A DNA stretch of 43,510 nt, from contig CANQCI010000011.1 in the NCBI GenBank assembly GCA_947589675.1, positions 1-43,510 of the forward strand, given 5' to 3'. The stretch is from an uncultured Bacilli bacterium. GTDB lineage: Bacteria > Bacillota_I > Bacilli_A > RF39 > UBA660. Of this stretch, positions 1-43,510 are shown one piece after another (positions within the stretch are counted from its first letter, which is position 1; every line of letters starts with the position of its first letter). A program made the translations under genes and the position numbers. The notes under the pieces were generated by a model, which did not search any database, was not told the origin of the DNA, and saw only the letters and a program-made list of their open reading frames with translations.

Positions 1-13
1 AATACAACTTATT

Positions 14-63
14 TTGGAATAGTAAATACAACCGTTTTTATAAAGTTGTATTTACTATTCCAA
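14..63. repeat. Long perfect inverted repeat (19-bp arms)
   Basis: Arms 14-32 (TTGGAATAGTAAATACAAC) and 45-63 are exact reverse complements around a 12-base loop. No U-tract follows directly on the plus strand. It could be a terminator of a gene to the left, an operator, or a mobile-element end. The octamer AATACAAC also occurs at position 1. Confidence 0.75.
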
Positions 64-94
64 TTAAGATTATAAAATTTTTTTGGAAAAACAA

Positions 95-123
95 TTGACA
101 AAAAAGGAGAAATCGTTTAGTAT
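95..123 (+). promoter_or_regulatory. Sigma-A promoter of the small transcript
   Basis: The -35 TTGACA (95-100) and -10 TAGTAT (118-123) are separated by exactly 17 bases. Transcription should start near 130, immediately before the hairpin-rich segment. No plus-strand coding region follows. Confidence 0.7.
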
Positions 124-128
124 ATAAA

Positions 129-228
129 TCACCAATTCACTAGAGAAGGCGAATTGGTGCTAGTATCACACTAGTCAACCCCTTTTTATTCTTTTGGAGG
201 CTCGCAAGAGTCTCCGTATTTTATTTAT
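129..228 (+). ncRNA. Candidate small non-coding RNA
   Basis: A roughly 100-nt transcribed unit lies between a consensus promoter and an intrinsic terminator and has no open frame. A 9-bp stem pairs CACCAATTC (130-138) with GAATTGGTG (151-159). A CTAG/CTAG mini-stem follows, then the unpaired C/U-rich stretch AACCCCTTTTT (178-188), then the terminator hairpin. The C-rich single strand could pair with purine-rich ribosome binding sites, as known for Firmicutes regulatory RNAs; this is inference. It matches no riboswitch or housekeeping RNA I recognise (not 6S, SRP RNA or tmRNA). Confidence 0.5.
196..228 (+). terminator. Intrinsic terminator of the small transcript
   Basis: The 8-bp stem (196-203 with 208-215, one G-T wobble) is closed by a GCAA tetraloop and followed by a T-rich run. 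Confidence 0.7.
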
Positions 229-240
229 TTTTAAATTTGA

Positions 241-279
241 TAAGGCAAAACTCCCCAAAATATGGGGAATTTTGCCTTA
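241..279. terminator. Bidirectional intrinsic terminator
   Basis: TAAGGCAAAACTCCCC (241-256) pairs with 264-279 with one mismatch around a 7-base loop. It lies downstream of the minus-strand membrane gene that ends at 343 and of the plus-strand small transcript. A weaker AAGTG/CACTT hairpin with a T-run lies at about 290-323 on the minus strand. Confidence 0.75.
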
Positions 280-342
280 TTAACATTAAGAAAAAAGTGG
301 TAAAATTTAGTTCATCACTTCTTAATATTAAAACTTTTCATA

Positions 343-771
343 TTAAAGACTATCTAAAAAGTCCAATAACATTTGTTCAGAGATTAGACTTCCCTTGTTA
401 TATTTAACATCTTGATATTCTCCGTTTACATTTACCTCAGAAATTGTATAATCACGATTTAAAACGATTACACTATAAGTTCCACTATTTTTAGCAACTT
501 TTAAAACTTCTTTAGGAGTTGCAACTTCACCTTTTTTTAGGTTTTTAACAGTTTTGTTTTCTCCCTCACCTGTGTTTTCATTTACAACATAGGTAAACTT
601 ATCATTTTTTTGAAAAATATAAGTACAAGTAGTTGTTTCATCTTTTCCATTACATAACGCGGCAACATAATCACTATCAATATGGACATTTTCATAAATT
701 TTCACTGCTACAAAAATACTAATAAATATAACAATAACGCATAATATAATTCCTTTTACAATATGTTTCAT
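343..771 (-). CDS. Hypothetical membrane-anchored protein
   Basis: This 142-residue protein matches no family I recognise. Residues 5-25 form a single hydrophobic segment after a short basic N-terminus, so it is probably anchored with its C-terminal part outside the cell. The outer part contains two cysteines (CNGKDETTTC) that could form a disulfide. The start has a good binding site, AGGTGGTGA, five bases upstream. The gene begins 10 bp after the stop of the pyruvate:ferredoxin oxidoreductase gene, so the two are probably cotranscribed. A functional link is not shown. Confidence 0.7.
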   Translation of the reverse strand: MKHIVKGIILCVIVIFISIFVAVKIYENVHIDSDYVAALCNGKDETTTCTYIFQKNDKFTYVVNENTGEGENKTVKNLKKGEVATPKEVLKVAKNSGTYSVIVLNRDYTISEVNVNGEYQDVKYNKGSLISEQMLLDFLDSL

Positions 772-781
772 TTTTCACCAC

Positions 782-3700
782 CTATTCCAAAGTTAAATTT
801 TTATAATATTCATATCGCTTTTGAGCAAATTCTTTTTGCTCATTTAATAATTCCTGAGCTAATTCTGGATTTTTAATTTTTAAAGCATTAAAACGAACTT
901 CATTATTTAAAAATTCTTCATATTTATCAAAATCAGGATTTTTACTATCTAAATGATAATTTCCATCATAACGCATTAATAAAGTATAACCACACATAAC
1001 AGCTAATTTTTCTTCTTCAATGCTATGTCCCATTCCTGTTTTAATACCATGCTCAATACATGGTGAATAAGCAATAATTATTGCTGGACCATCATGTTTA
1101 TCAGCTTCTTCAAAAGCTTTTATGGTTTGCATGTAATTAGCCCCTAAAGAAATGGTTGCTACATAGCAATTAGGAATCGCAGAAGCAATTCTAAATAAAT
1201 CTTTTTTATAAGTTCGCTTACCAAAATTTGAAAACTCCGCCACAGCTCCCAATTTGGTGGATTTGCTTGATTGACCACCAGTATTAGAGTATACTTCTGT
1301 ATCTAAAACTAATATTTTGATATTTTGATTACTATGTAAAACATGATCTAGACCGCCATAGCCAATATCATAAGCCCAACCATCGCCACCAATTGCCCAA
1401 ACTACTCGGGCGGGAATATAATCAATTAACTGTTGCAACTCTTTAGGAATTAGGCTATTTGCTAATTCATTTTTAATTTTTAAGGTAATAGCAAAATCTT
1501 CTTTATTAGCTAACCATTCTTGAAATAATGCTTGAACATGACTATCAACTGATAGCATTGCTTCTTGCATTATATGAGCAATTCTTTCTCTTTTTTGACG
1601 GTATGACAAATGAATTCCTAAAGCAAACTCCGCATTATCTTCAAATAAAGAATTAGCCCACGGAATTAAATAAGGACTAGATGGAACTGATCCACCATAA
1701 ATACTAGAACAACCAGTTGCATTGGCAATAACTAACTTTTTCCCAAATAATTGGGTTAATAACTTTATATAAGGGGTTTCACCACAACCCGCACAAGCTC
1801 CACTAAATTCAAATAAAGGTGGATTTAATTGACTACCTTTAACTGTAAATTTATTTAATGGATTAACACTTAAATTATTAAATTTGACATTACTTGTATG
1901 ATCTTTAATTTCTTCCATAACTAAGGCTTTTTTTCCAGCTTTACCAGGACAAATATTACTACATACACCACAACCGGTACAATCTTTTTCACTTATATTA
2001 ATTGTAAAGTTATACTCAGGACTACCTTGAAGGGGTAAACCATTGTCACTATCTTTACTTAGACTTGACCGAATAACAGCATGAGGACAAACTAAACTAC
2101 ACATTCCACATTGAATACAGTTTTCTTGATAATATTTGGGAACAATATTCGATATTCCTCTTTTTTCGGAAGCGGAAGTCCCACTTGGAAATTTACCAAA
2201 AGCATAATCTTCTAATTTACTAACTGGAATTTCATTGCCTCGTCTTTCCATAATTAAATTTAAAACATTATCATCGACAATTTCTAATGTATCATTTATT
2301 TCCATGTCATGGTCTAATTCTTCTAATTTACCTAAGGCTAAATCGATAGCTTGTAAATTACTTTCAATTACATGTTCACCCTTGGTAGCAAATGCGTTAC
2401 GCACACTTTCCTTTACCATCTGAACAGCATTGGGAACGGCAAGCAAATTAAGAATTAAGACTTCCATGATTTTGCTAATTTTGCCTTTTATTCCGGCGGT
2501 CATAGCAATATTTTCCGCATCTAAATAAAATACTTTAATATTTTTATTAAGAATAATTTTCTTAACTTTACTAGGTAAAAATCTTTTTAATTCTTCCCGA
2601 TTTTTTATTGTATTAATTAATAAAATACCATTTTCTTTTATATTACTAATCGTATCAAATAACCGGAAATAAACATCCTTAGTAACCACTACTATCTCTG
2701 GATTAGTGACATAATATGGTTCATGAATTGCCTTTTCTCCATACCGTAAATTAGAAACTGTTACGCCGCCACTTTTTTTGGAATCATATTCAAAGTAACC
2801 TTGAACATATTTATTTAAATTTTGGTGAACTATTTTTAAAAGATCTTTACTAGCACTTACCATGCCATCCGAACCAAAACCAAATATCTTTATTTCATTA
2901 TTAACTGGCGATAATTTAAAAGCACTAGGTTTTAAACTTAAATTGGTAACATCATCAGTTATACCAATTGTAAAATTATCTTTTAACTCACTTTCTAACA
3001 TTTCATAAATCGCAGCAATATCCCGAGGGGTCGTATTTTTACTAGATAATCCATATCTTCCCCCGACGATATTGATATTTTTATTTTTTAAAGTACAACA
3101 TACATCAAGGTAAAGTGGTTCGCCAATACTACCACTTTCTTTAGTTCGATCAATTACCGCAATATTTTTAACTGTTTCTGGTAAGACATTTAAAAAGTAC
3201 TTTTGGCTAAAAGGTCGATATAAATGTACTTCTATTAACCCAACATTACCTAAAGCATCTACCACTTTTTTTATAGTATCCGTAACACTTCCCATGGCAA
3301 CTATAATATTTTCCGCCCTAGGTGAACCATAATAATTAAAAGGCTTATAATCACGATTAGTTAATTTATTTATTTCTTGCATATAATCATTAACTATATC
3401 TGGCATCATATCATAATACTTATTACGAGCTTCCATGCATTGAAAATAAATATCTTCATTTTGAGCCATACCATATTGAAAATTATGTCCGACATTTAAA
3501 GTTCTTTTTTTAAATTCTTCAATTTTTTCATAATCAACTAATTTTAATAACTCGGTTTCGCTTAATTCGTCAACAGTATTATATTCATGACTGGTGCGAA
3601 AACCATCAAAAAAATGCAAAAAAGGTAAACTTCCTTTTATTGCCGATAAATGAGCAACGGCTGCTAAATTTTGGGCATCTTCCACACTAGATGATGCTAG

Positions 3701-4111
3701 CATACAAAATCCAGTTTGTCTTACTGCATAAATATCTTGATGATCGCCAAAAATTGACAAAGCATGAGTTGCTAAACTACGACTAGCAACATGAATAACC
3801 CCTGGTAACATTTCGCCAGCCATCTTATACATATTAGGAATCATTAAAAGTAACCCTTGGCTCGCTGTAAATGTTGAAGCTAAACTCCCTGATAATAAAG
3901 CCCCATGCATAGCACCGGCGGCTCCAGCCTCAGATTCCATTTCTAAAACTCGGGGCTTATCATGAAAAATATTGTAATTAGCCTCAGTAGTTAATTTGTC
4001 AATATTCGATGCCATAGGGCTAGAAGGCGTAATTGGATAGATACTACATACTTCACTAAATAAATAGGCAACTTTACTACAAGCTGTATTACCATCTACT
4101 ATTTTTTGCAT
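782..4111 (-). CDS. nifJ: Pyruvate:ferredoxin (flavodoxin) oxidoreductase
   Basis: This enzyme oxidises pyruvate with CoA to acetyl-CoA and CO2 and passes electrons to ferredoxin or flavodoxin. It is the entry from glycolysis to acetate or hydrogen formation in anaerobes. All domains lie in one 1109-residue chain. The N-terminal domain has YPITPSSPMA. Two 4Fe-4S motifs, CIQCGMCSLVCP (about 670) and CTGCGVCSNICPGK (about 715), form the ferredoxin-like domain. CAGCGETPY (about 772) supplies ligands of the third cluster. GDGWAYDIGYGGLDHV (about 910) and NTGGQSSKST bind thiamine diphosphate. I chose the ATG giving MQKIVDGN, because the in-frame GTG nine bases upstream overlaps the AAGGGTG binding site. 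The chain is shorter than the usual 1170-1200 residues, mainly at the C-terminus. Confidence 0.96.
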   Translation of the reverse strand: MQKIVDGNTACSKVAYLFSEVCSIYPITPSSPMASNIDKLTTEANYNIFHDKPRVLEMESEAGAAGAMHGALLSGSLASTFTASQGLLLMIPNMYKMAGEMLPGVIHVASRSLATHALSIFGDHQDIYAVRQTGFCMLASSSVEDAQNLAAVAHLSAIKGSLPFLHFFDGFRTSHEYNTVDELSETELLKLVDYEKIEEFKKRTLNVGHNFQYGMAQNEDIYFQCMEARNKYYDMMPDIVNDYMQEINKLTNRDYKPFNYYGSPRAENIIVAMGSVTDTIKKVVDALGNVGLIEVHLYRPFSQKYFLNVLPETVKNIAVIDRTKESGSIGEPLYLDVCCTLKNKNINIVGGRYGLSSKNTTPRDIAAIYEMLESELKDNFTIGITDDVTNLSLKPSAFKLSPVNNEIKIFGFGSDGMVSASKDLLKIVHQNLNKYVQGYFEYDSKKSGGVTVSNLRYGEKAIHEPYYVTNPEIVVVTKDVYFRLFDTISNIKENGILLINTIKNREELKRFLPSKVKKIILNKNIKVFYLDAENIAMTAGIKGKISKIMEVLILNLLAVPNAVQMVKESVRNAFATKGEHVIESNLQAIDLALGKLEELDHDMEINDTLEIVDDNVLNLIMERRGNEIPVSKLEDYAFGKFPSGTSASEKRGISNIVPKYYQENCIQCGMCSLVCPHAVIRSSLSKDSDNGLPLQGSPEYNFTINISEKDCTGCGVCSNICPGKAGKKALVMEEIKDHTSNVKFNNLSVNPLNKFTVKGSQLNPPLFEFSGACAGCGETPYIKLLTQLFGKKLVIANATGCSSIYGGSVPSSPYLIPWANSLFEDNAEFALGIHLSYRQKRERIAHIMQEAMLSVDSHVQALFQEWLANKEDFAITLKIKNELANSLIPKELQQLIDYIPARVVWAIGGDGWAYDIGYGGLDHVLHSNQNIKILVLDTEVYSNTGGQSSKSTKLGAVAEFSNFGKRTYKKDLFRIASAIPNCYVATISLGANYMQTIKAFEEADKHDGPAIIIAYSPCIEHGIKTGMGHSIEEEKLAVMCGYTLLMRYDGNYHLDSKNPDFDKYEEFLNNEVRFNALKIKNPELAQELLNEQKEFAQKRYEYYKNLTLE

Positions 4112-4145
4112 GTTACACACACCCTTTATTCTTATTCTTTATTTT

Positions 4146-4174
4146 ATTATAAAATATAATTAACATATTTGCAA
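4146..4174 (-). promoter_or_regulatory. nifJ promoter
   Basis: On the minus strand, TTGCAA (4174-4169), a 17-base spacer and TATAAT (4151-4146) precede nifJ by about 35 bases. Confidence 0.7.
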
Positions 4175-4196
4175 TTTATTAATTAATTTCCCATAA

Positions 4197-4226
4197 TAAA
4201 AACTCTGTAAAGTTTTTACAAAGTTT
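4197..4226 (-). terminator. Enolase terminator
   Basis: On the minus strand, AACTTTGTAAA pairs with TTTACAGAGTT around a short loop and is followed by TTTTATT, directly after the enolase stop codon. Confidence 0.7.
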
Positions 4227-5454
4227 ATTGTTTATTTAATTTATCTTCGATTTTCATTAAACGATTATATTTTGCAATTCTTTCCCCACGGGACATACTT
4301 CCAGTTTTAATAAAAGGAATACACAATCCAACGGCTAAATCAGCTATAAATGTATCTTCTGTTTCCCCACTACGATGACTAATAATAGTTTTATAATTAT
4401 TCTTTTTGGCTAATAATATTGTTCTAGTCATTTCACTAATAGTACCAATTTGATTAGCTTTAAGTAAGATGGCATTACCAGCCTGAGATGCAATTCCTTT
4501 TTGTAAATATTTTTCATTAGTTACAAAATAGTCATCACCGACAATCATTATTTTATCTCCGGCTAATTTCGTTAATTTAGCTAAAGAATCAAAGTCGTCT
4601 TCAAAGAAAGGATCTTCAATACTTAAAATTGGATATTCATTAATTAGATTTAAATAATAATTCGTTAATTCTTCACTACTTAACTCTTTATTATCAATTT
4701 TATAAACATTTTTATGTCGGTCATAAAATTCACTAGCCGCACAATCTAAAGCAATAAAGGCATCGGTACCAGGATTATAACCCGCGGCTTTTATTGCTCT
4801 AACAATAAAGTCTAAAGCTTCTTGATTACTTTTTAAATTAGGAGCAAATCCTCCTTCATCACCAACTCCAACACTATAGCCACTGGCCACTAATAATTTT
4901 TTTAAAGCATGAAAGACTTCTGCTGCACAACGGACTCTTTCCTTCATAGTTTTAACAACAGGAACAACCATAAATTCTTGGATATCAAGATTATTTTCCG
5001 CATGTTTTCCCCCATTTAAAATATTAACCATAGGAATTGGTAAAGAAACTTTGGAAGCCGAAACATATTCATATAATTCTTTATTATTAACTTGAGCTAA
5101 ACATTTTAAACAAGCTAAAGATACCGCTAAAATAGCATTTGCTCCTAATTTACTTTTATTTTCTGTTCCATCTAAATCCAACATTATACGATCAAGCTTA
5201 ACTAAGTCTACATTTTTCCCAAGCAATGCCGGACGAATGACATTATTAACATTACTAACGGCTTTTAAAACTCCTAAACCATCATATCTTTTAGCATCAT
5301 TATCTCGTAACTCAATTGCTTCTCGACTTCCCGTCGATGCTCCACTTGGCACACTAGCCGTAGCTCTAATACCATTATCAAGAATCATCTCTACTTCTAC
5401 TGTCGGATTGCCACGACTATCAAGTATTTCTCTAGCTACTATATCTTTAATCAT
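4225..5454 (-). CDS. eno: Enolase (phosphopyruvate hydratase)
   Basis: This glycolytic enzyme converts 2-phosphoglycerate to phosphoenolpyruvate. It has 409 residues; the family usually has about 430, and the C-terminus is slightly short. Conserved parts are visible: ILDSRGNPTVEVE and PSGASTGSREAIELRD at the N-terminus, the substrate-loop region, GDEGGFAPNL with the acid/base glutamate, LLKANQIGT with the catalytic lysine, SHRSGETEDTFIADLAV, and the lysine in KTGSMSRGER. The start at 5454 (MIKDIVARE) follows AAAGGTGA. The in-frame extension upstream would run through the promoter and is not translated. Confidence 0.96.
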   Translation of the reverse strand: MIKDIVAREILDSRGNPTVEVEMILDNGIRATASVPSGASTGSREAIELRDNDAKRYDGLGVLKAVSNVNNVIRPALLGKNVDLVKLDRIMLDLDGTENKSKLGANAILAVSLACLKCLAQVNNKELYEYVSASKVSLPIPMVNILNGGKHAENNLDIQEFMVVPVVKTMKERVRCAAEVFHALKKLLVASGYSVGVGDEGGFAPNLKSNQEALDFIVRAIKAAGYNPGTDAFIALDCAASEFYDRHKNVYKIDNKELSSEELTNYYLNLINEYPILSIEDPFFEDDFDSLAKLTKLAGDKIMIVGDDYFVTNEKYLQKGIASQAGNAILLKANQIGTISEMTRTILLAKKNNYKTIISHRSGETEDTFIADLAVGLCIPFIKTGSMSRGERIAKYNRLMKIEDKLNKQ

Positions 5455-5482
5455 AAAAATCACCTTTATTCTTTCATACAAT

Positions 5483-5511
5483 AGTATAACCAATATTTCC
5501 CAATTTCGCAA
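5483..5511 (-). promoter_or_regulatory. Enolase promoter
   Basis: On the minus strand, TTGCGA (5511-5506), a 17-base spacer and TATACT (5488-5483) lie between the upstream terminator and the enolase start. Confidence 0.65.
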
Positions 5512-5513
5512 TT

Positions 5514-5538
5514 AAAAAAAGAACCAAATCGTTCTTTT
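5514..5538 (-). terminator. Terminator of the DUF308 gene
   Basis: On the minus strand, AAAAGAAC pairs with GTTCTTTT around GATTTG and is followed by more T residues. It overlaps the DUF308 stop codon and separates that gene from enolase. Confidence 0.75.
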
Positions 5539-6121
5539 ACCAAAATATATTTTTTATTTCATCAGCTCTTTTTTTAAATAAAAATGTATCTGTAAAATCT
5601 AATATTCCCACTATTAGTAAAAAGGCTCCAATTAACTTAATTAAAGCTAATTTAACAAAAGGATTAAATAATACTAAAATACCAAATACAATTTGTAAAA
5701 GCCCTGTTGTTAAAGTTATTAACCAAGAATCTTCATTCCCTTTTTTTAGCCAAACCGCATAATTAATTCGTAAAGCCCCATTGATAATGATATATATTCC
5801 TAGGCATCTACTAACAAATTCTAAAACTGAAAATGGATAAGCTACAATCACTACACCTAAAATAGTAAATAAAATACCAAATACTAAATTTAAAGAATAT
5901 AATTTTGCTCCTTCCCGATGAAAATATTTATATATGGCACTAACTCCCGATATTAAAAAAACAATTCCTGTTAGCACTCCTACTAGTTTAGCTGAGGTAT
6001 TCTCTGGTAAAAAAAGGATAACTCCGCCAAATAATGTCGTTATAATTGCTGTAAAAAAAGAATAAATTAACATCCGATGAAAGCGACTATCTGCATTATT
6101 TCTAAATAATGATTTTGCCAT
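5537..6121 (-). CDS. DUF308/HdeD-family membrane protein
   Basis: This 194-residue protein has six hydrophobic segments arranged as three similar pairs, typical of the DUF308 (HdeD-like) family. The family is linked to acid resistance in enterobacteria; no function is established in Firmicutes. The ATG at 6121 (MAKSLFRNN) follows AGGAAG at eight bases; an upstream in-frame GTG overlaps that site and is rejected. It is transcribed alone, divergent from the FemABX gene, with its own terminator. Confidence 0.8.
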   Translation of the reverse strand: MAKSLFRNNADSRFHRMLIYSFFTAIITTLFGGVILFLPENTSAKLVGVLTGIVFLISGVSAIYKYFHREGAKLYSLNLVFGILFTILGVVIVAYPFSVLEFVSRCLGIYIIINGALRINYAVWLKKGNEDSWLITLTTGLLQIVFGILVLFNPFVKLALIKLIGAFLLIVGILDFTDTFLFKKRADEIKNIFW

Positions 6122-6141
6122 CAATACCACTTCCTATTTAT

Positions 6142-6183
6142 ATTTTACTCTAAAATAATAGAACTAGTCAATATAAATTGACT
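6142..6183. promoter_or_regulatory. Divergent promoter with palindromic element
   Basis: For the DUF308 gene, the minus-strand TTGACT (6171-6166), an 18-base spacer and TAAAAT (6147-6142) form a promoter. The -35 is one half of a perfect palindrome, AGTCAAT-ATAA-ATTGACT (6166-6183). The plus-strand FemABX gene instead has an extended -10, TGATATAAT (6203-6211), 22 bases past the second TTGACT. Confidence 0.55.
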
Positions 6184-6240
6184 GTATTTTTAGTCTTAAA
6201 TGTGATATAATAATCCCCTAAAAAGAGGTGACATTACATA

Positions 6241-7458
6241 ATGATTAGAGAATTATCTATAACGCAATTTCAGGATTTTTCTTTAAATTATCCTCAAGGT
6301 AATATTTATCAAACTTTAGAGTATGCCCTTTTAAAGGCGGAGGAAGGGTTTGATTATGACTTAATTGGTTATGAAGAAAATAACGAACTTTTAGCAGCTT
6401 CTTTAATCATTCATAAAAAAATAGGAAATTATCGCTATGGTTATGCACCTCGGGGTTTTTTAATTGACTATTCAAATATCTATTTATTAGCTAATTTTAC
6501 TAATGCGTTAATTAAATATTATCAAAAAAAGAATTTCGCTTTTATAAAAATTAATCCGGAAATAGCTATAAGTAAATTTAACTTTCAAACTAATAATTTT
6601 GATTATAATTCTAATTATAATATAATTAATAACTTAATAACTTGTGGCTATATTAAATTAAAGAATAATATGAATTTTGAATCTTTACTACCTAGAACTA
6701 ATGCTATAGTTTCTCTAAATGATTTTAAGTTTACTAATCTAGTCAAAAATACTAAAAATAAAATTAGAAAAAGTATAAGAAAAGGTCTTACCCTTGAAAA
6801 AGGTTCAATAGATAATTTAGATATTTTTATTAATTTAAAAAATGATAATAAAAGTATTTATTATACTTATTTATATAATATTCTAAGTCAAAATAATAAA
6901 ATAGATTACTTATTAGTTAAAATTAATTTTAAAGATTATCTAATTAATACCCAAAATTATTATGATTATGAATTAGAAAGAAATAATTATTTAAATCGAA
7001 AAATTATTCACAATAATAAACCAGCAGTTATAAACGCCAAAATGAATTCTGATAGAGCATTATTTTCTTATAAAAATGATATCGCAGATGCTTCTAAATA
7101 TCTTAATACTAATCAAACAATTTATCTAGCTGGGGCTTTAATTGGAAAATATAAAAACCGTCTAACCATTTTAGAAAGTGCCTTTGATTCTAATTATGGT
7201 TCTTATGAAGCCAATTATTTTCTATATTATGCTATTTTAAAATATTACCAAAATGAATATAATTATGTTGATTTAAATGGTGTAGTTGCTGACTTTAGTA
7301 AAGATAATAAATATCATGGTTTAAACAGATTTAAATTTGGTTTTAAACCTAATGTTTACGAATATGTTGGGGAATTTGATTTACCAATTAGTCCTAAGGC
7401 TTACAATCATATATTAAAAAATGGCACATTAGCCAAAGAATTTAATAAAAAAGATTAA
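6241..7458 (+). CDS. FemABX-family peptidoglycan aminoacyltransferase
   Basis: FemX/MurM-like enzymes add amino acids from aminoacyl-tRNA to the lipid II stem peptide, building the interpeptide bridge on the inner face of the membrane. The 405-residue length fits. Visible marks are GYAPRGFLIDYSN (about 65-80), matching the family's PRG-LLDY stretch, and the C-terminal HGLNRFKFGFKPNVYEYVGEFD, matching the conserved G--FK--FG end. The middle (about 165-250), including NKIRKSIRKGL, is the charged helical arm of the family. GAGGTGA lies nine bases before the ATG. The gene converges with the CapA-like gene and overlaps it by 4 bp. The added amino acid cannot be told. Confidence 0.85.
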   Translation: MIRELSITQFQDFSLNYPQGNIYQTLEYALLKAEEGFDYDLIGYEENNELLAASLIIHKKIGNYRYGYAPRGFLIDYSNIYLLANFTNALIKYYQKKNFAFIKINPEIAISKFNFQTNNFDYNSNYNIINNLITCGYIKLKNNMNFESLLPRTNAIVSLNDFKFTNLVKNTKNKIRKSIRKGLTLEKGSIDNLDIFINLKNDNKSIYYTYLYNILSQNNKIDYLLVKINFKDYLINTQNYYDYELERNNYLNRKIIHNNKPAVINAKMNSDRALFSYKNDIADASKYLNTNQTIYLAGALIGKYKNRLTILESAFDSNYGSYEANYFLYYAILKYYQNEYNYVDLNGVVADFSKDNKYHGLNRFKFGFKPNVYEYVGEFDLPISPKAYNHILKNGTLAKEFNKKD

Positions 7459-8765
7459 TCTTTCTTAGCAACAATAGTACCATCCTCTAAAAATTGGGCA
7501 TTTATTGACCAATTTTTCATTTTAGCTAATAAATTAGCTGCTTCATCTCCTTTAAGTAAATCAGTATAAACATTACTTTCTAAGCAAGGACTAAATTTAT
7601 AACTAAGTTTGCCCTCATCATCTATTTTCACAGTTAATATTCCCGTTTCAGTAGTTTTATCATTAAAAATAAAATCACCTAAATTATAAGCTATTAATTT
7701 ATTATTATAAAATTCCATTCCTTGTAATTTATGAGCATGCCCACCAACAATGACATCTGCTCCATTATCTAAATATAACTTACCCGTGGTAATTTGGACA
7801 TCTTCTAAAGTATGATAACTTTCTGCTCCCCAATGAATTAAAGCTATTACATAATCACTATTGGCTTTAGCTATTCTAATAGCTTCGATAAAATTTGCAG
7901 GATCATAACATCTTAAAACCCCAGCTTCTGTTGGGGTAGCACCAGGTGTCATTATGTTTTTTTCCGCTCTTGTAGCATTAACAAAAGCGATTTTCCGTCC
8001 ATTAATCACAAAATAATAAGGTTGCATTGCCTCCGCCAAATTGCGACCCGCCCCAATATACGGAAGATTATTTTCTTTTAAGGAAACAAGCATATCATTA
8101 AAAGCATCTTTACCAAAATCATAGACATGATTATTGGCTAAAGTAACTAAATCTACGCCCATCTCCTCATATATCTTAAGGCGACTAGGATCAGCTCGGA
8201 AAGTAAAAGCCTTTCCAGCTATTGGCGTACCCCGAGTACTAATTGTAAATTCATTGTTAGCCACCATGACATCAGAATTAGTCATAATATCTAAAACTTC
8301 TTCCGATAATATCCCATTTATCCCCTTTTTTCGTTCATCATACTTGGGCATTACCGACCAATTATCAGCAAGCGATACATCACCAACAAAACTCAACGTT
8401 ATTTCTTCTTTATCGTTGTTGATAACTTGAATGTTATCAACATTTTCATAACTATTATTATATAAATCCTTTAATACTACAATACTATTATGGGTAAATT
8501 CATACCAACTATTTTCATCAAAATTATTATTTTCTAATTGCTCATTTATTTTCTTCAAAGCATTAGGAAATTTATTATCCACCCATTTCAAAAAATCTTT
8601 AGAATAGTTTTCTTTTATATAATCATATTTCAAAATACTATTTACATAATCAGTTTCATCTTTATGTAATACTATTTCCTCTTCTTTACTTGTAAAAGAT
8701 TTACCAATAACTATACATAACACTACGATTACAATAATTACTATAATTATTTTTCTTTTTTTCAT
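7455..8765 (-). CDS. CapA-like (PGA_cap) surface metallophosphatase-fold protein
   Basis: This 436-residue protein has one N-terminal membrane segment (4-23) and an extracellular CapA domain, as in PgsA/CapA of poly-gamma-glutamate synthesis. Metal-binding motifs of the calcineurin-like fold are clear: LSFVGDVSLAD, ANNEFT, LVTLANNHVYDFG, IALIHWGAE, VGGHAHKLQG and IAYNLGDFIFN. The region from about 30 to 115 is unfamiliar. No other capsule genes are nearby, so it may be an orphan CapA domain enzyme. Its ATG overlaps the stop of the upstream gene (ATGA), so the two are translationally coupled. Confidence 0.88.
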   Translation of the reverse strand: MKKRKIIIVIIVIVVLCIVIGKSFTSKEEEIVLHKDETDYVNSILKYDYIKENYSKDFLKWVDNKFPNALKKINEQLENNNFDENSWYEFTHNSIVVLKDLYNNSYENVDNIQVINNDKEEITLSFVGDVSLADNWSVMPKYDERKKGINGILSEEVLDIMTNSDVMVANNEFTISTRGTPIAGKAFTFRADPSRLKIYEEMGVDLVTLANNHVYDFGKDAFNDMLVSLKENNLPYIGAGRNLAEAMQPYYFVINGRKIAFVNATRAEKNIMTPGATPTEAGVLRCYDPANFIEAIRIAKANSDYVIALIHWGAESYHTLEDVQITTGKLYLDNGADVIVGGHAHKLQGMEFYNNKLIAYNLGDFIFNDKTTETGILTVKIDDEGKLSYKFSPCLESNVYTDLLKGDEAANLLAKMKNWSINAQFLEDGTIVAKKD

Positions 8766-9454
8766 ATATTTTTCCGCACTAACTTTAAATTTTCAGAATC
8801 ATCTAAATTTAAATATTGATAAACATTTTTATTTTGACCACTTATTTCTATATAATAATTGTTATTTATTTGAAAAAACTCTTGATTGAATAAAGATTGA
8901 TACTTATCAACTATAAAAAGAAAATTATTATAAGCCAACAAATTATTTTCTATATTGCTTATTCTAAAATTTTTATCTTCATTTATTAAATTATAAATTC
9001 TTCCAACCAAGGACTCATAAATTTTTATGTCAGTTATACTATTTTTGAGCATTAATATATTAGCTATTTTCTTAGCTAAAAACATTTTGGCACCATCATT
9101 GCTTTTTAAAGGCATAATTTCTCGTTTAGATAAATATTTTTTTAAATATTCTTGATATATTTTATCAGCTTCTTCGTTAATGTCAGTCTTATTTAAATAA
9201 TAAGTAGGTTTAATTTCATAATCATCCGTTACTATTAGGGAAGGTCTGCTTTCCTTTTTCATCTCCTGTCTTAGATTACTAAACATTTTAGTCATAGCTA
9301 AAGGACTATTTTCTACCAACATATTACTTCCCATATATTCTTTCAAAAAAAGAAATTCTTCTAAATTATAATTAGGAACATAACCATATTTTAATTTTGC
9401 TACCATATATTCCCTAATCATATCTTTAATTTTATATTCTTCTGTATTTAACAT
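8762..9454 (-). CDS. Hypothetical protein, coupled to the CapA-like gene
   Basis: This 230-residue cytoplasmic-looking protein matches no family I recognise. It is highly charged, mostly predicted helical, with no membrane segment, cysteine cluster or nucleotide-binding motif. AAAGGAATAGG precedes the ATG. It overlaps the CapA-like gene by four bases, which suggests a shared operon. Confidence 0.65.
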   Translation of the reverse strand: MLNTEEYKIKDMIREYMVAKLKYGYVPNYNLEEFLFLKEYMGSNMLVENSPLAMTKMFSNLRQEMKKESRPSLIVTDDYEIKPTYYLNKTDINEEADKIYQEYLKKYLSKREIMPLKSNDGAKMFLAKKIANILMLKNSITDIKIYESLVGRIYNLINEDKNFRISNIENNLLAYNNFLFIVDKYQSLFNQEFFQINNNYYIEISGQNKNVYQYLNLDDSENLKLVRKNI

Positions 9455-9541
9455 TTTTACCTATTCCTTTCACTAAAATTTTACTAAATTTCCTAACAAA
9501 AGTCTATTATTTATCTTTACTTAAATCCAATATTTATTCAT

Positions 9542-9577
9542 AAAAAAATAGCTAAATTTATTACAATTCTTAGCTAT
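9542..9577 (-). terminator. Terminator of the 302-residue hypothetical gene
   Basis: On the minus strand, ATAGCTAA (9577-9570) pairs perfectly with TTAGCTAT (9555-9548) and is followed by a run of seven T. Confidence 0.75.
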
Positions 9578-9589
9578 CATTTACTACAA

Positions 9590-10498
9590 TTATTTAATTT
9601 TTTGATTCAAAGTTCTACTTAATTTCCTTAATTCTTCATTAAAAATAGTTCCACTTTCTTCTTTATATGGACACCATAAATTATTTTGAATTTCATAATT
9701 ATTCGTTTGCTGAAATATTGTAATCATGAGTAATGAAGGATTATACAAAAAATCGCCAGTATAATATATATTGTTATCTTGATTATTTATATATTTTGAA
9801 CTAGTTATCCTATCCATATTATTTCGAGCTAAAATCCAACTGTCATCGTTACTGAAAATAAGATTATTTGCTTGTTTAGTTAATTGCCATAAGTTTTCCT
9901 TTACAGTCTGATAAAAATTAACCAATCTATTTTGCAATGATGGTAACCCCATAATTTTGGCTAAATCAATATCTAATAAATATTGATAAATATCTGTACA
10001 TTGAATAGGCCACATTCCTTTTAATATATAATCTTTTCTAATAATTGTTTCAAATAAATTTTGAACTAATAAAGCGGCAGTATTTTCACAAAACATCTGA
10101 TTAGGTTCACGGAAATAATTCTCAGCTTCATTCATTTTTTCTTTTTTTAATGCTAATTTTCGCTTATTTAAAAATTTATCAATCGCATCATCTAATCTCG
10201 TATTAAGCCAACTTAAATGAATTAAATTATAAGTTGCATCAACTGTATTATTATTTAATGCTAATAATGGTTTATCTTTTCCCTCGGCATTTACATTACA
10301 TTGAGCATCGTTTACAGCTAACTTAATAGATTCTCCTAAATTTTGTCCATTTAAATCGATAATGTTATATTGCCGACTTAAATAATTAAGGTAATCCTTT
10401 AGCTCCTCGATTGTTGCTCTAGGTTCTAATCGATGATAACTTTTTCGACATATATATTCCTTTATTGCCGTTAGCAATCTAATATTTTCCCTATTCAC
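9590..10498 (-). CDS. Hypothetical 302-residue protein
   Basis: I do not recognise this protein. It looks cytoplasmic and helical with many Asn, Leu and Tyr residues, a Trp-rich C-terminal half and no catalytic motif I can name. An ATG at 10555 is in frame but lies inside the -35 element of a good promoter, so it cannot be used. The GTG at 10498 (next residues NRENIRLL) follows a run of seven G at a suitable distance and is the better start. The gene has its own promoter and terminator and is monocistronic between tuf and the CapA-like operon. Confidence 0.65.
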   Translation of the reverse strand: MNRENIRLLTAIKEYICRKSYHRLEPRATIEELKDYLNYLSRQYNIIDLNGQNLGESIKLAVNDAQCNVNAEGKDKPLLALNNNTVDATYNLIHLSWLNTRLDDAIDKFLNKRKLALKKEKMNEAENYFREPNQMFCENTAALLVQNLFETIIRKDYILKGMWPIQCTDIYQYLLDIDLAKIMGLPSLQNRLVNFYQTVKENLWQLTKQANNLIFSNDDSWILARNNMDRITSSKYINNQDNNIYYTGDFLYNPSLLMITIFQQTNNYEIQNNLWCPYKEESGTIFNEELRKLSRTLNQKIK

Positions 10499-10526
10499 AC
10501 TTATTCCCCCCCAAAATACGTGTGTT

Positions 10527-10555
10527 ATCATATCACTTTTGGTTATCAAAATCAA
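10527..10555 (-). promoter_or_regulatory. Promoter of the 302-residue hypothetical gene
   Basis: On the minus strand, TTGATT (10555-10550), a 17-base spacer and TATGAT (10532-10527) fit sigma-A. It sets the true translation start downstream at 10498. Confidence 0.65.
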
Positions 10556-10563
10556 GCAAAACT

Positions 10564-10594
10564 AAAAAAATCAAGCCCTAAAACCTGATTTTTT
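10564..10594 (-). terminator. str operon (tuf) terminator
   Basis: On the minus strand, AAAAAATCA pairs with TGATTTTTT around a 12-base loop just after the tuf stop codon. Confidence 0.75.
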
Positions 10595-10609
10595 AACAAA
10601 TTATCTTTA

Positions 10610-11776
10610 TTATTTAATAATTTCAGATACGACACCAGCACCAACTGTACGGCCGCCTTCACGAATAGAGAATTTAGTTCCGTTTTCAAGAGCTACTGGA
10701 GCAATAAGTTCAACAGTCATATCAACATTATCGCCTGGCATAACCATTTCAACATTTTCTGGAAGTTCAATAACACCAGTTACATCTGTTGTTCTAAAAT
10801 AGAATTGTGGACGATAATTTGTGAAGAATGGAGTATGACGACCACCTTCTTCTTTAGATAGAACATAAACACTAGCTTTAAACTTAGTATGAGGTGTAAC
10901 ACTTCCTGGTTTAGCTAATACTTGACCACGTTCAACTTCTTCACGAGCAATACCACGTAGTAAGCATCCAGCGTTATCACCAGCTTGAGCATAATCTAGA
11001 GATTTTCTAAACATTTCAATTCCAGTAACAACTGTTTTCTTAGTAGGTTTTAAACCAACGATTTCTACTTCATCATTAAGATTTAATTTTCCACGTTCAA
11101 CACGACCAGTAACAACTGTACCACGTCCAGAAATAGTGAATACGTCTTCAATACTCATTAAGAATGGTTTTTCTGTATCACGAACTGGAGCATCAATATA
11201 GTTATCAACAGCATCCATTAAATCTTTAATAGATTGAACAGCATCAGCATCTCCTTCAAGAGCTTTTAATGCACTACCACGAATAATAGGACATTGATCA
11301 TCGAAATTATATTCTTTTAATAATTCTCTGATTTCCATTTCTACTAAATCTAGTAATTCTGGATCATCAACTTGGTCACATTTATTCATGTAAACAACAA
11401 TCTTAGGTACACCAACTTGACGAGAAAGTAAAATATGTTCTCTTGTTTGAGGCATTGGGCCATCAGCAGCAGATACAACTAAAATAGCACCATCCATTTG
11501 AGCAGCACCAGTAATCATGTTTTTAACATAATCGGCATGACCTGGGCAGTCTACGTGAGCATAGTGGCGTTTTGCAGTTTCATATTCTACATGTGCCGTA
11601 TTAATTGTAATACCTCTTTCTCTTTCTTCGGGAGCCTTATCGATATCAGCATAATCAACGAATGCTCCTTGAACTTTTGTAATAGCAGCTGTTAATGTTG
11701 TCTTACCATGGTCTACGTGACCAATAGTACCAATATTAACGTGTTCTTTTGAACGATCAAATTTTTCTCTTGCCAT
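10610..11776 (-). CDS. tuf: Elongation factor Tu
   Basis: This GTPase delivers aminoacyl-tRNA to the ribosomal A site. The 388-residue protein has GHVDHGKT at 19-26, RGITI in switch I, DCPGH, NKCD and the two C-terminal beta-barrel domains. It is a few residues shorter than the usual 394, with the missing part around helix A after [17 protein letters not shown] precedes the ATG. It is the last gene of the rpsL-rpsG-fusA-tuf operon, about 104 bp after fusA. That gap contains the palindrome CTTGAAAATTTTTCAAG (11821-11837), which could be regulatory. Confidence 0.98.
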
Positions 11777-11880
11777 AATAATATTCCTCCTTAATTTATA
11801 CTATTATATTTTATCTAATGCTTGAAAATTTTTCAAGTACTATTCAATAATTTTATGTTATTTTACTAACAATTTGCTAA

Positions 11881-13953
11881 TTAATTAAGACTATTTTTCT
11901 TAATTATATCTTCAGCAATATTTTTAGGTACTTCTTCATAATGGTCTAATTCCATTGTGAAATTACCACGCCCTTGTGTATTACTACGTAGGCTTGTTGC
12001 GTAACCAAACATTTCGGCAAGTGGAACCATAGCTTGGATAGATAACGCATTCCCACGTGATTCATTGCCAAGTGGTTTACCACGACGACTTGTTAAGTCA
12101 CCCATAACATTTCCCATATATTCTTCTGGAACTACTACTTCTACTTTCATAATTGGTTCAAGAAGAACTGGTTTACATTTAGTTTTAGCTTCTTTTAAAG
12201 CCATTGATGCCGCAATTTTAAAAGCCATTTCTGATGAATCGACATCATGGTAAGACCCATCAAAAAGTGTCGCCTTAACATCTACCATTGGGTAACCTGC
12301 TAAAATACCACCAGCCATAGCTTCTTGTAAACCCTTGTCTGTAACCGGAATATATTCTCGAGGAACTACCCCACCAACAATGGCATCAACAAATTCATAA
12401 CCCTTTTCAGGATTAGGTTCAAAGCGAACCCAAACATGACCATATTGACCACGACCACCTGATTGCTTAATATATTTTCCTTCACATTCACCAGTTTGCG
12501 TAATAGTTTCTCGGTACGCAACTTGGGGACGACCAATATTAGCTTCAACATTAAATTCGTCTTTCATCCGTCTAACTAATACTTCAAGGTGAAGTTCACC
12601 CATTCCACTAATAACTGTTTGACCTGTTTCCGGATCAGTTTTATATTTAAAGGTTGGATCTTCTTCAGCTAATTTTTGTAAAGCAATAGTCATTTTTTCT
12701 TGATCAGCTTTTGATTTAGGTTCAATAGCTTCGTCAATTACTGGAAGTGGGAATTCCATTCCTTTCATAATAACTGGATTTTTTTCATCACATAATGTAT
12801 CAGCTGTTGTTGTATACTTTAAGCCAACAGCTGCCGCAATTTCTCCACAATACACTTCGGTAATTTCCTTACGATTATTAGCATGCATTTGAAGAATACG
12901 ACCAACCCGTTCTTTTTCACCTTTTGTACTATTATAAATATATGAACCACTATTTAAATGTCCAGAATAAACTCTAAAAAATGCTAATCTTCCCACAAAT
13001 GGGTCAGTCATTATTTTAAAAGCCATAGCTGTAAATGGTTCAGAATCACTTGGATGACGTAAAACATCATTACCATTTTTATCATAACATTCAATGGCTG
13101 GAATATCCATAGGTGATGGCATGTAATCAATAACAGCATCTAAAGCTAACTTAACTCCCATATTAGATAGGGCACTACCACACATAACAGGGAAAAATTC
13201 TGCCGCTAAAACGCCTTTACGTATCGCCTTTTTAATATCATCAACAGCAAGTTCTTCACCTTCAAGATATTTTTCCATTAAACTGTCATCAAATTCCACA
13301 GCTTTTTCAATTAATTCTGTCCGTTTCTTTTCAACGATATCTTTTAAATCATCTGGAATATCAATAACTTCTGGTTCTTCATGTTCTTCGCCATTATAAT
13401 GATAAGCCGTACGTGTTAATAAATCAACCACACCATTAAATTCTGACTCAGCTCCAATTGGCCATTGAATAGGAGCATAATTTACTCCTAATCTTGACTT
13501 AATTGTTCCTAATGTAAATTCAAAATCAGCACCAATTTTATCCATTTTATTAGCAAAAATCATTCTTGGTACTTTATATTCACTAGCTTGACGCCATACT
13601 GTTTCACTTTGAGGTTCAACTCCCGCATTAGCATCAAGTAAGCAAATTGATCCATCAAGAACTCTTAAAGATCTTTGGACTTCAACGGTAAAATCAACAT
13701 GGCCTGGGGTATCAATAATATTTAAACGATAACCTTTCCAATGAGCTGTTGTTGCAGCACTCGTAATGGTAATACCTCTTTCTTTTTCTTGTTCCATCCA
13801 GTCCATTTGGGATTCCCCATCATGAGTTTCCCCAATTTTATGAGTTATACCTGTGTGAAACAAAACTCTTTCAGTGAAAGTAGTTTTACCAGCATCGATG
13901 TGAGCCATTATTCCAATATTTCTAATTTTATCTAGTGTAACATCTCTTGCCAT
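11881..13953 (-). CDS. fusA: Elongation factor G
   Basis: This translocation GTPase has 690 residues, a standard length. It has [29 protein letters not shown] and NKMD in the G domain. Domain IV-V regions follow, with [11 protein letters not shown] and the C-terminal [15 protein letters not shown]. The ATG at 13953 (MARDVTLDK) matches the family N-terminus. An in-frame ATG at 13965 would add four residues and overlap the rpsG stop. The short rpsG-fusA junction suggests translational coupling. Confidence 0.97.
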
Positions 13954-13958
13954 AATAA

Positions 13959-14426
13959 TTACCATCTATAATGAGCAAATGCTTTATTTGCTTCAGCCAT
14001 TCTATGAGTATCTTCACGCTTTTTAACAGCACCACCAACTCCATTAGCAGCATCCATTATTTCATTTGCTAAATTAATGGCCATACCCTTTCCATTTCTT
14101 AGTTTTGCATAATTAACTAACCAACGTAGAGCTAGCGTTTGAGCCCGATCATCAGATACTTCAATCGGAACTTGATAATTTGAACCACCAACTCGGCGTG
14201 ATTTAACTTCTAAAGCTGGTTTAATATTTTCTAAAGCTTGATTGTAAACTTCAATTGCTGGTTTACCAGTTTGCTTTTCGACGATATCAAACGCTTCATA
14301 TAAAATTCTTTGAGCTGTTCCTTTTTTACCACCTATCATAATCGTATTTATTAATTTAGTAACTACTTTAGAATTATAAATAGGATCAGGAAGAACATCT
14401 CTTTTTATAGCTCTTTTTTTACGCAT
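13959..14426 (-). CDS. rpsG: 30S ribosomal protein S7
   Basis: This 155-residue primary binding protein of the 16S rRNA 3' major domain has the family stretches [55 protein letters not shown] and the C-terminal [20 protein letters not shown]. It follows rpsL by 19 bp with AAGGAGG upstream. In other bacteria S7 can autoregulate the str operon. Confidence 0.98.
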
Positions 14427-14445
14427 AATATTTCCTCCTTATTTA

Positions 14446-14859
14446 TTATTTTTTATCTTTTTTAGTACCGTATTTACTACGACCTTGTTTCCGATCTTGT
14501 ACTCCATGAGTATCAAGTGTTCCCCGGACAATATGATAACGAACCCCGATTAAATCCTTAACCCGGCCGCCTCTTACTAAAACAACACTGTGTTCTTGTA
14601 AGTTATGTCCTTCGCCTGGAATATAAGCATCGATTTCTTTACCGTTTGATAATCTAACCCGAGCATACTTTCTTAATGCTGAGTTTGGTTTCTTTGGTGT
14701 TCTTGTTCCAACCCGAGTACATACTCCTCTTTTTTGAGGACTTTTAGCATCAGTTTGTTTTTTCTCTAAAGTATTAAATCCCACATTTAAAACAGGACTT
14801 TTACTTTTTCTGACTTTCTTTCCACGGTTCTTTTTAACAAGTTGATTAATTGTAGGCAT
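14446..14859 (-). CDS. rpsL: 30S ribosomal protein S12
   Basis: This decoding-centre protein has 137 residues. It has the N-terminal [28 protein letters not shown] with the lysine (K56) tied to streptomycin sensitivity, and the C-terminal [11 protein letters not shown]. The usually invariant loop GGRVKDLPG reads GGRVKDLIG, with isoleucine 104 where proline is expected. That proline (P90/P91 in E. coli) is a known site of streptomycin resistance or dependence mutations. GGAAAGGAG precedes the ATG. It is first in the str operon. Confidence 0.98.
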
Positions 14860-14879
14860 AATTTACTCCTTTCCATAAA

Positions 14880-14940
14880 CACACATCCTGGTGTATCTTT
14901 TTTTCCTTTAAACAAGGTTCTACCTAAATAGAACCTGTCT
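14880..14940 (-). promoter_or_regulatory. rpsL (str operon) 5' leader hairpins
   Basis: The roughly 85-nt untranslated leader holds a perfect 8-bp stem, AGGTTCTA/TAGAACCT (14915-14922 and 14929-14936), and a short ACAC/GTGT stem closer to the start. They may be an autoregulatory structure. I cannot assign it to a known ribosomal-protein leader. Confidence 0.45.
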
Positions 14941-14954
14941 AAAAATGCACACTT

Positions 14955-14983
14955 ACTATATCATTATAATTAGCAATTGTCAA
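14955..14983 (-). promoter_or_regulatory. str operon promoter
   Basis: On the minus strand, the consensus TTGACA (14983-14978), a 17-base spacer and TATAGT (14960-14955) form the promoter. Confidence 0.8.
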
Positions 14984-15014
14984 TCAAATATTTTTCAATG
15001 GATGTTAAAAAAAA

Positions 15015-15307
15015 TCGCAGGTAAAATTTATTTTTTTAAGAAGATACAAGAAAAGTTGAAAGCTTAAAAGAGAAATAATATGATATTGTTATTCAAGAAA
15101 ATATAATTTAATTAAAAAAATATAAAGATATAAAAGTTCCAATAAAATAATAGTTCAGCAACGCCCTAAACAAGCAGGTATGAGATGGAATATTGATGAA
15201 ACTAATTATTTAATAACTTTAAGCTGCTATCAAGAATGTGACATTGAGCTGAAATAGAAAAAATAGTAGTTGATTATTTAAGTCATTAACTACTATTTTA
15301 CCTGCGA
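15015..15307. mobile_element. Decayed insertion element or MITE-like remnant
   Basis: A 293-bp segment is bounded by exact 13-bp inverted repeats: TCGCAGGTAAAAT (15015-15027) and ATTTTACCTGCGA (15295-15307). It encloses a fragment that reads like a transposase C-terminus. An internal 10-bp hairpin, AATAGTAGTT/AACTACTATT (15262-15297), sits at the right end. A/T runs flank both ends, so a target duplication cannot be defined. The family is uncertain. Confidence 0.5.
15126..15257 (+). pseudogene. Transposase C-terminal remnant
   Basis: An open stretch without a start codon ends ...QQRPKQAGMRWNIDETN, continues with YLITLSCYQE, and stops at TAG. The GMRW followed by a helical, Leu-rich end resembles the C-terminus of DDE transposases of the ISLre2/ISKra4 kind. 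This is a resemblance only. The rest of the gene is missing. Confidence 0.4.
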
Positions 15308-15376
15308 AAATTTTTTACGTCTTTTTTCAGTTTTTCAATTTAAGGACATAAAAAAGAAAGTTTTACCTTTCCTTAT

Positions 15377-15502
15377 TTATAAACCATAACTTTTATAAAA
15401 ATTATAAATCATTATTGTCACTATCAAAAGTGTTATGAGAATAAACCCGCTAAAAACTATCATTTCCGCTAATCCCCAGCCTTTATTATCCAATTTTTTC
15501 AT
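15377..15502 (-). CDS. 41-residue prepilin-like membrane peptide
   Basis: The sequence starts MKKLDNKGWGLAEMIVFSG, continues as a hydrophobic stretch, and ends YNFYKSYGL. It resembles a type IV prepilin N-terminus: basic leader, Gly-8 before an aromatic residue, Glu at position +5 of the predicted mature form, then about 20 hydrophobic residues. There is almost no globular domain. The ATG lies three bases after the stop of the upstream gene, and the binding site AGGTAG is inside that gene's last codons, so translation is probably coupled. No pilus assembly genes are in the window. It may be a small pseudopilin-like membrane peptide; function is unknown. Confidence 0.6.
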   Translation of the reverse strand: MKKLDNKGWGLAEMIVFSGFILITLLIVTIMIYNFYKSYGL

Positions 15503-15505
15503 AAA

Positions 15506-15910
15506 CTACCTATTTTTTTTCATAGTTTGTTCAACTAAAATGTCTGTTAATGATACGTTATTTTCTTGACATACTACCACAGTGTTAATATTATTTAAAA
15601 TAGCAAACATTTGGTTTAATTCTTCTTTACTTAGTTCATCCACGGCAATGGGATAATTTATAACTTCATTTTGAAAATATCTTTTTAAATCTTTAACAGC
15701 TTCAACTCCAGCCACTTTCATAAAGTCTTGAAAACGAACATAAGCTTTGGGATCAACAAATCTTGTTTTTCTTTCTAAAGCCGCTGGGCAATAATCATTC
15801 ACCACTTTATCAACGATAACAGGATAATTTTCCTTAACATAATCATACCACATTTGGTCAACAATCTTATTTTGGATAATATCTTCTTTTATTTCCTTAT
15901 TTTCCTTCAT
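15506..15910 (-). CDS. Hypothetical protein, 134 residues
   Basis: I do not recognise this protein. It is soluble-looking, acidic and helical, with conserved-looking stretches MWYDYVKENYPVIVDKVVND and RFQDFMKVAGVEAVKDLKRY. The ATG at 15910 follows AGGTGAGG; an in-frame GTG nine bases upstream overlaps that site and is rejected. It is coupled to the 41-residue membrane peptide downstream. Confidence 0.6.
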   Translation of the reverse strand: MKENKEIKEDIIQNKIVDQMWYDYVKENYPVIVDKVVNDYCPAALERKTRFVDPKAYVRFQDFMKVAGVEAVKDLKRYFQNEVINYPIAVDELSKEELNQMFAILNNINTVVVCQENNVSLTDILVEQTMKKNR

Positions 15911-16009
15911 ATTCCTCACCTGTGCCCATTATTATATAAAATGTGTCCTCACTTGTCAAAGTTTAACCCCCAATTCGACAAGTATTTTTTGTAAAATTTT
16001 GTAAACCGT

Positions 16010-16513
16010 TTACTTATCTTTATTAATTTCTTGAAGTATTTTCTTTTGATTCTCAATTAATTTATCCATTTTATCATGTAATTCTTCCAAAATTAATTCA
16101 CTTTTTAAATCAATTTTATAATCATTTTGATTCCGTAAACTATCTTTCTTGGCTTGACGATTTTGACTCATCATAATAATTGGAGCCTGTAAAGCGGCAA
16201 CACATGAAAGAAGTAAATTAAGTAAAATGAAAGGAAAAGGGTCAAGTGCCTTTATTAAAATAACGCCATTTAAGACTATCCAAAAAACTAAAAATAACGA
16301 AAAGCCAATAATAAATCCCCAGCTACCAGCAATTTCTGTTACTTTATCAGCCACCCTATCTCCAAAAGTCATTTTACTTTCTTCTAGCTTATCAACATCA
16401 ACGGCAATCGGATTATCTACTAACATGTCTAATAATTCTTCTTCATCTTTAGCATCAATATTTTGATTTAACAACATTTTTACAATATCACTTTTATTTT
16501 TTACTGTTTTCAT
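16010..16513 (-). CDS. DUF1003 family membrane protein
   Basis: This 167-residue protein has the DUF1003 core. FGDRVADKVTEIAGSWGFI is followed by two membrane segments (about 82-100 and 108-128), the second ending in APIIMMSQNRQAKKD, a family hallmark. The C-terminus is a charged coiled coil (RNQNDYKIDLKSE to KKILQEINK). The family's role is not firmly known. The ATG at 16513 follows GGTGA; two upstream in-frame starts lack a binding site. A terminator separates it from the secretion operon. Confidence 0.8.
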   Translation of the reverse strand: MKTVKNKSDIVKMLLNQNIDAKDEEELLDMLVDNPIAVDVDKLEESKMTFGDRVADKVTEIAGSWGFIIGFSLFLVFWIVLNGVILIKALDPFPFILLNLLLSCVAALQAPIIMMSQNRQAKKDSLRNQNDYKIDLKSELILEELHDKMDKLIENQKKILQEINKDK

Positions 16514-16563
16514 TTTCACCATCTTCAATATATAAATACCACAAACTTAAACCTTTGTAAATG

Positions 16564-16595
16564 AAAAAAATTAAGTTTTAACAACCTAATTTTTT
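16564..16595 (-). terminator. Terminator of the type VII secretion operon
   Basis: On the minus strand, AAAAAATTA pairs with TTAATTTTTT-type sequence around an inner GTT/AAC stem. It overlaps the esaB stop codon. Confidence 0.6.
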
Positions 16596-16848
16596 AAATT
16601 AAAACTATCTGGGAACCATTAACTAAGCCTGCATCTTTAACGTTTTTAGATAAATTTAAAGGCATTCCTGTATCTTTACTATATAAAAACGTATCTTTTT
16701 TAAGAGGAAAGCACCCATTAGATAAATCATTTATGGCTTCATTTATTAACCGTACGACATTGCCAATTTTTTTATTTATAGGAATAAATATATCATATTC
16801 TTGATTTAACAAAGGTACAAATACTTCAACTAAAATTTTATTGTTCAT
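16594..16848 (-). CDS. EsaB/YukD-like ubiquitin-fold protein of type VII secretion
   Basis: This 84-residue protein has the EsaB/YukD pattern: ILVEVFVPLLNQEYDIFIP, a helix (VVRLINEAINDL) and the end GLVNGSQIVLI, typical of the ubiquitin-like fold. EsaB is a cytoplasmic accessory factor of Firmicutes type VII secretion. The ATG at 16848 follows AGGAGG at six bases, lies inside the 3' end of essC and overlaps it by 11 bp in another frame. The overlap supports a joint function. Confidence 0.8.
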   Translation of the reverse strand: MNNKILVEVFVPLLNQEYDIFIPINKKIGNVVRLINEAINDLSNGCFPLKKDTFLYSKDTGMPLNLSKNVKDAGLVNGSQIVLI

Positions 16849-19800
16849 CACTTTCCTCCTCATTACTTACTAACTTAACTAATTCATATTCGCCTTCTTC
16901 AATAATAAAACCAAAGTTTCCGGCTAATTTTTCTGAGTTCATCCGATAAAGATTATTTACTTTAAAGATATTTTGATCTCCTAAATTAGTACCAACCCAG
17001 ATACCATTTTTACCATCAAAATTATTGCGATACCAATCATCATAAGCATATTGCTTTAGATTTTCACTATTATCCACCAATATGAAATTAACTTTGCCGA
17101 CGAGTTTGAGCTCAGCTAAAAGATTAACAAATTCATTCTTAAATTCTTCATCTAATTGCGTTAATAAATCATTAATACCAATAATCATAACCACCATACA
17201 TTGATAATTATTTAAAGAACTAACATCATAATTAGCATCAACATAGATTTTATTAATATCACGCATATAAGTCATTAATTTTTCTAAAAATTCTTTATAT
17301 TCACTATTAATATAAGTTATATTACTAACTACATCTTCAACCATTAACTTTTCTTTATCAACAACAGCTAAATTAATATTAGGTATTCTTTTTAAAACAT
17401 TAACTAACCCATTAACAAACTTTTTTGTACCCTTTAAATCAGTCGCTGAAATCATAGAAAAATATTTATTTTCAAAATCAAATTTATCAATATTTAAACT
17501 ATTTTTAGCAACCCCAATCGGTACTTCATTTAATCCTTTAATTTCATCTTGTAAAATGCTAAGATTAACAATATTAGGTAAGACAGGAATTGGTCTGGCT
17601 TTATCTTGATATGTATTTTTTAACTGTTGACATAAGTTGCGAATATAATTTACTAATGCACTTTCCTCGCAAATGCTGGCCGTTTGAAACTCATAGACAT
17701 CACCAATTCGCACCAAGCCCCGTCCCTTGATAGCTGATGGAATAATCTTTTGGTGATTACCTAAAATACTTATATAATCATATGGATCATTCATTTGTAA
17801 AGTTAAAACTTGAGTGAAGTTTTGTCTAATTTTTGACCTAATTGAATTAGTGGCTGTTGCTGTAATAACAAAGATAATACCATACTTAGCTCCTTCTCTC
17901 GTAATTTTAATTAAAGCTTCTTCGGCATCCCCATAGTTTTCCATAAAGTTTTCATAATTATTAATTATCACAATAATTGTTGGTTCTCTTTTATCACTAT
18001 AGGTATTATAAGTTGTAAGTGATCCTCCATACTCAACAAATAATTTCTTACGTTTCTCAATTATCGAATTAACCATCTTTACTAAATTAACAATTTTTTC
18101 TTGATCATTTACAAGAAGTACATCACCAATCTGAGGAACATTATTATATAATTTTAAAGTTTCCGCTCCACAATCAATAATATACATGTTTACTTCAACT
18201 GGGGTATAAGTCGTAATAATCGAATAAACTAATGACATAATTAAGTTTTCTTTACCTGATGATGCCATGCCAAAGATGATGGTATTTCCCTCGGTTGTAA
18301 GAGGTAAAGTTAGTAAATGTTGACTTTGATTGGTCGGATTATCATATTCCCCTAAGACGGGATTAATAACATAATCTTGTTTTTGATAATTATATTTGTT
18401 TTTTAAATTATCGACATATATTAAAGCTGGTATTTTATCTAACCATAATTTTTTAACTTCAATCTTATCACTTGAGGCAATATCAGCTAAATATTTAACT
18501 ACATTAAGTAAAACCTCACCATGATTTTCACTATTTTCTTGAATTTTTATATCATCAATACTTTTGCGAATATTGCCGACATTATCAATAAAGTTTAAGG
18601 AAGTATCAATTTTTTTAATAATTTTTTCACTAGGAATATAAGGCATGCCACAGTAAGCGGCTTGACCGATGGCAAAATAATCATTGTAACCCACTAAAAG
18701 ATAGAAGCGACCAGCTTGCTTTAAAGCTGCAGCATCAGGTACTTTAATCATATCATTACTATCATTTTTATCTTGAACTTTTAAACATACTTTAAAACGG
18801 CTATTACTCCAAATTTGATCATTTACCACCCCCGATGGTTTTTGCGTAGCTAAAATTAAATGAACCCCTAAACTACGCCCAATCCGCGAAGTACTAACTA
18901 ATTGATCCATAAAATCAGGTTGTTGTTGCTTTAATTCGGCAAATTCATCACAAATAATGAATAAATGCGAAATTGGTTGATCAACAACACCATCGCGATA
19001 AAGACGTTGATATTTATAAATATCAATCGTACTTTCACCGGAAATATCCCGAGCTTTATTAAATTCTCTTTGTCGTCTTTTTAATTCTGAATCGATAGAT
19101 GCTAAAGAACGATTTAATTCATTTGCATCAAGATTGGTAATTGTCCCCGCAATATGAGGTAATCTAATACCTAATTCTTTATTTTCAAAGGCTAAAGCTA
19201 ACCCTCCACCTTTATAGTCAATGATAACAAAGGAAACTTCATTAGGGCTATAATTGATAGCTAGTGATAAAATAAAAGTTATAATCCATTCACTTTTCCC
19301 AGATCCAGTCGTGCCGGCAATTAAACCATGTGGTCCATGAAACTTTTCATGTAAATCAATTTTAAATATTTCCCCATTTTCTCCAACACCAACGGGAGTA
19401 GCTAATGACAAAGTAGGATCATTTTGCTTCCATCGCATTAGGGAATTTAAATGCTCTACTTTCCCAATATTATATAATTCCAATAAACCATAACTATCTG
19501 GTAAACCTTTTTGCTTTGTTTCCAAACGAATAGGAATATTAGCTAGTTTCAAACAACAATTATAAATATTAATATTTTCTGGATAATCAGCTTTAAATAT
19601 TTTTTGATTAGTTGATAATAATTCATTTTCAATTAACCCAGACATTTCTGCACTAATATTGATAAAACAATTACATTCATTTGGTAAATTAGATAATCTA
19701 TCATTAACAATTAACACACTAAAGCCTAAATTATCACTAGACTTTAATATTTTTTTCATAAAGCTATAATCAGCAATTTGATTAAAATTATCAGTTATTA

Positions 19801-21430
19801 TAAGGTAATAACTATCAAAAGCTTTATATTTATTTTCTTTTAATTCACTTTTCGCATTTTCTCTTAAAGTAAATTCTTTTTCTAAATATTGAGCTACTTC
19901 TTTTAATTCATCATTTGTTATAGCATAATATCTTTCACTTTTATCATTACTCCAAATATGAGGTAATACTTTAAAAGCATTCCATTTAGCATTATTTTTT
20001 TCATTAGTTAATAACACTATTTTTACCATATCACTACTATAAAAAGCCATTATTTGTAAAAGTATTCCTTTAACAAATTCACTGGTTAAATCATAATTAC
20101 CAATTATCCCAATTATTCTTTTTTCTATCAAAGAAACCGAAATTGGAGCATTAGGTATATCTTTTGATTCTTTAACAACATTTTGAATCAAATCTTTTAA
20201 AGCATCCGGATCCATGGTAAAACGTTCTTTGGAATATTCAATATTAATATCCACCGGAACTGTCCCTAAACCTAAACGAACTACTAAAAAATCTTCATCA
20301 GTATTTTTTCTTTCCCACAACTTACTTTTTTCATTAAGGATAATTTCCGCACAAGTATCTAAAGTCATAAAATTTTCTTGTAATATTTGTTTTTGTTGCG
20401 TAATATGTCCTAATATCTCTTGTTTCTTTTTTTCAATATATTGGGTATATTTCTCAACTCTTAATGCTTCTTTTTCTTCTCTATTTTTCTTTGTATATTT
20501 ATTTCGCAATATAGGCCAAACAAGCATTGAACAAATCATTGTTCCCCCGAAGACAAAGGATGTTATAGCACTTCCCATACTGCCTCCTTTGCCTAATTGA
20601 CTTATTCCCATCCAAATCGTTACAATTGAGGTAAGCGACATCGTTAACATCGGTCCATAAGTTAGTAACCAAGAATTTTTTTCTTCAATTTCCTTACTAG
20701 GTGGATCATCAATAGTTATTTCGATAGTTTCAATTTTACTTCTAAATCTTGGAGCTCGACTAAAGTAATTATTATTTAAACTAACTAAATTAGGATCATC
20801 ATCGTCTTCCTTAAACTCTTGAAAATTTAGTTCCACTTCTTGCAAGCTTGTTTGTACTTGTCCCCCAGGATTAGTAATAATAAGTAAATGACCCATGGGA
20901 ATAATGCGTAAGCCCATGATAAAAATAACATCACCAGAAAAAACTTCACAAGTACTAATCGGATAATTATCCACAAAAGTTTGTTGTTTTTCATCTAAAT
21001 TAGTTACAAACCATCGCTTACTTCGATAAAGAATTTGGGCATGTTTGACCGCTACATAACTATTATTATAGCGAATTTGACAATTAGCATTTGAACCAAC
21101 AATTATTTCACTATTATTGGGAATAGAATAATATTTTATTCCATCATAAATTTCCATAAAAACAATAATAATTACTTCCCCATTTTTTTGACTTTTTAAA
21201 AAATAAAAAACATTAGTTTCTACTATTAAAGATTCTTTTTTTTCACCATTATAAAATAAATCATAATCAAAATTACAACTTAAAATCCATTTATTATCTT
21301 TAGCTTCTATATTAATTAAATTAGTTTTATTTTCATTAATATCTGTATCAGCAAACCAATAATTACCCTTAACTTCTTGAGGTAAAATAAATGTTTCTAA
21401 ATTATTCTCTTTAATTTTATAGATTAACAT
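16838..21430 (-). CDS. essC: EssC-type type VII secretion ATPase (FtsK/SpoIIIE family)
   Basis: This 1530-residue membrane ATPase is the motor of Firmicutes type VII secretion. FHA-like domains fill the N-terminal 200 residues (GSNANCQIRYNNSYVAVKHA at about 112-131). Two membrane segments follow at about 258-310. ATPase domain 1 has an intact Walker A, GTTGSGKS (about 707), and Walker B, LFIICDEFAEL (about 825). Domain 2 keeps only a degenerate loop, GMASSGKEN (about 1055), with IIVIINNYENF as its Walker B-like strand. Domain 3 has no Walker A (ISATDLKGTKK). One active and two degenerate domains match known EssC proteins. GGAAGGTGA precedes the ATG. Confidence 0.93.
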   Translation of the reverse strand: MLIYKIKENNLETFILPQEVKGNYWFADTDINENKTNLINIEAKDNKWILSCNFDYDLFYNGEKKESLIVETNVFYFLKSQKNGEVIIIVFMEIYDGIKYYSIPNNSEIIVGSNANCQIRYNNSYVAVKHAQILYRSKRWFVTNLDEKQQTFVDNYPISTCEVFSGDVIFIMGLRIIPMGHLLIITNPGGQVQTSLQEVELNFQEFKEDDDDPNLVSLNNNYFSRAPRFRSKIETIEITIDDPPSKEIEEKNSWLLTYGPMLTMSLTSIVTIWMGISQLGKGGSMGSAITSFVFGGTMICSMLVWPILRNKYTKKNREEKEALRVEKYTQYIEKKKQEILGHITQQKQILQENFMTLDTCAEIILNEKSKLWERKNTDEDFLVVRLGLGTVPVDINIEYSKERFTMDPDALKDLIQNVVKESKDIPNAPISVSLIEKRIIGIIGNYDLTSEFVKGILLQIMAFYSSDMVKIVLLTNEKNNAKWNAFKVLPHIWSNDKSERYYAITNDELKEVAQYLEKEFTLRENAKSELKENKYKAFDSYYLIITDNFNQIADYSFMKKILKSSDNLGFSVLIVNDRLSNLPNECNCFINISAEMSGLIENELLSTNQKIFKADYPENINIYNCCLKLANIPIRLETKQKGLPDSYGLLELYNIGKVEHLNSLMRWKQNDPTLSLATPVGVGENGEIFKIDLHEKFHGPHGLIAGTTGSGKSEWIITFILSLAINYSPNEVSFVIIDYKGGGLALAFENKELGIRLPHIAGTITNLDANELNRSLASIDSELKRRQREFNKARDISGESTIDIYKYQRLYRDGVVDQPISHLFIICDEFAELKQQQPDFMDQLVSTSRIGRSLGVHLILATQKPSGVVNDQIWSNSRFKVCLKVQDKNDSNDMIKVPDAAALKQAGRFYLLVGYNDYFAIGQAAYCGMPYIPSEKIIKKIDTSLNFIDNVGNIRKSIDDIKIQENSENHGEVLLNVVKYLADIASSDKIEVKKLWLDKIPALIYVDNLKNKYNYQKQDYVINPVLGEYDNPTNQSQHLLTLPLTTEGNTIIFGMASSGKENLIMSLVYSIITTYTPVEVNMYIIDCGAETLKLYNNVPQIGDVLLVNDQEKIVNLVKMVNSIIEKRKKLFVEYGGSLTTYNTYSDKREPTIIVIINNYENFMENYGDAEEALIKITREGAKYGIIFVITATATNSIRSKIRQNFTQVLTLQMNDPYDYISILGNHQKIIPSAIKGRGLVRIGDVYEFQTASICEESALVNYIRNLCQQLKNTYQDKARPIPVLPNIVNLSILQDEIKGLNEVPIGVAKNSLNIDKFDFENKYFSMISATDLKGTKKFVNGLVNVLKRIPNINLAVVDKEKLMVEDVVSNITYINSEYKEFLEKLMTYMRDINKIYVDANYDVSSLNNYQCMVVMIIGINDLLTQLDEEFKNEFVNLLAELKLVGKVNFILVDNSENLKQYAYDDWYRNNFDGKNGIWVGTNLGDQNIFKVNNLYRMNSEKLAGNFGFIIEEGEYELVKLVSNEEESDEQ

Positions 21431-21497
21431 TTTTTCACCTTCCTATTTTTACTATATTTTTATAATATCAAAAAAAAAAGTAAAAAAAAAGTAGTTA

Positions 21498-21812
21498 TTA
21501 ACGAAAATCAATATTAAAAATTCTATTAGCAATATTAGCAAAATAATCACTATATTCCGCATTATACTTTCTAGTTTTATTTATTTTTTCATCAATTACT
21601 TCTTTTATTTCATCCAATTCATTCAAAGAATGTAGTCGAGCATCAGATAATTGTCTTTCGATATTAACTACATTTATATTAGGTAAGCCATTGCTTTTTA
21701 TTTTCCTAATAATGTTATCAATTTTCACAAAAACTTGACTTAATTTACTTCTTATTTCTTCTATATTATTTGAAGTAGCAATTAACTTATTGATAGTAAC
21801 TCCCTTATCCAT
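21498..21812 (-). CDS. Small helical type VII partner/substrate candidate (RKYN family, copy 2)
   Basis: This 104-residue all-helical protein lies directly upstream of essC. It is about the size of a WXG100 protein but has no tryptophan, no WxG and no clear C-terminal YxxxD/E signal. Its end, KTRKYNAEYSDYFANIANRI followed by FNIDFR, matches the end of the gene upstream, so the two are paralogues. AGGAGG precedes the ATG. Position suggests a secretion partner or substrate; that is inference. Confidence 0.65.
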   Translation of the reverse strand: MDKGVTINKLIATSNNIEEIRSKLSQVFVKIDNIIRKIKSNGLPNINVVNIERQLSDARLHSLNELDEIKEVIDEKINKTRKYNAEYSDYFANIANRIFNIDFR

Positions 21813-21834
21813 TCAAAAAGCCTCCTATCCTTAA

Positions 21835-21866
21835 TAAGAGAAAAAGGCCAAACATATTAGCCTTTT
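21835..21866 (-). terminator. Intra-operon terminator/attenuator
   Basis: On the minus strand, AAAAGGC (21866-21860) pairs with GCCTTTT (21848-21842), followed by TTCTCTT. It lies right after the stop of the 114-residue gene and before the 104-residue gene and essC. Partial termination would give more of the first two products than of the ATPase. Confidence 0.6.
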
Positions 21867-22209
21867 ATTCAAACCGGATTTTGAAAATATCGTTTGCTAT
21901 TTCCGCAAATAATTCGGCAAAATCATTATTATATTTCCGAGCTTTACCAATTCTATCATCTAAAATACCAATTATTTCACTTAAATTGGTATTAAGTTTT
22001 GATCTTGCTCCCATTATAATTGTTCCAATTTTAGAAATACTATTACCTATTTCGGAATCTGCCCCCAAAGTATCTTTCATTACTCTTAGGCAACCATGAC
22101 CAGCATTATCAGTCAAACTTATAAAATCTTTTTCTAATCGATCTTTTATTTCCGTAAGTTTTTCGGAAACTTCTCGCATTGTTTTTGTATCCATTTTATC
22201 ATTAGTCAT
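21865..22209 (-). CDS. Small helical type VII partner/substrate candidate (RKYN family, copy 1)
   Basis: This 114-residue helical protein ends KARKYNNDFAELFAEIANDI then FKIRFE, closely matching the end of the 104-residue protein downstream. A shared motif reads RKYN--(Y/F)---FA-IA--IF-I-F. No tryptophan or WxG is present. AGGAGG precedes the ATG. The upstream stop is 15 bp away, so it belongs to the same operon. It is probably a heterodimer partner of its paralogue or a secreted protein. Confidence 0.68.
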   Translation of the reverse strand: MTNDKMDTKTMREVSEKLTEIKDRLEKDFISLTDNAGHGCLRVMKDTLGADSEIGNSISKIGTIIMGARSKLNTNLSEIIGILDDRIGKARKYNNDFAELFAEIANDIFKIRFE

Positions 22210-22224
22210 AATTAAATCCTCCTA

Positions 22225-22677
22225 TTATCGCTTATTATTATTTTCTGCTTGAGTACACAATCTTGCCATACCATCATAGAAATCAATTAAATTAGTTCGT
22301 AAAGTTTCTAAGCAATTATAATTATTAGTTATTTTATTTTTTAAATCTTGACCAACTTCTTCTTGTAGCCATGCTCCAAGTCTATTAGCTTCAAGTACAT
22401 CTTTTAAATCATTGGCAGCAGTTTCCATATCTTTTAAAGCATCGTACAGCAATGAATTTTGATCTTCCAATTCACTTATTTGATTTTGCAATAAATTATA
22501 GGTAATATCCCCACTTCCTTGTCCAACATAACCTCCCTCAAGATTTTCTACGTTATTAGAAATCCCCGTAACACCAGAAGACGTAGTCTTATTATAACCA
22601 CTTGGGGCACTTGTCGTTGAATAACCTAATCCACCAGTAGTTTGATAATTACCATTAGAGTCTTTCATTATTGCCAT
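22225..22677 (-). CDS. Gly/Ser/Thr-rich N-terminus plus helical hairpin, T7SS-associated
   Basis: This 150-residue protein is the first gene of the operon. Residues 1-58 are low-complexity and rich in Gly, Ser, Thr and Asn. Residues 60-150 look like a two-helix coiled hairpin with a turn near GAWLQEEVGQ. The single tryptophan is not in a WxG context. Being first in an essC operon, it is a likely secreted or structural component. AAAGGA precedes the ATG. I cannot place it in a named family. Confidence 0.62.
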   Translation of the reverse strand: MAIMKDSNGNYQTTGGLGYSTTSAPSGYNKTTSSGVTGISNNVENLEGGYVGQGSGDITYNLLQNQISELEDQNSLLYDALKDMETAANDLKDVLEANRLGAWLQEEVGQDLKNKITNNYNCLETLRTNLIDFYDGMARLCTQAENNNKR

Positions 22678-22723
22678 AATATCACATTCCTTTCATACAT
22701 AGCCATCGCTACTCTATATGTCA

Positions 22724-22752
22724 ATTATAACCAATCTACTATATTATTGCAA
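22724..22752 (-). promoter_or_regulatory. Promoter of the type VII secretion operon
   Basis: On the minus strand, TTGCAA (22752-22747), a 17-base spacer and TATAAT (22729-22724) precede the first gene. A second TTGACA begins inside this -10 and is followed 17 bases on by TATGTA, a possible weaker tandem promoter. Confidence 0.65.
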
Positions 22753-22777
22753 TTTTAAATTAATTAAAGTTTGTTAA

Positions 22778-22845
22778 TTTACAAAAAATTTACATTAATA
22801 AAAATAATATTTGAAGTCACTTAATTACTTGTAAATTTTTGTAAA
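22778..22845. repeat. Inverted repeat pair between divergent T7SS genes
   Basis: TTTACAAAAAATTTACA (22778-22794) and TGTAAATTTTTGTAAA (22830-22845) are near-perfect reverse complements with one A of difference, about 35 bp apart. They could be operators of a regulator acting on both promoters. Confidence 0.45.
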
Positions 22846-22914
22846 ATTTTATATAAAAAACTTGATTTACTAGTAAATTTTGATATTCTTAAATTAGAAG
22901 GGAGGAGATTAAAA

Positions 22915-23658
22915 ATGGCAGCTATGGGAAATATGATAGACAAAAGAACTGCATCAGAGATATTATATAAAGCCAATTCTCAAGTAAACGTTATTGGGGA
23001 TGAAGCAACAAAATTATTAGATGCATTCTATAAAATTAGTGAAGAATTTGAAGTTGAACAAACACATCCTGCTTATAAAACATTTAGCGATGCAAGAACA
23101 GCTATTAATACTTTTTTTGAGAGTCTTTTAAAGGATAATGGTGAAAATAATATAGCTCATTACAATGAAACTATTAAAAACTATATTAACAGTGTAGCTT
23201 ATGATTACTATGATGGAAATATAGACAGTCCAGGCTTTTTTGGAATACAAAGGCAACTAAGCATCCCATCTAGTGGAACAGCAACAATCAAAAGTTTCGA
23301 AAGTCTTTATAGTGCCTTAGATAATTTTGCAAAAATACTTAACAATATGATAATAGATTTCAATCATCTTATTGACTATTACAAGGAATTATGGAACGCC
23401 GCAAATGGAGATGTAGGTTTTCAAGATTGTGCCCACGAAGCAGCAGAAAATATAAGAAATGCTGTTGATACTTTTGGAGAAGCCCTAAATAATTTTGCAA
23501 CTAATTTAGAAGAACAAATAGATACAATTGCTAATAATACTAATGTTTCATTAACCAATATGAGTATGTTTAATTTCAGAAATACTTGCACAACTATAAG
23601 TAAATTTTCAGTTAGACGTGTCAACGATAAAAGTCAATTTGGTAGTACACACGATTAA
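22915..23658 (+). CDS. Divergent helical protein of the T7SS locus
   Basis: This 247-residue protein is mostly helical and rich in Asn, Asp and Phe. It has no signal peptide and no membrane segment. Its N-terminal half (RTASEILYKANSQVNVIGDE onward) resembles the long helical heads of secreted type VII substrates. ELWNAANGD is near the middle, but there is no strict WxG. GGGAGGAG precedes the ATG. It is transcribed away from the essC operon across a shared 240-bp intergenic region, with a possible promoter at 22862-22889. A type VII substrate is the best guess from context. Confidence 0.6.
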   Translation: MAAMGNMIDKRTASEILYKANSQVNVIGDEATKLLDAFYKISEEFEVEQTHPAYKTFSDARTAINTFFESLLKDNGENNIAHYNETIKNYINSVAYDYYDGNIDSPGFFGIQRQLSIPSSGTATIKSFESLYSALDNFAKILNNMIIDFNHLIDYYKELWNAANGDVGFQDCAHEAAENIRNAVDTFGEALNNFATNLEEQIDTIANNTNVSLTNMSMFNFRNTCTTISKFSVRRVNDKSQFGSTHD

Positions 23659-23662
23659 AATA

Positions 23663-23719
23663 GTAATTTATAAAAAATCAGTTATGAGTTAATACCATAA
23701 CTGATTTTTTATAAATTAC
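23663..23719. terminator. 24-bp perfect hairpin terminator
   Basis: Arms 23663-23686 and 23696-23719 pair perfectly around a 9-base loop, with the T-run inside the right arm. It ends the 247-residue gene and would work in both directions. Confidence 0.8.
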
Positions 23720-23799
23720 CTCCATAGTATAAATTCAGCTTGTCTTTAAGTAAAATAATTTTAAACCAACTATTATATATATTTAACATAATAATCGTT

Positions 23800-23835
23800 A
23801 AAAAAACTGTTAATAACCATTTAGTTATCAACAGT
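23800..23835 (-). terminator. rplJL operon terminator
   Basis: On the minus strand, ACTGTTGATAAC pairs with GTTATTAACAGT (one mismatch) and is followed by a T-run, just after rplL. Confidence 0.75.
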
Positions 23836-23847
23836 ACTATGATTTTA

Positions 23848-24216
23848 TTAAGCTAATTCTACTTCAGCACCAGCATCAGTTAATTGAGTCTTAATAGCTT
23901 CTGCTTCATCAGCTGGAATATTTTCTTTAATATTTCCACCATTATCAGCTAAAGCTTTAGCATCAACTAATCCTAAGCCAGTAATTTCCTTAATGATTTT
24001 AATAACTGCAATTTTATTTCCACCAGCAGATTTTAATACTACTGTTTTAGTAGATGAACCAGCATCTTCTTCAGCTGCAGCTGGAGCAGCCGCAACTGCA
24101 ACAGCCATTGGATCAACACCAAATTCTTCTTTCATTGCATCGACTAATTCTTTAACTTCAAGAATTGTCATTTCCTTTAAAGCACTTATAAAATCATCTT
24201 TATTTAATTTTGCCAT
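23848..24216 (-). CDS. rplL: 50S ribosomal protein L7/L12
   Basis: This 122-residue stalk protein recruits translation GTPases. It has the N-terminal dimerisation helices (ALKEMTILEVKELVDAMKEE), an Ala-rich hinge near residues 36-50, and the C-terminal domain with KIAVIKIIKEITGLGLVDAK. It starts three bases after the rplJ stop, with AAAGGA upstream, so it is coupled to rplJ. Confidence 0.97.
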   Translation of the reverse strand: MAKLNKDDFISALKEMTILEVKELVDAMKEEFGVDPMAVAVAAAPAAAEEDAGSSTKTVVLKSAGGNKIAVIKIIKEITGLGLVDAKALADNGGNIKENIPADEAEAIKTQLTDAGAEVELA

Positions 24217-24219
24217 ATT

Positions 24220-24717
24220 CTATTCCTTTCCTTCCTTTTGTTCAGCATATAGATTTAAACCAATAGCTAAATCTCTAATATATTGCATCATACCACCAGC
24301 GAGCATAGTAAGTAATCCTTCTCTTGATGGAATGCTTGCATATTCTTGAATTACAGATACATCTGCTATATTTCCACTTATAACTCCAACTTTAATATCT
24401 AATTTATCATTCTTTTTAGCATATTCAGCTAATATCTTAATTGGTTCTAATAATGTTTTACCAAATAAAATAGCATTTGGACCTTCTAAGAATGAATCAA
24501 TATTAATATTTAGTTCATCAGTGGCACGTTTTAATAATGTATTTTTATATACATCAACTTCAGCATCAACTTCTCTTAAACTTTTCCGTAATGTACTTAA
24601 GTCTTCAACAGTCATGCCTTGATATTGAAAGATAATAACAGACTCACTTGATTTTAGTTTTTCAACTATTTCACTAACTATTTTTTTCTTTTCCTTTAAA
24701 ATCTTTTCGCTTGCCAT
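24220..24717 (-). CDS. rplJ: 50S ribosomal protein L10
   Basis: This 165-residue stalk base protein binds 23S rRNA and L7/L12 dimers. The N-terminal KIVSEIVEKLKSSESVIIFQYQG-type region and YKNTLLKRATDELN are typical, as is the C-terminal helix that carries L7/L12. GGGAGG precedes the ATG. A recognisable L10 leader upstream implies autoregulation by the L10-L12 complex. Confidence 0.97.
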   Translation of the reverse strand: MASEKILKEKKKIVSEIVEKLKSSESVIIFQYQGMTVEDLSTLRKSLREVDAEVDVYKNTLLKRATDELNINIDSFLEGPNAILFGKTLLEPIKILAEYAKKNDKLDIKVGVISGNIADVSVIQEYASIPSREGLLTMLAGGMMQYIRDLAIGLNLYAEQKEGKE

Positions 24718-24721
24718 GTTT

Positions 24722-24832
24722 CCTCCCTCTTTAAGTTTCGAAAAGCTTCCCTTTTTTGGGAAGCTTAAAAAGTATTAAGTTTCCCTCGGTAGGACTTACT
24801 TGCGTGCCTACTGTCTTTGGGTTGCGTTTCTA
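24722..24832 (-). promoter_or_regulatory. Ribosomal protein L10 leader
   Basis: The leader carries the conserved kink-turn-containing element: on the minus strand, AAAGACAGTAGGCACGC, then AAGTCCTACCGAGGG. A strong stem AAGCTTCCC/GGGAAGCTT with a six-base loop (24743-24766) and a short T-run follow, acting as an attenuator. In other Firmicutes the L10-L12 complex binds this leader and lowers rplJL expression. Confidence 0.85.
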
Positions 24833-24838
24833 AAACGT

Positions 24839-24867
24839 ATTATATTCTATTTTTTATTAAATGTCAA
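24839..24867 (-). promoter_or_regulatory. rplJL promoter, -35 inside rplA
   Basis: On the minus strand, TTGACA (24867-24862), a 17-base spacer and TATAAT (24844-24839) form a full consensus promoter. The -35 box overlaps the last codons of rplA. Confidence 0.8.
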
Positions 24868-25555
24868 AACTATTTTTGTCAACTTTAATGCCAGGCCCCA
24901 TTGTAGTAGAAATAGATATATTTTGAATAAATACACCTTTTACACTATTAGGTTTAGCTTTGGAAATAGTCGTAATTGCATATTTAAGATTTTCTAAAAG
25001 TTTATCTTCACTAAATGATACTTTACCAATAATAGTATGAACATTACCAAATTTATCATTTTTGTAAGTAACCATCCCCTTTTTAATATCTTCAACAACT
25101 GCTCCAACTTTTGGTGTAACAGTTCCTGTTTTAGGGTTAGGCATTAAACCTCTTGGTCCTAAAATATTACCAATTTTCCCAACTTCCGGCATCATATCTG
25201 GAGTAGCAACAATAACATCAAAATCAAACCAACTTTCATTCTTGATTTTATCAAGCATGTCTTTATCCCCAACATAATCAGCACCAGCTGCTTTAGCTTC
25301 ATCAGCAAAAGATCCTTTGGCAATTACTAAAATCTTTTTGGTCTTACCAGTTCCATTTGGTAAAGATAAAGACCCTTTTAATTGTTGATCAGCTTTTTTA
25401 GCATCAATATTTAATTTAACAGCTAATTCGACTGTACTATCAAATTTGGTTGTTGATGTACTTTTAACTAATTTAATGGCTTCCTCAGCATTATATAATT
25501 TGTTTTTATCAACATTTTTAGATGCTTCCACATATTTTTTACCGTATTTTTTCAT
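24857..25555 (-). CDS. rplA: 50S ribosomal protein L1
   Basis: This 232-residue protein binds the mobile L1 stalk of 23S rRNA and, in many bacteria, its own operon mRNA. Typical segments are KKYVEASKNVDKNKLYNAEE, GSLSLPNGTGKTKKILVIAKG, GNILGPRGLMPNPKTGTVT and KPNSVKGVFIQNISISTTMGPG. AGGAGG precedes the ATG. It follows rplK by 50 bp. Confidence 0.97.
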   Translation of the reverse strand: MKKYGKKYVEASKNVDKNKLYNAEEAIKLVKSTSTTKFDSTVELAVKLNIDAKKADQQLKGSLSLPNGTGKTKKILVIAKGSFADEAKAAGADYVGDKDMLDKIKNESWFDFDVIVATPDMMPEVGKIGNILGPRGLMPNPKTGTVTPKVGAVVEDIKKGMVTYKNDKFGNVHTIIGKVSFSEDKLLENLKYAITTISKAKPNSVKGVFIQNISISTTMGPGIKVDKNSFDI

Positions 25556-25604
25556 TTTTACCTCCTAACTGTGGTTCATTAGCGGATAATATTTTTTTTC
25601 TTAA

Positions 25605-26213
25605 TTATTCAGTTTCTTTTTCTGTTTCTGCTTCTTCTTCATCACCATGAACTGGAACTTCAACATTAGTTGCTTCCGCCATTTCTTTAGCTTCGGCTTC
25701 TAATTCAGCAAGTTCAGCATCACGTTTAGCTTGTTCTTTTTCTTCTTCTGCTGCTTCTTTAGCTTGTTCAGCAAGTTCAGCATCATTCAAACCTTCAACC
25801 GCGATACCCATATTTCTAGCTGTTCCAGCAATAATATTCATGGCTGATTCAACATCATAAGCATTTAAATCAGGTAATTTTTCTTCAGCAATAGCTTGTA
25901 AATCTTTTTTACTGATGGTCGCTACGATTTCATTCGCACCTTTTTTACTACCCTTATTAATTTTAGCTGCTTTCTTTAATAAAAAGCCCGCTGGAGCAGT
26001 TTTAAGTACAAAATCAAAGCTTCGGTCATCATAAATGCTAATTTCGCATGGAACTATATCGCCCATTTTATCCCGAGTTGCATCATTAAATTTAGAACAA
26101 AAATCACCTAAATTAATCCCAGCAGGTCCTAGCACTGTCCCAACTGGTGGGGCTGGAGTTGCTTTACCAGCTGGTATTTGTAACTTAATTTTCTTAACGA
26201 CTTCTTTTGCCAC
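25605..26213 (-). CDS. rplK: 50S ribosomal protein L11 with acidic C-terminal extension
   Basis: The first 140 or so residues are normal L11, part of the GTPase-associated centre: [35 protein letters not shown] and [12 protein letters not shown]. The protein does not stop there as L11 usually does (about 141 residues). A further 60 residues follow, rich in Glu, Ala and Lys, beginning [20 protein letters not shown] and ending in an acidic tail. The start is a GTG at 26213 after GGGAGGTG; ATGs farther upstream lie in the leader. The extension is in frame and well formed, so it is probably real. Confidence 0.95.
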
Positions 26214-26244
26214 GAAAACACCTCCCATAAAAATATCTCGCGTT

Positions 26245-26281
26245 AGTGGTGTGGGCAAGTCCGCTATCTTTCCCCTCCACT
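26245..26281 (-). promoter_or_regulatory. rplKA leader hairpin, possible L1-binding site
   Basis: AGTGG (26281-26277 on the minus strand) pairs with CCACT (26249-26245), with an inner GGG/CCC stem, separated by small internal loops. L1 represses its operon through such a leader structure in several bacteria. The assignment here is inferred from position. Confidence 0.4.
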
Positions 26282-26318
26282 TAACCAACTATATAAAAAA
26301 TATATAATTGCATTAAAA

Positions 26319-26347
26319 ACTATACCATAAATACAGGAACAATTCAA
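26319..26347 (-). promoter_or_regulatory. rplKA promoter
   Basis: On the minus strand, TTGAAT (26347-26342), a 17-base spacer and TATAGT (26324-26319) form the promoter. Confidence 0.65.
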
Positions 26348-26391
26348 GAAAAACCGACTGTCAATTTTGTGTTTTATTTTTAAAAACTATA

Positions 26392-26420
26392 TTGGCATTA
26401 AATAATTAATATGATATGAT
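26392..26420 (+). promoter_or_regulatory. Promoter of the surface-protein gene
   Basis: TTGGCA (26392-26397), a 17-base spacer and TATGAT (26415-26420) with an upstream TGA form an extended -10 promoter. An ATG at 26416 lies in the -10 and so cannot be the start. Confidence 0.65.
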
Positions 26421-26445
26421 TAAAGAGAATAAGGGAGGGGTTAAT

Positions 26446-27456
26446 GTGGCACGAAAATTTTTTAATCAAAAAGTTAATAATGATAACTCTAATAAAAAAG
26501 TCATTCAAATAGCTATTATTGTTGTTTGCGTAATTGGAATTGTTATTGCTTTCTTCGTCGCCAATTATTTTAATAGCCATGGGAAAAAGGATAAAATTAA
26601 AATTGAAATGCGAGAGTCGGTTGCTATTGAAATAAACGGGCAATTACCTAGTAAAGTTTTATTTTTTAATGAACTTGAAGGAATTAAAGAAGATGATATT
26701 AAAATCAACTTTGATAATGTGCAAACTAATCTAATTGGTGAATATCCTGTCGAAATTGAAATTCAAGGAAAAAAATATACTTCTAAAGTCCAAGTATTAG
26801 ATACTGCTTCTCCAACGTTAGTTTTAAAGGAAGTTACTATTGATGAAAATAGTTCTTATACTGTCAACGACTTTGTTTCTTCTTGCAATGATAATAGTAA
26901 TGAAGCCTGTAATATTGCCTTTTATGCTTTAGGTGTTGACCAAAATGGTAATGCCATTGATTATTCAAGTTATCGCACCGCCGGAACTTATAAAATCCAA
27001 ATTATGGCCACAGATAATTCCAACAATTCTACTCTCCAAGAAACCACTTTGTATATAAATGGTCAAGTTGTAGTACCACCAAGTACCAGTTGTAATTATG
27101 GAAATAGTGATTATGATCAAAGTGTATTATTAGCTAGTGATGTTACGCAGAATGGTTGTGCCTTAGATTTAAATCTATATCAAAGCGAAACTGTTTTATC
27201 GGGTGTTAATAATATCATGGATCAAGAATTTGAAAAATTAAAAAAGGAATTTAGTAAACAAAATATCAACGGAACTTTAAAACTAAATCGAACCGCTTCC
27301 CCAGTATTAAATCTTACAGGAAATGGCTTAGTTGGTTATACAATTCATATGGATGTATTAATTATAAACGGTGAAAGTTCAGAATTAGTCGAAAGTTATG
27401 ATTTAGATTTAACTGGTAGACGAATATATACCGTAAATAAATATAATTTACCATAA
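26446..27456 (+). CDS. Membrane-anchored surface protein with Ig-like repeats
   Basis: This 336-residue protein has a basic N-terminus, one membrane segment (about 18-40) and an extracellular region. Residues 50-120 (GEYPVEIEIQGKKYTSKVQV) and 120-215 (AGTYKIQIMATDNSNNS) read like bacterial Ig-like/DUF5011-type beta-sandwich domains. A third domain of unknown type follows (about 220-336), with paired cysteines. GTG at 26446 is the likely start after GGGAGGGG. It is likely exposed on the cell surface; ligand unknown. Confidence 0.72.
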   Translation: MARKFFNQKVNNDNSNKKVIQIAIIVVCVIGIVIAFFVANYFNSHGKKDKIKIEMRESVAIEINGQLPSKVLFFNELEGIKEDDIKINFDNVQTNLIGEYPVEIEIQGKKYTSKVQVLDTASPTLVLKEVTIDENSSYTVNDFVSSCNDNSNEACNIAFYALGVDQNGNAIDYSSYRTAGTYKIQIMATDNSNNSTLQETTLYINGQVVVPPSTSCNYGNSDYDQSVLLASDVTQNGCALDLNLYQSETVLSGVNNIMDQEFEKLKKEFSKQNINGTLKLNRTASPVLNLTGNGLVGYTIHMDVLIINGESSELVESYDLDLTGRRIYTVNKYNLP

Positions 27457-27467
27457 AAAATAAGGAG

Positions 27468-27512
27468 CTGTTGGGAAATTAAGTAATTAATTTCTTAACG
27501 GTTTCTTTTTTT
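27468..27512 (+). terminator. Terminator of the surface-protein gene (copy A of a repeated hairpin)
   Basis: CTGTTGGGAAATTAA (27468-27482) pairs with 27487-27501, with three G-T wobbles, and is followed by a T-rich run. A closely related hairpin lies inverted at 27805-27843. Confidence 0.7.
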
Positions 27513-27804
27513 AAAATTTAAAAACCCAGAAAATATAAAACTTTCTAGGTATTTTGGATACAATTATCTTGCTTAAGGAGTTGTATCACATAAGGTATTT
27601 TAACATATAAAGAATATTTTTCATAGTGCTTTCAAAAAAATAATAAATGTAAAAAAGGTAAAATGGTTTTAATCTATATATTCTATTTGCAGCAATTATA
27701 TATTGTTTTGTCAAATTTAAAAATTTTTAAAAAAAATAGATGATAAATATAACTGACAAAAATAAATTTTAAAAAATTGTTGAAAAATTTTCTTATATAA
27801 AGCC
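27513..27804. other. AT-rich gap without a convincing gene
   Basis: About 290 bases lie between two convergent terminators. They contain only short frames (26 codons at most with a plausible start near 27667). They may be the decayed interior of a mobile element bounded by the two related hairpins, but I cannot identify a transposase with confidence. Confidence 0.4.
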
Positions 27805-27843
27805 AAAAGAAAACTGTCAAGAAATTAATTATTTCCTAACAGT
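27805..27843 (-). terminator. Terminator of the thioredoxin-fold gene (copy B of the repeated hairpin)
   Basis: On the minus strand, ACTGTTAGGAAAT (27843-27831) pairs with ATTTCTTGACAGT (27825-27813), then a TTTTCTTTT run. Its sequence is very similar to copy A in the opposite orientation. Confidence 0.7.
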
Positions 27844-27846
27844 CTC

Positions 27847-28452
27847 TTATTTCTTACGAGCTAAGAAGAATAAACCACCAACACCAGCAATTAATACCGC
27901 AAGTATCACAACAATTGCCACTGTATCCGAACCATGGTCTTCATCATCATTACTTTCGCTAGGCATCGCACTAGTATCAATTCCCATTCTCGTTATGGCT
28001 TCACTTAATGATTCTTGAGCTACTTCCTTTTCAGTTTTATCTAAAACTTGGGCTACAACATCTTCATAATCATCATCTTGATATAATTCTAAGGCGGCAT
28101 CAATAAACTCAGAACCATCTTCGCCAAATCCTACTTGAAACTTATCCCCGTAAACAATTAAAGGTACACCAGTTTCTTCAACTTTTAGCTTATCTCTTAC
28201 TTCGTCAGTAAAATCACCATTATCTTTAGTTTTTACTTCAAAGGCTATAATATCAAAATATGGTTCATATTCTTCTTTATAATTTTTACTAAAGTAAGTT
28301 AAGAAATCATGACAATGATTACATTCATCCCAATAGAATAAATAAATATGCACTTTTTCATGATCTGTTACCTCTGGTAAATCTTCGGCTGCTTGAACAT
28401 TTCCTACCAATAGACAAAAAGTAGCTAATAAAACTATTAATAACTTTTTCAT
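27847..28452 (-). CDS. Membrane-anchored thioredoxin-fold protein
   Basis: This 201-residue protein has a signal peptide (1-21, ending VQA-A), a thioredoxin-like domain with a redox pair C44-N-H-C47 after VHIYLFYWDE, and a proline-containing TGVPLIVYGD segment corresponding to the cis-Pro loop. An acidic linker and a C-terminal membrane segment ending ARKK follow. It should act outside the membrane in thiol-disulfide exchange; the substrate is unknown. Its promoter is separate from the hydrogenase gene, 50 bp upstream. Confidence 0.78.
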   Translation of the reverse strand: MKKLLIVLLATFCLLVGNVQAAEDLPEVTDHEKVHIYLFYWDECNHCHDFLTYFSKNYKEEYEPYFDIIAFEVKTKDNGDFTDEVRDKLKVEETGVPLIVYGDKFQVGFGEDGSEFIDAALELYQDDDYEDVVAQVLDKTEKEVAQESLSEAITRMGIDTSAMPSESNDDEDHGSDTVAIVVILAVLIAGVGGLFFLARKK

Positions 28453-28470
28453 AAACTTCCCTCCGTTTAA

Positions 28471-28499
28471 ATTATAATTTCTTTTTTATGGTTTGTAAA
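28471..28499 (-). promoter_or_regulatory. Promoter of the thioredoxin-fold gene
   Basis: On the minus strand, TTTACA (28499-28494), a 17-base spacer and TATAAT (28476-28471) form the promoter. Confidence 0.6.
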
Positions 28500-28503
28500 G
28501 CTT

Positions 28504-29730
28504 TCACCTCGGTATTTTTTCTTTTTCCCGATGTAAATTTACCTTATTTTTATTAATGTATGTTGAATAAGCAACTTGTAAGTCTTTATTAGCATAACTT
28601 TCCTTAAGCTTATTTTCTTTATCTGATGCATATAAACTTTGTTGTCTTTTGGCTTGATATAATGCGGCTTGACTACTGGCAACAAGGGGTTGTCCCCCAC
28701 CGCCAACACAACCAGTTGGGCAAGACATAACTTCGACAAAGTCATAATTTTTTAATTGGGAATAATATTTTTCAACATTAGCCACTTTATTTAAGACCGC
28801 TACTTTTAATTTTTGTCCTTTCATATCCACAATTGTTTCTTTAAAATCAGCTTGTCCTCTTACCTCCGCTAATTCATAAAATTTATCCGGAGCTTTTTCT
28901 TTATTTAACATATAATAAGCGGTTCTTAAAGTTGCTTCCATAACTCCCCCAGATGAGCCAAATATTAAGCCGGCTCCACTACCTGTTCCTAGTAATTTAT
29001 CAAATTCTTGGTCAATACAATTAGGAAAATCAATTCCACATTCTCGCATCATCATTGCTAATTCCCGCGTTGTAATTACAAAATCAACATCATCATTAAA
29101 TTTCATTTCATATTTTTTGGCAACACATGGTGCTAAAGCTACCGTAATTATTTTTTCTTTATTTAAATTATTAAAATCCGCAAAATAAGTTTTAACCATT
29201 GCTCCTAACATTGCAATTGGGCTTTTACTAGTACTTAAATAATCTAAATCCTCCGGATGCTTTAAAGCCATAAAAGAAACCCAAGCGGGGCAACAACTCG
29301 TAAATAAAGTTTGTTTTTTAGCTAAGCGACTCACTAACTCACTAGCTTCTTCCATCACAGTTAAATCAGCTCCAAAAGTTGTGTCAAAAACATAATCAAA
29401 ACCTAACTTTTTTAAAGCTCCAACCATTTTGCCCTCCAGAAAGGCTCCAGCTTCAAAACCAAATTCATCACCAATAGCTACCCGAACTGCGGGACTAGTC
29501 AAAACCACGACAGTATAATCTGTATCATTAATATAATTTAAGACTTTTTGATAAACATATTTCGGAACTAACGCTCCAGTCGGACACGTTAAAATACATT
29601 GCCCACAATTAATACAATTATCCCCAATATTATTATTTTCTAAACAAGTCTTTTGACAAACCCCACAATTAATACATTTTTCTTCAATCCGAGCCAAACT
29701 CGCATTATCTTCTTTTACTACTACCCGCAT
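28504..29730 (-). CDS. [FeFe]-hydrogenase-type protein (HydA-like)
   Basis: This 408-residue protein has two 4Fe-4S motifs at the N-terminus (Cys 19/22/25/29 and 39/42/45/49), then an H-cluster domain. The three signatures are present: TSCCPAWV (about 145), APCVAKKYE (about 200) and EVMSCPTGCVGGGGQP (about 338). The L2 motif begins with Ala instead of the usual Met of MPCxxKxxE, and L3 has PTGC where PGGC is common. The cluster cysteines and the proton-transfer cysteine of TSCCP are kept, so it may oxidise or form hydrogen or act as a redox sensor. It starts three bases after the stop of the TetR gene. It ends in TGA. Confidence 0.88.
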   Translation of the reverse strand: MRVVVKEDNASLARIEEKCINCGVCQKTCLENNNIGDNCINCGQCILTCPTGALVPKYVYQKVLNYINDTDYTVVVLTSPAVRVAIGDEFGFEAGAFLEGKMVGALKKLGFDYVFDTTFGADLTVMEEASELVSRLAKKQTLFTSCCPAWVSFMALKHPEDLDYLSTSKSPIAMLGAMVKTYFADFNNLNKEKIITVALAPCVAKKYEMKFNDDVDFVITTRELAMMMRECGIDFPNCIDQEFDKLLGTGSGAGLIFGSSGGVMEATLRTAYYMLNKEKAPDKFYELAEVRGQADFKETIVDMKGQKLKVAVLNKVANVEKYYSQLKNYDFVEVMSCPTGCVGGGGQPLVASSQAALYQAKRQQSLYASDKENKLKESYANKDLQVAYSTYINKNKVNLHREKEKIPR

Positions 29731-29733
29731 AAT

Positions 29734-30288
29734 CTATTCTTTCATAGTCAATATTTTATACATTCGCACTAATTTGACTAATATCTCCTTATCTTCTAAA
29801 TTAATTTCATTTGTTGCAATCAAAGTTGCTAACCCATTAGCATATAACCAATAATTCATAAATAAAGTTTTAGCTTCATCAAATGAATACCCATGTTTAT
29901 TTACTAAATTAATAATTGTTGATTGGTTCCACTTCGCATCTAAAACTTCTTCTAAACTTTTCCACTTTAAATTATTACTCAAAAATAGACTTATAAACAA
30001 ATTTTTATATTCATGAGCAAATTCCACATAAGCAATAGCTAATGTTAATAAAGCTTTTTTACTATCAATTCGGCTATTAATAAATTCATCATATTGCCGG
30101 TATATTTCCGCATAAATATCTTTCTTTATTTCGTCCATATTTTTATATAAACGATATAAAGGCTTTGTAGATACTCCCAGTTCCTTGGCTAAACTTCGAG
30201 CATTAACCGAATTCCACCCCGAATCATTAACCATGCGGACGGCAACTTTAACAACTTTTTCTTTTTTTAATTCAATTATTGCTGGCAT
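29734..30288 (-). CDS. TetR/AcrR family regulator
   Basis: This 184-residue protein has an N-terminal TetR helix-turn-helix (about 12-52: VRMVNDSGWNSVNARSLAKE, then LGVSTKPLYRLYKNMDEI) and a helical C-terminal ligand domain. It is first in a two-gene operon with the hydrogenase-type protein. A palindrome over its own promoter suggests autoregulation. GGGAGG precedes the ATG. The effector is unknown; the partner suggests a redox- or metabolite-linked signal. Confidence 0.85.
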   Translation of the reverse strand: MPAIIELKKEKVVKVAVRMVNDSGWNSVNARSLAKELGVSTKPLYRLYKNMDEIKKDIYAEIYRQYDEFINSRIDSKKALLTLAIAYVEFAHEYKNLFISLFLSNNLKWKSLEEVLDAKWNQSTIINLVNKHGYSFDEAKTLFMNYWLYANGLATLIATNEINLEDKEILVKLVRMYKILTMKE

Positions 30289-30320
30289 CCAATCCCTCCC
30301 ATATGGTAACTTATGTTTCT

Positions 30321-30352
30321 ATTATATCATGTTTAACTTCATATTTGAAGTT
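30321..30352 (-). promoter_or_regulatory. tetR-hydrogenase promoter and operator
   Basis: On the minus strand, TTCAAA (30349-30344), a 17-base spacer and an extended TGATATAAT (-10 at 30326-30321) form the promoter. A perfect palindrome AACTTCA-TATT-TGAAGTT (30335-30352) covers the -35 and is a good candidate binding site for the TetR protein. Confidence 0.6.
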
Positions 30353-30360
30353 CTTTATCA

Positions 30361-30391
30361 AAAAAAGTACTTAAGTTTTCCTTAAATACTT
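30361..30391 (-). terminator. pheST operon terminator
   Basis: On the minus strand, AAGTATTTAAG pairs with CTTAAGTACTT (one wobble) around GAAAA and is followed by TTTT. It lies at the pheT stop codon. Confidence 0.7.
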
Positions 30392-32715
30392 TATTCCGCA
30401 ATAATTAAATTATTATTCTTTATATGTTCAATAAATCTTTCTTTAAACTTAACTAAATCATGTTGTTCTAAAGTTTTATTTTTACTACCCAAAGTATATC
30501 TAACCGTATATTTATTTTCATAAATACCCACTAATTCCCATTTTAAGATAAGATTACTCATAAATTTATCTAAGATATTTTTTAAATCGATAAATTTTTG
30601 ATTATTTAAAGTTACTGTATAATCTAACGTTACTACTGGATATTTACTTACTTCTTGGGCTAAGATATCAACCTTCGTTAATTTTAAATATTGATAAAAA
30701 TCAATATCAATAGTTACAATAGCTTTTTTCTTGGCTAATTTATTACTATAACTTTTTCCTAAGACATTAATTTCCCCAATCTTTTCCCCATTAACTATAA
30801 TATTTTTTCCTAAATTTTGGTCATAATAACTAAGTTCATTAACATTTTCGGTAAAACTAACTGATTGATTTTTTAAAACCTTAAATAAATATTTAACCAG
30901 CATTTTGGCTTCATTATAATTACTTTCTAATTTCTTTTCTTCACCAGCTATAATAACACTTAACATTTTTTTATTTTCATTATTTTTTATAATTGTCCCA
31001 ATTTCCATTATTTTAAAATTAGTATAATTTTTAAAATTATTTTTTACGATATTCATTAAAGATAAACTTAAATCATCTCTTAAAATATTATTGTCTACTT
31101 TTCCTAAAACTTTAACACCCTTTTTTTCAATACCCAATTCCTTTAAAAGTTCCGTATCATACCAAATATAACTATGTACTTCATGGATATTATATTTAAT
31201 AGCTAATAATTTTTTAGCTTCATATTCTTGATTAAAAATCGTTTCCTTTTCTTTTGCTACTAAATCTAATTTTAAAGGTTTGGCTTCTAAATTTTCGAGT
31301 CCATACATTCTCGCTATTTCTTCAATTAAATCTTGTTCAATAAATACATCTTTAGTATGTCTAAATGTTGGAACAATTACTTCAAAATTATCATCATTAA
31401 CTTTAACTTTAAAAGCTATTTTTTCTAACATATTTTTAATATCATTATCTGGTAAAACTTTTCCCATATAAGTATTAACTGTTTTTTTCTTTAAAATTAT
31501 TTTTCCTTCTTTTAATTTATTAGGATAAATATCTGTTAAATTTGAAGCTATTTCCATATGGGGATTTTCCCGATGAAGTAAATAAGTTAATCTTTTTATA
31601 GCTACATCGGTTAAATTAGGGTCTAATGATTTTTCATATCTAGCACTAGCCTCAGTGCGAAGTCCTAAAGCTACCGCAGTTTTTCTTATTGAACCAGCAT
31701 TAAAGGTAGCACTTTCTAAAAATACTTCCGTAGTATCACTTAAAATTTCACTATCAAGACCACCCATAACGCCCGCGATGCCAAAATATTTATCGCCATT
31801 TTTAATCATTAACATATCTTTAGTTAAATTTCTTTTAACGTCATCTAAAGTTGTATAAGTATCCCCATCTTTCGCTACATCAACTTCAATACTTTTTACC
31901 ACCCTAGCATCAAAGGCATGCATTGGTTGCCCTAATTCAAGCATAAGATAATTAGTTAAATCAACAAGTAAAGATATAGACCGCATACCTACATAATATA
32001 AGAAAATTTGCATATCCATGGGGGTTTTATTATTCGTAATATTAGCAATCTTTAAACCACAATACCGATAACATAAATTAGCATCTTTAATTTTTATATC
32101 TAAGTCTTGTTTATCATTTTTGATTGTTTCTAATTTTAAGGGTAATAACTCATGGTCAGTAATTGCCGCTATTTCTCTGGCAATTCCATAGTGTCCCCAT
32201 AAATCAGGGCGATTAGTTAAAGACTTATTATCAATTTCGACAATAATATCTTCAATAGGATAGATTTTTTTTAAGTCCGTACCATTAACAAAATCATTTG
32301 GTAATTCCAAGATACCATCATGATTATCACTTATTCCGAGTTCTCTTCCGCTACAACACATCCCATTTGATAATACACCTCTTAAAGGTCGAGCTTTAAT
32401 TTCTTCGCCATCAATATGTCCCCCAACTTTGACATAGGCAGTTTTTAAGCCAACACGGACATTGGGAGCTCCACAGACAACTTGAATTAATTCATCTTCG
32501 CCACAATCAACCTCTAAAACATGCATATGGTCGCTATCAGGATGCTCACTACATTTTTTAATTTCCGCAACAACCACATTATCAATTTGTTTCCCTACTT
32601 CTTTAACATTTTCTACTTCCGCCGTACGAACAGTAAAAATATCCCAAATTTTTAACCAATCAATATCATTACTATTTTTTATATGACTTTTTAATTTATT
32701 ACATGATAATAACAT
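30391..32715 (-). CDS. pheT: Phenylalanine-tRNA ligase beta subunit
   Basis: This 774-residue subunit forms the alpha2-beta2 enzyme that charges tRNA-Phe. The N-terminal EMAP-like tRNA-binding domain (about 40-150: VVVAEIKKCSEHPDSDHMHV, VVCGAPNVR) is followed by the B3/B4 editing region, the B5 domain, a catalytic-like core and the C-terminal anticodon-binding domain (about 690-774, from EVSKYPVVTLDYTV). It is slightly shorter than the usual 800. It begins 15 bp after pheS. Confidence 0.96.
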   Translation of the reverse strand: MLLSCNKLKSHIKNSNDIDWLKIWDIFTVRTAEVENVKEVGKQIDNVVVAEIKKCSEHPDSDHMHVLEVDCGEDELIQVVCGAPNVRVGLKTAYVKVGGHIDGEEIKARPLRGVLSNGMCCSGRELGISDNHDGILELPNDFVNGTDLKKIYPIEDIIVEIDNKSLTNRPDLWGHYGIAREIAAITDHELLPLKLETIKNDKQDLDIKIKDANLCYRYCGLKIANITNNKTPMDMQIFLYYVGMRSISLLVDLTNYLMLELGQPMHAFDARVVKSIEVDVAKDGDTYTTLDDVKRNLTKDMLMIKNGDKYFGIAGVMGGLDSEILSDTTEVFLESATFNAGSIRKTAVALGLRTEASARYEKSLDPNLTDVAIKRLTYLLHRENPHMEIASNLTDIYPNKLKEGKIILKKKTVNTYMGKVLPDNDIKNMLEKIAFKVKVNDDNFEVIVPTFRHTKDVFIEQDLIEEIARMYGLENLEAKPLKLDLVAKEKETIFNQEYEAKKLLAIKYNIHEVHSYIWYDTELLKELGIEKKGVKVLGKVDNNILRDDLSLSLMNIVKNNFKNYTNFKIMEIGTIIKNNENKKMLSVIIAGEEKKLESNYNEAKMLVKYLFKVLKNQSVSFTENVNELSYYDQNLGKNIIVNGEKIGEINVLGKSYSNKLAKKKAIVTIDIDFYQYLKLTKVDILAQEVSKYPVVTLDYTVTLNNQKFIDLKNILDKFMSNLILKWELVGIYENKYTVRYTLGSKNKTLEQHDLVKFKERFIEHIKNNNLIIAE

Positions 32716-32730
32716 TTTCTAACCTTCTTT

Positions 32731-33738
32731 CTAATCTATATCAAAATGACTTAAATATCTTAAATCTCCAGAATTTAAAACCCGTATATCATTAATTTTA
32801 TATTTCATCATTGCAAGTCTAGTTAACCCAATTCCAAAAGCAAAACCATTATAAACTTCTGGGTCAATACCTCCCGCTTTTAAGACATTAGGATGCACCA
32901 TTCCTCCAGGAACAAGTTCAATCCAACCACTGTTTTTACAAGTCGGACAACCCTTGCCTCCACAAATTAAACAGCTACAATCTAGTTCATATGAAGGTTC
33001 TGTAAAAGGGAAAAATCCTGGTCTTAATCTTACTTCAACATCTCTTTTAAATATTTCTCTTAATATTTCTCGCATCACAAAGATTAAATTTTCAATAGTT
33101 ATTCCTTTATCTATAACCATGCCCTCAATTTGAAAGAAAGTATTTTCATGAGAAGCATCTAAATCTTCATTTCGAAATGTTCTTCCGGGTGAACAAATCC
33201 GTAATGGGGCTCCAAATTTTTCCATAGAGTGAATTTGGTCGCCACTAGTTTGCGTCCGAAGAAGCATCCCATTATCTAAATAATAGGTATCTTGCATATC
33301 GCGAGCAGGATGGTCTTTGGGCACATTTAAAGCTTCAAAATTATAATATTCTGATTCCATTTCTACTCCACTTACCACCGTAAACCCCATTCTTTTTAAG
33401 ACATCAGTTACTTCCTTAGCGACAATTGTAATCGGATGAAGGGAGCCTAACTCAATATCAAAATCAATGGTATCATCAAACTTAATACTAGTTTTATTAT
33501 TCATATTTTCTAAATATTCATTAACAATATTTTCTAATTCTTTTTTCGTATTATTTATTAAACTACCATATTTTCTTTTATCTTCATTACTCATATCTTT
33601 TAAACCACTTAAAAGTTCACTAATCCGACTCTTTTTTCCTAAATACTCACTTTTTAAATTTAAAACATCAGCTTCTTTAGTTAAACCATTTAAGCTCTTT
33701 TTTAAATTACTTTGTAATTCTTCTAATTCTTTTTCCAT
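32731..33738 (-). CDS. pheS: Phenylalanine-tRNA ligase alpha subunit
   Basis: This 335-residue catalytic subunit has an N-terminal coiled coil (1-75) and the class II core: LHPITIVAKEVTDVLKRMGF, HPARDMQDTYYLD (motif 2 area), LRTQTSGDQIHSM, CSPGRTFRNEDLDASHE and GFAFGIGLTRLAMMKY (motif 3). Four cysteines in CSCLICGGKGCPTCKNSGW may bind zinc, as in some bacterial PheS. AGGAGG precedes the ATG. A T-box leader lies upstream. Confidence 0.97.
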   Translation of the reverse strand: MEKELEELQSNLKKSLNGLTKEADVLNLKSEYLGKKSRISELLSGLKDMSNEDKRKYGSLINNTKKELENIVNEYLENMNNKTSIKFDDTIDFDIELGSLHPITIVAKEVTDVLKRMGFTVVSGVEMESEYYNFEALNVPKDHPARDMQDTYYLDNGMLLRTQTSGDQIHSMEKFGAPLRICSPGRTFRNEDLDASHENTFFQIEGMVIDKGITIENLIFVMREILREIFKRDVEVRLRPGFFPFTEPSYELDCSCLICGGKGCPTCKNSGWIELVPGGMVHPNVLKAGGIDPEVYNGFAFGIGLTRLAMMKYKINDIRVLNSGDLRYLSHFDID

Positions 33739-33756
33739 ATAAATTAAATCCTCCTA

Positions 33757-33976
33757 AAAAATAAAAAATTCACAAACTAATTAAGGACGAGTTTCCCCGC
33801 GGTACCACCTTAGTTTATGAATTATCATACACTTTAAAATTATAAGGGAATTACCCACCACACTCCACAAGTGAAATTCAAATTATAATAGTTTAAAAAT
33901 ATTTTCAGCCTCTGATATTTTTTCTCTTCTAAAACCATCTTTATAACTCTACTAAATTGCTTCATTGCGTGTTACG
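33757..33976 (-). promoter_or_regulatory. T-box riboswitch of pheST
   Basis: The conserved T-box sequence GGTGGTACCGCG (33809-33798 on the minus strand) is exact. It is followed by the terminator formed by ATTCATAAACTAAGG and its downstream complement with a T-run (down to 33757). Upstream is a stem-I-like region with AGAGGCTGAAAAT. A TTC at 33875-33873, followed by A, is the probable phenylalanine specifier. Uncharged tRNA-Phe would favour antitermination. An extended -10, TGCTAAAAT, just upstream (near 33980-33990) is a likely promoter. Confidence 0.9.
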
Positions 33977-34049
33977 CCTTAATTTTAGCACACTATTTAG
34001 GATTTTTAAAGAGAAAAATTGCCAAGGCATTTTACATTCGCTGTTACAA

Positions 34050-35372
34050 CTAAATAATTTCATCTAATATTTTTGCATTTAAACAAAATACCGCATACAA
34101 AGGAACTGATTTAATATTATTTTTAAAACCAAAATTTTTACTGGAAATTCTTATACCATACTTTGGTTGATATTCTTGCATATAATTATTTAAACTTCTT
34201 GATTTCGTATGATTACTTGACTTAACTTCAACAGGAATTATTAAGCCCTTTGCCGATTGTAAAATAAAATCCACTTCACTATTAAATTGATTTTTCCAAT
34301 AGTTTAAATTTAAACCATTATATTTAAGCGAACTAGCAACATAATTTTCGGTAAGCATACCAATCATAAGTTCATTAACCGCCTGACGATTTTTGATTAA
34401 ATAAATCGGAAATTCACTTAAATTTGTGAGCAACCCTACATCATTCATATACAATTTAAATGATTCTAATTCTTCATACATTTTTAAAGGAATTCCTATT
34501 TTCGTTTTCGTACATTTATTAACTATACCCGCATTTACTAACCAATCAATTGAGTCGCCAAAAATAGAACTAGTTCCTCCCTTTTGCACTAATTTATATT
34601 GAAATTTTTTATTTTCTTTAGCTAATTGAATTGGTATTGATTCATATGCAGCTATAATTTTGGGAGCACTTGCTGTTTCACTATATTTGGTAATATCACT
34701 TTTATAGGACTCAATAATAGCCTTTTGATAATCAATGGAATTTATTAAAGAATTGGTATTAATATATTCTTGAACTACCTCAGGCATTCCGCCTAAAGCT
34801 AGATAATCATAATATAAATCTAAGGCTTGTTCGTGTAAAAGGGATGCCATTGGTTCATTTGTAATAAAACATTTTTTTATATTTTCTAATAATAGTTCAT
34901 TTTTAGTATTAAGTAAAAATTCCGAAAATGAAAGAGGATAAATTGTTAAAAAGTCAACTTTCCCAACTGGAAAAGAAAAATCTTTTTTATTAATGTGAAT
35001 CCCCAGTAAACTTCCGGCTCCAATTACATGATATTCGGGAGCTTCTTCATAAAAATATTTTAGAGAAGTTAAAGCTCTCGTATTTTTTTGAATTTCATCA
35101 AAAAATATTAAAGTATTATTTTTATCAATTTTTTGATTAAAAATAATTTCTAAATTTTTTATTATATAATCTGGAGCAATATTTTCATCAATTATCTTGC
35201 CTACAATATCATTAGTTTCAAAATTAACATATATAATATCTTGAAAATATTGCTTAGCAAATTCTTTTACTAAATAAGTTTTACCTACTTGTCTTGCTCC
35301 ATAAAGTAATAAAGGCTTTCTATTTTTTTTATTTTTCCAACTAATTAAATCATGCATCGCACTTCGTTCCAT
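34050..35372 (-). CDS. AAA-type ATPase with DUF4143 domain
   Basis: This 440-residue protein has a Walker A, LLYGARQVGKTYLV, a Walker B, TLIFFDEIQ, and a GAGSLLG arginine-sensor area. The C-terminal DUF4143 domain (about 200-430) ends in the restriction-like element EVDFILQ...IIPVEVKSS. This family is widespread in gut anaerobes and is spread horizontally; its role is unknown. The ATG at 35372 follows TAGGTGA. It stands alone, flanked by a T-box on one side and a long hairpin on the other. Confidence 0.88.
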   Translation of the reverse strand: MERSAMHDLISWKNKKNRKPLLLYGARQVGKTYLVKEFAKQYFQDIIYVNFETNDIVGKIIDENIAPDYIIKNLEIIFNQKIDKNNTLIFFDEIQKNTRALTSLKYFYEEAPEYHVIGAGSLLGIHINKKDFSFPVGKVDFLTIYPLSFSEFLLNTKNELLLENIKKCFITNEPMASLLHEQALDLYYDYLALGGMPEVVQEYINTNSLINSIDYQKAIIESYKSDITKYSETASAPKIIAAYESIPIQLAKENKKFQYKLVQKGGTSSIFGDSIDWLVNAGIVNKCTKTKIGIPLKMYEELESFKLYMNDVGLLTNLSEFPIYLIKNRQAVNELMIGMLTENYVASSLKYNGLNLNYWKNQFNSEVDFILQSAKGLIIPVEVKSSNHTKSRSLNNYMQEYQPKYGIRISSKNFGFKNNIKSVPLYAVFCLNAKILDEII

Positions 35373-35397
35373 ACTTATCACCTACCTCTAATATACT

Positions 35398-35446
35398 CTA
35401 TAACTCAAAAAAAATCAATTTATTATTGATTTTTTTTGAGTTATAG
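35398..35446. terminator. 22-bp perfect hairpin between the ATPase and yqzL-like gene
   Basis: Arms 35398-35419 and 35425-35446 are exact reverse complements around TTATT, with A8/T8 runs inside. It could terminate in either direction, mainly for the minus-strand operon from the right. Confidence 0.65.
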
Positions 35447-35464
35447 TTACAAATACTTTAATTA

Positions 35465-35500
35465 AAAAATAATGACCTATTTTTCTTGATCATTATTTTT
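35465..35500 (-). terminator. Terminator overlapping the yqzL-like stop
   Basis: On the minus strand, AAAAATAATGA (35500-35490) pairs with TCATTATTTTT (35475-35465) and continues into TTAATT. It overlaps the last codons of the micro-gene. Confidence 0.6.
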
Positions 35501-35569
35501 TTTATAATTTAGGTAATCTTCTACTTTTCCACTATTTTTAAATTTTTCCCAAAGATTATTATTTTTCAT
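35477..35569 (-). CDS. YqzL-like micro-protein (30 residues)
   Basis: The sequence begins MKNNNLWEKFKNSGKVEDYL and ends NYKKNNDQEK. It follows the YqzL pattern known in Bacilli: W--F--TG----YL-YK. YqzL has no defined function. A strong binding site GGACGGTGA precedes the ATG. It lies about 50 bp after the symporter gene, with its own terminator. Confidence 0.65.
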   Translation of the reverse strand: MKNNNLWEKFKNSGKVEDYLNYKKNNDQEK

Positions 35570-35619
35570 TTTTTCACCGTCCTATATAAATAGTGTGAAA
35601 ACATTTTTTATTTTATTCA

Positions 35620-36873
35620 TTATTTTAACAATCTTTTTTTCTTTTGCCATTTATTGCCATCAACTAGTCTAGTTACTAGCATTGCACTCGCAGAGTCCCC
35701 CACCACATTAAGTAAAGTCGCCGGAGCATCAATAATGGTAGCAACAATTGTTAAAATTGGTAACGCCGCAACAGGAAAGCCCATCAACGAAATAATTAAC
35801 ATTTCGGAAATTGTTCCCCCACCAATTGGCACCGCACTCACAAGTAAAGTGGCAACTAGGGAAACCGCTAAAATTTGCATAACTGTTCCCATGCTCATCG
35901 CCGTTCCAAATAATGATACCAAAAACATAATTTTAAAGACACTTCCAATCGCAGAACCATCTTTATGAAAACTAGTTCCTAACGAAATAATAGTTTCCGC
36001 AATATCTTTTGGCACCCCTATTTTCTTGGTTACTTCAATACTAACAGGCACACAAGCGGCTGAGGAACAAGTCCCAAGAGCCGTAACTGAGGAAGGAAAA
36101 ATATTCTTCCAGAAAGCTTTAACGCCATCCTTGCCCCCAGCAATATAAGCAAATAAAGAATAAAAACCAAAGAAGAAAACTAAAGTAACAATAATATACA
36201 TAATAAAGGTCTTCAAAAAGCCAATCGCAATGGTGGCTCCAATAGTTCCCACTAAAGAAGCGAAGTAACATCCTAAGCCAATGGGAGCATAGTACATAAT
36301 AAGCTCAATTAATTTATACATTACTAAACTAAATGAATCAAGCAAAGATACTATATTCTCCGCTTTTTCACCAACCCTATTTATCGCTATACCAATTAAT
36401 ATGGACATAACTACTAAAGCAATTATATTTTGGCGACTTAATAATGAAGCAAAATCATCAACACTTAAAGCATTAACAGTTCGCTCTAAGATACTTAAAT
36501 CTTCACTTGTATCAGCTACATCATCAACAAAAGCACTTTTAATTGCCTCCGTATCGCTAGGATTTACTAAATTAACAAAAGTCGTAGAAATAAATCCAAC
36601 TAAAACCGCAATAATCGCCGTAATAATAAAGACACTCACAATACTTAATAATATTTTACTTAATCTTTTTGGTTCCCGCATCTTCGCAATTGATGAGGTA
36701 ATCGTAAAAAAGATTAAGGGAACAATAATAACTAATAATAAATTTAAAAATAAATCACCTAAAGGTTTAACTATTTCACAATTTTCTTTAAATACTAAAC
36801 CACATACCGTTCCTATTATAATAGCAATTAATAATAAAACGGAATTTTTATAATTTTTTAAAACTTTTTGCAT
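35620..36873 (-). CDS. DAACS-family dicarboxylate/amino acid:cation symporter
   Basis: This 417-residue integral membrane protein of the GltP/GltT type has eight or more membrane segments and two hairpins. The serine-rich hairpin 1 (TALGTCSSAACVPVSIEV) and the substrate/cation loop in TM7 (SLGTSFHKDGSAIGSVFK) match the family in position, although the usual NMDGT reads HKDGS. Hairpin 2 has AVPIGGGTISEMLI. The likely substrate is an acidic or neutral amino acid; it cannot be fixed. AGAGGAG precedes the ATG. It lies 15 bp after the signal peptidase gene, probably in one operon. Confidence 0.87.
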   Translation of the reverse strand: MQKVLKNYKNSVLLLIAIIIGTVCGLVFKENCEIVKPLGDLFLNLLLVIIVPLIFFTITSSIAKMREPKRLSKILLSIVSVFIITAIIAVLVGFISTTFVNLVNPSDTEAIKSAFVDDVADTSEDLSILERTVNALSVDDFASLLSRQNIIALVVMSILIGIAINRVGEKAENIVSLLDSFSLVMYKLIELIMYYAPIGLGCYFASLVGTIGATIAIGFLKTFIMYIIVTLVFFFGFYSLFAYIAGGKDGVKAFWKNIFPSSVTALGTCSSAACVPVSIEVTKKIGVPKDIAETIISLGTSFHKDGSAIGSVFKIMFLVSLFGTAMSMGTVMQILAVSLVATLLVSAVPIGGGTISEMLIISLMGFPVAALPILTIVATIIDAPATLLNVVGDSASAMLVTRLVDGNKWQKKKRLLK

Positions 36874-36888
36874 AAACTCCTCTTTCTA

Positions 36889-37680
36889 TCATTTTAAATC
36901 CGGTAAATCATCGCTATTTACATCTTCATCATCTTCCTCACTTTCTTTTTCAAGATTATCTTCTTCCTCCTCGTCCTCTTCATAATCTTCATCATCATAA
37001 TCATCTTCACTAGCATTACTATTAAATGGTTCAAATAAAGTAACATTTACTTCTTCACTTGCCAAAATTGGCGTATCATCCATTCCTTCTTCATCCTTTT
37101 TAAGTTGTTTAATTAAATCCTTTAAAATAATATATAAAGCTGGAATTAAAATTAAAAACAACCAACCATAACTATTAGCAATAAATATTTGGATTCTTCC
37201 TAGCTGAGGTATTCGCAAGGCGACTTTCCCAATTATATTTCGATAAGGTACTGGAGCTGAATCTTGAATTAAATTATTATCCCCTTTGGTAACATAACTA
37301 TAACTTCCATCTTCCTTTTTCATAATAGAAACAATCCGGTGCGTTACCGTATATCCCATGGACTCCGTACTTTCAGAAACAAAAGTAATAACATCACCAA
37401 TCTTTAATTCTTCGGGTTCATCCACCTTTAAATCAATAATAACATCATAAACATTTATGTTAGGAACCATACTGGGGCTAACAATGGTGTAAAGCGAATA
37501 GGTAGGAGCATATTTATCTCCTTTTAAAGCATAGATTCGCATCGATATAAAATAATAAAATAATAGAATAATACAAACAATTAACAATGTAAAAACAGTC
37601 CAACTTAAAACCGTTGAAATAAACTTAATTGTACTTTTAAAACTACGATTTTGGTTTATTTTTCCTTGTTCTTTATCCAT
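36889..37680 (-). CDS. SipW-type signal peptidase I with acidic tail
   Basis: This 263-residue protein belongs to family S26 of the archaeal/ER-like type. It has an N-terminal membrane segment (28-46), the catalytic Ser-70 in VSPSM, and His-114 in VTHRIV where bacterial enzymes have Lys. VTKGDNN and RNIIGKVALRIP follow, then a second membrane segment (about 165-187). In Bacillus, SipW processes a small set of secreted proteins. The last 60 residues form a very acidic Asp/Glu tail, predicted to lie inside the cell if both membrane segments cross. The ATG follows AGGGTAG at nine bases. Confidence 0.87.
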   Translation of the reverse strand: MDKEQGKINQNRSFKSTIKFISTVLSWTVFTLLIVCIILLFYYFISMRIYALKGDKYAPTYSLYTIVSPSMVPNINVYDVIIDLKVDEPEELKIGDVITFVSESTESMGYTVTHRIVSIMKKEDGSYSYVTKGDNNLIQDSAPVPYRNIIGKVALRIPQLGRIQIFIANSYGWLFLILIPALYIILKDLIKQLKKDEEGMDDTPILASEEVNVTLFEPFNSNASEDDYDDEDYEEDEEEEDNLEKESEEDDEDVNSDDLPDLK

Positions 37681-37704
37681 ACTACTCTACCCTATTCTCA
37701 TTTT

Positions 37705-37733
37705 ATTATACCCCAAATACAGTTAAATAACAA
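37705..37733 (-). promoter_or_regulatory. Promoter of the signal peptidase-symporter unit
   Basis: On the minus strand, TTGTTA (37733-37728), a 17-base spacer and TATAAT (37710-37705) form the promoter. Confidence 0.6.
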
Positions 37734-37748
37734 CCGTGTTTTCGAGGC

Positions 37749-39344
37749 TTAACTATCTAATTTTAATAATAATTTTTTACCAACTTTCTTTAAATATATA
37801 CTCAAAAAAATGCTAATTATGAAATATATCCCACTTATACTTAATAGATATAAATTACCATTAAATTTACTTAAAAGAACAATAGGGACAATCCCTAAAG
37901 TAAAGGCACAAATAATGGTGACAAAAGTTGCCACACTTTGTTTAATAACTTTAATTTCATTTGTCCAATTAAGTAAGGGAAAATGTAAATTAATAATTAA
38001 TCCTAATATGGAAATTAATATACTATAACTAAGAAAAATAGCCAGATAAACAATATTGGTTAAGAAACTAAAATGAAATTTGCAATTTAAAAAGAAAATT
38101 ACTAACAAACTAGGGATAAATAAAATTAGAAAATTTACTAAAACTTTTGCTCTAAATATTTCCTCATAACTAACAGGTATGGACTTAATAACCCAAAAAC
38201 TTTTGCCCTCCAAAGATATGGAAGAAGAACTAGTGCAACTAATAAGTAACATTATTCCCATGAATAAAGCCCCATTTTCACTTACTAAAGCATTTATTTC
38301 TTCTATGGGAATAAATGTAGTAAGTTTATTTAAACTAATAAAATTAATCACAATACTAAGAATTAATAAAAGAATAATACCCATCGTGGAATTTAAAATA
38401 TAAGTTGGTGAGGTTATAAACCGTTTAAATTCTTTTTTTAATAATGCCCCAAAACTCGTATTTGTTTTTTTAATTTCCAAATGATAATGACCAGTTGTTA
38501 TTCTTTCTTTAAATTTCACAATTATTTGCGTATAAAATTTACTAATAAGACCAATAGTTAAAATATAAGCAATTAAAGGAATTCCCATAAATATTAATAG
38601 AGATTGCCAATTATAATTTACTAATATATCCATATATACTTTAGTAAGGGGATAAAAATTATTAAATATATTGATAAAACTTTTACTTAAATTAGCTAGT
38701 TCTAAATTACTTATATCATTATTACTAAAAGAAAAATAAATACTTACCAAAGTTAAAGATAACATTAATATAAATTGAAAGACTTTTTTAAATCTTAATT
38801 TAGAAGTTATAAAAGAAATAAGTGAGCCAATAAATGTAGCAACAATCGTGGGTATTAAAGGAATTATTAACATGGTAAGAAGATATAAAGGTATAAAAAG
38901 ATGGGAAACAGTTACATTTTGCAAGTAAACTATTAAAACGGGAACCATTATAATAATGGTAAAAATTAAATTTGAAAAATATAAATTTAACATTTTACTA
39001 GCAATAATAGTTGATTTTTTTAAAGGTAGGCTTCCTAGTAAATCATAATCTTTGGAGTGAAATAACATACTATCAACCCGAAAAACGGTGGCAAATAGAA
39101 TAAAGATACTAGCTAAAGCAAAAAACTCACCCAGGATTACTTCTTCAATTTCTAAAGTAATAAAACCATCAATAACTAACTTAGCAAAGAGATAAATATA
39201 AAGACCAAATATGCCATAGACGATAATAACAAACAGGAATTTAAAGATTTCTTTCAGTTTATCTTTAAAAGTTTTCGCATTTAATATTTTATAATAATTA
39301 AAATAAGATATTAAATTAATTTTAACTAATTTACTTAATTTCAT
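37749..39344 (-). CDS. ABC transporter permease (ABC-2-like)
   Basis: This 531-residue protein has a dozen or so hydrophobic segments and long loops, typical of large ABC-2-type permeases. It shows no solute-binding or glycosyl motifs. Its ATG overlaps the end of the ATPase gene by 14 bp, so it forms a two-gene exporter with it. The stretch DSMLFHSKDYDLLGSLPL with the following KKSTIIASKML is common in this group. The substrate is unknown. Confidence 0.82.
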   Translation of the reverse strand: MKLSKLVKINLISYFNYYKILNAKTFKDKLKEIFKFLFVIIVYGIFGLYIYLFAKLVIDGFITLEIEEVILGEFFALASIFILFATVFRVDSMLFHSKDYDLLGSLPLKKSTIIASKMLNLYFSNLIFTIIIMVPVLIVYLQNVTVSHLFIPLYLLTMLIIPLIPTIVATFIGSLISFITSKLRFKKVFQFILMLSLTLVSIYFSFSNNDISNLELANLSKSFINIFNNFYPLTKVYMDILVNYNWQSLLIFMGIPLIAYILTIGLISKFYTQIIVKFKERITTGHYHLEIKKTNTSFGALLKKEFKRFITSPTYILNSTMGIILLLILSIVINFISLNKLTTFIPIEEINALVSENGALFMGIMLLISCTSSSSISLEGKSFWVIKSIPVSYEEIFRAKVLVNFLILFIPSLLVIFFLNCKFHFSFLTNIVYLAIFLSYSILISILGLIINLHFPLLNWTNEIKVIKQSVATFVTIICAFTLGIVPIVLLSKFNGNLYLLSISGIYFIISIFLSIYLKKVGKKLLLKLDS

Positions 39345-40050
39345 TATGTTCTAACTCCATAAAAAAGTTTTCCAAACTTCCCTTTTGCAAAGCTTCTTCC
39401 ATACTTCCTTGATATATTAATTCTCCCTTTTTTATAATGGCAATTTTATTACATAATTTTTCGGCAACATCTAAAACATGGGTGGAAAAAAAGATGGAAG
39501 CACCTTGGGCAGCCAGATTTTTCATTTCTTGTTTTAAGTTATGAGTTGAAACTGGATCTAAGCCCACGAAAGGTTCATCTAATATTAAAACTTTAGGTTC
39601 ATGAACTAAAGCCGAAATAATAGCAATCTTTTGCTTCATCCCATGAGAATAACTAGCAATTTCATCACCTAAATTATTAGTTATTTCAAACATTTCGCCA
39701 TATTTAGTTATTAATTCTAAACGTCTTTGTTTAGGAACTTGATAAATATCAGCAATAAAATTTATATAATCAATTCCTTTTAGATGATCATATAAATCAG
39801 GGTTATCAGGAATATAAGCAATTTCTTTTTTGGCCATCAGGGCATCAGTTTTAATCGATTTATTATTAATATAAATATCACCCTCTTCAAAACTTAATAT
39901 GCCCACGATAGCTTTAATGGTGGTAGTTTTTCCAGCCCCATTATGCCCAATAAAAGCGTAGATATCCCCATCATTAATTTCTAAATTTAAATTGGCAACG
40001 GCTAAGACCTCTTTATTATACCTTTTACTAAAATTTTCGATTCTTATCAT
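39331..40050 (-). CDS. ABC transporter ATP-binding protein
   Basis: This 239-residue ATPase has Walker A GHNGAGKTTT (about 35), the signature YSHGMKQK, Walker B VLILDEPFVGLDP and the switch His in FFSTHVLD. It is of the drug/lipid exporter type. GGAGGATGAA precedes the ATG. A minus-strand extended TGATATAAT (-10 at 40072-40067) is the probable promoter, divergent from the DUF1848 gene. Confidence 0.92.
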   Translation of the reverse strand: MIRIENFSKRYNKEVLAVANLNLEINDGDIYAFIGHNGAGKTTTIKAIVGILSFEEGDIYINNKSIKTDALMAKKEIAYIPDNPDLYDHLKGIDYINFIADIYQVPKQRRLELITKYGEMFEITNNLGDEIASYSHGMKQKIAIISALVHEPKVLILDEPFVGLDPVSTHNLKQEMKNLAAQGASIFFSTHVLDVAEKLCNKIAIIKKGELIYQGSMEEALQKGSLENFFMELEHNEIK

Positions 40051-40123
40051 TTCATCCTCCAGCTAAATTATATCATAGATTTTCCGACTTTTTTCCTCTA
40101 TAATAGCTTTAGGTGGTTTATTC

Positions 40124-41002
40124 ATGATTTTAAATGTAAGTGGACGAACAGATATTGTTGCTTTTTATACGCCTTGGTTTTTAAAAAGATATCACGAAGG
40201 CTTTGTCGATGTTCGTAATCCCTTTTATCCCCGAATGGTGAGTCGCATTTATTTTAAGGATGTCGATGCCATAATTTTTTGTACCAAAAATCCTCTTCCC
40301 ATTTTAAAGCATTTAAAGGAAATTAATAAACCAATTATCTTTCAAGTTACCCTTACTCCCTATAAAAATGACATTGAACCAAATGTTATTGCTAAACCCC
40401 AAATAATTGAAGCCATCAAAAAACTGAGTTCAATAGTTGGGATCGATAATTTATATATCCGTTATGACCCAATTTTTTTAAGTCCCAAATATAATTTAGA
40501 ATATCATTTAAAAGCTTTTGATAAATTATGTAACCTTCTAAATGGTTATGTAAAACATTTTATTATTTCCTTTATCGATAATTATAAAAATGTTCAAAAA
40601 AATTTAAGTACTTTAAAACTTCAAGATTTCACTGAATATGACTATCAACAAATTGGGCAAAATTTTAGTAATAGTGCTAAAAAGCATAACATGACTGTCC
40701 AATCTTGCTTTGAACAAAATGATTTAACCCAATATGGTTTTTTAAAAAGTGCCTGTCTATCTAAAGAAATGGCTTTTAAATTAACAGGCAAGAAATTTCG
40801 CAAATGGCAAGCCCGCAACTGTGGCTGTGTCGAAATGGTTGACATCGGAGTTTATAATAGCTGTCAACACTTCTGTAAATATTGTTACGCCAACTATGAT
40901 GAAAAATTTGTCAATCAAAATATTTTAAATCATGACCCTAATTCCAGTCTTTTAGTTGGAAAGTTACAAAAGGATGACATTATCAAAGTAAGAAAGCCCT
41001 AA
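40124..41002 (+). CDS. DUF1848 family protein
   Basis: This 292-residue protein starts MILNVSGRTDIVAFY and contains the family's IFCTKNP, VTLTPY and YIRYDPIF stretches. The C-terminus has a cysteine cluster, NCGCVEMVDIGVYNSCQHFC followed by KYCYAN, resembling a metal or Fe-S site. The family resembles radical SAM enzymes in outline; its reaction is unknown. AGGTGG precedes the ATG, with TATAAT at about 40100 upstream. Confidence 0.85.
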   Translation: MILNVSGRTDIVAFYTPWFLKRYHEGFVDVRNPFYPRMVSRIYFKDVDAIIFCTKNPLPILKHLKEINKPIIFQVTLTPYKNDIEPNVIAKPQIIEAIKKLSSIVGIDNLYIRYDPIFLSPKYNLEYHLKAFDKLCNLLNGYVKHFIISFIDNYKNVQKNLSTLKLQDFTEYDYQQIGQNFSNSAKKHNMTVQSCFEQNDLTQYGFLKSACLSKEMAFKLTGKKFRKWQARNCGCVEMVDIGVYNSCQHFCKYCYANYDEKFVNQNILNHDPNSSLLVGKLQKDDIIKVRKP

Positions 41003-41102
41003 ACAATAAAATTTTGTAATTCGTAAATTTATTTTTTCTAATATAATATTTTCTAAAAAATTAATTATTTTATGATAAAATATGATTAAAGGTGAGGTAA
41101 AT

Positions 41103-41629
41103 ATGAAAATTTAATAAATGAAGCCCGCAATGGAAAAAATGCCAATATGTTAAAAGATGGAAAAGTATTACTAGAATTAGAAAAATACTATCATGAAACT
41201 CCTGATAAAGATCACTTTATTCAGCTTATTGATTGTTTAACTGATTCATTAGTAATCGTACCTATGAATGCTCAAATTTCTAGTGCTAATGCCGAGATTT
41301 TTAAAAATGCTAAAGTTGGAGATGAAATAGCCTTAGCTGATGATTTAAGACTTACCCCTGATTATCTAAAAAATGAAAGTGGAAATTTATATATTCCAAT
41401 CTTTTCTCAAATGGAACAAGCTGCTATTCAAGATTATATAAAAGGTTTTTCGACTGTATCAATGCATATCAGTGAAGTAATTGAGTTATATAAGCATCCA
41501 AAAGCAAAATTAGACGGGATAGTATTAGATCCTTTTTCTCAAAATATTGTTTTTTACGAGGATATAATTAAAGTTATGGAAAATGTTATGGAAAATAAAG
41601 AAAATATATTAAAAAATAATAAAGCTTAG
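41103..41629 (+). pseudogene. SseB-like protein gene with a one-base frameshift at the start
   Basis: The SseB N-terminal-domain frame is open from an internal ATG at 41147 (160 residues, with LVIVPMNAQ and LYIPIFSQMEQAAIQDYI). A better start lies at 41103, after AAAGGTGAGG, but it reads ATG AAA ATT TAA and stops. If one A is added to the AAAA at 41106-41109, translation runs from 41103 as MKNLINEARNGKNAN straight into MLKDGKVLLE with no stop. The gene therefore lacks one base near its start. It may be a sequencing error, a recent mutation or slippage; the internal ATG has no clear binding site. SseB-like domains occur widely in Firmicutes without a firm function. Confidence 0.72.
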
Positions 41630-41659
41630 TTTTGAAAGTCTTAATGAGGTGTTAATTAA

Positions 41660-42313
41660 GTGAATAAACAAAATAAAAATATATTAAATATCATAAAGAC
41701 TAAGCGTATTGCTCTTTTTATAATTATTACTTTACAAATAATTATATTACTTTTTAGCATTATTTTATTAAATAAAAATTTTGAGGAGTTTATTAATATC
41801 GGAACCATTATTTTATTTATTTTAATAATTTTATGTGTAATTATCGATATTATATTTTATAAAATGCATATCAGTAGAGTTAAATATTTTCTTAATAAAG
41901 TGCCAATAGAATGTGAAATTGTTGATTTTTTATTAATAAGTACTGGATATGATGATACTAATCAAAAAGAATATAGATTATATCCAATCGTCAAAGTTAA
42001 TAATGAACTTTTTTTTACTTATGGAAATCATTGCATTTGTGGCTATAATCAAAAATATACTAAAATGAATAATATTTATACTCATATAGTAATATTTAGA
42101 AAAGATAAATCGGAAGTCAAAATTGGTGATAAAGCCTACCTGTATATAAAAAAGAAAATTGACATAAACGTGGAAATTAATGTAGACAAGAACTTATTTA
42201 AACTTAATAAACAAATTGAACACTTTAATAATTTTAATAAAAATTATGATATTAATATAATAAAAAACTTAAATTTTTTTGAGGGAATTATTGATATTGA
42301 GCCAATGGAGTAA
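41660..42313 (+). CDS. Hypothetical two-segment membrane protein
   Basis: I do not recognise this 217-residue protein. Residues 17-40 and 46-68 are membrane segments. The rest, from about 75 on, is predicted to be cytoplasmic and carries a Cys pair (HCICGYNQKY) and Asn/Lys/Ile-rich sequence. GTG is the start after GAGGTG. It begins 30 bp after the SseB-like gene. Confidence 0.6.
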   Translation: MNKQNKNILNIIKTKRIALFIIITLQIIILLFSIILLNKNFEEFINIGTIILFILIILCVIIDIIFYKMHISRVKYFLNKVPIECEIVDFLLISTGYDDTNQKEYRLYPIVKVNNELFFTYGNHCICGYNQKYTKMNNIYTHIVIFRKDKSEVKIGDKAYLYIKKKIDINVEINVDKNLFKLNKQIEHFNNFNKNYDINIIKNLNFFEGIIDIEPME

Positions 42314-42339
42314 TTATTCAATTTTAGTACATAACATAT

Positions 42340-42801
42340 CTATTTTTTACTATCATGAAATTTTAAGAAATATCTAAGAATTAATATAATCAATGTTTGA
42401 ACATATAAAACTAAAAAACAAACCAAAATTATGATTCCCACAAATAAAAGTCAAAATGCCAAATCTAAATTTAATAAATTTTTATAATCTAGAAATGCAA
42501 CAACCAAAGTATAAAACAAACCTCCCATAAAAAGAAAGAACAGAAAAATAATAGGTAAAGCTATAACATAATATGATAATTTTATAATACTACTCTTTAT
42601 TTTATTTCCTTTATTTATAAGAAATTTACATATTTTTGAGCATGAACAGCTAATAAAAAATACTATAATAGATGTGATAATTGATAAAATCCAATGTGGA
42701 TCATTTTCATATAAAAAACAAACATTTAAAACTATAAATACTAAAATAATTACAATAATTCTAGACATTTTTAGGTATTTATCTAATAAATTTTGTTGCA
42801 T
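42340..42801 (-). pseudogene. Membrane protein gene interrupted by in-frame TGA
   Basis: The open frame (ATG 42801 after GGAGG) gives 116 residues with three membrane segments and stops at TGA 42453-42451. The same frame then continues for 36 sense codons (LLFVGIIILVCFLVLYVQTL...) as a further hydrophobic helix ending KFHDSKK and a TAG at 42340. A single TGG to TGA change explains this best. The intact gene would be 153 residues. Family unknown. Confidence 0.6.
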
Positions 42802-42887
42802 TTTATGCCTCCAATACTTATATTAATATAACAATTTATAAAAAACGAAGTTAAAATGGGCGATAAAGAGTATTTCTATAACTATAA

Positions 42888-43436
42888 TTATTTAATATTA
42901 TCTGTAAAGTGACATTTTATAAATTGATAATATTTACTTAATTCTTTATTTTCTTTTTCTATTGCCTGTAAGTTTTCATAGGCTTTTTTTATTTCCTTAG
43001 AATATTTTTTTTCATCAAAAATACTATCTATAAAAAATGTCATTTCTCTTTTTAATTTTTCTTTTTCTAACATACTATCCAATAATTCCTTTGTTTTTTC
43101 ATAAATAGTATAATTTTTAGCTGGTGTTTTATATATAAATTTCGTAATATCTATATTATAATTTTCTATTAAATAAGATAACAATTCTATATCATGCGTA
43201 AATATTGTACTACAAACTATTTTTTCAATACATTTATCAAAAACTTTTTTTGGTAATTGGTTTCCTTCAAAAAATCTAAAAGTTCGTAAATCTTTTACAT
43301 AGCTTATCGCATAGGTATCTTCATTATCAAAAGTATATTTTTTATATAAATTTAATCCTTTTTCTATTAAGTTTTTTATAATATAGATATTACCACGATT
43401 TACGGCCATTAAGTAACAATCAAAATCTAAATTATT
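42888..43436 (-). pseudogene. Ankyrin-like protein gene, 3' exon after a group II intron
   Basis: The frame from the intron junction reads NNLDFDCYLMAVNRGN and then YIIKNLIEKGLNL, which resembles an ankyrin repeat (A--RGN--I---LIEKG-N). The rest is charged and helical. Methionine 43409 is internal, not the start: it has no ribosome binding site and the frame is open upstream up to the intron. The 5' part lies beyond the window. If the intron splices, the gene may still be functional. Confidence 0.6.
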
Positions 43437-43510
43437 ATTGAGTAGAAGTATGGGTCACCCCATACAACCCTCTCAGAACCGTACGTGCAGATTTCCCGCA
43501 TACGGCTCTT
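43437..43510 (-). mobile_element. Group II intron, domains V and VI (3' end)
   Basis: On the minus strand, GAGCCGTATGCGGG and TGCACGTACGGTTC (43508-43476) form domain V with its GCGG-loop hairpin. The next 35-40 bases (GAGAGGGTTGTATGGGGTGA with its complement CCCATACTTCTACTC) form domain VI. The 3' end is near CTACTCAAT at about 43437. Domain V is the conserved catalytic core of bacterial group II introns. The intron body and any reverse transcriptase lie outside the window. Confidence 0.85.

What the first reader, a model, noticed from the sequence alone, without database searches (positions are those of the whole stretch)
16594..23658. Compact type VII secretion locus without EssA, EssB or EsaA
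One operon holds three small helical genes, essC and esaB. The gene set typical of T7SSb in Staphylococcus and Bacillus is incomplete within the window, and no WxG motif occurs in the small proteins. A divergent helical gene may encode a further substrate. This may be a reduced or divergent form of the system.
Basis: partly seen in the sequence, partly recalled or inferred. Interest (0 to 1): 0.65.

Follow-up and report, generated by a model that had tools for sequence, protein, structure and literature searches.

The report
Minimal type VII secretion locus
The locus is one member of a large, so far unnamed branch of bacterial type VII protein-export systems in uncultured Bacilli and Clostridia; no membrane partner protein seen in better-known versions was found at its loci, and one of its motor domains has lost its ATP-using residues in all 109 relatives checked.

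Summary
An intact EssC (1530 aa) and an EsaB/YukD-like protein follow three small helical genes in one apparent operon; a divergent 247-aa helical gene lies upstream. EssA, EssB and EsaA are absent from the window's genome. EssB and EsaA are also absent from 14 further EssC-carrying genomes of the same family, while the same searches found both in a positive-control genome. No canonical WXG100 protein was found in the window's genome, even with a profile built from this clade's own WXG100 proteins.

The interpretation needs correcting. This is not a reduced T7SSb. EssC belongs to a separate lineage (100/100 support; 111 of 243 family genomes) that branches away from T7SSb, next to systems carrying a kinase or a large envelope protein. 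Across about 105 loci the recurrent partners are EsaB (94) and WXG100-type proteins (56); no membrane partner recurs. ATPase domain D1 is intact in 109/109 EssCs. D2 never keeps the Walker B Asp (0/109) and rarely the Walker A Ser/Thr (4/109). In S. aureus those D2 motifs hold EssC to EsaA/EssA/EssB, all missing here.

It fits none of the published subtypes T7SSa-j as far as tested. I call it a new variant of T7SS. Secretion itself is inferred.

The parts
16838..21430 (-). EssC-type FtsK/SpoIIIE ATPase, 1530 aa: one detected FHA domain (aa 110-169), membrane segment near aa 289, D1, D2, D3
   Evidence: TIGR03928 1009.9 bits over cut-off 778.4; FHA E=6.5e-9, FtsK_SpoIIIE E=7.2e-51; YukB 9qks E=1.3e-115
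19292..19318 (-). D1 Walker A (aa 705-713, AGTTGSGKS), intact
   Evidence: invariant Ser in 109/109 clade EssCs
18230..18292 (-). D2 P-loop region (aa 1047-1067) with Glu1061 in place of Ser/Thr (GMASSGKE)
   Evidence: E in 98/109 clade EssCs, S in 4; S/T in the T7SSb, Agathobacter and EccC references
17912..17986 (-). D2 Walker B region (aa 1149-1173) with Asn1157 in place of Asp
   Evidence: N in 103/109, Asp in 0/109 clade EssCs; Asp in the references
16594..16863 (-). EsaB/YukD-like ubiquitin-fold protein, 89 aa
   Evidence: Pfam YukD E=0.0012, sub-threshold; cluster found within 4 genes of essC in 94 of 105 loci
22225..22677 (-). 150-aa protein: Gly/Ser/Thr-rich N-terminus then helical part with AWLQEEVG; first gene of the hairpin pair
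   Evidence: homologous to L113:6436-6723 at E=5e-4; pair recurs in G544, G484, G332
21865..22209 (-). 114-aa helical hairpin protein, second gene of the pair
   Evidence: homologous to L113:6752-7096 at E=5.4e-12; AlphaFold hairpin, pLDDT 86.8
21498..21812 (-). 104-aa paralogue of the 114-aa protein
   Evidence: hmmsearch E=1.8e-9 to the 114-aa protein
21842..21866 (-). terminator-like hairpin between the 114-aa and 104-aa genes; possible attenuator (weak)
   Evidence: number found is not above the shuffles
22915..23658 (+). 247-aa double helical-hairpin protein, candidate core partner or substrate
   Evidence: homologues in L032 (E=1.3e-10), G343 directly downstream of essC, and G484; AlphaFold model of two hairpins, pLDDT 75.9
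23668..23714 (.). symmetrical 20-pair hairpin with a T-run between the 247-aa gene and rplL: likely terminator

Best explanation
The locus is a compact type VII-like export system from an unnamed EssC lineage. Shown: EssC is intact, D1 has its catalytic residues, D2 has lost its Walker residues across the clade, EsaB is the recurrent neighbour, and no EssA/EssB/EsaA exists in the genome. Inferred: EssC forms the pore-forming ring in the membrane, D1 supplies the ATP-driven force, EsaB binds next to D1 (as the EccD ubiquitin-like domain does in ESX-5), and D2 is a non-hydrolysing ring. Also inferred: the exported or core partners are helical-hairpin proteins, probably the 150-aa/114-aa pair acting as the EsxA/EsxB-like dimer, with the 104-aa paralogue as a spare partner and the 247-aa double hairpin as a further substrate or core protein. 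In sister genomes the same slot is filled by true WXG100 proteins.
For: EssC/EsaB identity. EssA, EssB, EsaA absent, with G036 and B. subtilis as positive controls. Own EssC clade, 100/100, separate from T7SSb at 99/97. EssC in 111/243 family genomes and 77/148 genera, so under maintenance. EsaB near essC in 94/105 loci, WXG-type proteins in 56/105, no membrane family near essC in more than 10/105; no EssB, EsaA, kinase, TsxI or TadZ homologue of note in the clade loci. D1 intact 109/109; D2 Walker B Asp 0/109 and Walker A Ser/Thr 4/109. In S. aureus, D2 Walker mutants lose EsaA/EssA/EssB (PMC9436818). Hairpin pair conserved. 114-aa model resembles EsxA, EsxB and HP0062. Clear WXG100 genes in sister genomes, E down to 8e-25.
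Against: No secretion data exist. The small proteins give no WXG100 profile signal (8.8% and 26.7% against 17-18% for reversed controls), and the helical fold matches are at a level that unrelated helical proteins also reach. Membrane partners encoded far from essC were not excluded beyond EssA/EssB/EsaA. D2 is also degenerate in some of the sister systems that do have an envelope partner, so D2 decay is not tied only to the lack of partners.
Confidence: 0.62

Rival explanations
1. A T7SSd/e/j-like system whose kinase and large envelope protein (TsxD/TsxI type) are encoded elsewhere in the genome, so the machine only looks minimal at the locus.
For: The EssC clade is sister to systems with a kinase and a large envelope protein next to essC (L194) or a lipoprotein-like protein there (L196, L197, L199). 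Published T7SS of that kind include such parts (PMC11217815). A single-pass Ig-like protein lies about 2.8 kb away (26416-27456).
Against: None of about 105 clade loci has a homologue of those proteins beyond short weak hits. Published subtypes keep such genes next to essC. The 26416-27456 gene is a singleton with no homologue at the other loci.
Confidence: 0.22
2. A reduced or decaying T7SSb that lost EssA/EssB/EsaA, or whose genes fell into the missing 5% of the draft genome.
For: EssC exceeds the T7SSb EssC model cut-off, and the genome is 95.23% complete in 60 contigs.
Against: 14 other EssC-carrying genomes of the family lack EssB and EsaA too, while G036 has both. EssC is outside the T7SSb clade. 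EssC is intact with an invariant D1.
Confidence: 0.06
3. EssC here is not part of a protein export system: a remnant or a translocase with another cargo, and the helical genes are unrelated neighbours.
For: No toxin-like substrate is recognisable at this locus, and the small proteins have no profile match.
Against: The hairpin pair sits directly upstream of essC in two genomes and the 247-aa homologue directly downstream of essC or esaB in two others. Sister loci carry WXG100 and DUF4176 genes and a WXG-esterase fusion, all typical of T7SS.
Confidence: 0.1

Closest known systems
T7SSb (Staphylococcus, Bacillus, Listeria)
   Same: EssC with FHA and D1-D3 architecture; EsaB/YukD-like protein; EssC recognised by the T7SSb model.
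   Different: No EssA, EssB or EsaA in the genome; EssC in a separate clade; D2 Walker A and B degenerate; no canonical WXG100 in this genome.
T7SSg (Acetivibrio, Paenibacillus; PMC11217815)
   Same: Simple gene set: two small hairpin proteins, a ubiquitin-like protein and the ATPase.
   Different: TsgC lacks FHA domains and T7SSg has the beta-propeller TsgL and an adjacent Tad pilus locus; here FHA is present and no such genes were seen around essC.
T7SSd/e/j and the kinase or envelope-protein type loci L194, L196, L197, L199
   Same: Nearest sister lineage of EssC (99/97); FHA on EssC; WXG pair.
   Different: Those loci carry a kinase and/or a large envelope protein next to essC; no homologue of note at the window's or other clade loci.
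T7SSf (Clostridium) and Agathobacter rectalis plasmid locus L110
   Same: No EssB or EsaA at the locus; EsaB, FHA and EssC together.
   Different: T7SSf has PPM phosphatase, TsfJ and TadZ-like TsfV; the L110 EssC keeps an intact D2 and groups with T7SSb.
WXG100 and Lap proteins
   Same: About 100-aa helical hairpins encoded in pairs next to EssC; the predicted fold of the 114-aa protein resembles EsxA/EsxB.
   Different: No W-x-G motif, no significant Pfam or profile-profile match.

Membership tests
Type VII secretion system (broad sense) | EssC/EccC-type membrane ATPase with active D1 | tested here: met
   TIGR03928 1009.9 bits; D1 Walker A Ser and Walker B Asp invariant in 109/109
Type VII secretion system (broad sense) | EsaB/YukD ubiquitin-like protein | tested here: met
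   YukD E=0.0012, sub-threshold, but the same cluster lies by essC in 94/105 loci
Type VII secretion system (broad sense) | WXG100-type helical hairpin partner encoded with the ATPase | tested here: inconclusive
   Hairpin fold predicted; no sequence-profile match
Type VII secretion system (broad sense) | Export of a substrate | not testable with these tools
   needs culture or expression
T7SSb | EssB (YukC) | tested here: not met
   none in own genome at E<=1, none in 14 relatives; G036 positive at 7.5e-53
T7SSb | EsaA | tested here: not met
   no significant hit in 15 genomes; G036 positive at 6.9e-22
T7SSb | EssA | tested here: not met
   none in own genome, B. subtilis control positive
T7SSb | EssC inside the T7SSb clade | tested here: not met
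   separate clade, 100/100; T7SSb references group apart
T7SSb | Canonical D2 Walker A and B motifs (S. aureus, PMC9436818) | tested here: not met
   Glu1061 and Asn1157; Asp in 0/109 clade members
T7SSd/e/j | TsxD kinase and/or TsxI envelope protein at the locus | tested here: not met
   no homologue of note at clade loci; unlinked copies not searched
T7SSf | PPM phosphatase, TsfJ (FHA), TsfV (TadZ-like) at the locus | tested here: inconclusive
   only a short weak TadZ-like hit at one clade locus and FHA hits within EssC itself; phosphatase not searched by model
T7SSg | FHA-less ATPase with TsgL and Tad pilus genes | tested here: not met
   FHA present; no recurrent such neighbours
T7SSc, T7SSh | ATPase without FHA domains | tested here: not met
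   FHA E=6.5e-9
T7SSi (Vallitalea) | EspG-like TsiG, TsiM, LytR-like TsiN | not tested
   no reference sequences to hand; only the absence of recurrent neighbours speaks against it
WXG100 | Profile match to PF06013 | tested here: not met
   best in own genome E=0.26, inside the 247-aa gene; clade-specific profile best E=0.007 in an unrelated 492-aa frame
WXG100 | W-x-G at the hairpin turn | tested here: not met
   absent from the four translations (for the 247-aa protein)
WXG100 | About 100-aa two-helix hairpin fold | tested here: inconclusive
   114-aa model: EsxB Z 9.2, EsxA Z 8.7-8.9, HP0062 Z 9.6, tied with unrelated helical chains
LXG | PF04740 match | tested here: not met
   none in own genome at E<=1; B. 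subtilis control positive

The most novel reading that the evidence does not exclude
EssC and EsaB alone are the whole export machine in this lineage: a homo-oligomeric EssC with only one working motor ring moves folded helical hairpins across the membrane without any dedicated membrane partner, and its D2 domain decayed in step with the loss, or ancestral absence, of the partners it anchors in T7SSb.
Probability: 0.3. Interest if true: 0.8.

Novelty: new variant of a known kind. Interest (0 to 1): 0.58.

Why it matters
What the minimal type VII channel consists of is still open, because all well-studied systems carry several membrane partners that cannot be removed without losing secretion. 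A widespread natural lineage with EssC and EsaB as the only recurrent machine parts, and with D2 switched off, would let one ask directly whether EssC by itself is the pore and what D2 ATP binding is for. It also adds a large branch from uncultured Bacilli and Clostridia to a classification that was built from RefSeq genomes (PMC11217815).

Tried and rejected
Rejected: reduced T7SSb or assembly gap (EssB/EsaA absent in 15 EssC-carrying genomes with a working positive control). Rejected as parts of the system: the DUF1003 protein (16010-16528), the 137-aa protein (15506-15919) and the Ig-like protein (26416-27456), each without a homologue at the other loci. Apparent in-frame TAG codons in some relatives' essC: in the loci I read, my ORF calls give full-length essC, so I took them for alignments running past the natural stop and did not pursue recoding. 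Iterated HMM of the 247-aa protein swelled to 94 helical proteins and was not used as evidence. Profile-profile comparison with the clade's WXG100: modest support only for the N-terminal half of the 247-aa protein (68% against 6% reversed), none for the small proteins. Structure search of the 247-aa model: only generic helical bundles, ferritin-like and syntaxin-like; uninformative. PDB sequence searches with the small-protein profiles: nothing significant. Literature searches for this lineage: no description found in the held library.

Full report
WHAT IS THERE. In order of transcription: 150 aa, 114 aa, 104 aa, EssC (1530 aa), EsaB-like (89 aa, overlapping the end of essC); on the plus strand a 247-aa gene, followed by a 20-pair hairpin that looks like a terminator. 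EssC passes NCBI's EssC model by a wide margin (1009.9 bits, cut-off 778.4), has an FHA domain and FtsK/SpoIIIE domains, and aligns with solved B. subtilis YukB (E=1.3e-115). The EsaB-like protein hits YukD weakly (E=0.0012). The small proteins hit no family above cut-off in Pfam or NCBIfam.

ABSENCE OF ESSA, ESSB, ESAA. The window's genome is a draft of 1.46 Mb in 60 contigs, 95.23% complete. EssA, EssB and EsaA are absent. I repeated EssB and EsaA over 15 EssC-carrying genomes of the same family, plus G036, an EssC-carrying genome of the same class. G036 has EssB (E=7.5e-53, directly beside essC) and EsaA (6.9e-22); the 15 family genomes have neither (the best family hit, E=0.0075, is a frame broken by stop codons). 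So the absence is a property of the lineage, not an assembly gap.

HOW WIDESPREAD. EssC of this type occurs in 111 of 243 genomes sampled from the family and 77 of 148 genera. It is patchy within the window's own genus: 13 of 30 by my count of the full-length matches. A scan of named genomes gave 50 loci titled as uncultured Bacilli, Clostridia, Erysipelotrichaceae and Tenericutes, almost all MAGs.

GENE NEIGHBOURHOODS. I called genes in 105 essC-bearing loci and clustered them. An esaB-type gene is within four genes of essC in 94, a WXG-type cluster in 56. The next most frequent neighbours are in 12 or fewer, and no membrane protein family is in more than 10, all from one sublineage. BLAST with Listeria, L. 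fermentum, G036 and Enterococcus EssB/EsaA/EssA found them only in the T7SSb loci. Kinase, TsxI-like and TadZ-like queries gave nothing but short weak hits at clade loci. T7SS-typical genes do occur in sister loci: true WXG100 proteins, DUF4176 proteins (E=2e-27), and in L003 a protein whose N-terminus carries a WDG hairpin-type sequence and whose C-terminus looks to me like an esterase (translation; not profile-tested), a plausible substrate.

PHYLOGENY. A careful tree of 35 EssC proteins gives three groups: T7SSb (6 rows), loci of the kinase/envelope-protein type (5 rows) and the window's clade (22 rows, 100/100). The window's clade is sister to the second group, not to T7SSb (99/97; a 61-row tree agrees). 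Some rows in the other groups have long branches and odd composition, so the sister relation is less certain than the clade itself.

THE D2 SIGNATURE. In 109 clade EssCs, D1 keeps Walker A Ser and Walker B Asp in every case. D2 has Glu instead of Ser/Thr at position 1061 in 98 (Ser in 4) and Asn instead of Asp at 1157 in 103 (Asp in none); no member has both intact. The T7SSb, Agathobacter and EccC references keep both D2 motifs. The sister loci are also degenerate at D2, but variably. In S. aureus, mutating the D2 Walker motifs makes EssC lose EsaA, EssA and EssB (PMC9436818). The clade that lacks those proteins has lost exactly those motifs. That is a correlation; the sister group shows that it is not a strict rule.

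THE HELICAL PROTEINS. The 150-aa and 114-aa genes form a conserved adjacent pair: in G544 a 95-aa and a 114-aa gene stand directly upstream of essC (E=5e-4 and 5.4e-12), and the pair also occurs in G484 and G332, both EssC-positive, away from essC. The 104-aa protein is a paralogue of the 114-aa one (E=1.8e-9). The 247-aa protein has homologues in L032 (next to esaB), in G343 (directly downstream of essC) and in G484; within the family it was found only in EssC-positive genomes (3 of 3). AlphaFold gives the 114-aa protein as a hairpin (pLDDT 86.8) whose PDB neighbours include EsxA, EsxB, GBS1074, CFP10-ESAT6 and HP0062, at scores that unrelated helical proteins also reach. The 247-aa model is two hairpins (pLDDT 75.9). 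Profile-profile comparison does not place the small proteins in WXG100. A WXG100 profile built from this clade finds clear members in most sister genomes (down to 8e-25) but nothing convincing in the window's genome (best E=0.007 in an unrelated 492-aa frame). LXG proteins are absent as well. I therefore infer, without proof, that the pair or the 247-aa protein stands in for EsxA here.

HOW IT PROBABLY WORKS. Inferred from the families: EssC rings span the membrane, D1 hydrolyses ATP, EsaB sits near D1, D2 is a passive or regulatory ring, and hairpin dimers are recognised by EssC and exported. What is shown is the anatomy and its conservation; the export is not.

COMPARISON. None matches as far as tested: T7SSc, g and h lack FHA; d, e and j carry kinase or envelope proteins; f has phosphatase, FHA and TadZ-like parts; i could not be tested. 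Their survey started from RefSeq, where uncultured lineages like this one are likely to be under-represented. I found no paper in the held library that names this lineage.

VERDICT. A real, widespread, coherent variant of the type VII system; observation confirmed, interpretation corrected from 'reduced T7SSb' to 'separate EssC lineage with a minimal recurrent core and a dead D2'. Main open points: whether unlinked membrane partners exist, and whether anything is exported.

Noticed in passing
window 13959-26288; L040:3038-6583; L069, L075, L079: The T7SS locus sits between rplL and rpsL, the place where rpoB-rpoC usually lies in Bacilli; rpoB/rpoC were not identified in the window. In L069, L075 and L079 essC also follows the rplK-rplA-rplJ genes, and in L040 it follows an rpoC-like gene, so this ribosomal/polymerase region may be a repeated insertion site.
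   Followed up: partly
window 26416-27456 (+): A 346-aa single-pass membrane protein with a weak Ig-like (Big_3) match about 2.8 kb from the locus; reminiscent of envelope proteins of other T7SS but without homologues at related loci.
   Followed up: partly
window 16010-16528 (-): DUF1003 membrane protein (E=2.7e-36) directly downstream of esaB; not conserved at the other EssC loci.
   Followed up: yes
L171:10297-16136 (G484): Tandem array of eight similar about 230-aa proteins with an N-terminal hydrophobic segment ending in TYAFWTTT or TYAYWTTT, directly downstream of esaB.
   Followed up: no
L110 (Agathobacter rectalis plasmid NZ_CP143948.1): An isolate plasmid carries EsaB, a separate FHA protein, a shorter EssC, WXG100 and two Imm59 immunity genes without EssA/EssB/EsaA: a possible culturable model of a partner-poor T7SS.
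   Followed up: partly
L114 (G436:C12): Two EssC copies on one contig, about 50% identical to the window's EssC, with several WXG100 genes between and after them.
   Followed up: no
L042:13861-16215, also L044, L045, L061: Repeated four-gene modules of small helical proteins downstream of esaB, each ending in a longer helical protein; look like Lap/substrate cassettes.
   Followed up: no
window 34050-35381 and 7455-8765: An AAA_14/DUF4143 ATPase and a PGA_cap capsule-type protein lie in the flanks; no link to the locus seen.
   Followed up: no
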